DNA from: Argopecten irradians
Taxonomy: Eukaryota > Mollusca > Bivalvia > Pectinida > Pectinidae
Reading direction: 5' to 3'
Assembly: GCF_041381155.1 (NCBI RefSeq)
Contig: NC_091135.1
Location: 60,858,567-60,922,566, forward strand
Length of the DNA stretch: 64,000 bases
In this document: in pieces, positions 1 through 64,000 of the stretch
Layout of the letters: each line of letters opens with the position of its first letter
Numbering within the stretch: position 1 is the first letter of the stretch
The notes under the pieces: generated by a model
Seen by the model: only the letters and a program-made list of their open reading frames with translations
Database searches by the model: none
What the model was told of the DNA's origin: nothing
Translations under genes and position numbers: made by a program

Positions 1-819
1 TGCTAGGAATGATCCACTGGGTATGACACTGATCAAGGCAAGGTTTCTGCAGGCACATCTGTCTCTCAATGCCGATACCTACTGGAGAGTGTGACTCGAT
101 GTTAACCGGTCGATGACCAGAACAAAGAGTAAGAATTTTCTCAGCTCGCTTCCTTTTATAGTACTGGAGGAAGGAGCGCACCTAGCAGCAAACAAAGAAA
201 CTAAAATCACACTGAGTCATTGAAACGCTTACAAGATATACAACAACACTAAAGCGTCTGGAAACACATACGTTACGCATGTGACGCTGCGGTAAGGCCT
301 ATTTTTGCCACAATTGCTATTATTCACAGTACTGGTCACACTGTTTTCCAGCCGTTGTAAGTCGTTGACTTGTAAGGCTGATCTATATTTGGTTTCATCC
401 TTGATCCTCTTCTTATTGCGCAACGAGGTGACATTTTACATTATTTATATTTTAAAATCACTATTGGTCATTGGTTATGTTTTCATGAGCAAACATGTTG
501 TAACATTAGGTGCAAGAGTATACATAGTGTGCAGCCAAAGGAAGTCTCTGTAGGTCATTTGTTTTCTCCTGAGCTGTCTGTAGCTTGGATGTAGGGTGGC
601 TATTACGTCAGTGGTAGTAACCTGTGGAGTATTGAGGATGCCATTACACTAATAATATTATTAGATATCGAAAATGTGAAATTTCTGATGTGCATTTAGA
701 CATGATGTAATGATCAAAAGTGTCTCATTGTGCTATGTATATTGTTGGAGTAAATTACTGAATTAACTTGTAAATATCATAGTTGTTAAAATCGTCTGTC
801 AATATCAAAGGTAACGTTA
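1..819. other. No gene recognised
   Basis: AT-rich sequence without a convincing open frame, splice-site pair or repeat structure. Short open frames here show no family motif. Confidence 0.5.
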
Positions 820-1876
820 CCTGTGCGTTCCATTTGCAGATTTGTACCAGTTTTTATTGATACGAATCTGCTGTATCTCAAATGGAACGCGCCGTACCAG
901 CAGAACTGTACCGGTACAAGTGGTTCGTTTTCAGAAGCGTACCACTTGGATATCAGATGGCAGACTAGAGATTTTTCATTTGTGGTCGAAATGTTTTCTT
1001 TGCTGAAAACAAGACAGAGGTTATTTATATCTGATAAAATTATAAGAGTGCAGCTCTCTGCACAGCCAACGGCTGCGTAGAGCGAAGCTCTACTAACCAT
1101 AATACGTGTGTGAGCATATAGATTCCAATACATTCCAGTACCCCTTGGACTTTGAAATTGTGTCCCGCGGGAAAAATCTCGCGCCTCCATGTAGGCAGCC
1201 ATGTTTTAATTCTCGTTATCAGCACGACGAGATTTGAAATTTCTATACTAGACTAAATATGTTATCAGTATACGCTTTAAAATTACTTTAAGTAGTTTTA
1301 ATTTACACATATACAAGAACAACGCAATAAATGTACTGGTCCAATATATACTGTGTATGTTCTCAAGCGCACGGCACCATCAGCACTCAGCAGTGACGTC
1401 ACAAAACCTGACGCCAAAGATGACGGCACAGATTCGCAAGTAGTTTTGATAGCATCGCATGTTGCCAAATTTTCTCTGCATCTGATCAGAACAAGATTGA
1501 ACTATTTTATTAGGATTATTTTGAATTCTTTCTAACTATCGATAGTATGTGCATGTCAGTGAAATATTTTATTGTTAATCTCGTAGAAAAATATAGACAA
1601 TATGATGTTATAATCTTTTACATGTAACTGCGCTCTTCTGAGAATTTGTCTTAAATTCATATTATGGATTATTTATTTCAATGATTTTCTAAACTATTTA
1701 AGAATTATTTTTATATCCATTTTGTTGTACTAAATTGATACGGCACCGCCAAATGGAACGCGTTTGGATTTTTCCATGATGGCAGCACCCATAAGAATGA
1801 CACGCTTCGAATATATAAACCAAGTGTTTTCGGTGTTTAGTACAACTGGTACGAATCCGCAAATGGAACGCACGGC
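820..1876. mobile_element. Putative non-autonomous DNA element with inverted ends
   Basis: The ends are imperfect inverted repeats of about 35 bp built around GTGCGTTCCATTTGC followed by GTACCAGT (left near 823, right near 1845-1875, reversed). Further copies of the CAAATGGAACGC motif lie inside at about 876 and 1750. No transposase frame is visible and no target-site duplication is clear. The 138-codon minus-strand open frame inside (786-1202) resembles nothing known to me. Confidence 0.5.
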
Positions 1877-2833
1877 ATATTTCACAGTGCGGGTTGTTTT
1901 GTGCAAGCTGTCGACACAAAAACAAAACAGATGCAATGCTTTATGAAAACATATGAAAACACTTACAGAAAAATTGAAGTAATGATTCAAGATGACTTCT
2001 TTATGTTTAGATTTAGGGTTCAGAAACGAAGAAGTCTCAAATATCCTCTTCCCGAGGTTTTCACGTTTCGATAACATGGGCGCCGCCATGACACTTTTGT
2101 ATAAATTAAAAACCGGAGACGAATCCGGAGATCACCATGTAAAATCTTTAATATAAGGCAATACACTGTTTAATAAAATTAACAAAATAAATACGAATAG
2201 TATCATTATTATTATTATTATATTAATGAATTAAATATATAAAAACAGATAATACTAAATGTACAAAATATTTTTTTCATTCATAATAATTAAATAATTA
2301 ATTTTGTGTTTGACATGTTTTTTAATCAAAATAATTAAGATTTGCATACTGTTTTTTGTTAACTCTACTGTAGGCCTACAGTATAAAATTACATTTCTGC
2401 AATATGATGGTATTTTGGCTGATTTCAGGTTTATAACCAGTAGGTCTAGTACTCCGGTACTAGATTGTATTTTTGTGAAACAGTTTATTTTCTACCAATT
2501 TTAATGATAAAAATTGTTTACACATGTGATGAAAAGTTGAATTTTTATGAAAATGGCTTTGAATTTATAAACCCGTGATAAATTCCGGATTTTTTTTAAA
2601 TATCTCCATTTTCCAGCTTTCGGCACCACTCAACAGGGGAGTGGCATCAAACAGCTGAGCTGTCCCTCACTGGGACCGGGCTGACTGGGACCGGCGCTGG
2701 TGGGGGCCCATAAAGATAGATAACTCGTCTATGATTAGAGCAATACTATTTTGTATACGGGTGCTGTATACAGATATTATACACATGTGTTAAAATATAT
2801 CGAGGTTAACCTGATTTTTAAAATAAATGATTT
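1877..2833. other. AT-rich intergenic stretch with one GC-rich island
   Basis: Mostly AT-rich with simple ATT runs near 2205-2225. A GC-rich island at about 2615-2714 is related to the minus-strand segment at 6185-6262 and is the only structured part. Confidence 0.5.
2637..2710 (+). repeat. Dispersed GC-rich segment (second copy near 6.2 kb)
   Basis: The stretch starting TCAAACAGCTGAGCTG and continuing with repeated CTGACTGGGACCGG motifs aligns well with the reverse complement of 6190-6262. It may be part of a dispersed repeat or a duplicated exon fragment. The reading frame is not conserved between the two. Confidence 0.45.
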
Positions 2834-2846
2834 AGTGCATATTGAT
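2834..2846. repeat. Left target-site duplication of truncated LINE
   Basis: AGTGCATATTGAT here is repeated exactly at 5173-5185 and brackets the LINE fragment. It is followed at once by the T-rich (poly-A in LINE sense) tail. Confidence 0.85.
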
Positions 2847-5172
2847 TTTTTTTTTTTTATTTTTTTTTTATTTTTGAAGAGATTTTACATGGGTACAAAA
2901 AGCATTTACATATGATATTCAATATTCATTATTTAAATCGTAATATTCATTTATAAACTTTGAACTTCTCTAATACTGTAAACCAAGTTATTTACAAGGG
3001 CTGCTAGATATAATGCACTCTCAAGGTGAAAAAACCAAGTTTACTCTCTCTGTAGATATGTATATATGCATTATATATATTAATTAGTTATTATGTGTTT
3101 TCACATATATATAATACTCGACTGGATTATATCAAATCTGAAAAGAGGAAAAAACATATTTGCCGTGTAGATAACGTGGTTTACAGTACCAGGTATTCCA
3201 TATACAATATGATAGTAATTTTCTTGAGTTTTAATTGAAAGATTAATGACAGAAATTTGCAAGTTGCACCCTTTTAGAAAAGCAAAAGAAGAGATTAAGT
3301 AAAAAAGAAGAATAGTAGAAAGAACTGAGAGAGGAAGAAGTGGCAATGGACTGACAAGGCTCATTATTCTCAATGAGATTTATAAAATCATATGTAAAAA
3401 GATTAGATACCACGCCAAGATCATGCAAAAAGGAAATTAAAGTATATTAAGAGAAAAAGTTTAAAAAGTGACATTATTCTAAAAAACTTTCCCATTTTCT
3501 CCACTCATTGACAAATTTCATAATATGTGTTTCACCCTTGGTTGTTGCAATATATTTTTCAGTCCTGTACATATCCTTCAAAAGACTTTTAAACGCATTC
3601 ATTGATAAACCAATTTGGAGACATCTAGCACTATAACTATACTGCTTTAGTACTGAAATGACAACATTATCTGTAGAATTTTTACAATTAGAGAGTCCAA
3701 AAATGAAAGATTCCTTATTAAACGAAAATGGAATTAAAAGCATCTCTAATATGGATTCAAAATTTGATAGGAATAACTGAACAATTTCACAGTCCCATAA
3801 TGTATGAACTATAGTCTCAATTTCAGTTTTACACTGATGACAGTAAGGAGTGTCTACAAGGCCTATTGTAAAGAGATATGAATTTGTGGTTAAAATATAC
3901 TGATTAATTCTAAACTGAAGCCACTGCAATTTTGTGCTTCTGGTACTGATAAAAGGAATAATGTATTTTTGTCTCCATTTTTGATTGTCAAAACCAAAAA
4001 TATCATCCCATTTTTTTCTTCCTGTAGCAACAGTAGTATTCTGGCAAAGTGCCTTATAAAAATCACTTGCTCCTTTTTTATGCTTAACAAATACTTCTAA
4101 GTTTTTTGGGATGAAAGGGTAATTTAAAATCCTATTGGAAATTTCATCTGATGAGAAAGTTTTTTTAATGGCATTGATTACACCTTGATATGTAAGAAAA
4201 TCTGTATGCATATTAAATTTCTGATTAAACTCATATAGACTGTAAAACACAACATTTTCACTATTTTTTATCATATCATTCAGGACTTATGAAAACATCT
4301 TTCCAAAACAGGTTTTTACAGTTTTGTTGACATTTTGAAATATAATCACTACCACAATGCGCTAATATGTTTTCATTACCAAACCTTTTAAAGTACAAGC
4401 TCCATTTTCCCTCTGATGTGTACAACCTACGTATCCATGTTAGTTTCAGGGAGTCAATAAAGGATTCTAAATGAATCATTTTAAGTCCACCCTCATGAAA
4501 ACTTTTAATAGTTATATCTCTTTTTATTTTCTCAGATTTACCATTCCATAAAAAGTTATAGAGTTCTGTATTCATTTTTTTTTAAATAGGCTATCCGGAT
4601 TTGGCAATGCTATGAATAGGTGATTAAATTGAGATATCAGAAGAGATTTGATAATATATATTTTGCCAACAGGTGTGAGATTTCTTCTCTTCCAGGTATT
4701 TATCAAAGATTTAAGTTTAACTATTTTTTTTTTATCACAGTTTAGTCTGGGGATTCTGTGTAAATCAACACTGAAGTCTATACCTAAAACTGTAAATTTT
4801 GTTATACCCCATTGCAAATTCCATTCTGGGAAATATATATCATCACTATATTTTTTACTACCAATCCACACAACTTGTGTTTTGTTTTTGTTTATTTTAA
4901 TTCAGACCAGATATTTTTGCAAAGTTATTAAACTCGTTCACAGATTCCTTCAAAGACCGTGTAAAAGAAGGGAAGTATCATTCGCATATTGGAAAAGAAC
5001 TATTGGAATACTCTCTATATTTATACCTTTGATATTCTTATTCTTTCTAATTCTAATCGCAAGTATTTCGACACATAAAATAAATATATGGGGAGCAATA
5101 GGGTCACCCTGACGACAGCCTCTTTTGACTTCAAAGAAGTTTGAAAGATCTCCACCTTGATTTATATAAGAA
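2847..5172 (-). mobile_element. 5'-truncated LINE retrotransposon copy
   Basis: A minus-strand non-LTR retrotransposon fragment of about 2.3 kb. It has an A-rich 3' tail at the left (2847-2875), a 3' UTR of about 600 bp, then the C-terminal half of a reverse-transcriptase ORF. The right end stops inside the RT domain, as in 5' truncation during target-primed reverse transcription. Exact 13-bp target-site duplications (2834-2846 and 5173-5185) define the insertion. The FLWNG...KIKR and downstream zinc-finger-like regions resemble the L1/Tx1 group. The clade is an inference. Confidence 0.85.
3474..5165 (-). pseudogene. LINE reverse transcriptase, C-terminal half, broken
   Basis: Read on the minus strand, the fragment begins with RGCRQGDPIAPHIFIL (an RT core motif) at about 5110. 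It continues to QYANDTSLLL, where the catalytic YADD is degraded to YAND. It then passes through three frames: 4871-4572, 4575-4276 (with FLWNGKSEKIKR) and 4274-3474, which carries a C-x2-C...H-x4-C zinc-knuckle-like motif (YCHQCKTEIETIVHTLWDC). At least three frame changes or stops separate the pieces; the one near 4572 falls at an A-run. No endonuclease or ORF1 is present. It is a dead copy. Confidence 0.85.
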
Positions 5173-5185
5173 AGTGCATATTGAT
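5173..5185. repeat. Right target-site duplication of truncated LINE
   Basis: Second exact copy of AGTGCATATTGAT. Confidence 0.85.
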
Positions 5186-6145
5186 ATTATGTATTTTATA
5201 TTTTGTAGCTTTACCTGAATGTTAAAGATAGTTGTTTCTATTTTCTTGCATTTTCATCAACGTTCCCGCTGACTGATATACATGCATGTACCAATGTATG
5301 TTTTCAAATTAATTAACAATTGACTCCGTCCTTTTTTGTTCTTGTTGTTTTTAACTCTAACGAGAAAAAAAATAGATTTTTTTTTTAAACTGTGGCAAAA
5401 TTGTTTTAAATAAAGAAATCATTTTAAACTTATGTACATATTTTAAACACTTTTAAATACATGCAGACAAAGTCTCAGCTCTAACATTTCAATAAGTTAT
5501 TTTTTATTTAATTCTTATATGGTATATGACATTTGTAATGTTAAAGTACTCTAAAATGATATTTCTTTATTCAAAGCTTGTGCCAATTATCTGTAAGGTT
5601 CTAGTAATATTGTATCACTTAAAATTGATATTTGGTTCATCGTTAATTTGACCTATTGCTACGTTTACAAGTATAATCCACTTCACTTTTTGTATGTAAA
5701 AATGTAAAATTGCTTATATATATATATTTTATATATATATATATATATATAAAGTTAAAAAAAAGTTCTTTGTACATACAAGTATACCATATATTTCTTC
5801 AAGAAAAAAACCTTCATGACAAAGGTATTTCGCCTTTGTCACGAAGGTGTTTTTCTTGAAGAAATATATATATATATATATCCTTCTTTTTTGTTTACGT
5901 TTCTTGTACATTGCTTATCCACTTTTATTTGTTTTCTTCTTTGTCTTGTTAGATTTTGTAACCATGTACATGTATGTCTGAGATATATATGAACGATTAA
6001 AGGGAGGCAAATGATGTCAAAAAATCAAGAATAAAAGAAAATTAAAAATTGTAATAAAAATATATCAAAATTCTCAGTTAGTTTGGTTTATAATTAGGTA
6101 AACCACCTATCACGGCATATATCTCGGGCAAATATTGCTACAAGG
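5186..6145. other. AT-rich intergenic stretch with TA runs
   Basis: No gene seen. It contains (TA)n tracts at about 5717-5750 and 5866-5880 and the hairpin at 5790-5869. Confidence 0.5.
5790..5869. repeat. Inverted repeat (hairpin) with ~36-bp arms
   Basis: The left arm (ATATTTCTTCAAGAAAA...) and right arm are near-perfect reverse complements around a 6-bp loop at about 5826-5831. It is flanked by TA runs. It could be a small foldback element. Confidence 0.75.
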
Positions 6146-6331
6146 TCAAGACATAATGTTGAGGAAAATTGTTTTAAGCGATATAAAACACAACGGTCCT
6201 AGCCAGCACCGGGCCCAGTCAGCTGCGGTCCTGGTGAGCGCCAGCTCAGCTGTTTGACACGTGCACTGTTGCACCACCGTCTTTTTCGGTACATCGGAAT
6301 TAGCTACACTCGAAGCGACAGCACAAAACAT
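6146..6331 (-). repeat. Dispersed segment with short open frame
   Basis: A 61-codon minus-strand frame starts MFCAVASSVANSDVP. The part coding AVASSVAxSxVP recurs on the plus strand at 19,382-19,420, and the GC-rich part (QTAELALTRT) recurs at 2637-2710. The three partly overlapping relatives suggest a dispersed repeat or scattered copies of an exon. No function is claimed. Confidence 0.4.
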
Positions 6332-6691
6332 CGATAATTAAATCAATGTTTTTAGCTATATAAAATTAATACTGCTTGTCATTTCCTGGGTAGGTGTTTC
6401 ACAAACTATTCTAGATTCGTTAAAGGTATAAACTATGTAAACTGAATGAGCCACTATAAAATTAATAGACAATATGCATGGTGTACATGGCGTGTACTTT
6501 CGGCGAGATGTTGAAATCTGAAAATAGTTTCCTTTTACAAATGTATTGCAAATATTCGGCCTGTCTGATCTTAAATGTATATTAGCAATATGTATAATTG
6601 CTATACTATTGTAATTAGACCAATATAACAACATTATGTGTACTATACATGCCATAAGCCCCCTCTCTTCGAGAGCTAAAAATGGAAACTA

Positions 6692-7243
6692 TTAAAGGGA
6701 CAATTCAGTAAGGCTAATTCGTTACATAACCACGAAGCAAAATATGACATTAATGTATTGTTCTACAGTCCTTATGAAACATATGACTAGAAATAGCGAC
6801 AAATTCCACAACATTGTTAAGTATTTTGATTAATACCATTGAAATTCCAGATCGTTGATCAACACGATTAAGCAGATACAACATGTACGCTGTTCCCTTA
6901 CCCGAGTCAAAGTCACGCACGTTAAACAAATGCAATACATAACCACTGAGGAGTTGATGAAATTATTTTTAGACAAGAACATGCATCTAATAATGTTACC
7001 ACAACTGTAAGAGCGATTTGAGTATTTCTAGACAAAAAATGCTTTACTACACAGGCAAGGGTCAGGGTTCGGCATACAAGGCTATGTGTAATGGTGATTG
7101 AACATTTCACATACATTTGACTGCAGTGGGCTTTTCTGACATGTATCACAGTAAAACCAACTAATCTAATTTCCATTAGAACTGGTTTGTTTCCGAAATA
7201 TGTGCAAGTTTTAATGAAGTCTTAGAGCGAATTGTCCCTTTAA
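6692..7243 (-). mobile_element. TTAA-bounded MITE, family 1 (copy 1)
   Basis: The ends are TTAA followed by AGGGACAATTC and its inverse GAATTGTCCCT followed by TTAA. The interior matches the elements at 39,717-40,291 and 52,551-53,127 in inverse orientation. TTAA at both edges fits a piggyBac-type target site, but no transposase is present. Confidence 0.75.
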
Positions 7244-7277
7244 TGATATGGTATTGGTAATAGTGATGCTTTTGCAG

Positions 7278-7604
7278 CGGGATTGGACTGGTCGATCATC
7301 GGTCACCAGGTAGCTCAGTCAGTAGAGCACTCGGCTAGTTTTCGGAGGGTCCCAGGTTCGAATTCCGGTCTGGCTGCTACATTTTCTCCTCTCCTGTTAC
7401 AAAATTGGCGCCCAACTAAATAATCCACGGTGGTGGTGTTTGGAAGGGTCTCGTATGTCTTCGAGGGCGACGACTTCGAGAAAGGAGGGAGCAGTGTAGT
7501 GGGATTGGACTGGGACGATCATCGGTCACCAGGTAGCTCAGTTGGTAGAACACTCGGCTAGTTTTCGGAGGGTCCCGGGTGCGAATCTCGATCTGGCCGC
7601 TACA
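7278..7604 (+). repeat. tRNA-derived SINE-like tandem pair
   Basis: Two units about 223 bp apart each carry a pol III A-box-like TAGCTCAGTCAGTAGAGC (7311) or TAGCTCAGTTGGTAGAAC (7534) and a B-box-like GGTTCGAATTCC (7355) or GGTGCGAATCTC (7578). Both begin with the same GGGATTGGACTGG leader. The anticodon and acceptor stems do not pair well, so these are tRNA-derived SINE heads, not functional tRNA genes. Confidence 0.65.
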
Positions 7605-10410
7605 TTAACACTTTGGACAGTCTTTCGAAACGATAGAAGACATTTACAAAGATTTTAACTTTAAATTATCCCCGAAACAAGGGATATTGCATGCAATTTG
7701 AATTCCTCCGTCCATTTGGCTGTTACATTTTTCTTAAATCCGCCCGTTATCAGTATAATTCAATTCATTTCAAAATATTTTATTGAGCATAAAAAGGATT
7801 GGATAACAGGCAGTGCCTAGTTATATTGAATATATATATTAAGTATTCGTGGCGCCCTCTATTTATCTTCCTGGTAACAGTTTATTACTTCCATTACGAT
7901 CATTCAAATTCAAAACTATACACGTATATCCTTTGAATCCCCCGCTTGCGCTAGTATTGACGTCACCAAGTTCAATAAACGGAACAGCCATATCACCAAC
8001 GTCTGAATATAGTTTAACACAAAACAGTTTGAAACAAGCGAACAAATGAAATTATGCGATGATATTTTTAATATGTATTAAATGTATGCTATTTTGTAAG
8101 TAAGATAATACTATTAGATTTCATAGACCGCCCTACTTTAGACGTAAGAATACATTGCATACATTGTCAGTGACGCGGCGGAAACGTTAAATATTCTTAC
8201 GCTTGACCAGAATGGAGTTCATATAGGGATTGGATTTCGTTTTTATGTTAACCATGCTTGTATGGAGCAATTCCTCTAAGAATATATTCTATGGGGCGCG
8301 TCATATTGAATATATTCTTAGAGGAATTGCTCCATACAAGCATGGTTAACATAAAAACGAAATCCAATCCCTATATTTACACTCACACGACTTTTTATTT
8401 ATATTTTATGCAATAAAATCGTCATTTGAAAGTGACGTAATTATTCAATAAAAGTCGGTCAAAAGTGGGAGGAGCTTACTCAATTGAACAGCGAATGATG
8501 ACGCTTCACGTAAGGTAGAATTATTCATCCGCGACGACAAAAAAGTGCAATATTTTAATGTAAAATAAACATGACAAACAAAGTAAATTTCAGAGATAAT
8601 TTTATTTAATCAGATCAGAACTTTAAATATATATTCAATTTTGCTAAAAGTAAATATATAGCGTAATAACATAAAGAATTTGTACACGGCCACATGTGCG
8701 AACTCGGTGACCGTTATTGTGCAGCGAGGCGAAGCTGACGCACGCTTACATACTTGAATTTGCCGAAGTTGTCAAAACACCTATTTTCAAGTAGCTTATA
8801 TTTAATGTGTTTGAGATGTCGTCTGACTTGACGATATTATATCCTTGGGAGCCATGTGATTATATAATCTACGCTTAGATCCATATCGCCATCGATAGAT
8901 GAAACAAATTCACTTGTGTTCGATGGATACAATGTACACTGTATTTGTGGTGACGCGTAACTGTCAACACGTGGATTATTAGCGGTGCATGTTTTATAAT
9001 ACACATGATTAAATTCTCAAAGAACAAAGACAAGAGGATATGTTTATAACTGACCGATCGTAGGACGAACATAGGCACAGAGGTAATGTTTACATTTGAC
9101 ACCCATCATTTTTAACAAAAATGAAAGCACTTCCCCCCTGTCGGGATATTTTTCCGTTTCTTTATACAATTGTTAATTTAACAATTGTTTGAATCATATA
9201 TAAATATAAAACATGTATATATTGTTTACATTTTTCCAAAATTCTATGAAAAACAACAATATACACGTAATGTTGCGTCAAAATGTTAACAAAGCCATGT
9301 GTTTCTTTTTTTTTTTTTTAAGTAGTCCTTTTACGTTGCACAGAACATTTTCATACGCAAGTTCAAAGTTCAATGTTACCATGCAGTTATGGTAAACAAA
9401 ATCGGCTAGTATTAGCGTATAGTGACCAAGCCTAGCAAGTGTAAATATAGCCTGATATTGCCTATCTCGTTTAACATAGATCGAACGAGAAACTGAAAGT
9501 CGAATGGAAATATAGTAGGATAATAAAATTATGTTAACTTATACACCAATAAAAGAGAATGCACTGTCGGTTTTGAATGTCAGGTTTTGGACAAACCAGG
9601 TAAAATACTGTAACGATTTCCGCCTCCGGTCCTCTTGTAGGGTCCCTTCGTCAGTATAACGAAAGTGGTATTCACAGACTACCTGGAATGTCACATACAA
9701 ATTTCTTATCCTGGCGTCTCCGGAGTACAGCTGTCTTCTGGACTATGGGTTTCTCAGTTAGATTATAGTCTGAGTAGTAGTCATTATTGTAATATCAATG
9801 AATAACAAAGGCCAGTTTTTTTAAGTATAAATGTTATCATTAAGAAATCATAAGAGTTAACTTACAATATGCAATATACAATAAAATAGCAACCTCATGA
9901 AATCTCTGACTAGAATAAGTGAAGTTCAAAGAACAACTTTAACTTGCAACTAATATAAGAGTACGAGCCTCAATCCATCCACATATAAACTCACAATAAA
10001 TATGAATTAACAGAGAACATAGAAACTATCTCTAGGGATAATCAATAATATAAGTAATATTGATCTTTGGCAAATAGCTAAAACTATAATCCCCAATAAA
10101 GAGAAAATTTATAATATTGGGAAATAATTACAGATAAATAGATTTATTAAGAGAGGATAGATTGCCGTTATCCCACGGTAGTGTTATCCCAAGTACCAAA
10201 GTTCGTTACTAGTTCTAATAACAATTCTATAATTCCACTAGTTAAAAATCACTATCATTAAATGTGATAACCTATCACTGGCCTATTATATAGGAGTAAT
10301 AGTGCTATATAACGATATAAATGATACTGGCTTATATATAGATAGACAATAGACTTAATAAGTTTTAAGGCAACACGAATCGTGATGCAGATCCAATAAA
10401 TAGCATGTAT
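7605..10410. other. Intergenic stretch without recognised gene
   Basis: No convincing coding region. Notable only for the long hairpin at 8221-8376. The sequence is AT-rich with many stops on both strands. Confidence 0.45.
8221..8376. repeat. Near-perfect palindrome, 69-bp arms
   Basis: The left arm 8221-8289 (ATAGGGATTGGATTTCG...) is matched by its reverse complement at 8308-8376, around an 18-bp loop containing GGGGCGCG. Such recent, near-perfect foldbacks are typical of small foldback elements or of an inverted duplication. Confidence 0.85.
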
Positions 10411-10562
10411 GTATATTACTAGTCCGCTAAACCTGCCTATATTATTAGGCTTTTTTATATTTTTTTTTTTTGCCTAATATATAGACTATATAGACTATTA
10501 GGCAAAAAAAAAATAAACAAAAAAGCCTAATAATATAGGCAGGTTTAGCGGACTAGTATATT
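10411..10562. mobile_element. Foldback MITE (TAGTCCGCTAAACC family)
   Basis: Arms of about 45 bp starting ACTAGTCCGCTAAACC and GCCTATATTATTAGGC are inverted at the right end. An inner hairpin of GCCTAATATATAGAC and its complement lies in between. ATATT flanks both sides as a possible target duplication. A related one-sided copy is at about 46,016-46,098. Confidence 0.75.
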
Positions 10563-10749
10563 ACTAGTGATAACACCAAGTAATAACCATTATTACGTAC
10601 ATTTCGATTCAGTTGGGGTGAACCAGATTTCAGATTTTCAGATTTTATTTCACTCTCAGACATACAAGTATGTAACAGGAGGTCACTATACATAATATAA
10701 ACATACAAGTATATTGGGCCTATAGCGCAACAGTGCATTACAATATGTA

Positions 10750-13100
10750 TTAGTGATGTACATGCTCAATCAATAGTTTTTCAATTTTCTTCAAAAACTT
10801 ACATATATTTGTCAGAACAGTAATGTTACATATAGTAAACAGCCCTTTCATTTTGATAACACTATGGTTTCTATAATAGTAACTTGGTATATACATTTCT
10901 CGTAAACGTTTCACCATTTCATTACTGCATTGAAACAAATAATGATATTCGTTTCCAATATCAGTAAAACATAGATTACAAGTTCTATTTACTTCAGGGG
11001 TCCCAGTCCATCTTCCAGTTTCTATAGGTAAGTGCATGTTCGAGGTTCTGAATTTTATGATGATTTGTCTATCTATTGGCTTTAGTTTCACAAGATACTT
11101 TTCAAATTCAAAATTGCTTTTAAAAATAGAATAAGTACGACCTCTTGATGAATTCTCTATATCATTAAACCATTTTTGTACAAATTGATCTTGTAATCTT
11201 TGTTTTACGATAGATTTCAAATATTCTCTATTATATGTACATACATTCTGGAAGTCCCATATATAATTCAAACCAGTTTCTTCAAAAATATTTTTAACAT
11301 TTTGCATCCATTTGAATTCCATGATATTATTTGTTTGCAAGTTTAACATCAACTTATATATATTACTTGAAAGATTATCAGTAGTAATCAATTTATGCCA
11401 GAACATAATAATTCTGTTTTTAACCTCTATATAGTGAGGGAATCTCCCTAATTCACCATATACCATGTAATTACACGTACTTTTCCTAACGCCGAGTATA
11501 CGTTTACAAAACTGTAAATGAAGCTTTTCAATAGCTGTAATATTTTCGTGACCCCATACTTCTACTGAGTACATCAATATTGGTAAAACAAGGGAATCAT
11601 ATACTTTTAACTGGAGATCAATAGGAAGAGGGATGTTTCTTATTTTCTTGTAAACAGCAAACATAGCTTTTCTTGACTGTTCCAACAGTTTCAATTTCGT
11701 TTTATGAAAACTCCCATTGTAATTCATCAATATTCCTAGATAAGAAAACGAATCTACAATTTCAATCTCTTTGTTAAATAATGTGAAATGAGGACGAGTT
11801 CGAGACTTCCTCTTTGAAAAAATAACAATTTTTGTCTTATTTGTGTTTAATTCAAGTTTCCAATTTTCACAATAAATTTCAAATTTATTTAAGGCTGACT
11901 GTAGATCGTTAGCTGATTCAGCCATTATAACTGTATCATCTGCATAAAGAATTACAAATAGTTTAATATACATTCCAATAGTATTACCTAAATCTTTTAC
12001 ATTCTTCAAACAGTTGACACCATGCTCTTCAAAAAAAGTTTCAATATCATTAAGAAAAATAGCAAATAAGAAGGGTGACAAATTTTCTCCTTGCTTTACA
12101 CCGACGTTGCAAGTAAACATATCAGATACATCATTTCCATTTTTGACACAGGATTTTGTATTTTCATATAGATTAATAATTGCTTTAAACATTTTCCCTG
12201 TTATATTGCTTCTTTGAACTTTTTGCCATAAACCGAGTCTCCAAACTGAATCAAAAGCTTTTCTAAAATCAACAAACGAACAGAACAGTTTTTTACCAAG
12301 TGAGAAATAGATAGAAGTTAGAACATGTAGAATAAAAATATTATCAGTTGTAGAATGGTTTTTCCTGAATCCTGCCTGGGCAGAAGTTATCAAGTTTATT
12401 TCATCAGCCATTTTGTTTAGTCTACAATTTAATATGGATGTAAAAACTTTACCGAGACAAGAAACAAGACTTATTGCTCTATAATTATCTAGATTGTTAG
12501 GATCCCCTTTACGCTTATATATAGGTTTTATAACCCCTATCTTCCATGAGCTTGGAATGAAGCCCGTATCAAATATGATATTAAATATCTTACAATATAA
12601 TGGCATAAGAATTTCTGCGGTGGATTTTAAGTATTCATTTAGAATTCCATCATGACCTGGAGCCTTATTATTACTTAAACCGGCAATAGAACAAGTTATT
12701 TCGTCCTCAGTAATTTCGTTATTTAATAAATCATCAAATATCCCATCAACAATTTCGCCATCAAAGCTATTATTAGAGTTATCTCCCTTGTTTAAATTTT
12801 TGAAATAATCATACAAATCTTCTATGGATTTATCAATAATATTTTGTTTACTAGTTCCGTCAATTTTATTGAGGATATTCCAAAATGTTCTGGGCTCTGA
12901 TTTGGATACGTTTCGTAATTCCCTTTCCATTTTCTCTTGGTGAATTCTATAAAATTTATTCAGAGTTTTTCTGTATTCTTTACAAGTATTCTTAAGGGTA
13001 GTCTTGTTTGTCGAGGTTTTATCTTGATTATAACATCTTTTAGCCTGGTGAAATAAAATTCTTTTAAGATGACATTCATTAGTGAACCAAGGTTTATTTC
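10750..13100 (-). CDS. LINE ORF2 part 2: reverse transcriptase
   Basis: This is the RT half of ORF2, open from the A-run at 13,101-13,109 to its stop at 10,750. The RT core is visible in order: YRAISLVSCLGKVF, AGFRKNHSTTDNIF, FVDFRKAFDSV (first catalytic Asp), GVKQGENLSPFLFAIFLND and LYADDTVIMA (catalytic YADD). A thumb region follows, then a C-terminal cysteine motif (CNLCFTDIGNEYHYLFQC) as in many LINE ORF2 proteins. All catalytic residues are intact. The first methionine in frame is at 12,930, but the true frame continues upstream from the endonuclease half through a frameshift, so that methionine is not the start. Confidence 0.9.
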
Positions 13101-14312
13101 TTTTTTTTTACATCTAATTGAATGGTGGGATGTTTTCTTTTCGCCAAAAATATGCTTCGCCGAATTTTTGAATAATATACCTAAATCATTTACAACATTG
13201 TCTATTTCAGAAGCGGTGACTAGCTCATTCGGCTTAACTACTAACCTGTCCAATTTTCCCATGATATCTTGAAGACTACCAAACGCATCTTCTTCGATAT
13301 GGTTAACATAAGCCATTAATTTTTCATTATTCCATTTTATATAATTATTTGCTGAAGTATTCTCTATATCTTCTCTGTTTGTTCTAGCTATATCCATTTT
13401 GTTAGAGACGCAAAATTCAAGTCTACAGTGAACATCCGAAAATAAGGGGTCAAAATCAAATACTTCGAAGTTAGATATGTGCTTGAAACAATCAGATGAA
13501 AGTAGTAGATAGTCAATCACGCTAGTTTCGTTACATGTAACTTTTCCAATAAATCTGTCTTTCCCAATCCGACCATTAGCAATGAATATATTATTATTTT
13601 TACAAAACTCTAGAAGTTTATATCCAAAACTATAAGTTCTTCCTTTACACTGACTTGTTCTCTGTAACGAAATACCAGCATCACTTAGATTTTGTAGATC
13701 ATAAAAGTATTTATAGAGTTCATCATTAGAATTGATATCTAAAACATCAATAAGAGTATCATCAGGCTGTATATAATCATTATTACATTGTGTTTTGGCA
13801 TTAAAGTCACCAACAAAAGCAAATTTACAATTATCGTCAGCAATATCAATCATTTCGTTTTCAATTTCTTCAAAACAATCGGCTGATGAATATTTCGAGT
13901 TTTCAGGAGGAATGTAAACACAGCCTAAAAGTATATCAAAATCCTTATTAGTTAATGTTTTAGGCAATCTCATCCACTGTATAAAATCAGATGGAGTTTG
14001 GTGGAATTGTAAATGAGTTTTCAACTCTTCTTTATATATAATAAGAATGCCACCCGATTTTCTTTTCACCTCTTTAGACCTGTTTTTACAGAAATATCCA
14101 TAGCCATGTGGTAAATCTAATACATCAAATTCATCCAATTTACTTTCGGCAAAAATCAATATGTCGTACGATTGGATAAGTAAATCAAATTCTGGTGATC
14201 TCAGTTTTGATGATACACCACATACATTAACAAATGTAACTTTAATTGATTTATTCGGACAATGTCCCGGTGTTTCATCGTCAGAGTCACTGTATAGTTC
14301 CTCCTCGCACCC
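12960..14312 (-). CDS. LINE ORF2 part 1: apurinic-like endonuclease
   Basis: The N-terminal endonuclease of ORF2 nicks the target DNA to prime reverse transcription. Motifs seen: KVTFVNVCGVSSKL at the start, FAESKLDEFD (catalytic Glu), FVGDFNAKT (GDFNA motif), SVIDYLLLSSD and FSDVHCRLEF (the SDxH active-site end). The frame directly follows the ORF1 stop in the same register and has no ATG before the first endonuclease strand. The original frame leaves the true ORF2 at the A9 run (13,101-13,109) and ends falsely at 12,960. On the other side of the run the +1 frame continues (KPWFTNECHLKRIL). Confidence 0.88.
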   Translation of the reverse strand, partial: GCEEELYSDSDDETPGHCPNKSIKVTFVNVCGVSSKLRSPEFDLLIQSYDILIFAESKLDEFDVLDLPHGYGYFCKNRSKEVKRKSGGILIIYKEELKTHLQFHQTPSDFIQWMRLPKTLTNKDFDILLGCVYIPPENSKYSSADCFEEIENEMIDIADDNCKFAFVGDFNAKTQCNNDYIQPDDTLIDVLDINSNDELYKYFYDLQNLSDAGISLQRTSQCKGRTYSFGYKLLEFCKNNNIFIANGRIGKDRFIGKVTCNETSVIDYLLLSSDCFKHISNFEVFDFDPLFSDVHCRLEFCVSNKMDIARTNREDIENTSANNYIKWNNEKLMAYVNHIEEDAFGSLQDIMGKLDRLVVKPNELVTASEIDNVVNDLGILFKNSAKHIFGEKKTSHHSIRCKKKEINLGSLMNVILKEFYFTRLKDVIIKIKPRQTRLPLRILVKNTEKL

Positions 14313-15347
14313 TTAGCGGTATCTATCAGGGGTGGAGTCAAAACGCCCTCGCTTGCGGGGACGTCGTCGATTTGGCGTGCCGAATGCGTGGAATGGTGGA
14401 GTAGCATTACGTTGGGTACCTTGGGCATAGTTTCCTGTGGGTTGTGGTGTCTGATGGCCTTGTTCGTCGTAGGGTTGTCCATCTACATATAGGATATCGC
14501 GCACAATTTTGGCCCTGTGCCCCTCTGTGCGGAGCTGGCGTAGTTTGGGATAAAGGCTACGACGCGCCTGCTCAATTTCCTCAGGAAATTGTCGGTTGAT
14601 TCTGTACGGCTTTCCGCGGAGCTTTCTGGCATTTTGTAGGACATGCTCTAGGTCTGCTCGGTAAATAAATTTCGCTATTATCGGCCTAGGACCTCTTCTC
14701 GATTCTCTACCGAATCTATGAACATTAGCAAACTGGGGGGATTCATAAATGCCGAGTTGCTCGTCGAGGAATTGTCGTATGACGTCATATGTATTCTCCC
14801 AGTTCTGCTCATTAATGCCAGAAAAGATCAGATTGTATTTCATAGATCGACATCTCAGGTCCGTAAGTTGTTCTGTAATCTCATCGTTTTTCTCCGTCAA
14901 ATCAGCTAAAAAATGTTCTTTTTCAGTTTTGTATTTGTCTAGGTCTTGTTGTAATTGTTTCACCATGGATTCTAATTTTCTTGTATGTTCTTGTAAGTTT
15001 TTAACGTTTTGTTCACCTTTTTGACATTGTTCGGTCACGCCATCGAAGATGTTACTCAATCCCTTAAGATTATTGTCAAATTCGGAGAAACGTACGTTTA
15101 GTTGACCGGTTTCATTTTCAAGGGAGGTCACTCTTCCCGACAATTTGGACACTGATTCACATACGGTATCTATACGTTTGATGGCAATGTCAAAATAATC
15201 AAGTTTGGAGCTGATGGAATTATTCATTTTTATTATCAACTTATGCAAAGTTTCAAGAGTAATGGGTTCATTCTCAGACTCACAGTCGTATAACGTAGCC
15301 CTGCTTTCAGCTAATACATCAGACAGTTTATCATGCTGGTCTGCCAT
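14313..15347 (-). CDS. LINE ORF1 protein (coiled coil plus RRM-like)
   Basis: A 344-residue ORF1 protein, the RNA-binding chaperone of the retrotransposon particle. Residues about 50-165 form a long heptad-rich coiled coil (SVSKLSGRVTSLENE, LESMVKQLQQDLDKYK). Next comes an RRM-like core beginning RSMKYNLIFSGI and a C-terminal domain with VHRFGRESRRGPRPIIAKF, the layout of L1-type ORF1p. The tail is basic (RRRPRKRGRF) and suits nucleic-acid binding. The ATG at 15,347 starts MADQHDKLSD. The stop is a TAA at 14,313, directly followed in the same frame by ORF2. Confidence 0.88.
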   Translation of the reverse strand: MADQHDKLSDVLAESRATLYDCESENEPITLETLHKLIIKMNNSISSKLDYFDIAIKRIDTVCESVSKLSGRVTSLENETGQLNVRFSEFDNNLKGLSNIFDGVTEQCQKGEQNVKNLQEHTRKLESMVKQLQQDLDKYKTEKEHFLADLTEKNDEITEQLTDLRCRSMKYNLIFSGINEQNWENTYDVIRQFLDEQLGIYESPQFANVHRFGRESRRGPRPIIAKFIYRADLEHVLQNARKLRGKPYRINRQFPEEIEQARRSLYPKLRQLRTEGHRAKIVRDILYVDGQPYDEQGHQTPQPTGNYAQGTQRNATPPFHAFGTPNRRRPRKRGRFDSTPDRYR

Positions 15348-15800
15348 GTTTACATATGTGGTTCACTCGCGTACACAGACAGGTAAGGCACGGGTATTCA
15401 CAGGTGACATACGCGTATATAGTGTTCATTCATGCGGCAATGCGTAATGGCAGTAGTTGAGTACCTTCAGTAGACCGTGACGAATCGCCGATCGTATAGT
15501 CTCCTTACAGCATTGGACGAAATTCACCTGTAAGTCTATTTATAGTAACAGTTTGGATTATAATTTGTTAATAAACACACATCTCAAAAAACTACTTTTC
15601 AAGTTGACAAACTTCAGCAAAGTCACTCCAAATAATACCAAACAGTTCCGATAACGAACTCATGGGAAAATATTGATACTCATCTCGTTACTTCATCGAT
15701 AATCTCCATCTCTGTCAGAGCAATATCAAACGTGTCGGTGAACTGGGCGCCGCCATGTTTTTAAACCCGATGCCGGTCGAATGACTACTGGCTGCCCAGC

Positions 15801-16697
15801 GCATGAAACCCGGTATTTATACCCAAAAGCTGTCAGTGACAGACACGCGGCTGTCAGTGACAACCCAGTGACAGCCCGAAGCTGTCATTTGGAAGCCGCT
15901 GGCAACCGGAAGCTGTCATCGTAACCATGTTACGCCAAGAAACTAACAATCCTTACAACTATTAATATAGTTCCTAATGAAATACTAAAATCATTAACTT
16001 AGATAATTTATACAATAACTATAACATATTTCTAACTCAATAATGATCCGGAAATCATACAAAATCTAGAAGAGCCGGATACGACTCTAAATTTACTAGT
16101 TTGGCTCAAACGCCGGTCGACCTTCACCGTCATAGTTGACAATGACAACACATTCAACTAGGGCGAAACAAGCTCCAAACCTACAGAAATAAACTGTAAG
16201 TACATAAATTACTGTTGCGCTTATACTTATAACATAAAAAGCATACTTAATATGTAGTGTGGATCTTATAACACATCGTTATAGTACTAAAACTTACATT
16301 AGAAAACCTCCGAGTAACATGGACGACTCTGGACAATCGTATAACCTACGAACTTGAGTAAGACTCGTATTAATTCTAATACAGTTTTGCACTTCTTATC
16401 TTCTAACATGGTGAAATAATAATTATCATCACTAATAAACAACCTATAGACAATATCCCACAGAGGCATTAATTACTCCAATGTAAAATGCAATGCTCAA
16501 AGCAATGAGCTGATCTTTACAGCTATAAAATTGAACGTAAACAAATAACAAGATTACAAATAACTTTATCAAGTCACTTCTTTACAATACCTTATTTTCG
16601 TGCATTCAAAAAACATATTAAAACATGTTAATCTGGAAAAACTAGTCATATCAGACCATGGTATAATGTTTAAACTTTATATTTGTTCACAAATACA
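15801..16697. other. AT-rich stretch right of the LINE
   Basis: No gene seen. Part of it may still belong to the LINE 5' UTR (to about 15,950). The remainder is unstructured AT-rich sequence. Confidence 0.4.
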
Positions 16698-18376
16698 ATC
16701 ACTGTGGGTACTATTGGTCAGTTCAAGCTTAGTATGTATCGCGTCCGTATGCGATCTGTCAACCCCCCAGCGTCATATATTTATGGAGGAATAGACAGGA
16801 ATCCAGGGTCACCTGTAGGGGGGTACCGCAATGAAAACGAATGTGAACTATTGTTCGTGATATTGAATTACTAGATTGTTCCAGGTTATCATTTTAGGGT
16901 TGTATAGACGGGTTATGATATGGAAATTTATGTTTAGGCCAATTTCATATTGTCGTGGCCATGGATGTTTCAACAAGAAGACTGAAAATTTAGCTTTTGT
17001 ACGGGGGCTTGCTAAATTGGTGTACGGGGACTTGGTTTATGAGATAAATATGGTGTACGGGGGCTTGGCATAATTAAAATGAGAAACCTCACAATATGTT
17101 TAAAACAAATAGCGTCTAGTCGTCCAAAAGACAGATGTAAAGTTTTCTTCCGACGTTTATGTCTTCGTAAATCAAATGTAACGATGTCAATGGAATAGTA
17201 GGCCTTCCAGACGAAGATGATGAATGTTGGTTGGTCTGTAGATTCTGTATACAAGATCAGTTTGTTTGTTTGCTGGCAATTTTGTTAAATACTTTAACGG
17301 AGGGGATCATTTTGAGGAAGGAATTCCTGTACTTGTATTACACAAACATATAGCGCCGATTTCGATAAGAAATATAATTTCATCTGGTGGGATTCAAGTA
17401 ATTTTACTTTTGAATTGTAAACCATGGCTACGAATACATATTTGTCATAGCGTTGTTTTGACATCGCGTTTGTACAAGAAAAACTCCAATCAGGTATTTT
17501 CCACAATGCTCCAACACAACGAAGGTGAGTAGTATATTTTAGCATAGTTAATTGTAATATGTAATGATATTTACGGTGCAATGTTTGACGGAAAGTCTGT
17601 GACTGTCAGCAGCTGCAAAACTCGTAATTACAGTTTTAAATATTGACGATGTATCATGCCAAAGAACTCTAATACGTTAATACTTTTAGTTGCCCAGACT
17701 TAAAAATTAATTGAAAAGAACAGTTTTTTGCCTGAATTGATCAAAATCAAAATGATAAATCATTCTACATAGCGTATCGTTTCAATCAGTAATTTGATAA
17801 TCATATAGAACGCTATATATTGATATCTAGAAAGGAATATTTGGCTTAAAAAGCTGCGTTTCTCAACTCATCAACCAATTCGCCGTACAATCTTCAACCA
17901 TGCTGCCGTACAATCAACATCCAAGCCCCCGTACACTTGATTTTTAACAACAAGCAAGCCCCCGTACACAACGTGATTTTCACTGATTTATTTCGCAATC
18001 TTCATGACCTCAAAATTTGTCATCGGGGCGTGAGTTGCTTTCCTATGTTGTGAATTAGCCATAGAAAATGAATTCCGTTTTCAGAAAAGCATTAAATATT
18101 CATATCAGCGAATTATTTTGAACCGCCTTTTTCACTGCGGTACCCCCCCCCCCCCCCTGCATGTGACCCTGGATTCCTGTCTATTCCTCAATAACTATAT
18201 GACGCTGGGGGTTGACAGATCGCATACGGACGCGATATATACTTAGCTTGAACTGACCAATAGTTACAGATACATTAATTACATTAAAACTGTGAAAATA
18301 TTGCAAAACTTCCCCTTGCTGTGACAGGTCACCGCCTCGTCGATACCAATATCCCGTGTACGGGTACCCACAGTGA
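16698..18376. mobile_element. Non-autonomous DNA element with long inverted ends
   Basis: The termini are inverted copies of CACTGTGGGTAC. Inside them, about 130 bp at the left (TATTGGTCAGTTCAAGC... to the GGGGGTACCGC run) is inverted at 18,130-18,270. The left end lacks about 115 bp that the right end keeps between these two blocks. Inner copies of TGTACGGGGGCTTG (about 17,000-17,070) are inverted at about 17,920-17,970. No transposase frame was found and the target duplication is unclear. Confidence 0.6.
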
Positions 18377-20429
18377 CACTTAAAAATAGCTAGCTAAGGG
18401 AAACTAAGAGTATAACTCGATGGTCCTTCTGTCGACAGCAAAGAGAATGAAGGAGATAAGTTGCTTGTTCGTCTTGTGTTAAAACGACAAACGTTCCTGA
18501 TAAAGTTAAAAGTAAAACAGGGGAAACGCAATACTATCGTCAGGACAATATGTACACCATCACATGACTGGTTCATTCACACCTCTTTTAATAAGAAAAT
18601 TATAATTACACTGTACTATCATTATCAGACCATATATCCACTGTAACACATACATGTACTTGGGAATTACAAGATCGCTCAAGTAAATACGTTATACCAA
18701 ATTCAATCGTTTCACTTCTGCATACCACAGTTCAAACTAATTAAAAAAGATGTATTTAAATGCTAATCTAGAACTCAAACACTGTTTTAAATTCATTTTC
18801 TATTATTGGTAAAGTATTAGCAGTTTTGGCTGCTTTTTACTGACTGATTTTGTTGTTTTATCGGACACATGTGTAAACAGGATCGTCAATTTGAAGCAAA
18901 CAAACCGAAATAATCAATTGAACGAGGTAAATATAAATTAAATCAATGATAATATTACGCTATACTCCATACATCACAATCAGAATTTTAGCTATACTCC
19001 GTACACCTCGCGAGCTATACTCCGTACACTGGTGTCTCCTTATAAAACTAATATCTACAAATCATTCAAGAAACCCAGGTTACCAACATTTTGTATTATG
19101 AATATGTATGTATATCCCTTTATGTAAAAAAGGTGATTAGGGTTAAAACCATATAATCATTTCAAAAGAAACGAAAATGTGTGAGTAATCTAACTTTTTA
19201 GCAGGTACACTCCATATATCTTCACAGATAATTCAATAAAGAAGCATTAAAATTCCACAAGTTTTACATTTAATTTAATTCGAATGTTTTCTGAAACGAC
19301 GTGGCCAGGATACAGTCTGCATACTTGTGCTGTATAATTAAAAACAATGACTGAATCATCCCCTCTGATGCTGTATTTTTTAGCTGTCGCTTCGAGTGTA
19401 GCTATTTCCGGTGTACCGATGATAGACGGTGGGCACGTAAAACTTTTTAACCCACCACCCGAGAAGCATCGCGGTAAGTTTTGGGGGTTTGAAAGGCAGA
19501 TCTCAGAAGTCTGAGACTAATGCCAGAAATGAGATATATATAACAAAACATGGACTTGAAAGTTTGTTGAAATTTGCAGAATGTAGAACTGAAAACTCAT
19601 TTTAAACATACTATTCGAGGCCTATATATGTAGTATGATATCGATACTGAATGTCTCTCCGTTTTATGTTCTATTTGAACTTTAACCCTGTCCTACTTAC
19701 ATCTTATCTTATACAAACAGATACTTCTTCAAAGGAAACCAGATAGGATCCAGTGGACATTTATTCAGCAAAATGCAGCAGGTGGTATGCATTGGTGGAT
19801 AATAATACACCTAACATAGACAAAGTGCATAAGTGAGCTGCACATGTGTGATAAAATTACCAGTGTATTTGACTGCACTGTGCAGTGTTCATCTTATCCA
19901 ATCATATCAGTGGACTAGACATTATAAGTTAACTACGTCACATACATGGTTGCCGTTGCAATTTAAATGGCAGAAAATTGTCCGCTTCAAGGTAGAGAGT
20001 GGTATAATGTATCGCCAATAACGACAATCTCAATAAGACAATGAGTGCACCGTACCCCGGACATTTCCATGTAACTGTACGTACCCCGGACATTTCCATG
20101 TAACTGTAACAAGTGTTATTTGTGTTATAAATCTCTCCGTTTCTTCAAACACTCCACCACAATTTCAAAATAGTGCCTGATATCGTTAACACAATCAAGT
20201 CTGGTTTTGTAAACAATCCAAACTACATATTTCCGATGTCGCATGTTGAACACTTTGTTATATTATGTAGCATATCGTAATTAATCACTGTTTAATTTTT
20301 AAATACATACATAATCCTCATATCAAGATATGATATCTACATTTTATAAAAATGATGTCGTTAACACTTAAAATTGAAAATGATGCCGTCAACATTATCA
20401 TTCAATTTCCTGTTAAGCACGGGTTTCAG
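18377..20429. other. Intergenic stretch with one exon-like island
   Basis: Mostly featureless AT-rich sequence. It holds an exon-like piece at 19,368-19,473 and a direct tandem duplication of about 28 bp (GTACCCCGGACATTTCC) at 20,053-20,107. Confidence 0.4.
19368..19473 (+). other. Exon-like segment with signal-peptide-like start
   Basis: From ATG the frame reads MLYFLAVASSVAISGVP and runs to a strong donor (G|GTAAGT) at 19,473/19,474. A T-rich tract and AG lie just before CTGTCGCTTCGAG (19,384), so it could also be an internal exon. The shared AVASSVA segment recurs at 6331 on the minus strand. No partner exons were found. Confidence 0.25.
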
Positions 20430-20746
20430 CATCCTCGATATTCCAGGGGTTCCGATCACTTACGATCTCTACACCCCTGGACTATTTCATAGTAAAACTG
20501 GAGGCAACAGAATAGAACAGGTAACTTAGTCATTTGATGTACATCAAAAGAGCCGTATAACGGTACACTGTGGTTGACTCTGTGGCTTTAATGTTAGGCG
20601 TCGCTCTCTCTGTAGTCTTCAAATGAAATATTTGCTAGCCTGTGATTGGTCAAATGTTTTCCGCTGAGCTGCCTTCAATTTCACTATGAGATAGTCCAGG
20701 GGTGTAGAGATCGTAAGTGATCGGAAGCCCTGGAGTATCGAGGATG
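20430..20746. mobile_element. MITE with ~75-bp inverted ends (ATCCTCGATATTCC family)
   Basis: The ends starting CATCCTCGATATTCCAGGG are inverted over about 75 bp. Relatives lie at 32,845-33,153 and, as a fragment, at 23,270-23,410. The interior shares the GTTAGGCGTCGCTCTCTC and TGTGATTGGTCA motifs with the copy at 32.8 kb. Confidence 0.75.
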
Positions 20747-20890
20747 GGGTTTCAGTCACAGACTCCGGGTTTTCAAGGCTAAAAGGTTTAATTCTGACCT
20801 TGCCAAGAAAAGACATCCAGCTTTTTGGTTCAAGACTTTTCATGTTTGACCAAGACCGTAGTGTGGTTCACCAACGCCACCTATAGAATT

Positions 20891-21014
20891 ACAAAACATG
20901 CAGACAACGCATGTGCGCTTTTACATGTGTTTATCTGTAGCTCTCACATGTGTTTATATTCATAATAAAGATAAACACATGTAAGAGCGCACATGCGTGG
21001 TCTGCATGTTTTGT
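20891..21014. repeat. Inverted repeat just upstream of DHRS1-like copy A
   Basis: Arms of about 43 bp (ACAAAACATGCAGAC... and GTCTGCATGTTTTGT) are near reverse complements. The hairpin ends about 95 bp before the first recognisable coding codon of copy A and may have replaced its original 5' region. Confidence 0.75.
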
Positions 21015-21109
21015 GCTGTCATTTGACCTGTGTGATTATGGTGATATTTGTTCACTAACACTTCGATTTTGTCCTGATTTTCACTCATTGTCACTTGACT
21101 CCAAAGAAG

Positions 21110-21230
21110 ATTGCCACTGCTGGAGGGAAACTTGCTGGTAAAGTGTGTATAGTGACTGGGGCGACTCGAGGGATTGGTAAAGGAATAGCACTACAGCTGG
21201 GCGAAGCAGGTGCTACAGTCTATATTACAG
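21110..21230 (+). CDS. DHRS1: DHRS1-like A exon 1 (Rossmann cofactor loop)
   Basis: Encodes ATAGGKLAGKVCIVTG and the glycine-rich loop TRGIGKG, ending ATVYIT; phase-1 donor G|GTACG. The T-rich tract and AG just before ATTGCC (about 21,062-21,109) could be an acceptor for an unseen first exon. Differs from copy B exon 1 at about 3 of 118 bases. Confidence 0.85.
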
Positions 21231-24200
21231 GTACGTTTATATATATTAGAAAAGTCAGGTACATCACATATTCCAAGACGAGTTGGTGAATTCGCAACAC
21301 GTACTTTAACCCCGTCAATGACCTAAACATGTGTACACATTTACTTATAATGCATTAGGTACTGTCACTTTATCTTGAACCATAAGTGATACAATTCATC
21401 ATATACCTGTTGACACATTTCATTCAATGGAAATATGTACAATACAAGAAAAATAACATGATCTGATGAGGAGGAGACTTGAAGAACTGGAAGTGAAATT
21501 TGCCGTTTATATATCAAACGACAGTAGGAATTTGCCATTTTCAGATATATTCATGTATTTAAGCATTGATGTCACTATTTTTTAATTTTATCGGGGTATG
21601 AAAAAAAAATTTGTTTGCAAACTGTGTGAATCCGCGTAGCGGATTCTCACAAAAGTTTGCAAACAATTTTTTTTCATAACCCGATAAAATTAAAAAATAG
21701 TGACATCAATACTTATAATTAATTTTATACTCTATTTGATAAAATGAAGTATGTTTAAATGTAACATTATAGTGGTTTTTCAAGGGATTCTTTTTTCCGA
21801 ATCAATACGCAACGTCAATGTCTCTATTGTGACGTCACGAAAACGTCGGGGTTTCGCGCCATTCTCGGATTTTTTTTTTTCATAGTGGTATGCAAAAAAA
21901 ATATTGACCAATCAGAAAGCCATATTTGGTATGAAAACAAAGAAAAATTAATTATTAATTACAATGGTATCCGATTGTATGATTCAAAATACACAGATCA
22001 AAGCGTAAACGATACGTTTATCCGAATTCAAGCATATCCGTTTGTGGTGTATAATTAAATGTAAAGACAGTGGCGTAGGAATATGAAACGTAATGGGGGG
22101 AGGGGGGTGGGGTGGCAAAGGTCCTCAATATTTCGTAACACCCCCCCCCCCCCCCCCCCCCCCCCATCGCGCCCATCACACCCACAAGAGATACTCGCTA
22201 CAATTTTTCAGATATAAATACATGTTATCCTTGTACACATCTATAGACAGTGGCGTAGCTAATAGGAAATCAATGAATACGCAAATTAGCGTGCGAGTTT
22301 GGGGGATTCCGGGGGGGGGGGGTATCCCCTAAAAATTTTAAAGATTTAGAATGACTGAGATGAGTTTAACGATAGATATTGATGATTTTGCGAGTGCCGA
22401 AGGCGCGAGATTTGGTGTTTGGGGGGTACGGGGGTCTCCCCCGGGAAAAAAATGTACAATTAATAATGCCAGAGACGAGTTTTACGATGTTTTTTGTTGA
22501 ATTTACGATAGCCGAAGGCGCAAGATTTTTGTGTTTGGTGGGTCCGGGTTCTTCGCCGGGAAAAAAATCTACGATTTAGAATGGATGAGATGAATTTTAC
22601 GCTGCATTTTGTGATTTTGCGAGCGCCGAAGTTGCGAGATTTTGGTGTTTGGGGGTCCGGGGTCTCCCCGGGAAAAAAGATGAGTTTTACGATGCATTTT
22701 GATGGTTTTAAAGCGTTCTTAACACGGTAATTGTTCGATTTAAGGTTACCAGCATTTAGAAATGATAATTGTGAGTGTCTTCATTCCATTATGCAACCCA
22801 GCTCGATCTGAACATACCGGATTCACCCCATCGGCACATTGTTGTGTAACTCAAAACAATAATGAATGATTGTCTTCCTAAGACATATAAACAAATTGAT
22901 CTTTCAAAAGCATTTTTTGGAATAGTATTATCCATTGATGGACTTTTTTTAGTTTAGTTCGTGCGTATTAAATTTTCATTATTAAAGGTTTAAAAATTAC
23001 GTGTTTGAAAGTTTAAGGAAACGCGCCGCGCAGCGGAAAATTTTCTAAAATGAAGTACAAAAATGTGCAGGAAGAACTTTTTTCTTTCAAATTTGCATAT
23101 GAAGAACATTTGCCCCCCTGACCCCCGCTTCCTACGCCCCTGAAAGATAATTAATCAGAAGTCTAATACATCGAAGGGTAGAATATTACCTATAAGCTCT
23201 TTATTAACTTGAGCTAACTAGCTAGCTCGCCAATTGAAAAAAAAAAAAATGATAAATTCATAGATTCACCATCTTCGATACTTCAGGTGTTACTATCAGT
23301 GATGCCATATCTCCCATGGACTATCTCATAGTAAAACTGAAGATAGTTTTCTAGAGAAAAAATAACTGATCAATAAGAGAAGTCCTTTGAAGGTACAATC
23401 AACCACTGTTTACCGTTATTCGGTTCTTTTAACATGCATAAATTTAGGAACCAATTCACCCGGGACTTCTGGTTACTTCAGGTTTACTACGAAAATCAAA
23501 GCAGAACGTTCCTCCTCTTTGTGACATTTGATATATTTTGACATGTAACAGGGCAAAGAAGTGTGTCACCAGCCAGGCTCGACCACGGACTTATTGGTCC
23601 GCCGCTCTACCGACTGAGCAATATATCCTGCTACAGACAGATTAGCTTATTGCCTCTTCGTTGACAGTAACCGTTTTTATTTTATAGGTAGAACCTTGGT
23701 GGTTACCAAAGACAGCATTGTAGGTGGATCACTTACGGATACAGCTAGAGAGGTAAGTTTGTACGCCTTCCTCCGTGTTGTGTGGGAGTGGACCACGGGT
23801 CACTTACGGATACAGCTAGAGAGGTAAGTTTGTACGCCTTCCTCCGTGTTGTGTGGGAGTGGACCACGGGTCACTTACGGATACAGCTAGAGAGGTAAGT
23901 TTGTACGCTTTCCTCCGTGTTGTGTGGACCACGGGTCACTTACGGATACAGCTAGAGAGGTAAGTTTGTACGCCTTCCTCCGTATTGTGTGGACCACGGG
24001 TCACTTGCGGATACAACTAGAGAGGTAAGTTTGTACGCCTTCCTCCGTGTTGTGTGGGAGTGGACCACGGGTCACTTACGGATACAGCTAGAGAGGTAAG
24101 TTTGTACGCCTTCCTCCGTGTTGTGTAGGAGTGGACCACGGGTCACTTACGGATACAGCTAGAGAAGTAAGTTTGTACGCCTTACTCCGTGTTGTGTGGG

Positions 24201-27200
24201 AGTGGACCACGGGTCACTTACGGATACAGCTAGAGAGGTAAGTTTGTATGCCTTCCTCCGTGTTGTGTGGGAGAGGACCACGGGTCACTTATGATACAGC
24301 TAGAGAGGTAAGTTTGTACGCCTTCCTCCGTGTTGTGTGGGAGTGGACCACGGGTCACTTACGGATACAGCTAGAGAGGTAAGTTTGTACGCCTTCCTCC
24401 GTATTGTATGGACCACGGGTCACTTACGGATACAGCTAGAGAGGTAAGTTTGTACGCTTTCCTCCGTGTTGTGTGGACCACGGGTCACTTACGGATACAG
24501 CTAGAGAGGTAAGTTTTTACGCCTTCCTCCGTATTGTGTGGACCACGGGTCACTTACGCATACAGCTAGAGAGGTAAGTTTGTACGCCTTCCTCCGTGTT
24601 GTGTGGGAGTGGACCACGGGTCACTTACGGATACAGCTAGAGAGGTAAGTTTGTACGCCTTCCTCCGTATTGTGTGGACCACGGGTCACTTACGGATACA
24701 GCTAGAGAGGTAAGTGTGTAGCCTTCCTCCGTGTTGTGTGGGAGTGGACCACGGGTCACTTACGGATACAGCTAGAGAGGTAAGTTTGTACGCCTTCCTC
24801 CGTATTGTGTGGACCACGGGTCACTTGCGGATACAACTAGAGAGGTAAGTTTGTACGCCTTCCTCCGTGTTGTGTAGGAGTGAACCATGGGTCACTTACG
24901 GATACAGCTAGAAAGGTAAGTTTGTACGCCTTCCTCCGTGTTGTGTGGGAGTGGACCACGGGTCACTTACGGATACAGCTAGTGAGGTAAGTTTGTACGC
25001 CTTCCTTCGTGTTGTGTGGGAGTGGACCACGGGTCAATTACGGATACAGCTAGAGAGGTAAGTTTGTACGCCTTCCTCCGTATTGTGTGGACCACGGGTC
25101 ACTTACGGATACAACTAGAGAGGTAAGTTTGTACGCCTTCCTCCGTATTGTGTGAACCACGGGTCACTTACGGATACAGCTAGAGAGGTAAGTTTTTACG
25201 CCTTGCTCCGTATTATGTGGGAGTGGACCACGGGTCACTTATGCTAGGTTTACACTATGTTCCCGGCGACCACGTTTGCCCGAAACGTGGTGCGCCGTGG
25301 AATTTTGGCTATTTTTGTATCTGTATTCAAGTTGAGCTTGGTCTTGTGAAGTTTTGCCACGGTCTTTTACGGATTACGTGGTGGGCCGTAGACATAGGGG
25401 AAAGTGTGTTCCCGGAGGTTAAAGGAACACTACGGCTTTAGCACGGTCTATCAAGAATACCACTACGTTCTCTCCTTGGTCTGTTACGATCTGATGAGGT
25501 CTGCTACGTTTTACACGTTTTGATCGAACACCAATACGTTTTTCACGGTCCGCCAAGGCTTACTAGGATAAAAGTCTGATGCCGGGCTTTTTGGAGCAAC
25601 TGAAACAATATGTATTGCCGAAAATGTCATTTCAAACACGTTTTAATTAAAAAAATTGTTAAAAGCATATTTGGTATAAATATATAATTATATCCAAGTG
25701 TTTCTACGCAAATATATTTTTTTCTGTACTCGTTTAATCAGCCTTTTGCAATAATAGCTTCAATCTAATTAGATTGTAATAGCTTTGGTATGATTTGAGG
25801 GTTTAAATGTGTTTGATGACCATTGCTATTTATTAATACAAATAATTTAATGAAGTAGCAAATATGTACAAGGTCAGGCAATGATACCCCATCATATTTT
25901 GCTTGCAATGTAAGACCGTAATAAGACGTAACATGCCGTATCACGTCGGACTTTCAACCGCTACAAGCCGTGAGATGCCTTGACAGAACGCATCAAACCG
26001 GTTTTCATCCGCCTTGGCTTGCCGTCAAAACCTTGACAAACCTGGACAAAACGTGGAAAAAACGCAACAAAACGTCACTAAACTTGAAATCACCGTGAGA
26101 TTCTGGGGAACGTGCTTGCTGCCCGTTCCACTACGGACCGTTTTTCAGTTCTGTTACGGCCTCGTACACGCTGTTACGTTTTGTTACGTCAATCCCGTTT
26201 TATTACGTCCTGTGGCGTTCTCCATCTGTACCGTGACTGCCGTAGTAAATCTTTTCACAGTTTAAAAATCTGGCACGGCATCCACGGTAATCACGACCGC
26301 TCACGTTTGTCTATCACGTCCTTCTGCGTTGTCTCACGTTTTCTCGCGGTCACCACGTTTTGTCCACGGTGGCCTGAAACGGGGCTGCCGTGGAAGCCGG
26401 GAACATAACTTGTAAACCTAGCATTACGGATACAACTACTAAGTAGTAAGTTTGTACGCCTTCCTCCGTACTGTGTGGGAGTGGATCACGGGTCACTAAA
26501 TAGATACAGCTAGAGAAGTAAGTTTGTACGCCTTGCTCCGTATTGTGTGGGAGTGGACCACGGGTCACTTACGGATACAGCTAGAGTGGTAATTTTGTAC
26601 GCCTTCCTCCGTATTATGTGGGAGTGGACCACGGGTCACTAAATAGAAACAGCTAGAGAGGTAAGTTTGTACGCCTTGCCCCGTATTGTCTGGGAGTGGA
26701 CCACGGGTCACTTACCGATACAGCTAGAGTGGTAAGTTTGTACGCCTTCCACCGTATTGTGTGGGAGTGGACCACGGGTTACCTACGGATAAAGCTAGAG
26801 AGGTAAGTTTGTACGCCTTCCTCCGTATTGTGTAGGAATGGACCACGAGTCACTTACGGATAAAGCTAGAGAGGTAAGTTTGTACGCCTTCCTCCGTATT
26901 GTGTGGGAATGGACCACGAGTCACTTACGGATAAAGCTAGAGAGGTAAGTTTGTACGCCTTCCTCCGTATTGTGTGGGAATGGACCACGAGTCACTTACG
27001 GATAAAGCTAGAGAGGTAAGTTTGTACGCCTTCCTCCGTATTGTGTGGGAGTGGACCACGAGTCACTTACGGATACAGCTAGAGAGGTAAGTTTGTACGC
27101 CTTCCTCCGTATTGTGTGGGAGTGGACCACGGGTCACTTACGGATACAGCTAGAGAGGTAAATTTGTACGCCTTCCTCCGAATTGTGTGGGAGTGGACCA

Positions 27201-30200
27201 CAGGTCACTTATGGATAGAGCTAGAGAGGTAAGTTTGTACGCCTTCTTACCCGTATTGTGTGAAAGTGGACCATGAGTCACTTATAGATACAGTTAGAGA
27301 GGTAAGTTTGTACGCCTTCCTCCGTATTGTGTGTGAGTGGACCACGGGTCACTAAATAGATACAGCTAGAGAGGTAAGTTTGCAGGCCTTCCTCCGTATT
27401 GTGTGGGAGTGGACCACGGGTCACTAAATAGATAATGCTAGAGAGGTAAGTTTGTACGCCTTCCTCCGTATTTTGTGGGAGTGGACCACGGGTTACTTAC
27501 GGATACAGCTAGAGAGGTAAGTTTGTACGCCTTCCTCTGTTTGTGTGTGGAGTGCCGGGTGTGGGGGTGGCTTGGACCATGAGTCACCCACGCATACAGC
27601 TAGAGAGGTAAGTTAGTAAGCCTTCCTCCGTATTTTGTGGGAGTGGACCACGATTCACTTACGGATACAGCTAGAGAGGTAAGTTTGTACGCCTTCCTCC
27701 GTATTGTGTGGGAGTGGACCACGAGTCACTTACGGATACAGCTAGAGAGGTAAGTTTGTACGCCTTCCTCCGTATTGTGTGGGAGTGGACCACGTGTCAC
27801 TTACGGATACAGCTAGAGAGGTAAGTGTGTACGCCTTCCTCCGTATTTTGTGGGAGTGGACCACGAGTCGTCACTTATAGATACATCTAGAGAGGTAAGT
27901 TTGTACGCCTTCCTCCGTATTGTGTGGGAGTGGACCACGTGTCATTTACGGATACAGCTAGAGAGGTAAGTGTGTACGCCTTCCTCCGTATTTTGTGGGA
28001 GTGGACCACGAGTCACTTATAGATACAGTTAGAGAGGTAAGTGTGTACGCCTTCCTCCGTATTGTGTGGGAGTGGACCACGAGTCACTTATAGATACAGC
28101 TAGAGAGGTAAGTTTGTACGCCTTCCTCCGTATTGTGTGGGAGTGGACCACGAGTCACTTATAGATACAGCTAGAGAGGTAAGTTTGTACAGGCCTTCCT
28201 CCGTATTGTGTGGGAGTGGACCACGGGTCACCAAATAGAAATGCTAGAGAGGTAAGATTGTACGCCTTCCTCCGTATTTTGTGGGAGTGGACCACGGTTA
28301 CTTACGGATACAGCTAGAGAGGTAAGTTTGTACGCCTTCCTCCGTATTGTGTGGGAGTGGACCACGAGTCACCTATACATACAGCTAGAGAGGTAAGTTT
28401 GTACGCCTTCCTCCGTATTGTGTGGGAGTGGACCACGGGTCACCAAATAGAAATGCTAGAGAGGTAAGATTGTACGCCTTCCTCCGTATTTGTGGGAGTG
28501 GACCACGGGTTACTTACGGATACAGCTAGAGAGGTAAGTTTGTACGCCTTCCTCCGTATTGTGTGGGCTTGGGCCACGAGTCACCTACGCATACAGCTAG
28601 AGAGGTAAGTTTGTACGCCTTCCTCCGTATTTTGTGGGAGAGGACCATGAGTCACTTATAGATACAGTTAGAGAGGTAAGTGTGTACGCCTTCCTCCGTA
28701 TTGTGTGGGAGTGGACCACGAGTCACTTATAGATACAGCTAGAGAGGTAAGTTTGTACGCCTTCCTCCGTATTGTGTGGGAGTGGACCACGGTCCCTTAC
28801 GATACAGCTAGAGAGGTAAGTTGTACGCCTTCCTCCGTATTGTGTGGGTGGACCACGAGTCACTTACGGATAAGCTAGAGAGGTAGTGTGTACGCCTTCC
28901 TCCGTATTGTGTGGGAGTGGACCATGAGTCACTTATAGATACAGCTAGAGAGGTAAGTTTGTACGCCTTCCTCCGTATTGTGTGGGAGTGGACCACGGGT
29001 CACTTACGGATACAGCTAGAGAGGTAAGTGTGTACGCCTTCCTCCGTATTGTGTTGGAGTGGACCACGGTTACTTACGGATAAAGCTAGAGAGGTAAGTG
29101 TGTACGCCTTCCTCCGTATTGTGTGGAGTGGACCATGAGTCACTTATAGATACAGCTAGAGAGGTAAGTGTGTACGCCTTCCTCCGTATTGTGTGGGAGT
29201 GGACCACGGTCACTTACGGATAAAGCTAGAGAGGTAAGTGTGTACGCCTTCCTCCGTATTGTGTGGGAGTGGACCATGATTCACTTATAGATACAGCTAG
29301 AGAGGTAAGTTTGTACGCCTTCCTCCGTATTGTGTGGGAGTGGACCAGTGGGTCACTTACGGATACAGCTAGAGAGGTAAGTGTTGTACGCCTTCCTCCG
29401 TATTGTGTGGGATTGGGCCACGAGTCACCTACGCATACAGCAAGAGAGGTAAGTTTGTACGCCTTCCTCCGTATTTTGTGGGAGAGGACCATGAGTCACT
29501 TATAGATACAGTTAGAGAGGTAAGTTTGTACGCCTTCCTCCGTATTGTGTGGGAGTGGACCACGGGTCACTTACGGATACAGCTAGAGAGGTAAGTTTGT
29601 ACGCCTTCCTCCGTATTGTGTGGGAGTGGACCACGGGTCACTTACGGATACAGCTAGAGAGGTAAGTGTGTACGCCTTCCTCCGTATTGTGTGGGAGTGG
29701 ACCACGAGTCACTTACGGATACAGCTAGAGAGGTAAGTGTGTACGCCTTCCTCCGTTTTGTGTGGGAGTGGGACCACGAGTCCACTTACGGTATTACAGC
29801 TAGAGAGGTAAGTGTGTACGCCTTCCTCCGTATTGTGTGGGAGTGGACCATGAGTCACTTATAGATACAGCTAGAGAGGTAAGTTTGTACGCCTTCCTCC
29901 GTATTGTGTGGGAGTGGACCACGGGTCACTTACGGATACAGCTAGAGAGGTAAGTGTGTACGCCTTCCTCCGTATTGTGTTGGAGTGGACCACGGGTTAC
30001 TTACGGATAAAGCTAGAGAGGTAAGTGTGTACGCCTTCCTCCGTATTGTGTGGGAGTGGACCATGAGTCACTTATAGATACAGCTAGAGAGGTAAGTTTG
30101 TACGCCTTCCTCCGTGTTGTGTGGGAGTGGACCACGGGTCACTTACGGATACAGCTAGAGAGGTAAGTTTGTACGCCTTCCTCCGTGTTGTGTGGGAGTG

Positions 30201-33200
30201 GACCACGGGTCACTTACGGATACAGCTAGAGAGGTAAGTTTGTACGCCTTCCTCCGTATTGTGTGGGAGTGGACCACGAGTCACTTACGGATACAGCTAG
30301 AGAGGTAAGTTTGTACGCCTTCCTCCGTATTGTGTGGGAGTGGACCACGGGTCACTTACGGATACAGCTAGAGAGGTAAGGTAAGTTTGTACGCCTTACG
30401 GATCCTCCGTAAGTTGTGTACCTCCGTTTGTGAGGAGTGGACCACGAGTCACTTATAGATACAGCTAGAGAGGTAAGTTTGTACGCCTTCCTCCGTGATG
30501 TGTGGGAGTGGACCACGGGTCACTTACGGATACAGCTAGAGAGGTAAGTGTGTACGCCTTCCTCCGTATTGTGTGGGAGTGGACCACGAGTCACTTACGG
30601 ATAAAGCTAGAGAGGTAAGTGTGTACGCCTTCCTCCGTATTGTGTGGGAGTGGACCATGATTCACTTATAGATACAGCTAGAGAGGTAAGTTTGTACGCC
30701 TTCTCCGTATTGTGTGGGAGTGGACCACGGGTCACTTCGGATACAGCTAGAGAGGTAAGTGTGTACGCCTTCCTCCGTTTGTGTGGAGTGACCACGGTCA
30801 CTTAGATACATAGAGAGGTAAGTTTGTACGCCTTCCTCCGTGTTGTAGGAGTGGAACAGGGTCACTTAGGATAAGGCCTTCCTCCGTATTGTGTGGGAGA
30901 GGACCATGAGTCACTTATAGATACAGTTAGAGAGGTAAGTTTGTACGCCTTCTTCCGTGTTGTAAGGGAGTGGAACACGAGTCACTTACGGATAAAGCTA
31001 GAAAGGTAAATGTGTGTCGCCTTCATCCGTATTGTGTGGAAGTGGACCACGAGTCACTTATGGATACAGCTACAGAGGTAAGTTTGTACGCCTTCCTCCG
31101 TATTGTGTGGGAGTGGACCACGGGTCACTTACGGATACAGCTAGAAAGGTAAGTTTGTACGCCTTTCTTCGTATAAGGTGAGAGTGGACCACACTATAAT
31201 GTATCAGAAGGTTGACAAGCTGGGGTTAGGGACGGTATTCTGATGTATAGTAGGGACGGGATTCTGATGTATAGTAGGGACGGTATTCTGATGTATAGTA
31301 GGGACGGGATTCTGATGTATAGTAGGAACGGGATTCTGATGTATAGTAGGGACGGGATTCTGATGTATAGTAGGGACGGGATTCTGATGTATAGTAGGAA
31401 CGGGATTCTGATGTATAGTAGGGACGGTATTCTGATGTAGTAGGAACGGGATTCTGATGTATAGTAGGGACGGGATTCTGATGTATAGTAGGGACGGGAT
31501 TCTGATGTATAGTAGGGACGGTATTCTGATGTATAGTAGGGACGGGATTCTGATGTATAGTAGGAACGGGATTCTGATGTATAGTAGGGACGGGATTCTG
31601 ATGTATAGTAGGAACGGGATTCTGATGTATAGTAGGGACGGGATTCTGATGTATAGTAGGAACGGGATTCTGATGTATAGTAGGGACGGGATTCTGATGT
31701 ATAGTAGGGACGGGATTCTGATGTATAGTAGGGACGGGATTCTGATGTATAGTAGGGACGGGATTCTGATGTATAGTAGGGACGGGATTCTGATGTATAG
31801 TAGGGACGGGATTCTGATGTATAGTAGGGACGGGATTCTGATGTATAGTAGGGACGGGATTCTGATGTATAGTAGGGACGGGATTCTGATGTATAGTAGG
31901 GACGGGATTCTGATGTATAGTAGGGACGGGATTCTGATGTATAGTAGGGACGGGATTCTGATGTATAGTAGGAACGGGATTCTGATGTATAGTAGGGACG
32001 GGATTCTGATGTATAGTAGGAACGGGATTCTGATGTATAGTAGGGACGGGATTCTGATGTATAGTAGGAAACGGGATTCTGATGTATAGTAGGGACGGGA
32101 TTCTGATGTATAGTAGGGACGGGATTCTGATGTATAGTAGGGACGGGATTCTGATGTATAGTAGGGACGGGATTCTGATGTATAGTAGGAACGGGATTCT
32201 GATGTATAGTAGGAATGTGATTCTTATGTATTGTAGGAACGGGATTCTGATGTATAGTAGGGACGGGATTCTGATGTATAGTAGGAACGGGATTCTGATG
32301 TATAGTAGGGACGGGATTCTGATGTATAGTAGGACGGGATTCTGATGTATAGTAGGAACGGGATTCTGATGTATAGTAGGGACGGGATTCTGATGTATAG
32401 TAGGGACGGGATTCTGATGTATAGTAGGGACGGGATTCTGATGTATAGTAGGGACGGGATTCTGATGTATAGTAGGGACGGGATTCTGATGTATAGTAGG
32501 GAATGGGATTCTGATGTATAGTAGGATGGGATTCTGATGTAAAGTAGGGACGGGATTCTGATGTATAGTAGGGACGGGATTCTGATGTATAGTAGGGACG
32601 GGATTCTGAGGTATAGTATGGACGGGATTCTGATGGATTCGAGTATAGTAGGGATCGGGATTCTGATGTGTAGAGTGATATATAAGGACGAAGGTGTTGT
32701 CCCACAGCAGGTTGTCCCACGGTCTCTTATCCCCGTCATACTTACTATGGTACACAATGATCATCAACGATCGGACACTTCACCTGCTCAGGACCGATTC
32801 TTCTGAGACGGAACGACAAGTGACGTTCAGGAGTGTGTTAGGAGCATCATCGATATTCCTGGGGTTACTATCAAATATTATTTATCACATGTATCACACA
32901 TCATTATATTCCCCTGGAATATTTTTATAGCAAAACAGAAGGTTCTGTGTTTGACAACCGATGAGACAAGTAGTTTTATACTTTGATGTACATCATAAGA
33001 GTCGAATTACGGATCACTGAGCTTATCTGTGCGGTTTTGAAGCTAGGCGTCGCTGTCTCTGTAATCTTACAAAGAAGTTTATGCAGGCTTGTGATTGGTC
33101 ATTTTTTTCTTCTGAACTGCCTTCAGTTTTGATATGACATATTCTAGGGGTAGGTATACAGAACAAGGCCATATTATTTGGATATACTCCTCAAGGAAGT

Positions 33201-36200
33201 CTGTGTCATAACTGGAATATACAAGATATAAGCCACGCCTTATCATCACACACAACATGTAGGGCATGAATAACCAGAAACAGGATTACAAGGTTTCTGT
33301 GTCAACATTTGTCTACGCGTGCAAGTCCAATCAAGCATGAATTGACTGGCCTTGCTCCATGTCTTTGATGATCGGTCGAAATACCAGGGTTGAAATTGGC
33401 GTTTGTTTTGGGTACTGGTACCTCGGCTTCTAAGGTTCATGTATCGAAATATTTGGACGCCAACGGGAAGTGCGTATTAATAGCAAATTGCAAAGGCTTA
33501 CTCGTTGAAAGAAATCACAGCAGAAGGAAACGTAGGACACCAAGGTTTCTGGGGACGGTCCTATCTATTTGCGAGAGTAATTGCCTTCTGCAGAAGCCAC
33601 AAGCTCGCTTAAAAGTAGAAGCAGACGACATATCTTGTAACAAATCAGCCTAATATGAACCCGTATACAATGTAAAGAGTAAAGATGGGGAGGGAATAAC
33701 AGGGACTGTCTACTTTTTGCCAGGAAGACTATCAACACATGCTTCAATGACAAATAAGCCAATTATAGTGAGCGAACGACCTGTTAGCCAAGAAGACTCC
33801 GGAGCAATACCTCCAAGACCGGCAGTTCCTCGTAGAAGATGCTGGTATGGGATGATGTGCCAACAGCACCACAGCCAGACCCAGTTCCAGTCATCGCAGT
33901 ATCAATGAAGAGGAGGAGGTGACTGCTGAACCGGGGAGTTTGAATGAAGGCGCTCTCCAAGAACTCCATTTGGAAGAACCTGCCACTGCGGACCAGTAAT
34001 GAGGATGAAACACCAATGACGGACTCTCCTGGTATTTCTCCAAAACGGTCAAGAGGGACAAGAGCAAACCCAGGTGAATGGACGGGTCATATATGTTCAG
34101 CCATCAAGCATCGACATAGCCAGGTTGGTAAGCTGGCCAACATCATGGTTGAGATGTCTGCGGCAGTTATAGACATTATTGCAGGATCATTGACTTCATG
34201 AAAATATTACGATTTCGACAGCATTTGGCATCGATCAAATCGGTCTTTTAGGTAAAACATAATTTATTACTTTAGTTATTTAATACATTTGGCTGGTAGA
34301 GGAGAGGGGTGGTAAATGTATACCTGTACAATGTGACCTGTATATATATATTACAGGTAGAGGAGAGGAGAGGTAAGTGTATACCTGTACAATGTGACCT
34401 GTATATTTATATTAAAGGTAGAGGAGAGGGGAGGTAAATGTATACATGTACAATGTGACCTGTATATATATATATTACAGGTAGAAGAGAGTTAAATGTA
34501 TACCTGTACAATGTGATGTGTATATAAATATTACAGGTAGAGGGTAGGGGAGGTAAATGTATACCTGTACAATGTGACCTGTATATAGATATTACAGGTA
34601 GAGGAGAGGGGAGGTAAGTGTATACCTGTACAATGTGACCTGTATATAAATATTACATGTAGGGGAGAGAGGAGGTAAATGTATACCTGATCCATATAAC
34701 CTGTATATAAATATTACAGGTAGAGGAGAGGGGAGATAATTGTATACATGTACAATATGACCTGTATAAATATATATTACAGGTAGAGGAGAGGCGAGGT
34801 TAATGTGACCTGTATTTAAATATTACAGGTAGAGGAGAGGGGAGGTAAATGTATACGTGTACAATGTGACCTGAATATATATATTACAGGTAGAGGGGAG
34901 GTAAATGTATACCTGTACAATGTGACCTGTATATATATATATTACAGGTAGAGGAGAGGGGAGGTAAATGTATACCTGTACAATGTGACCTGAATATATA
35001 TATATATTACAGGTAGAGGAGAGGGGAGGTAAATGTATACCTGTACAATGTGACCTGAATATATAAATATTACAGGTAGAGGAGAGGGGAGGTAAATGTA
35101 TACCTGTACAATGTGACCACACCAAGGATGAAGAGATCCAGCAGCTGTTTGACAAGGTCAAGAGGGAACAGGAAGGTCAGCTGGATATCCTTGTCAACAA
35201 TGCCTACAGCGCCGTCAAGGTATGTTGGCCGATTGTCTGTGTATTTACTCCGCATCACGCTAATGAAAGCTTAAATGTATAAGGACAAAGTCAAAAGACT
35301 GTGCATTGAATTATTGTTATTCTATCAATACAAGTCTTTGTTTGCTGGCTTTTAGTGTTCACCTGTTGCATCCTCTATAGATGAGATATTATTGTTACCA
35401 TTTTCCAATTTATTCCGAAGGGTATTTCGATGTAGTTTCTTTCCATCCATATTTCTACCTTTTTATGTCCCTGCCAAATGCTTATTTAGTAACATTACGC
35501 ATACGTTGATAATTATTTTCTACTTAGCATGGTAATCGATTTAAACCAGGCATAAACATCAGCCATGTTGTAATTACACAATTGTAGTTTACTGATGTAT
35601 CTCTAAACAATTTCTTTTTTACTTTGTCTTTATTACATACATTGTGTATTTGAATACTAAGCAGCTGTACTTTTGTCAGAGCTTAACAGTTATCTAAGAC
35701 ACGAGGAACTTGCTTTTAAACACTTATGCCATGTGTGTGAAAATAACATTTGGTCATTTTTATACTCTGGTTGCCCACTGAGATTAACACGGTTCTCCTA
35801 ATTTGTTTCGAATCCATTTTGCAGGCTATCTTTGACAATGTGGATGTGCCTTTTTGGGAATTCCCAATGGATATGTGGGACACCGTTAATAATGTGGGAC
35901 TCAGGTAAATGCGTCGTATACCGCTCTCTTTTCTTTTGTAGTTCTATTACATGTAAATATGTATTAGTGTAGTTTAAACTTTATATGATGTCATTGTTTA
36001 TCACTCAAAACCAACAAACCGATGCATGACAACAAAGACAAATTCAAAAACGCAACTGTACACGGAGTAGTGTTAAAACTCGCCGTCAAGTCAGGAGGGA
36101 TAATCACTCAACTTATCCTCCATTGTAACCGACCTTGTTGTCGGTATAGCAAATCTGGGTCGCGTAACGTCTCCGAAAAGAAATAACGAAATATAAGTAT

Positions 36201-39200
36201 ACAGAAGCGCCGAATACACCCGGATCCACACAGCACAGGGATTAAACACTTTCTCGAGTCATGCACTGTTGACATGTGTAGATTTTCTGATTCTGAAACA
36301 AAAGATCTGAATATGAATAAGCATTTCACTAATATCATTTTGATTTTACTTTCAGAAATCATTACCTGTGTACAATTCAGGCGGCTAAGATGATGGTCCC
36401 TAGAAAGAGAGGACTTATTGTCAATATATCATCTATTGGAGGACTTACTTATACCTTAAACGTACCTTATGGTATAGGCAAGGAGGCGGTGAGTTGTTGT
36501 CTTTACACCTCACTATATCAACTGAAATATGGTTTACATGTAGTGAGACAGTCGTGCTCCAGTGATTTTTTCTGCCTCAGCTTATTTTAACCCAGTGATT
36601 CCATAGTCTAATCGCTAATAAAATCCGCAAAAAATAGACCAATAATCTTGTCCTTCTTATACAGTCAGTTATGAAATGATTAAAGTTGGGGTAAAGGTTA
36701 AAAAAAGAAAACTTTTGATTTTTTTTATTTATTTATTTTTTTTTTTTTTTGGGGGGGGGGGGGGGGGGGGCATCGTGCATTATTAAACTGATCTAACACA
36801 AATTACCACAAACCCTACATCTTTGAATTAGAAAAAAATGTTGGGCAGCTGCCAGACTTGTCAACCGTCAATATTTGTTATTGGTCAGCTCTCTTCAACC
36901 ACATAAACCTGGGACGCTTTTGAAAAGAAAATAAGCATTATTTTGTTATATTTGAGCCTCGATATTACCGACATGTCCTAGTGGAATGAAACTATTGTTT
37001 GATACCTTGTATGTATGCTATATACATGTACTTTAAACAAAAATAACAATAATCTAGTTTATACGGACAAAATCTTTGATTAACCTCAGTGCCATATTAC
37101 TTGGAATTGAGATGCGAAACATTTGTGTCTACCCTATAAAACATATTTGTCTCTGACCTTGATACCTCTCGTTGACATCGATGTGTATGGCAAGCCAATT
37201 TAACATTTATTGAAGGAGCAAGGTCTATCCCCTATTTAATTGAATTATATAAGATATATTAAATAATATATGAGATATCTTATATCTATATGAGATATCT
37301 TATAAAATATATAAGATATCTTATAAAGTATATAAGATTTCTTATAAAGTATATGAGATATCTTATATCTATATAAGATATCTTATATCTATCTTATAAA
37401 GTACATGTATATAAGATATCTTATATCTTATATAGCATATAAGATATCTCATAAAGTACATAAGATATCTCATATATTATTAATATAAGATATCTTTCTT
37501 ATATAAGTATATAAGATATCTTAAATATGATATAAGATATCTTATATTTCAATCAAGATATCTTATATATATGCAGTGAAATTAAGGATCGACTTTGCTC
37601 TTTGAATAAATGTCATGCTGGCTTGCCATAGATATGTCTCGTTGACAGTGTGACCGGATGGCTGCAGATTGTGCCATAGAGTTGAAGAAACACAATGTAG
37701 CTATGGTTAGTTTGTGGCCAGGTCCTGTCCGGACGGAACGTATACAGTTCTTCATTAATGAAAGCAGCGCTAACAATGTGGTAGGTCTGTAAGGCTTTCA
37801 TTACACGAGTTTGAATGAAGTGTATTATGCACTAACGTGACGCTACCCAGAATGGAACACTTTTTAGCTCGCCTATTCGAAGAATAGGGGGAGCTAATGT
37901 TGTCACCCCGGCGTCAGCGTCGGCGTCAGCGTTGGCGTCCCATTTCACGTTAAAGTTTTTGATCAAGTTTCTGTTTCGTCAATTGTTTCAGCTTAAGTTA
38001 TCATAAATGTTTATGATTTTATTTTCCTAATGTGTATGGATGCTGAACGTGATAATACAACCAATTTGGGGCCCTTTAGGGATTTTTTGAGTCTGTTAAT
38101 TTGTCATATTTCCATGTTAAAGTTTTAAGCAAGTTTCTATTTTGTCAATTGTTTAAGCATAAGTAATCATAAATGTTTATGATTTTATTTTCCTAATGTG
38201 TATGGATGCTGAACGTGATAATACAACCAATTTGGGGCCCTTTAGGGGGTAGTAGGCGAGCTTTGCTGTTCTCCAACAGCTCTTGTTGAAAATCATAGTA
38301 AAACATTTGACTGAGTGTTTAAATAAGAATTATTTTCAGATATTTCTCAAAAAGATAAATTCAGTATTTATTGAATGGTTTGTCAACGATGCATGTGTTT
38401 ATAAACAGATCTTCGTATAGCAAGCCTAGTACCTTAGATGGAACTCCACTTTTTATGCTGTTTTGTCTTCTCGGCACCACCATAGTTTAGTTTTCAACCA
38501 GCTAGGAAGGCTAATAGGTTATATACTTCTGTACTAATCTCCAATAACAACTTACATGTATTAGGGGCACCATCAATAACATTATCAGGAAAAAAACCCA
38601 ATTTTGATAAAGATATCTTAATAAAACCAACAAAATTCCATAGCGGTTTTCAAATGAACAATCCTGTATTTATGGAGAAAAGATACGTTGTATATGTTAT
38701 AATGAAAATAATTTGATAACATGCATTTAACATATATTATGAAATGTGTCACATGCATGTGTTATATTTACGTATTGCTTTCTTCAGGGAAATGTCAATG
38801 TCAGAGGCATGTTTGAAGTTGGAGAGTCTATAGAGTACGCCGGTAAAGCAGTGTCCTATCTGGCATCTGGTAATTAGTTCACGGTGTAGGGATTCAATGA
38901 TATACTGGCACGTAATTATCGTCACAATGGTTTACCTGCTTTAACATTGTGTTAACTCAAATCCAATGACAACTTAACGTCTTTTCTCTTTCTGTCCAAT
39001 AAAGGAATACTTAATATATTTGCTTCTTTTCACCAGATCCGAACATAATGAAAAAGACGGGAAAGATTCTTATAACAGCTGAGCTGGGATCTGAGTATGG
39101 TTTTGTAGACATTAATGGTATGTACATGTATTTTAAGTTAGGTCGTAGCTGAATCATTAACATAATTAAGTTTAAATTATGCACCCCATTGTAAATCTCC

Positions 39201-40595
39201 TATTGAACATACATGTATCAATAATTGCACTCCTTTATTATCCTTTTGCAGTACTTCAGTAGTTGTATATGTATACTTAATTTACTAGTACATTAAAATC
39301 GTCCTTACATTTGTGATATCCATTCATACCATATCTACTACTACTACGACAATATGCCAGGGTGTTGCACGTGTGAATTTTTCAATAGTGGGTCTACTGA
39401 TATCATACTGAAGCATATGGAACACCAAAAAGCACATATCGCGCTCACATTATACTGACAACGGGTAAACCAGTCGTTCCACTTCTTTTATTCTGAACGC
39501 TTATCAGGAACTGAAACTACCACTTTCATAGACTATAGTGAATGCCGGCCAGGGGACAGAACTCACAGTCTTCACCACAAAGACGAGCATTCAAAATGCC
39601 AAAAGTGAGGCGTTACCAAGGGAACAAGAAACTAAGTTCTGAACCAGAGAAAAGATAATATCTCAAATTTAGTTGACTGATACAGGCATCAAAATTAAAC
39701 TAAAGCGCCGAGTTTGTTAAAGGGACAATTCAGTCTAAGAGTACATTAAAATTTGTACATATATCGGAAAAAATCCAGTTCCAATATAAATTAGATCAGT
39801 TGGTTCTACTGTGATATGCCAGAAAAGCCCATGGTGGTGAAATGCGTGTGAAATGTTCAAACTCGCTCGCTGTCCGCCATTACACATTGTGGTCGAACAT
39901 CTTGTATGCCGAACCCTGTCCCTTGCTCGTAGAGTAATGCAACTTTCGTCTAGAACTGCTCAAATCGCTCTGACAGTAGTGTGTTTACCTTATTAGACGA
40001 ATTATCTTGCCTCAAAATCATTTTATCACCTCCTCAGTGGTTATGTAGTTAATTTGTTTAACGTGCGTGACTTTGGCTCGGGTATGAGTACATCGTACAT
40101 TTGTACCTGCTGAATCGTATTGATCAATGATTTGTATTTACGACGGTATCAATTAAAATACTAAACACTGACGTGGAATTTGTCTATATTTTATGTTATG
40201 TGTTTCATAAGAAATGTAGAACAATACATTTATGCCATAGTTTGCTTCTTGATTATGTAAAAGAATTAACTTGAGCGAATTGTCTCTTTAAGATATATAG
40301 ATTCTCGACCTGACAATATTAACCTCACCAAAATTTGATTGCATTAAACAATACTGACAGTTCAAAAACTGGACACATTTAGTACAAATTCTTGGTTTAA
40401 TGTCTGTGTTTATAATAACAACGATTGTCGGACTACAATTGAGTATTTTATCTTTTAGGTAGAGAAATGGTATCTTTCCGAAACCTAAAGGAACTCCTGA
40501 TGTTGTCTCCAAAGACTCAGTGGATAGCACGCTTGGTTCCACGATTCATCTACATCCCCAAGTTGATATTCGCTCTGTTGGGAAATAAATTTTAA
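21110..40595 (+). CDS. DHRS1: DHRS1-like short-chain dehydrogenase/reductase, copy A (9 exons)
   Basis: Predicted NAD(P)H-dependent short-chain dehydrogenase/reductase of the DHRS1 type, about 325 residues (human DHRS1: 313). Exons: 21110-21230, 23688-23752, 35076-35219, 35825-35904, 36356-36488, 37649-37780, 38788-38869, 39037-39117, 40459-40595. All junctions are GT-AG and keep the frame. Seen: cofactor loop VTGATRGIGKG, the NNAY motif, ISSIGG with the catalytic serine, YGIGK (catalytic Tyr and Lys), WPGPVRTE, and a hydrophobic C-terminus ending GNKF, like TSKF of human DHRS1. Physiological substrate unknown. Where copy B has ATG, copy A has ATT, and no in-frame ATG follows the upstream stop at 21,056. 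It needs an upstream first exon or a non-AUG start, or it is inactive. Intron 2 is 11.3 kb of mostly minisatellite. Confidence 0.85.
21565..21710. repeat. Palindrome in intron 1, ~60-bp arms
   Basis: ATTGATGTCACTATTTTTTA and the following bases are inverted at the right edge. The centre holds GAATCCGCGTAGCGGATTC. Probably a foldback element. Confidence 0.8.
22068..23142. mobile_element. hAT-like non-autonomous element in intron 1
   Basis: The ends CAGTGGCGTAGGAA and TTCCTACGCCCCTG are typical of hAT termini. A second left-type end (CAGTGGCGTAGC) lies at 22,248, so the element is compound or partly duplicated. AAAGA flanks both ends, shorter than the 8 bp expected for hAT. Inside, about three direct repeats of ~115 bp (22,380-22,690) carry GCCGAAGGCGCGAGATTT and CCCCGGGAAAAAA. 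Confidence 0.65.
23270..23410 (+). mobile_element. Fragment of the ATCCTCGATATTCC MITE family
   Basis: Starts CATCTTCGATACTTCAGG and reaches CTATCTCATAGTAAAACTG, matching the left half of the element at 20,430. The right half has decayed. Confidence 0.6.
23563..23634 (-). repeat. tRNA-derived SINE fragment
   Basis: Minus strand: TTGCTCAGTCGGTAGAGC (A-box-like), a perfect 5-bp stem CGGAC/GTCCG with a 6-base loop, and GGTCGAGCC (degenerate B-box). The loop length and lack of an acceptor stem argue against a functional tRNA. Confidence 0.5.
23688..23752 (+). CDS. DHRS1: DHRS1-like A exon 2
   Basis: Encodes RTLVVTKDSIVGGSLTDTARE after a phase-1 acceptor (TTTATAG|GT). It ends GAG|GTAAGT, a near-consensus donor. 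The last ~25 bases (SLTDTARE) and the donor are the seed of the following 71-bp array. Confidence 0.85.
23753..31192 (+). repeat. 71-bp minisatellite carrying the exon 2 end and its 5' splice site
   Basis: About 88 units (array length less the insertion, divided by 71). Each unit starts GTAAGTTTGTACGCCTTCC and ends CTTACGGATACAGCTAGAGAG, that is, the last ~25 bases of exon 2. Every junction therefore recreates GAG|GTAAGT. The left block (to 25,241) mostly reads CCGTGTTGTG and includes ~64-bp units lacking GGGAGTG. The right block (from 26,427) mostly reads CCGTATTGTG with ACGAGTCACTTATAG variants. The period is not a multiple of three, so use of a downstream donor would usually shift the frame. 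Confidence 0.95.
25242..26423. mobile_element. 1.2-kb TIR element inserted in the 71-bp array
   Basis: The ends TGCTAGGTTTACAC and CCGGGAACATA...GTAAACCTAGCA are inverted repeats of about 25 bp. TTA is duplicated on each side (25,239-25,241 and 26,424-26,426), restoring the array unit when the element is ignored. A 3-bp TTA target site would fit PIF/Harbinger-type elements, but no transposase is present. The interior is rich in short ACGG/ACGTT motifs on alternating strands. Confidence 0.8.
31228..32669. repeat. 24-bp minisatellite, ~60 units
   Basis: Unit GGGATTCTGATGTATAGTAG plus GGAC (or GAAC), highly uniform. As 24 is a multiple of three and several frames contain no stop, long periodic open frames exist on both strands (units MYSRDGIL, YYTSESRP, PTIHQNPV). 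These are not genes. Confidence 0.95.
32845..33153. mobile_element. MITE, ATCCTCGATATTCC family (second copy)
   Basis: Starts CATCATCGATATTCCTGGGG and shares the interior with the element at 20,430 (AAGCTAGGCGTCGCT, TTGTGATTGGTCA). The right terminal repeat is shortened. Confidence 0.7.
33154..34295. other. Unidentified intronic stretch, partly coding-like in composition
   Basis: Between the MITE and the acceptor array. From about 33,380 to 34,200 base composition is less AT-rich than its surroundings and several frames stay open for 60-90 codons, but no family motif is recognised. It may be a decayed insert of unknown origin. Confidence 0.35.
34296..35075 (+). repeat. ~61-bp minisatellite carrying the exon 3 acceptor (copy A)
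   Basis: About 13 units. Each runs from GTAGAGGAGAGGGGAGGTAA through CCTGTACAATGTGACC (the first 43 bases of exon 3) to a TA run and TTACAG. Each unit therefore holds a copy of the intron 2 acceptor and the exon 3 start. The last unit leads into the real exon 3 at 35,076. Confidence 0.95.
35076..35219 (+). CDS. DHRS1: DHRS1-like A exon 3
   Basis: 48 codons, phase 0 at both ends: VEERGGKCIPVQCD (aligned with human GGQCVPVVCD), then HTKDEEIQQLF and the LVNNAYSAVK motif. Donor AAG|GTATGT. About 97% identical to copy B exon 3 by eye. Confidence 0.92.
35825..35904 (+). CDS. DHRS1: DHRS1-like A exon 4
   Basis: Encodes AIFDNVDVPFWEFPMDMWDT and VNNVGLR, matching human FWETPASMWDDINNVGLR. Acceptor TTTTGCAG, donor AG|GTAAAT, phase 2. 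Only about 80% identical to copy B. Confidence 0.92.
36356..36488 (+). CDS. DHRS1: DHRS1-like A exon 5 (catalytic Ser, Tyr, Lys)
   Basis: Encodes NHYLCTIQAAKMMVPRKRG, LIVNISSIGG (catalytic Ser) and YGIGKEA (catalytic Tyr and Lys). Acceptor TTTCAG, donor GCG|GTGAGT. About 70% identical to copy B, the least conserved coding block apart from the end of exon 6. Confidence 0.92.
36721..36770. repeat. T-run followed by G20 homopolymer
   Basis: T-rich 36,721-36,750 followed by 20 consecutive G (36,751-36,770) in intron 5. Length is likely unreliable or variable. Confidence 0.8.
37238..37572. repeat. Palindromic AT microsatellite
   Basis: Irregular repeats of ATAAGATATCTTAT, each its own reverse complement, within intron 5. 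Likely to form cruciforms or be hard to assemble. Confidence 0.85.
37649..37780 (+). CDS. DHRS1: DHRS1-like A exon 6
   Basis: CDRMAADCAIELKKHNVAMV then SLWPGPVRTE (matching human SLWPGIVQTE) and a diverged end IQFFINESSANNV. The first ~75 bases differ from copy B at one site and the rest hardly aligns. Confidence 0.92.
37866..38287 (+). mobile_element. Helentron-like non-autonomous element in intron 6
   Basis: 5' end AGCTCGCCTA with a hairpin (CCTATTC/GAATAGG). The inverse TAGGCGAGCT lies at 38,253-38,262, followed by a 3' hairpin GCTGTT-CTCC-AACAGC and a terminal TCTTGTT. The core has 1.6 copies of a 166-bp tandem repeat. This matches Helentron-associated (HINE/pearl-type) elements known from bivalves and flies. 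Confidence 0.7.
38788..38869 (+). CDS. DHRS1: DHRS1-like A exon 7
   Basis: GNVNVRGMFEVGESIEYAGK and AVSYLAS, aligned with human FSSAETTELSGKCVVALAT. Acceptor TTCTTCAG, donor G|GTAATT, phase 1. Confidence 0.88.
39037..39117 (+). CDS. DHRS1: DHRS1-like A exon 8
   Basis: DPNIMKKTGKILITAELGSE then YGFVDING, aligned with human DPNILSLSGKVLPSCDLARRYG...DVDG. Acceptor TTCACCAG, donor G|GTATGT, phase 1. Confidence 0.9.
39717..40291 (+). mobile_element. TTAA-bounded MITE, family 1 (copy 2), intron 8
   Basis: TTAA + AGGGACAATTC at the left, GAATTGTCTCT + TTAA at the right. Collinear with 52,551-53,127. Confidence 0.8.
40459..40595 (+). CDS. DHRS1: DHRS1-like A exon 9 and stop
   Basis: Encodes REMVSFRNLKELLMLSPK, a hydrophobic stretch and FIYIPKLIFALLGNKF before TAA (40,593). 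This matches the human C-terminus (FLRVPKWIIALYTSKF), likely an amphipathic or membrane-associated tail. Confidence 0.9.
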
Positions 40596-40661
40596 ATCGT
40601 TCAACATTTTGTCTACAAAACAGCTACTGAACTGTGTGTGATGTATGTACCGCAAACTCGG

Positions 40662-41017
40662 TTAATGATGCTCCTGCGCCGATAGAGCATAAATGATATT
40701 CATCATTTGAACAATAATTGGTGTTTAATCGTGTATATATATATGCCTAATTAACACAAAAAAATAACATAAAATAATTCATTTCGCCTTTGGTGCATGC
40801 GCAATCATTACTTCATTCCATATAGGATATAGTGCTTCCGGATGCAATTAATTATTTTTCATATTTTTAACTTGAATTAAAATGAGAAGCTCATACTTTT
40901 TAACGGTGGTAATGGTATAAAGTAAGTAACTTTTGTAACTGAAGAAAAATACTTAATCGTCTGCTCCTGTTTTTGATAGTGAAAAAATACAATTTGTCAG
41001 CGGTGGAGCATCTTTAA
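40662..41017 (+). mobile_element. TTAA-bounded MITE, family 2 (copy 1)
   Basis: Bounded by TTAA; ends GATGCTCC and GGTGGAGCATCT. Same family as 45,595-45,947 in inverse orientation, sharing the CAGGAGCAGACGA and TTTACACCATTACCACC-type interior. Confidence 0.75.
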
Positions 41018-42367
41018 AGGGAACAAGGAAATCATAAGAAGAGTGAATGTTAAGTTTATTTCAAATGAAAGGTTGATATTAGTCAAGAAACAATATGTCG
41101 GTTATTCAATCTGTTGCTGATTACCGTAAAAGGTAATTTCCTTGGATAAAACTTCCAATCTGATTTCCGTTTTATTCCCCCTTCTGGCTTCTCACTAAGT
41201 AATATAATTATTTACAACGTAACAGTATATACAAGATGAAGCGAAAATATTTTACTGTCTATGTCTAATGAGGTAAAATATAACCTGCATAGTAAGTTGC
41301 ACGCCAACTACATTCAGTTTGATCTATTGATCAAGTGTATTATATTGAACATTTTATTTAACAAGTTTGCATGAACCGAGATGACTGTCTGTTGTTTGTC
41401 ATAGAGAAATATATTGGGGTATCAACGTCGAGATATGAATAAGAGTGCATTATTAAAACTCATCTGAATTCTAGTTGATACCTCTTCATTGATACTGCAC
41501 GATCGATATTGTTACAATATCATCTGAAAATGAAAACACAATAATTGCTGATTATCTCATACCCACATCACACAATCACGAATAATTCCTTATTTCAAAC
41601 CCAAAATATGAAAATCCCCACACAAAGATCAACAGAATATCATCCTTTATTGCCTAAAAATAAAATAAACCCATAGAATGCACTAGGGGATTTCTTCCTT
41701 TTCATATTAAACTTCAACATTACAAAGATGTCCATATTTAGACAAAAGTGTGAAAAGTGTCTAAACTTGTTTTGAAAACTTTTAGTTTTACAGATATTTT
41801 GAAATGTTCTAATGTCAGGTCTCTAGGGCTCAAGTGTTCAAGTACATTAAGTTTGTCTAGAGAAAAGATAAGTCCCATGACAACAGATGCCACTTTGTGA
41901 TATTGGCTCATAAAATCACTGTAATTCCATTTTAGGCCAATATCACCGATACTATTAAATATTTCTGTCTAATTACAAAAATATACCTTAATTACATAAA
42001 ATTGATGAATATACTGTATGATCAATAATTTCGTCACATGTCGTACATTTAAAAAGAGGTAAAGCTAGGTGAAAAAAGGATTGGACCAAGGTTTTCAAAA
42101 CTGGATTAACCATGTCAAATAAACGATTTCCAAATCACATTGAAACAATTTCTGGTAAAATTATTTGTTTGAGTTCTTAACATATATAGGGAAATCACTT
42201 TGATATTTGAGTGATTAAGGTGACCGTGTCTGGAACACCTAGGTCCGAGTATCTCTTTTTGACCTGTCGCATCGTTAGACAACCTCATTCACATACCCAT
42301 TTTAGTTGTAAGTTGTAAATTAACATATGAAAATCGCACCAAAAGACGTATAATCACAATTTCTTGT

Positions 42368-42373
42368 TTTATT
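42368..42373 (-). terminator. Polyadenylation signal of HSP70 left copy
   Basis: AATAAA on the minus strand, about 210 bases after the stop codon. It is conserved at the same place in the right copy. Confidence 0.6.
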
Positions 42374-42582
42374 AGTAACAAAATTGAATATAACAAAAAA
42401 TAAACAGTTTGAACATCTGTCTAGTAACAATAATATAGTATCAATGAACAAACAAAACAATTTTTACTAAAAGTCCAAATTAATATACAAAGCGATTTAA
42501 ACAGATTATCTCAATCAGACATCACTATTAAACGAATCAATATATAAAGTATACCAAGTCTATATAAACAATGTCCGACATC

Positions 42583-44526
42583 TTAGTACACCTCCTCCAC
42601 TGTCGGGCCTGTACTTGTTCCGTCTCGTGTTTCCTGACCACAGTTCCCATTGGGTGACCCTCTACAATTACCCTGTGGGGAATCTCCGTGAAGTTTGGTC
42701 ATAATTGGTGAACACAGTTTCTGAAATTCCTTCAGTTTATATTCATATTCCTCAGCATCAGCCATTGTGTTACTGTCCAACCACCTGAGATTTTCCTCAC
42801 ATCCACTAGTGACAGCTGATTTTTCCTCTGACGAAATTCGGTCTCCAACATTTTCAATTCCTTGTTTCACACTGAAAATATAGTTCTCTAGCTTGTTCCT
42901 GGCAGAAACTCTTTTCCTCTGTTTCTCGTCCTCGTCTTTGTACTTTTCTGCGTCAGCCACCATTTTGTCAATATCCTCTTTACTCAGGCGTCCCTTGTCG
43001 TTAGTGATGGTGATTTTGTTAGATTTCCCTGTACTTTTATCTTCAGCCGACACATTCAGGATACCATTAGCATCAATATCAAATTGGACCTCGATCTGCG
43101 GAACACCTCGAGGTGCGGGAGGGATACCGTTAAGTTCAAACCTCCCCAGTTGGTTGTTGTCCTTGGTCATAACTCGTTCTCCTTCGAATACTTGGATACT
43201 CACACCCGGCTGGTTATCTGAATATGTCGTAAAAGTCTGAGATGTTTTGGTGGGAATTCTAGTATTCCGTTCAATCAGTTTGGTCATCACACCACCAGCT
43301 GTTTCTATTCCGAGGGAAAGAGGAGCCACATCCACGAGAAGGACGTCCTTTATGACGTCACTACTGTCACCATTGAGGACAGCAGCCTGAACGGCAGCCC
43401 CGTACGCTACAGCTTCGTCAGGATTGATGGACTTGTTCAACTGTTTTCCGTTCATAAAATCTTCCAACATTTTCTGGATCTTTGGTATACGTGTAGATCC
43501 GCCAACCAAAACGATTTCGTGTATTTTGGATTTATCCATTTTAGCATCGCGAAGTGCTTTCTCCACAGGTTCTAGTGTTGAACGGAAAAGGTCGGCACAT
43601 AAATCCTCAAACCTGGCTCTGGTTAGCTTACTGTAAAAGTCTATCCCCTCATAAAGGGAATCAATTTCTACGTTTGCTTCACTGCTGCTAGAAAGTGTCC
43701 GTTTTGCACGCTCACACGCGGTCCGAAGTCTTCTCAATGCTCTGTTGTTCTTGCTCAAGTCTTTACCATATTTCCGTTTGAACTCCTGAACAAAATGGTT
43801 AACTATTCTGTTGTCAAAGTCTTCACCCCCCAAATGGGTGTCACCGGCAGTAGATCTCACCTCGAAAATTGACCCCTCGTCAATTGTCAAAATGGACACA
43901 TCAAATGTGCCTCCGCCAAGATCAAAGATGAGAACATTTTTCTCGCCTTTCATGTTCTTGTCTAATCCGTAAGCCAGAGCAGCAGCAGTGGGTTCGTTGA
44001 CGATTCTGAGAACATTCAGTCCAGCAATCATCCCGGCATCCTTTGTCGCCTGTCTCTGAGAGTCATTGAAATAAGCTGGCACAGTGATCACAGCATCATT
44101 GACCTTTTGACCCAGGAAGGCTTCAGCGGTCTCCTTCATCTTAGTAAGTACCATGGAGCTGATCTCCTCTGGGGTGAACTGTTTGGTGGTTCCATTACAG
44201 TCTGCCTGAATCTTTGGCTTTCCTGCGTTGTTGACGACCTTAAACGGCCAATGTTTCATGTCCGATTGCACATTCTGGTCATCATATTTACGTCCAATTA
44301 ATCGCTTTGCATCAAAAATGGTATTTTGTGGGTTCATGGCTACCTGACCCTTGGCAGCGTCTCCGATCAGTCTCTCTGTGTCAGTAAAGGCCACATAACT
44401 AGGCGTGGTCCTGTTACCCTGGTCGTTGGCGATAATCTCCACTTTTCCGTGCTGGAATACCCCGACACATGAATATGTCGTACCCAGATCAATTCCAATA
44501 GCTGGAGCTTTACGTGAGCTGGCCAT
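42583..44526 (-). CDS. hsp70: Heat shock protein 70, cytosolic type, left copy
   Basis: Intronless 647-residue HSP70, an ATP-dependent chaperone of the cytosol and nucleus. All three family signatures are present: IDLGTTYS near residue 12, [14 protein letters not shown] near 200 and [13 protein letters not shown] near 340. The substrate-binding domain and helical lid follow. The start is the ATG in GACATGGCC ([11 protein letters not shown]); the frame is open a few codons further upstream but without ATG. The protein ends TVEEVY instead of EEVD, the motif that binds TPR co-chaperones such as Hop and CHIP; GAC to TAC would explain it. Head-to-head with a twin gene 2.05 kb away. Absence of introns and heat-shock elements upstream indicate an inducible gene. 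Confidence 0.97.
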
Positions 44527-44694
44527 GTCCGTCTCTTCAAGTGTCAAACCGAAAGTAGATTACGTATATAGCGTTTAATATGTTCCTCGCTGAGCGTTGT
44601 GTAGTATACACAGACGTATACTCTCCTCTCTCTGCTCCTTCAGTATAGGACTGAGTAGTTTTCTGGTTCTGACCACTAGTAACAAACATCGTGG

Positions 44695-44818
44695 TTATAT
44701 ACTGTTTGATTATGTCTTCCTGAACAGTCCAGAGCGTCTAGAACGTACTGGTACTTCGGGAATCATCTAGTACATCTAGAATGTTCTATTGCAAGGATGA
44801 GTCTAGAGATTTCCCGAA
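44695..44818 (-). promoter_or_regulatory. HSP70 left promoter: TATA box and heat-shock elements
   Basis: TATATAA on the minus strand (44,695-44,701) about 170 bases upstream of the ATG. Further upstream are four paired heat-shock half-sites: TTCCTGAA (44,717), TTCGGGAA (44,755), GAATGTTC (44,779) and TTCCCGAA (44,811), the NGAANNTTCN pattern bound by HSF. Confidence 0.85.
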
Positions 44819-45594
44819 TAAATGTATGTCAACAATGTGGGAGGCGCATTAAGGGTGTTTTGAGTCCATCGATATGATAGTGTACATACTGTACCTCTTA
44901 GGCAATATCTTATGCTTTTCTATTCCATTGGTAATATCTTTTGATAGATGTGCCACGTTTTATCAAACGATTTCTAGATAATCTAGATAAAATGTTTTAC
45001 GGAAGTAAATGTTTAGTTAGTAACATGTGTATAACATACATGTAGTGATACGTACATTTGTATATATAGCTACATGTATATAGAGTTGTGTATATAGGCT
45101 ATAGGTGGTTGGCATTGGATATTTATTTAGTTAATATATAATTAATATAATTTACCCCTACTCTAAGCATTCTTCATGTTCTTCCAGCTGGTACCTTTGA
45201 TGTTCCAAAATGGCTGTAAGAATGATAAGGCTGTTTTCAGACAATTTGAAAGGAACAAAAAAAAAAAAATAAATAAATAACGTGATAATTTGATTTGGTC
45301 CTAAGAGAAATTGTTGTATGCCGTGCATGAAATTGCCTAATAGATCATCTTTGTTAATGACAATGTACCCTTTTCAGACAGATACTGATGGTTTCAAATT
45401 TATAATTCCTTCAGGGCTCGAATATTTGTAACCATAAAAGGACATGTTTTGTGGTTCCCACCTAAGACCAAAGATTATAATTTTAAATTTAGATGTATAC
45501 AGGTATGTTTTGATTTGGTAACAAACCACAATTTTTTAATTTCAATATAATGGTGGTTTTTTTGTTTTTTTTTGTTACGGATTATTAAAGATGC

Positions 45595-45947
45595 TCCACC
45601 GCTGACAAATGGTATTTTTTCACTATCAAAAACAGGAGCAGACGATTTAGTATTTTTCTTCAGTTACAAAAGTTACTTACTTTACACCATTACCACCATT
45701 GAAAAATTTGAGCTTCTTATTTCACTTTAAGTTAAAAATATTAAAAAGAATTAATTGCATCCCGAAACAATTCCGTGCCACTTTCTCCTATATCATGTAA
45801 GTACCGATTGCGCATGCACCAAAGGCAAAACAAAATATTTCATATTGTATTTTGTGTTAATTAGACATACATATACCCGATTAAACACCAATTATTGTTA
45901 AAATGATGAATATTATTTATGGTCTGTCGGCGGTGGAGCATCTTTAA
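45595..45947 (-). mobile_element. TTAA-bounded MITE, family 2 (copy 2), palindrome spacer
   Basis: TTAA + AGATGCTCCACCGC at the left and GGTGGAGCATCT + TTAA at the right. Inverse copy of 40,662-41,017. Confidence 0.8.
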
Positions 45948-46015
45948 CATTTGATCTAACAAGCTCGCTCTTGACGAGATCCTGCATAGTACAAGAAAAA
46001 TAGTGCAAATGTTAT

Positions 46016-46098
46016 ATTAGTCCGCTAAACCTGCCTATGTTATTAGGCTTTTAAAAAAATGCCTAATATATATATATATATATATTAATTAGGCAAAA
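46016..46098 (+). mobile_element. Partial TAGTCCGCTAAACC foldback MITE
   Basis: Starts TAGTCCGCTAAACCTGCC, then TTATTAGGC and an inner TA-rich hairpin, as in 10,411-10,562. The right outer arm is missing. Confidence 0.6.
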
Positions 46099-46287
46099 AA
46101 ACCCATTTACTTACGTAAAATATTTTATCTAGAAAATCGATTAATAAAAAAAGGTGTACATATATTAAAAGATATTACCAATGCGATGGAAAAATAACCT
46201 AGGAGGTACATTAGTCTATCATGTATACTGATAGGTGTCATTTGTGATTTTCGATAATACGGCTCCCACATTGTTGACATACATTTA

Positions 46288-46411
46288 TTCGGGAAATCTC
46301 TAGACTCATCCTTGCAATAGAACATTCTAGATGTACTAGATGATTCCCGAAGTACCAGTACGTTCTAGACGCTCTGGACTGTTCAGGAAGACATAATCAA
46401 ACAGTATATAA
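46288..46411 (+). promoter_or_regulatory. HSP70 right promoter: heat-shock elements and TATA box
   Basis: TTCGGGAA (46,288), GAACATTC (46,320), TTCCCGAA (46,344) and TTCAGGAA (46,382) precede TATATAA (46,405-46,411). Identical in order and spacing to the left copy. Confidence 0.85.
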
Positions 46412-46579
46412 CCACGATGTTTGTTACTAGTGGTCAGAACCAGAAAACTACTCAGTCCTATACTGAAGGAGCAGAGAGAGGAGAGTATACGTCTGTGTAT
46501 ACTACACAACGCTCAGCGAGGAACATATTAAACGCTATATACGTAATCTACTTTCGGTTTGACACTTGAAGAGACGGAC

Positions 46580-48523
46580 ATGGCCAGCTCACGTAAAGCT
46601 CCAGCTATTGGAATTGATCTGGGTACGACATATTCATGTGTCGGGGTATTCCAGCACGGAAAAGTGGAGATTATCGCCAACGACCAGGGTAACAGGACCA
46701 CGCCTAGTTATGTGGCCTTTACTGACACAGAGAGACTGATCGGAGACGCTGCCAAGGGTCAGGTAGCCATGAACCCACAAAATACCATTTTTGATGCAAA
46801 GCGATTAATTGGACGTAAATATGATGACCAGAATGTGCAATCGGACATGAAACATTGGCCGTTTAAGGTCGTCAACAACGCAGGAAAGCCAAAGATTCAG
46901 GCAGACTGTAATGGAACCACCAAACAGTTCACCCCAGAGGAGATCAGCTCCATGGTACTTACTAAGATGAAGGAGACCGCTGAAGCCTTCCTGGGTCAAA
47001 AGGTCAATGATGCTGTGATCACTGTGCCAGCTTATTTCAATGACTCTCAGAGACAGGCGACAAAGGATGCCGGGATGATTGCTGGACTGAATGTTCTCAG
47101 AATCGTCAACGAACCCACTGCTGCTGCTCTGGCTTACGGATTAGACAAGAACATGAAAGGCGAGAAAAATGTTCTCATCTTTGATCTTGGCGGAGGCACA
47201 TTTGATGTGTCCATTTTGACAATTGACGAGGGGTCAATTTTCGAGGTGAGATCTACTGCCGGTGACACCCATTTGGGGGGTGAAGACTTTGACAACAGAA
47301 TAGTTAACCATTTTGTTCAGGAGTTCAAACGGAAATATGGTAAAGACTTGAGCAAGAACAACAGAGCATTGAGAAGACTTCGGACCGCGTGTGAGCGTGC
47401 AAAACGGACACTTTCTAGCAGCAGTGAAGCAAACGTAGAAATTGATTCCCTTTATGAGGGGATAGACTTTTACAGTAAGCTAACCAGAGCCAGGTTTGAG
47501 GATTTATGTGCCGACCTTTTCCGTTCAACACTAGAACCTGTGGAGAAAGCACTTCGCGATGCTAAAATGGATAAATCCAAAATACACGAAATCGTTTTGG
47601 TTGGCGGATCTACACGTATACCAAAGATCCAGAAAATGTTGGAAGATTTTATGAACGGAAAACAGTTGAACAAGTCCATCAATCCTGACGAAGCTGTAGC
47701 GTACGGGGCTGCCGTTCAGGCTGCTGTCCTCAATGGTGACAGTAGTGACGTCATAAAGGACGTCCTTCTCGTGGATGTGGCTCCTCTTTCCCTCGGAATA
47801 GAAACAGCTGGTGGTGTGATGACCAAACTGATTGAACGGAATACTAGAATTCCCACCAAAACATCTCAGACTTTTACGACATATTCAGATAACCAGCCGG
47901 GTGTGAGTATCCAAGTATTCGAAGGAGAACGAGTTATGACCAAGGACAACAACCAACTGGGGAGGTTTGAACTTAACGGTATCCCTCCCGCACCTCGAGG
48001 TGTTCCGCAGATCGAGGTCCAATTTGATATTGATGCTAATGGTATCCTGAATGTGTCGGCTGAAGATAAAAGTACAGGGAAATCTAACAAAATCACCATC
48101 ACTAACGACAAGGGACGCCTGAGTAAAGAGGATATTGACAAAATGGTGGCTGACGCAGAAAAGTACAAAGACGAGGACGAGAAACAGAGGAAAAGAGTTT
48201 CTGCCAGGAACAAGCTAGAGAACTATATTTTCAGTGTGAAACAAGGAATTGAAAATGTTGGAGACCGAATTTCGTCAGAGGAAAAATCAGCTGTCACTAG
48301 TGGATGTGAGGAAAATCTCAGGTGGTTGGACAGTAACACAATGGCTGATGTTGAGGAATATGAATATAAACTGAAGGAATTTCAGAAACTGTGTTCACCA
48401 ATTATGACCAAACTTCACGGAGATTCCCCACAGGGTAATTGTAGAGGGTCACCCAATGGGAACTGTGGTCAGGAAACACCAGACGGAACAAGTACAGGCC
48501 CGTCAGTGGAGGAGGTGTACTAA
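46580..48523 (+). CDS. hsp70: Heat shock protein 70, cytosolic type, right copy
   Basis: 647-residue, intronless twin of the left HSP70. The two proteins differ at only three positions, all within about 45 residues of the C-terminus: Ala/Val in MADxEEYEY, Arg/Pro in QETxDGTS and Thr/Ser before VEEVY. All ATPase signatures ([28 protein letters not shown]) are intact. It also ends EEVY, so this change predates the duplication or was spread by conversion. The C-terminal tail has short Gly/Asn/Cys repeats ([12 protein letters not shown]) in place of the GGMP repeats common in metazoan cytosolic HSP70. An AATAAA follows at 48,734. Confidence 0.97.
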
Positions 48524-48733
48524 GATGTCGGACATTGTTTATATAGACTTGGTATACTTTATATATTGATTCGTTTAATAGTGATGTCTGATTGAGATAA
48601 TCTGTTTAAATCGCTTTGTATATTAATTTGGACTTTTAGTAAAAATTGTTTTGCTTGTTCATTGATACTATATTATTGTTACTAGACAGATGTTCAAACT
48701 GTTTATTTTTTTGTTATATTCAATTTTGTTACT

Positions 48734-48739
48734 AATAAA
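48734..48739 (+). terminator. Polyadenylation signal of HSP70 right copy
   Basis: AATAAA about 210 bases after the stop, matching the left copy. Confidence 0.6.
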
Positions 48740-49926
48740 ACAAGAAATTGTGATTATACGTCTTTTGGTGTGATTTTCATATGTTAATTTACAACTTAAG
48801 GTTAAGTAAAATGGGTATGTGAATGAGGTAGTCTAACGATGCGACAGGTCAAAAAGAGATACTCGGGACCTAGGTGTTCCAAGCACGGTCACCTTAATCA
48901 CTCAAATATCAAAGTGATTTCCCTATATGTATGTTAGGAACTCAAACAAATAATTTTACCAGAAATTGTTTCAATGTGATTTGATTTTTTCCCCAAAGGA
49001 AATCAAATTTTGAAAACCTTGGTCCTAAGCTTTTTTATCACTACCACTATTTGAATGTTTACAATATGACGAAATTATTTATCGTACAGTATGTATTCAT
49101 CAATTTTAAGTGATTAAGATAATAAGACGTAAAATAGAGTTATAATGATTTTATGAACCAATGAGTGGCGTCCGTTGTCGTGCGACGTATCTTTTCTTTA
49201 GACAAACTTAATTCACTTGAACACTTGAGCTCTATAGACCTGACATCACGATATAGGATCTGAGTCGCGCTGGAGTACCTGACCTTCAATTTAATGGTCA
49301 AAAAAGTGTTAAAATTAGAAGATTTCAAAATATCATCTGTAAAACTAAAAAGTTTCGATAAAGACACATCATTTTATCACACTTTTGTCTAAATATCACT
49401 ATCTTTGTTTCTAATCAAAAGCAATTATTTAAGCATTTGACCTACAGTCAAACCTCGATGTTTTGAAGTTCAAATTATCGACAGATAAAAACTTCGAAAC
49501 AGCGAGTCTTCGAATTATTGTTAATGGAAATATATGGACGTTTTATCCAGCGTGATTATATGGCTGTTACATGTCCTGTATATGTCTATATGGGCTAGAT
49601 AAATGACCTTAGTCATTAGAATTTCTACATACTCTTGATCATTGTCATTAAATACCAATATCAACGAATAAATATGAATATGTGACTTCTTCTAAAGGCT
49701 GTGCAAAATGGGTAAACATGTGATGACGGTATCTCCATGGAAGTCTATATATAAGAGGATGTGGCATGTAGAGAGTTATACATGCAAAGAAGCTTGTAAA
49801 GACCACCCAGCCGACAAGGGGTGGATGTCATGTATGATAGTAACCCCTAGGCTAGCGGAGCATCCCGTAGGCTGTGCTGATCAGGCGGAGAAAGATTGTA
49901 AGACTTCCTTTGTCAGGCTTTGTTTT

Positions 49927-50197
49927 CACAGGGATCTGAGAATTAGTTAGAGATTATATAATCATGGACCCACCAGAGTGCCCTAAGACCATTCATAGAC
50001 GTTTTAGAGGTCTGGATAAAAAAAAACCCAGTACAAATCATACTCTACATGGTACTATATATACGAGAAGGATGAAAGTTCACAGACTCAAAATTTCTAA
50101 CCCGCCTACCTTTAGCGGCTATAAAGTCTCTCTTCTCTGGACGAAAAAGAGATAGTTATCAGAAGAGTTTTTCGTAACTAATTCTCAGATCCCTGTG
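49927..50197. mobile_element. 271-bp MITE with CACAGGGATCTGAGAATTAG ends
   Basis: Inverted ends of about 23 bp. The interior has no coding frame of note, and there are no clear target duplications. Confidence 0.7.
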
Positions 50198-50791
50198 TTT
50201 GAGTTGACCAATCATCGAAGATGTTCTGAGACAAGGGTTGAAACGTCTACAGACGGACCGGACTGATGATATCACCGAAATGTTACTATCCAAATATCTG
50301 TTAATACATTTGTACATAAGTAAATTTTATCATTCATGTACAGTACATACACGTGTTGGGGGAAGGATAACTGATGACCTTGACAGACTAACAATGCTTA
50401 TTAATCAATCCGCCAATTTCATTATCTGTTGGATCAAGTAATAATTGAAAACAATGTCATTGAAAATACAATAAATCCTGATATTAATTTCAAAAACTAA
50501 CTAATCTTGATAAAATAATCACTATTGTTTTCGCATACGAATCATAGTTCATATATACATATTAAACATGATATTTTTGCACCAACACAAAGTTCAAACA
50601 TTATAACATGGCTTGATGTGACCAGTTTCCCCGATTGATGTTATTTAATATGATTTTTGAAAGCATGAAAATTAGCAATTTTACCTGGTTTTTTTAAAAT
50701 CAGAACCGGAAATGCCTTTTGTTTTATCAATATAAGTTATTCTGATTTATTTAGCTATTTATAAGAGTTTATCTATTTATATATCCAAACA

Positions 50792-50847
50792 TATGTGTGT
50801 GTGTGTGCGGGGGGTGGGGGGGGGGGGGGGGTGGGTGGGGGGGGGTG
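50792..50847. repeat. (GT)n followed by G-rich tract
   Basis: GTGTGTGT then long G-runs (up to 12 or more) with single T interruptions; a potential quadruplex-forming tract. Confidence 0.8.
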
Positions 50848-52300
50848 TCTGTACACCCATGTACACCATTTTTGATATTATCTGGGTCTTCCAAATATCC
50901 AAATATTCAAATTATGTTCAAATATTCTTATTATTGTTCATAGTATGGCGATGGTGGGTAGTGATGGCGATCAGAACTTCTATAAAAAATCCTCTTAATA
51001 TATGAATCTTTTATGTTAAATCACGATCATGATGATACTAAGTATTACTCTCTTTTTCCAGTTTTATTAGGTGCGAATCTAGGATTCAAAAAAGTGGCTT
51101 ACTAGTCTGATATATTACATAACTAATTACGATCTTACTACTATAATATTATTCGGTCTATTAATGAATTATCTCCCTTGTACAATTATATTATATATAA
51201 AAATACCAATTTCAAATTTATTCACAAACTTATATATCCATAAGATTATAATACTTGGCATATTAATAGTAATTATGATATTCTTTTGTTACATACCAAA
51301 TCTGTTTAATTAAGATGTTGTTTAATCAACTTATTACATGTATATACTTTAATTTGATTGTAGTTTCTGGCCAGGAAAGGGCTTATATAGGCATAGCCTG
51401 TTGCCCGACCCTTTTGATTGATTCAATAAAATTGGTCGAAATGGAAATAGGCCTAAGAATTTATCTAAAAAAAACTTAGCACATACAGAGGTACATGCAC
51501 AGCTGCCGATCGTAAAAATGGCGGAGTTGCCAATCTCTATGTAGATCTATATATGTTTCTGATGTAGCTGTATATTTAAATATTGTTAATTAAAAAAAAG
51601 TATTGAAAATGAATTTCAAATAGTAAAAGTCGGGTATTTGACCGATAAGTAGCCGGACTTTTATTGGTGGTGTCATTATTTATCCTAACACATGAAAGGT
51701 CAGAGGTCATAGTCCTTTCGTAACACATGAACACCGGGTATCAGCATCAGGCTTACAGGGTACGTTGAACTTGTGCATTGATTTGTCAATCTGTAAACGT
51801 AGTCATTTTAGGTTATGATTATTTAAAGAAAATGGTTACGATTCCTTATAATGTAAATCCTACATTGATTTTTCTTGGCAGGCAGACACTGTCATCTGAC
51901 ACAAAGTGACACAGGTACCAGATAACGTTACCTAGTTAACAGTCTACACTAACTGTTACGCATAGGCCTAAGCTTATATACTCAAATTAGATATTGTCAG
52001 ACGCTTCCATGAAGACACTAAGATATACATAAAATGTAGTTCCAAACATAAATATATATCACAGAGGTATATTGTTTAGCTAAAGCATCTTTGATGTTCC
52101 AAATACATGTAGACGGCTTCTCATGGCCAGGTCCCTGTGTCATTAGGTCCATAGCCTGTCCGTAATAATGGATTGTATAGCTTCCAAGAGGCCCAATGGG
52201 TCTATTTAGGCTATAAATATCTGTCTACCTAATTTTCCAACTTTTTCATAATATTAATATACTGTAAAGTTGCTAATATTTGCGGTGGATTAATATTGCT

Positions 52301-53480
52301 AAAGGACTGGATACGGTTTTAAATGGCTCTTTTTGGCCCCTAAATCTACCAAATTTTAAATGAAGTATTTACAATGTAGAAATCAAGTTGCTGCGTTTGA
52401 AATATTGAATACGCCCCTGATAAAAACTTAATGATATTTTTGTTGGTTGAAAGTATGTTTTTGCTATATAACGATGGTAACTTTGCATAAATTATGCAAA
52501 TTTGAAAATTTTGTTAAATTTTGGCATATTTGTTTTTTATAGTTTTTCTTTTAAAGTGACAATTCATTCTACGAGAACATTAAAATTTGTATATATATCA
52601 GAAAACCCCCAGTTCTAATGGAAATTAGATCAGTCGGTTTAACTGTGATATGTCAGAAAATCCCATGGTGGTGAAATGCGTGTGAAATGTTCAAACTCAC
52701 TCGCTGTCCGCCATTACACATTGTGGTCAAATATCTTGTATGCCGAACCTAGTCCCTTGCTCGTAGAGTAATGCTACTTTTGTCTAGAACTGTTCAAATC
52801 GCTCTGACAGAAGTGTGTTTACCTTATTAGGTGAATTGTTTTGCCGAAAAAATCATTATATCACATCAACAGTGGTTATGTAGTTCATTTGTTTAACGTG
52901 CGTGACTTTGGCTCGAGTATGGGTACAGCGTACATATTGTACCTGCTTAATCGTATTGATCAACGATTTGTAATTACAATGGTATCAATTAAAATACTAA
53001 ATAATGACGTAGAATTTGTCAATATCTTATGTTATATGTTTCATAAGAAATGTAGAACAATACATTTATGCCATATTTTGCTTCTTGGTTATGTAAAAGA
53101 ATTAGCCTGAGTGAATTGTCCCTTTAAAAGCAATAGAGCACAACCTAGAACAAACTTTATATTTTAAAGGAATTAGCAGACACGAAGAATACATCATTTT
53201 GAGAAATATAAAGTTTGTTCTAGAATGCGCTCTATGTTAACTAGATGAAAAACTGCATAAAAAGGCCAATTTTGATGAATTTTTCATATTTTGCATAATT
53301 TAAGTATAATTAAAAATGGTTGCCATGGCAACTAGAACTGCTATATTACCTAATAACACTATCAAATATGTCAGGTATGTAGTTAATATTTGAAATGCAA
53401 GATTAACATCTTTAAATAACAGATTTTAAAAAATAACGGATTTGGGGGCCACAAAAGACCCTTACCATACATAGTCCTTT
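52301..53480. mobile_element. Inverted-repeat element hosting a nested MITE
   Basis: The left end AAAGGACTGGATACGG and CTTTTTGGCCCCTAAAT are inverted at the right end (ATTTGGGGGCC... to AGTCCTTT). The family 1 MITE (52,551-53,127) has inserted inside. An inner hairpin of about 31-bp arms lies at 53,134-53,236. Confidence 0.6.
52551..53127 (+). mobile_element. TTAA-bounded MITE, family 1 (copy 3)
   Basis: TTAA + AGTGACAATTC at the left and GAATTGTCCCT + TTAA at the right. Collinear with 39,717-40,291. Sits inside the element at 52,301-53,480. Confidence 0.8.
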
Positions 53481-53827
53481 GTGGATTCTACAAAAGTCGC
53501 GAAATTTAATACCTCTTGTAACTTTTCAACGTAATGAATTTGCATATAACATGCTGTAACATAAATAACAATTTCAATTGCTGTTAAGATAATTCGCAAA
53601 AATAAATCTCTGTCAATATGTTCCAATTTGTAAATGGCGAAAACTTACACCTGGAATATTGAACTATCCATATATAATGGGTTATAATTATGTGTCTTTG
53701 TTAACACTACTGAAAATATTTATAATTGAATGCATTGACCATGATTCGTGAATGAGGTTGAAACCTCAGCACACACATGCCTCTTAGCGCTTGATTTTTG
53801 TAATAGAGTGTAACTGATGCATTTATT

Positions 53828-54185
53828 AGGTAATCTGACCCAAAGGGTCAGGATGACCATGCAATTGTCATCACGCATCGTCCATCAGGATGACCTATTT
53901 TCATCATGCATCGTCCGTCGCTGTGTGCGGTGCCTAAACTTTTCATTCAAACAATTTCTTCTCAATAACTGAAAGGCATAGGGTACTGATATTTGGCCTG
54001 TGACATGCTGGGATGAAGGGTTAATAAGTTTGTTAAAATGAATGACCATGACCTTCATTCAAGGTAACAAGTGTCAAATAGGCTAAAATCGTAAACAACT
54101 TCTTCTCAAGAACCAAAAGGCCCAGGATACTCATATTGGGCCTGTGGTATGCTGGGATGAGGGGCTATCAAGTTTGTTCACATGT
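53828..54185 (+). mobile_element. Helentron-like 5' fragment upstream of copy B
   Basis: 5' hairpin AGGTAATCTGACC/GGGTCAGGATGACC as in the element at 61,559, then GCATCGTCCGTCG, then two imperfect ~148-bp repeats. The 3' hairpin end is missing. It ends about 180 bp before the copy B start codon, within its likely promoter. Confidence 0.6.
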
Positions 54186-54365
54186 ATATACTTTAACATG
54201 CATGATGCACTGAAATATCAGCATAAATTTGTCATTTAAAATATACAGTGTATCATAAATTAAATTAACACATTGGTAAACAACAAAAATTTAATAGTAA
54301 TTTTTAAATATCGTTGTATCTAATGCAACAATATTGTACTATAATTACATAGGTGTAAACTGACA

Positions 54366-54486
54366 ATGGCCACTGCTGGAGGGAAACTTGCTGGTAAAGT
54401 GTGTATAGTGACTGGGGCGACCCGAGGGATTGGTAAAGGAATAGCGCTACAGCTGGGCGAGGCAGGTGCTACAGTCTATATTACAG
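54366..54486 (+). CDS. DHRS1: DHRS1-like B exon 1
   Basis: MATAGGKLAGKVCIVTGATR, then GIGKGIALQLGEAG; donor G|GTATT. Three differences from copy A in 118 bases. Confidence 0.92.
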
Positions 54487-57400
54487 GTATTAAACATTTC
54501 TTTGATAGAGGTTAGCTTACTCTATATTACATTACCTATACAGGTAAATGTTATTACAGGTAAGTTTTGTTTGTTTGAGGTCAAATGTCAATGTCATTGT
54601 TATTGTAAATAGGAAAATTCCTTTCACTGGGGTAACTCTATATCTATGCTCTGACTATGTACAAATACCAGTCAAATACTCCTCTCCAAAAGTGATTGTA
54701 TTTAATGGCTTTCCAGGTCAAAGCCAAGGCCAATGTCACTAGATAAAAAAATGGGATTTTTTGTGTGCAATACACACTTTTATATGCTCATTGTAATGTA
54801 CCAGTGGAAAGTGATGCATGGTTAAGACAGTATAGTACCTTCAAACCTGTCTATAAAACCCACCCAAGAGATAAGGAAAAGGTGGTCTTTGCAGTAAAGT
54901 GGTCATTATACATGTACACAGGTAAATATGTGTTGAAGTTTGGACCACATGAAAGTACATAATCTTATTACGCAGATGGTCTGAAACAGAGGTATAGTTG
55001 GTCAGACAGGTTTTACTGTAGATACTAGAGTATTTTACCATTTAATTATATGTAAATAATTGAAAGCAATGACTAGTTGCATGTCTATTGTCTTGTATGA
55101 ATATATGATTTATGTTACAGGTAGAACATTAGTAGCTGCCAAAGATAGTATAGGAGGATCTCTCACTGACACCGCCCAACAGGTAAGCTTTGATTATCCC
55201 AGGAGGTACACGGTAAGTCTTGATTATCTCAACAGGTAAACCTTGATTTTCACCACAGGTAAGTTTTTATTATCCTTACAGGTAAGCATTGATTATCCCA
55301 ACAGCTAAGCCTTGATTATCCAGACAGGTAAGCCTTGATTATCACAACAGGGAAGCCTTGATTATCCCGACAGGTAAGCCTTGGCTATCCCAACAAGTAA
55401 GCCTTGATTATCCTGACAGGTAAGCCTTGATTATTCTGACAGGTAAGCCTTGATTATCCTGACGGGGAAGCCTTGTTTATTCCGACAGGGAAGCCTTGTT
55501 TATCCTGACAGGTGAGCCTTGATAATCCCAACAGGCAAGCCTTAGCTATCCCAACAGGTAAGCCTTGATTATCCCAACAGGTAAGCCTTGATTATCCTGA
55601 CAGGTAAGCCTTGATTATCAAACAGGTAAGCCTTGGCTATCCCAACAAGTAAGCCTTGATTATCCTGACAGGTAAGCCTTGATTATTCTGACAGGTAAGC
55701 CTTGATTATCCCAACAGGGAAGCCTAGTTTATCCCGACAGACAAGCCTTGATTATCCCGACAGGTAAGCCTTGGTAATCCCGACAGACAAGCCTTGGCTA
55801 TCCCTACTGCTAAGCCTTGATTATCCCAACAGGTAAGCCTTGATTATCCCGACAGGTAAGCCTTGATTATCCCGACAGGGAAGCCTTCATTATACCGACA
55901 GGGAAGCCTTGGCTATCCCAACAGGTAAGCCTTTATTATCCCGACAGGTAAGCCTTCATTATCCCGACAGGGAAGCCTTCATTATCCCAACAGGGAAGCC
56001 TTGGCTATCCCAACAGATAAGCCTTGATTATCCCAACAGATAAGCCTTGATCATCCCGACAGGTAAGCCTTGGTAATCCCAACAGACAAGCCTTGTCTAT
56101 CCCAACAAGTAAGCCTTGATTATCCTGACAAGTAAGCCTTGATTATCCTGACAGGTAAGCCTTGATTATCCCAACAGGTAAGCCTTGATTATCTCAACAG
56201 GTAAGCCTTGAATATCCTGACAGATAAGTTTTGATTATCCCAACAGGTAAGCCTTGGTAGTGGAGAGGGGAGGTAAATGTATACCTGTACAATGTGACAT
56301 GTATATATATATTACAAGTAGAGGAGAGGGGAGGTAAATGTATACCTGTACAATGTGACCTGTATATATATATTACAGGTAGAGGAGAGGGGAGGTAAAT
56401 GTATACCTGTACAATGTGACCTGTATATATATATTACAGGAAGAGGAGAGGGGAGGTAAATGTATACCTGTACAATGTGACCTGTATATATGTATATATA
56501 ACAATTAGAGGAGATGGGAGGTAAGTGTATACCTGTACAATGTGACCTATATACATATATATATTACAGGTAGAGGAGAGGGGAGGTAAATGTATACCTG
56601 TACAATGTGACCTGTATATATATATATATATTACAGGTAAAGGAGAGGGGAGGTAAATGTATACCTGTACAATGTGACCTATATATATATATATTACAGG
56701 TAGAGGAGAGGGGAGGTAAATGTATACCTGTACAATGTGACCTGTATATATATATATTACAGGTAGAGGAGAGGGGAGGTAAATGTATACCTGTACAATG
56801 TGACCTGTATATATACATATATATATTACAGGTAGAGGAGAGGGGAAGTAAATGTATACCTGTACAATGTGACCGGTATATATATATATTTCAGGTAGAG
56901 GAAAGGGGAGGTAAATGTATACTGTACAATGTGACCTGTATATATATATTACAGGTAGAAGAGAGTTAAATGTATACCTGTACAATGTTACCTGTATATA
57001 TATATATTACAGGTAGAGGAGAGGGGAGGTAAATGTATACCAGTACAATGTGACCTGTATATATATTACAGGTAGAGGAGAGGGGAGGTAAATGTATACC
57101 TGTACAATGTGACCTGTATATATGTATATATACATGTAACAGTTAGAGTAGAGGGGAGGTAAATGTATACCTGTACAATGTGACCTATATATATATATAT
57201 ATTACAGGTAGAGGAGAGGGGAGGTAAATGTATACCTGTACAATGTGACCTGTATATATATATATATATTACAGGTAAAGGAGAGGGGAGGTAAGTGTAT
57301 ACCTGTACAATGTGACCTGTATATATATATATTACAGGTAGAGGAGAGGGGAGGTAAGTGTATACCTGTACAATGTGACCTGTATATATATATATTACAG

Positions 57401-60400
57401 GTAGAGGAGAGGGGAGGTAAGTGTATACCTGTACAATGTGACCTGTATATATATATATATTACAGGTAGAGGAGAGGGGAGGTAAATATATACCTGTACA
57501 ATGTGACCTGTATATATATATATATATTACAGGTAGAGGAGAGGGGAGGTAAATGTATACCTGTACAATGTGACCACACCAATGATGAAGAGATCCAACA
57601 GCTGTTTGACAAGGTCAAGAGGGAACAGGAAGGTCAGCTGGACATCCTTGTCAACAATGCCTACAGTGCCGTCAAGGTATGAGGATATTATCATGATACA
57701 TGTCACATATTTCGGATGATCAATAATGCTGGTTACAAATAAAGCACATGTCAGTTATCAAGTGTTTATTTGAAGGTTTGTTGTTCCTAACAATTTTTTT
57801 GAAAGTATTGAAACCTTTTAAATAATGGATTGACAAAATCCTGCCAATTACAAAAGAGATTAATGAATTCTGTGTTACTGTACGTGTACTAATTTTAATG
57901 GTATTCTAATTTTAGGGCCTTTCGCGCTTAAGTCATAGTGCTAATTCAAATACAGCGCTAAAATTTGTCCCAACCCACACTATAAATCCAAGGATATATA
58001 TTCAGTATTATTTATATATTCAGTATAGCATCACGGTCCAATGGAAATATGAAATTTGGGTGGCATACATTGGTTTTTCCTTGATATATTACTTGTCCTT
58101 GGTAGCCAAGATATCCTGGACAACAGATTTAGTTTTGGTTTGAAAAGTAAAATTTAATTGTCATCCCAAGATGTTAAACACAAGTGCCTTGATATGTGAT
58201 AAATATTACTATTCAATGTTTATTATTATTTTGTTTTAATTGTACAATGAGCACTTTACTTTGCAGGCCATCTTTGATAATATGAAAGTGCCATTTTGGG
58301 AACAGCCCATGGATATGTGGGATACTGTTAATAGCGTTGGACTCAGGTATATAAACAATCTAGGTATATGATGTACATGAAACTGGTTATTTATCAACAG
58401 ATTTGTACTTGGACCATAATACTTGTTGGTTTGCATTACTCCTACTTCATGTTATACTCCATGTTGTATGCTAATCTTATAAATAAGCTTGCCAATTAGC
58501 ATTTTTTCTGCTTCACTTGTCGACATCCATATTTGTTTGGCCTTTTAAAGAAAGCAAATATAAAGGTCCTATCATGATAGTTTATCTGCGGTGTTGGTTG
58601 TAATGATTGGCAGGAATTACCTCCCTTGTATATATATAAGAAATGCTGCAATTGGTATGTGGTGTATAAATAGGATCTTATTAAATGTGTGTTCGTGTCA
58701 TATGAAATTTTATGAAACAAGTCATAAGAAGTTTTTATTGCAAGCCTTAGCTTTGAAAGGAGTGTCAAAATCCAGAATAAACTACATTTCTAAGAATTTT
58801 ACATCAAAATATATTGTGAAAATCCAGCGGAAGCCGCCATAATGTCTTACCGTCAATGAAATCCTGACGTCACATCATTTTAAATTTATTGTTTCTGTTA
58901 TAATATCATGATGGATTTCCTATCTGGCACAGCAAATTAAAATGGCCCAGGTACATAGATATCATACGTAGATATCACAATAGTTACATATGCAAAAATT
59001 TATAATATTATATTTTTAAATTAGACTACATGTAAGCTCTATGAATTTCATTTATAGCCCTTGTCATTAGAAGATTACTTCTAAGGAGTTATTTAGTTTA
59101 TTAGTTTGTATGGTTACCTTTTTATGTTTATTTTAGGAACCATTATCTGTGTACAATCCATGCTGCCAGACTGATGGTACCAAGGAAACAGGGTCTCATT
59201 GTCAACATATCCTCGTTTGGGGGACTCTCCTACCTCTTCAATGTGGCATATGGAGTTGGTAAAGAGGCTGTAAGTACTGGTACAATTAATGGAGGCTCCA
59301 TGTATCCATCAGATCAGTGGGGAGATTTAGCTCTTATAGTAGGTTTCTCTCCAACCTCTCCATTTTGTCCATTTTTATCACATAATTGATATACATTATT
59401 GTTTCAAAAAGCTTGGAATTGTTACTATACATGTCTCACTAATAAATATGTTACCCTGTGTATAAATGAGTTATCTATCTTTTTAGCTTTTAGCCCACCA
59501 TCATTAGATGGTGGGCTATTCAAATCGCCCTGCGTCCGTGGTCCGTGGTCCGCCGTCCATCGTCCGTCGTCCGTCTGTAAACAAGGCTTGTTATCACTAT
59601 TTCTTAAAAACTGCTGCAGGGATTTTGTTCAAACTTCACATGGAGGTTACCCTTGGTCCCTAGTTGTGCCATACAGATTTTGAGTCTGATCGGAAAAACA
59701 AGTGGCTGCCAGGCAGCCATCTTTGATTTTGGCAGTTGAAGTTTGTTATCGATATTTCTTGAGAACTACTGAAGGGATTTTGTTCAAACTTCACATGGAG
59801 GTTACCCTTGGTCCCTAGTTGTGCCATACAGATTTTGAGTCTGATCGGAAAAACAAGTGGCCGCCAGGCAGCCATCTTTGATTTTGGCAGTTGAAGTTTG
59901 TTATCGATATTTCTTGAGAACTATTGAAGGGATTTTGTTCAAACTTCATATGGAGGTTACCCTTGGTCCCTAGTTGTGCCATACAGATTTTGAGGCTGAT
60001 CGGAAAAACAAGATGGCCGCCAGGCAGCCATCTTTGATTTTGGCAGTTGAAGTTTGTTATCGATATTTCTTGAGAACTACTGAAGGGATTTTGTTCAAAC
60101 TTCACATGGAGGGTACCCTTGGTCCCTAGTTGTGCCATACAGATTTTGCGGCTGATCGGAAAAACAAGATGGCCGCCAGGCAGCCATCTTTGATTTTGGC
60201 AGTTGAAGTTTGTTATCGATATTTCTTGAGAACTACTGAAGGAATTTTGTTCAAACTTCACATGGAGGTTACCCTTGGTCCCTATTTGTGCCATACAGAT
60301 TTTGAGGCTGATAGGAAAAACAAGATGGCCGCCAGGCGGCCATCTTGGATTTTGATAGTTAAGGTTTGATATCCCCATTTCTCAAAAAGTGCTGAAGGGA

Positions 60401-61299
60401 TCTTTCTCAAATTTAATATGTAGGTTCCCCTAGGGCCCTTGTTGTGCATATTGCATTTTTGGACCAATCGGTGAACAAGATGGCCGCCAGGCCGCCATCT
60501 TGGATTTCGATATTTAAAGTTTGTTATGGCTATTTCTAAGATAGTACTGAAGGGATCTGTCTCAAATTTCATATGTAGGTTCCCCTAGGGACCTAATTGT
60601 GCATATTGCATTTGGGGACCGATCGGTTAACAAGATGCAGCCATCTTGGATTTTGTTATTCAAAGTTTGTTATCGCTATTTCTCAGAAAGTACTGAAGGG
60701 ATCTGTCTCAAAATTCATATGTAGGTCCCCCTAGGGCCCTAGTTGTGCATATTGTGATTTGGGACCGATCGGTCAACAAAATTGCTGCCAGGCAGCCATC
60801 TTGGATTTTTATATTCAAAGTTTGTTATCGCTATTTCTCAGAAAGTATTGAATGGATCTTTCTCAAATTTCACATGTAGGTTCCCCTAGGGCCCTAGTTG
60901 TGCATATTGTGATTTGGGACCGATTGATCAACAAGATGGCCGCCAAGGAGTCATCTTGGATTTTGATAGTTGAAGTTTGTTACCGCTATTTCTCAAAAGG
61001 TACAGAAGCGATCTGTCTCAAATTTTATATGTAGTATGTTTGAAAAAGTTTAAAAAGTAGAGAAAAGATCCATCTTTCCTTTGTCAGATATAGATCATTC
61101 TTTGGTGGGCGCCAAGATCCCTCTGGGATCTCTTGTTATACTGAACTGAACTCTATCTCGTTTACAGTGTGACCGGATGGCTGCAGATTGTGCCATAGAG
61201 TTGAAGAAACACAATGTAGCCATGGTTAGTTTGTGGCCAGGAGCAGTCAAGACAGAACATATTACCTCTTTACTCAGTCAAGATAAAATTGAGGATGGG
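54366..61299 (+). CDS. DHRS1: DHRS1-like short-chain dehydrogenase/reductase, copy B (partial)
   Basis: Same gene type as copy A, with a normal start ATGGCCACTGCTGG. Six exons are in the window: 54366-54486, 55121-55182, 55183 onward intron, 57533-57676, 58267-58346, 59137-59269, 61168-61299. All phases equal those of copy A. Motifs: VTGATRGIGKG, LVNNAYSAVK, NISSFGG, YGVGKEA and WPGAVKTE, all SDR active-site elements intact. Exon 2 is one codon shorter than in copy A. Exons 7-9 would lie beyond 64,000. Only 61,559-64,000 of intron 6 is seen and it is repeat. Predicted NAD(P)H oxidoreductase with unknown physiological substrate. Likely the functional copy, since its start is intact. Confidence 0.9.
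55121..55182 (+). CDS. DHRS1: DHRS1-like B exon 2
   Basis: RTLVAAKDSIGGSLTDTAQQ after TTACAG|GT. Ends GCCCAACAG|GTAAGC; the final CCCAACAG plus donor is the seed of the 23-bp array. Confidence 0.9.
55183..56256 (+). repeat. 23-bp minisatellite carrying the exon 2 donor (copy B)
   Basis: About 47 units, each GTAAGCCTTG + ATTATC + CCAACAG. Each begins with a donor and ends with a pyrimidine-containing CAG, so every junction is CAG|GTAAGC, a juxtaposed acceptor-donor pair. The array starts exactly at the exon 2/intron 2 junction. Confidence 0.95.
56257..57532 (+). repeat. ~62-bp minisatellite carrying the exon 3 acceptor (copy B)
   Basis: About 20 units, same consensus as the copy A array at 34,296-35,075, with variable TA-run length. 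Several units read GGGGAGGTAAGT instead of GGGGAGGTAAAT. It abuts the 23-bp array directly at the left and exon 3 at the right. Confidence 0.95.
57533..57676 (+). CDS. DHRS1: DHRS1-like B exon 3
   Basis: 48 codons, VEERGGKCIPVQCD, then HTNDEEIQQLF and LVNNAYSAVK. Four base differences from copy A. Confidence 0.92.
58267..58346 (+). CDS. DHRS1: DHRS1-like B exon 4
   Basis: AIFDNMKVPFWEQPMDMWDT, then VNSVGLR; acceptor TTTGCAG, donor AG|GTATAT. Confidence 0.92.
59137..59269 (+). CDS. DHRS1: DHRS1-like B exon 5 (catalytic Ser, Tyr, Lys)
   Basis: NHYLCTIHAARLMVPRKQG, LIVNISSFGG and YGVGKEA; donor GCT|GTAAGT. Closer to human (GARLMVP, MFNVPYGVGK) than copy A in this exon. Confidence 0.92.
59492..61137 (+). 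mobile_element. Helentron-like element with 155-bp core repeats, intron 5
   Basis: 5' end AGCCCACC with the hairpin GCCCACCATC-ATTA-GATGGTGGGC. The inverse TGGTGGGC recurs at 61,103, followed by the 3' hairpin AGATCCC-TCT-GGGATCT and terminal CTTGTT. The core (59,580-61,025) is about nine tandem units of ~155 bp, the left five very alike and the right ones diverged. The 72-187-codon open frames inside are periodic artefacts. Confidence 0.8.
61168..61299 (+). CDS. DHRS1: DHRS1-like B exon 6
   Basis: CDRMAADCAIELKKHNVAMV, then SLWPGAVKTEHITSLLSQ and DKIEDG; donor GGG|GTAGGC. The first half is nearly identical to copy A, the second half is not. Confidence 0.92.
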
Positions 61300-61558
61300 G
61301 TAGGCTAAAATTTACTTTTACGTTTACACTCCCCCTTTCCCCCAGCTTAGAAATCGTTGCTCTCAATTTATAGCAGGTGAAAGAACACCTTACTAGCTCT
61401 CAATAAAGTTAACAAGAATTAATTGTCATCCAAAGCTTGCCTTAAGAGCCAGTGGTCGCTAATTTGAAATCTGGAATGGAAAGTCTTTCATAGAGCTGAT
61501 AAAAAGGATGTTTCTTACATTTTCTTATATCAAAAATTGATCTATTGGTCTAATTTTT

Positions 61559-64000
61559 AGGTCATCTGACCGAAGGTCAGGATGACCTATTGTCATCGTG
61601 TTTCGTCCGTCGTCGTGCGCCGTATTTGGTTTGCCGTGCGTCGTGCGTAAGACTATTTATACAAAAGCCTACTCCTCCTTCATCCTTTGATGGATTTCAT
61701 CCATATTTGGTTTGAAGCATCATTAGGGAAGGACAATCATATTTTATATAAATGAGCATGGTCCGACCCCTAGGGGCTGAGGGGTGGGGCACCAAAAGGG
61801 CAAATTTTCTTATTTTAAGCTTTAAAATCCTACTCCTCCTTCATCCTTGGATGGATTTCATCCATATTTGGTGTGAAACTTCATTGGGGAAGGACAATCA
61901 TATTTTATATAAATGAGCTTGGTCCGACCCCTAGGGTCAGAGGGGCAGGGCCTCAAAAGGGCAAATTTTCTTAATTTTAGCTTTAAAATCCTACTCCTCC
62001 TTCATCCTTGGATGGATTTCATCCATATTTGGTGTGAAACTTCATTAGGGAAGGACAATCATATTTTATATAAATGAGCCTGGTCCGACCCCTAGGGTCA
62101 GAGGGGCGGGGCCACAAAAGGGCAAATTTTCTTAATTTTAGCTTTAAAATCCTTCTCCTCCTTCATCCTTTGATGGATTTCATCCATATTTGGTTTGAAA
62201 CATCATTGGGGAAGGACAATCATATTTTATATAAATGAGCCTGGTCCGACCCCTAGGGGCTGAGGGGTGGGGCCCCAAAAGGGCAAATTTTCTTATTTTA
62301 GCTTTAAAATCCTACTCCTCCTTCATCCTTGGATGGATTTCATCCATATTTAGTGTGAAACATCATTAGGTAAGGACATTCATATTTTATATATTTGAGA
62401 TACAATGTAGGTGTGACCCCTAGGGGCTGAGGGGTGGGGCCCCAAAAGGGCGAATTTTCTTATTTTAAGCTTTAAAATCCTACTCCTCCTTCATCCTTGG
62501 ATGGATTTCATCCATATTTGGTGTGAAACATTATTGATGAAGGACAATCATATTTTATATAAATGAGCTTGGTCCGACCCCTAGGGGCTGAATGGTGGGG
62601 CCCCAAAAGGGCAAATTTTCTTAATTTTAGCTTTAAAAACCTACTCCTCCTTCATCCTTGTATGGATTTCATCCATATTTGGTGTGAAACATCATTTGGG
62701 ATGGACAATCATATTTTATATAAATGAGCCTGGTCCGACCCCTAGGGGCTGAGGGGTAGGGCCCCAAAAAGGCAAATTTTCTTAATTTTAGCTTTAAAAT
62801 CCTACTTCTCCTTCATCCTTGGATGGATTTCATCCATATTTGGTGTGAAACATTATTTGGGACGGACAATCATATTTTATATTAATGAGCGTGGTCCAAC
62901 CCCTAGGGGCTGAGGGATGGGGCCCCCAAAGGGCAAATTTTCTTAATTTTAGCTTTAAAATCCTACTCCTCCTTCATCCTTGGATGAATTTCATCTATAT
63001 TTAGTGTAAAACATTATTGGGGAAGGATAATCATATTTGATGTAAATGAGCGTGGTCCAACCCCTAGGGACTGAGGGGTGGGGCCCCAAATGGGCAAATT
63101 TTCTTAATTTTAGCTTTAAAATCCTACTCCTCCTTCATCCTTGGATGGATTTCATCCATATTTGATGTGAAACATCATTGGGGACTGACAATCATATTTG
63201 ATATAAATGAGCCTGGTCCGACCCCTAGGGGCTGAGAGGTGGGGCCCCAAATGGGGAAATTTTCTTAATTTTAGCTTTAAAATCCTTCTCCTCCTTCATC
63301 CTTGGATGGATTTCATCCATATTTGTTGTGAAACATCATTGGGGAAGGACAAATATATTACAAATGAGCCTGGTCCGAACCCTAGGGGCTGAGGGGTGGG
63401 GCCCCAAATGGGGAAATTTTCTTAATTTTAGCTTTAAAATCCTACTCCTCCTCCATCCTTGGATGAATTTTATCCATATTTGGTGTGAAGCATCATTGAG
63501 GAAACACAATTATATTTTATATAAATGAGTCTAGTCTGAACCCTAGGAACTGAGGGGTGGGGCCCCAAAAGGGCAAATTTTCTTAATTTTAGCTGGCTCA
63601 CTTCCTGTTTTAAGGTTTCAGTCTCGATCTCAATAAAAATTGGTCTATAGGGGTTTTAATTGATGACGAACAACATGCAAACATTTTCGTAAAGATTTTG
63701 GTATTCCAAGATGGCCGCTGGCCCACTTCCTGTTTTAAGGTTTCAGTCTCCGATCTCAATGAAAATTGGTCTATAGGGGTTTTAATTGATGCCGAACAAC
63801 ATGCAAACATTTTCGTAAAGATTTTGGTATTCCAAGATGGCCGCTGGCCCACTTCCTGTTTTAAGGTTTCAGTCTCCGATCTCAATGAAAATTGGTCTAT
63901 AGGGGTTTTAATTGATGCCGAACAACATGCAAACATTTTCGTAAAGATTTTGGTATTCCAAGATGGTCGCTGGCCCACTTCCTGTTTTAAGGTTTCAGTC
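61559..64000 (+). mobile_element. Helentron-like element with 161-bp and 126-bp core repeats (runs off window)
   Basis: 5' hairpin AGGTCATC-TGACC... with its inverse GGTCAGGATGACCT (61,559-61,588), then CGTCCGTCGTCGTGCG. Next come about 12 tandem units of ~161 bp (CCTACTCCTCCTTCATCC; 61,668-63,593) and then at least three units of 126 bp (CTTCCTGTTTTAAGG; 63,594 to the edge). The 126-bp unit is a multiple of three and gives a periodic minus-strand open frame that is not a gene. Confidence 0.75.

Follow-up and report, generated by a model that had tools for sequence, protein, structure and literature searches.

The window analyzed here, a stretch of 64,000 nucleotides from Argopecten irradians (contig NC_091135.1, positions 60,858,567 to 60,922,566), contains two DHRS1-like genes on the forward strand. 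Gene A (20041 to 40595) encodes the annotated 336-amino-acid A. irradians protein P0001; residues 13 to 336 are given by exact exon matches, and residues 1 to 12 are encoded by a first exon at 20041 to 20076. Gene B, a paralogue, is represented by exons 1 to 6 (54366 to 61299), which encode residues 1 to 224 of the 322-amino-acid A. irradians protein P0004; the remainder of P0004 beyond residue 224 was not found inside the window. Both proteins list PF00106 and PF13561 and are matched exactly by the exons, consistent with membership in the SDR family. In exons 2, 4, and 5, 74 of 92 amino acids are kept between the two genes, and the codons for the same residues differ by 0.62 to 0.98 per synonymous site. 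Exon 1 of gene B has an ATG at a place where gene A has ATT, so gene A relies on another first exon. The annotated proteins of both genes correspond to the use of the first donor and the last acceptor at intron 2; these DHRS1-like annotations may be based on homology.

Exon 2 of gene A (65 nt, 23688 to 23752) is followed by a donor at position 23753, and its final 24 nt form the exonic part of a 71-bp tandem unit composed of this exon tail, the donor, and ~47 nt. Tandem Repeats Finder reported 71-bp arrays spanning 23729 to 31192 on the forward strand, broken around 25241 to 26424. Wrap-around alignment to one unit yielded 88 in-register donors, 22 ahead of the interruption and 66 after it, as well as two extra partial units without a donor (an inserted element cuts one, and a deletion has removed the donor of the other). 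Donors were spaced by 71 bp in 50 of 86 cases, and 65-bp variants accounted for 9 of the 21 spacings in the left block. The GT was intact in all 88 donors, GTAAGT was present in 81, and GAG/GTAAGT was present in 75, while the 24-nt exonic part matched the functional exon 2 end identically in 30 of 88 copies. These counts confirm the claim of a first-pass annotation that a minisatellite of ~88 units repeats an exon end together with its 5' splice site. Most units are distinct (73 of 88), and exact repeats within the array reach 185 bp at most. The interruption (25241 to 26424) is a terminal-inverted-repeat element of 1.18 kb, which has TTA at either side and outer inverted repeats that are perfect over 14 bp. 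Intron 2 also contains a 24-bp minisatellite of ~59 copies (31227 to 32635), in the unit of which no exon 2 or exon 3 piece was noticed on inspection by eye.

Exon 2 of gene B (62 nt, 55121 to 55182) also runs into a donor array, which consists of 47 units of 23 bp (CCCAACAG/GTAAGCCTTGATTAT; 55175 to 56255, forward strand), the last one shortened. The first unit is the annotated donor. GT is kept in 30 of the 47 units and lost in 17, and 22 read CAGGTAAGC. The donor arrays of gene A (71 bp) and gene B (23 bp) look independent in origin.

The far end of intron 2 carries acceptor arrays. In gene A, 14 copies of a ~63-bp unit (34295 to 35118, forward strand) lead into exon 3 (144 nt, 35076 to 35219), the last copy being the exon 3 start; the unit is made up of the 43-nt exon 3 head and a 20-nt intron tail ending in TTACAG. 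In gene B the same ~63-bp unit occurs 21 times (56256 to 57575, forward strand), and its exon 3 (144 nt, 57533 to 57676) likewise begins at the final copy. A preceding AG is present in 12 of 14 copies in gene A and in 18 of 21 in gene B. The unit consensus is ACAG/GTAGAG, and the gene A units also carry GGAG/GTAAAT. The acceptor arrays of the two genes are one lineage. In gene B the donor array joins the acceptor array directly, with no gap, and intron 2 (2,350 nt) is wholly contained in the two arrays.

Each of the four arrays (donor and acceptor, genes A and B) has its annotated splice site in the terminal copy. The 29 junctions of both genes were searched for copies of 24-nt junction words with at least 18 matches within 1.5 kb. 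Four junctions were positive, namely, the donor and the acceptor of intron 2 in genes A and B, and this word test found large arrays at none of the remaining 25. The first-exon donor of gene A carries a 29-bp two-copy duplication, which the test missed (16 of 24 matches). The 1.18-kb element, the gene A acceptor array, and both gene B arrays had been overlooked in the first-pass annotation; with the acceptor array and the parallel in gene B, what looked like a single odd array reads as a process that has acted more than once, at either end of an intron.

Among 1,056 pairs of a GT donor and an AG acceptor in gene A, only the outermost pair stays open and in frame; in gene B, 2 of 540 pairs are in frame (donor 1 or 2 with the last acceptor). 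If joined to that acceptor, every downstream donor of gene A (87 of 87) leads to a premature stop, always at one and the same codon, which is stronger than the earlier claim that a downstream choice mostly shifts the frame; in gene B, 28 of 29 downstream donors lead to a stop. The first donor joined to upstream acceptors also results in a stop (11 of 11 in gene A and 17 of 17 in gene B). Donor units are commonly 71, 65, or 23 bp long, and these lengths all equal 2 modulo 3, putting the TAA of the next donor in frame. In a protein search for isoforms with extra acceptor units, restricted to that stretch, 0 of the 4,874 candidates reached E ≤ 0.001; this is weak evidence against such isoforms, since misspliced products would seldom be databased and the known protein also went unreported.

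Inner copies of the donor sites can decay. The GT pair of the gene B donor unit ranks 20 of 23 for conservation, and the exonic tail of the gene A unit is as variable as the remainder (rank 35 of 71; divergence from the first unit of 0.064 versus 0.071 per site). Among the 71 6-column windows of the gene A unit, GTAAGT ranks second in order of increasing variability, and this low variability, together with GT in 88 of 88 copies, may hint at constraint on the gene A inner donors. Selection on these donors was not accepted as proven, since the −3 to +6 window ranks only 9 and several further adjacent column pairs are invariant. The acceptor AG pair ranks 9 of 63 in gene A and 43 of 63 in gene B. 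Hiding of the inner donors by RNA structure was considered, in that ACTTAC in the exon tail could pair with GTAAGT, and was rejected because local folding does not set the first donor apart. The predicted accessibility of the first donor ranked 35 of 88 in gene A (probability unpaired of 0.012; median, 0.009) and 11 of 30 in gene B, and the values for ten further annotated donors ranged from 0.000 to 0.136.

We consider it probable that intron 2 of both genes has grown by tandem duplications that straddle its junctions and that are hidden by exon definition, with the first donor and the last acceptor chosen. After duplication of an exon tail with its donor, the first copy would still form an intact exon end; after duplication of an acceptor with its exon head, the last copy would be the intact one, so that every other copy would end up intronic. 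Exon definition, pairing sites across the short exons 2 (65 and 62 nt) and 3 (144 nt), would lead to use of the first donor and the last acceptor. Array copies would be removed with the intron, such that slippage and unequal exchange could expand the arrays and let them decay with little effect on the protein. In five minigenes that offered a pair of identical CAG/guaagu donors under exon definition, the upstream donor was used exclusively (PMC9225289). In the same study, ~60% of human alternative-donor events favored the downstream donor before strength matching, and acceptors of comparable strength that competed under exon definition showed no more than a reduced preference for the upstream site (PMC9225289). 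Last-acceptor use is therefore less well supported than first-donor use. We infer that the outermost sites are actually used in both genes, that nonsense-mediated decay clears misspliced messages, and that the arrays are neutral. Plain neutrality does not predict that both genes should have large arrays at intron 2 when 0 of the 25 other tested junctions do.

A different, and in our view unlikely, role for the arrays is that of a length switch, in which low per-copy use of inner donors would lead to a stop and decay, with longer arrays lowering output and varying among individuals. Such a role would fit the 88 consensus-like donors, the single codon at which all downstream gene A donors stop with the last acceptor, and the two downstream IFI6 repeat units reported, in a secondary account, as used donors; the shared 2-modulo-3 lengths with an in-frame TAA would arise by chance in ~1 in 9 cases for two independent arrays. 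However, the identical-donor minigenes used the upstream donor alone (PMC9225289), and GT is lost in 17 of 47 gene B units. About as doubtful is a wider scenario of self-feeding intron growth from both junction minisatellites, up to the gene B state of an intron contained in copies of its own two ends. In this scenario, units with TAA in frame would be tolerated via decay, so that the array would set output in a copy-number-dependent manner, and the acceptor array would move between paralogues with exon 3.

Less probable still is that the intron is excised piecemeal by recursive or dual-specific splicing, leaving the final message unchanged. The AG/GT core in most gene B units could be both acceptor and donor, and the gene A acceptor units hold the two AG/GT sequences given above. 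A spacing of 23 nt is too short for one intron, so only distant gene B units could pair, and the loss of GT from gene B units also counts against stepwise removal. In its favor, human UBC uses dual-specific sites, and an 8.4-fold enrichment of dual-specific spliced introns has been reported for human tandem repeats (PMC10809524).

Arrays are difficult to assemble, but inflation of copy number or misassembly is very improbable, given the many distinct gene A units and the limited length of exact repeats, the transposon-like element with TTA flanks inside the gene A array, and the layout found in two genes with differing donor units. Decay of gene A to a state in which its splicing is irrelevant, as its ATT and need for another first exon might suggest, is just as remote, since its frame is open for 336 amino acids (equal to the annotated protein), most residues of the compared exons are kept despite the synonymous differences, and gene B has the ATG and the same layout.

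If only the outermost signals are used, as the sequence and the published minigene tests suggest, then the array copies are harmless passengers. The two genes provide a rare natural experiment on splice-site choice, with dozens of near-identical donors plus far-end acceptors, and the first-donor/last-acceptor prediction of exon definition is made testable by ordinary long-read RNA. A simple route to intron lengthening is also suggested, namely, junction-straddling duplications concealed by splicing, and gene B represents its extreme, with intron 2 lying entirely in two arrays.

The first-pass annotation had held that no case of this size was known; as to kind this was mistaken, since the donor minisatellite of human IFI6 is a precedent, and the claim of size is a separate one. 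Turri, Cuin and Porter are said to have found in 1995 that the human IFI6 (G1P3, 6-16) minisatellite, reportedly a ~12-bp unit in ~26 copies, supplies multiple splice donor sites. A later paper, here a secondary source, names two of the downstream repeat units as donors that are used between exons 2 and 3. As in IFI6, the scallop tandem units each hold an exon end and a donor (GT in 88 of 88 units in gene A and 30 of 47 in gene B); unlike in IFI6, the units are 71 and 23 bp, in 88 and 47 copies, the intron also has a far-end acceptor array, and the layout occurs in two paralogues. The titles and abstract openings found describe no intron with an array at each end, a weak negative because subscription literature was thinly covered. 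PMC3039753 was set aside as a precedent because its minisatellite, according to the accessible part of that article, is a transcription start.

Three other systems bear comparison. Human UBC units are 228 nt, in frame, and coding, and messages with more or fewer monomers are produced (Duan et al. 2024, PMC10809524). The scallop tandem units share the AG/GT core (GAG/GTAAGT in 75 of 88 gene A units), and in both cases splicing can mask repeat expansion; however, the common scallop donor-unit lengths do not keep the frame, and most units are out of frame, inside one preexisting intron. Variable minisatellites at exon-intron boundaries have been described in human duplicated genes, with 27 intron modifications; these repeats average a 30-bp unit in 4 copies, 160 bp overall, and can create new introns (PMC2812944). 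The scallop minisatellites share this position, but they add thousands of bases at both ends of an existing intron. Finally, introns can be gained when genomic segments with AGGT are duplicated in tandem (reviewed in PMC3443670). There, as in the scallop, a tandem duplication is neutralized by splicing, but in the scallop an existing intron is lengthened and none is newly made.

Intron 2 of gene A, one of two DHRS1-like (SDR family) paralogues on the + strand of the window, was found to carry tandem copies of its own splice junctions at both ends. The first-pass annotation had described a minisatellite of ~88 units repeating an exon end and its 5' splice site, and wrap-around alignment bore this out: from exon 2 (23688-23752) onward, 88 in-register donors were counted, 22 before and 66 after an interrupting 1.18-kb element. 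Each 71-bp unit of this donor array consists of the last 24 nt of exon 2 followed by 47 intron nt counted from the donor; in the left block, 9 of 21 spacings are 65 bp. GT was present in all 88 donors and GTAAGT in 81. Among the 88 units, 73 different sequences occur, and exact repeats extend to 185 bp at most, which disfavors a simple assembly duplication. The interrupting element (25241-26424) has 14-bp perfect terminal inverted repeats with TTA on both sides; additional inverted repeats lie within it. An acceptor array (34295-35118), absent from the first-pass annotation, was identified at the opposite end of intron 2. Its unit joins the 43-nt head of exon 3 to a 20-nt intron tail ending in TTACAG; 14 head copies are present, 12 of them preceded by AG, the final copy being the start of exon 3 proper. 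The two arrays account for 7,038 of the 11,323 nt of the intron.

Gene A corresponds to the annotated Argopecten irradians protein P0001 (336 aa), residues 13 to 336 of which were matched exactly by exons in the window, with residues 1 to 12 encoded by a first exon at 20041-20076. Gene B, starting at 54366, yielded residues 1 to 224 of the 322 in P0004 (labelled Argopecten irradians); no match to the remaining residues was found up to the end of the window at 64000. A dispersed repeat (89% identity) lies in the last intron of gene A (39717-40301) and upstream of gene B (52551-53137). Between the genes, near-identical 658-codon open frames form an inverted pair (42583-44559, - strand; 46547-48523, + strand), presumably HSP70-like. 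Elsewhere, at 10750-15362 (- strand), three adjoining long open frames of 785, 450, and 349 codons resemble a LINE-type retrotransposon.

The same two-array layout was found in the same intron of gene B. Its donor array (55175-56256 by Tandem Repeats Finder) comprises 47 units, each of 23 bp, with GT kept in 30, and its acceptor array (56256-57575, same program) has 21 copies of the 63-bp unit common to gene A, 18 of them preceded by AG. Given these coordinates, the 2,350-nt intron (55183-57532) lies wholly inside its two arrays. Other satellites, of ~155, 161, and 126 bp, occur at 59588-60993, 61663-63594, and 63592-64000, within gene B intron 5 and past exon 6. When the 24-nt word at each of the 29 junctions of both genes was searched against the flanking 1.5 kb in each direction, four junctions had copies with at least 18 matches, namely, both ends of intron 2 in genes A and B. 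An exact two-copy 29-bp duplication (20051-20108) straddling the donor of the gene A first exon fell below this cutoff (16 of 24 matches) and may be a new instance of this process, with two copies.

All pairings of GT donors with AG acceptors were translated through exon 6. By length only, 347 pairs in gene A and 176 in gene B were in frame; those both open and in frame numbered 1 of 1,056 in gene A (first donor with last acceptor) and 2 of 540 in gene B (donor 1 or 2 with the last acceptor). When paired with the last acceptor, every one of the 87 downstream gene A donors led to a stop at the same codon. By sequence, this stop is the donor's own TAA brought into frame, except for donor 2, where the TAG at the exon 3 start is brought into frame instead. 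Donor units are commonly 71, 65, or 23 bp long, all 2 modulo 3, about a 1-in-9 coincidence for two independent arrays.

Since exons 2 and 3 are short, exon definition would predict that the first donor is joined to the last acceptor, as in the annotated product, and copies gained between these outermost sites would leave with the intron and could accumulate. This is most likely how intron 2 splicing works in both genes, as the sequence and published minigene tests suggest. In one study (PMC9225289), two identical strong donors under exon definition led to exclusive use of the upstream donor in five minigenes, and in long human introns, events of near-equal strength favored the donor nearest across the exon; ~60% of human events not matched for strength favored the downstream donor. 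For acceptors, that study found no more than a weakened upstream preference, which makes the last-acceptor half of the model weaker. Within gene B units, the GT pair ranks 20 of 23 for conservation, making it one of the most variable positions, so not every inner donor is required there. Constraint on the gene A inner donors is ambiguous: GTAAGT ranked 2 of 71 (second least variable), and the exonic tail (35 of 71) is as variable as the remainder of the unit.

The acceptor consensus units of the two genes are identical across 63 nt. A rare variant head is common to gene A unit 5 and gene B unit 13: both lack the same five columns and share one substitution, and they otherwise differ in 3 of 43 columns. 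Identity between the genes is 97% in exon 1 (21110-21230 versus 54366-54486) and in exon 3 (35076-35219 versus 57533-57676). Synonymous differences per site, counted in same-residue codons, were 0.09, 0.11, and 0.23 for exons 1, 3, and 6 and 0.98, 0.62, and 0.93 for exons 2, 4, and 5; exons 1 and 3 together had 6 in ~62 sites, and the other four had 48 in ~69. Similarity stops no more than a few bases from either end of exon 1 and likewise from the downstream end of exon 3, a pattern that fits ordinary gene conversion poorly; the upstream side of exon 3 is the exception, where similarity runs on into the acceptor array. On a simple reading of these sequences, exon 1, and exon 3 together with its acceptor array, may have been exchanged between the genes after their divergence, while exon 2 and its donor were not. 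Given such an exchange, the differing unit lengths and the construction of each donor array from its own exon 2 would point to separate origins.

Our literature search found no description of a single intron bearing arrays at its two ends, nor of an intron made solely of its junction arrays. A minisatellite supplying multiple donors is already on record for human IFI6 (PMC4526556), as are AG|GT site arrays in human UBC (PMC10809524), repeats at exon-intron boundaries in human duplicated genes (PMC2812944), and tandem duplication as a route of intron gain (PMC3443670).
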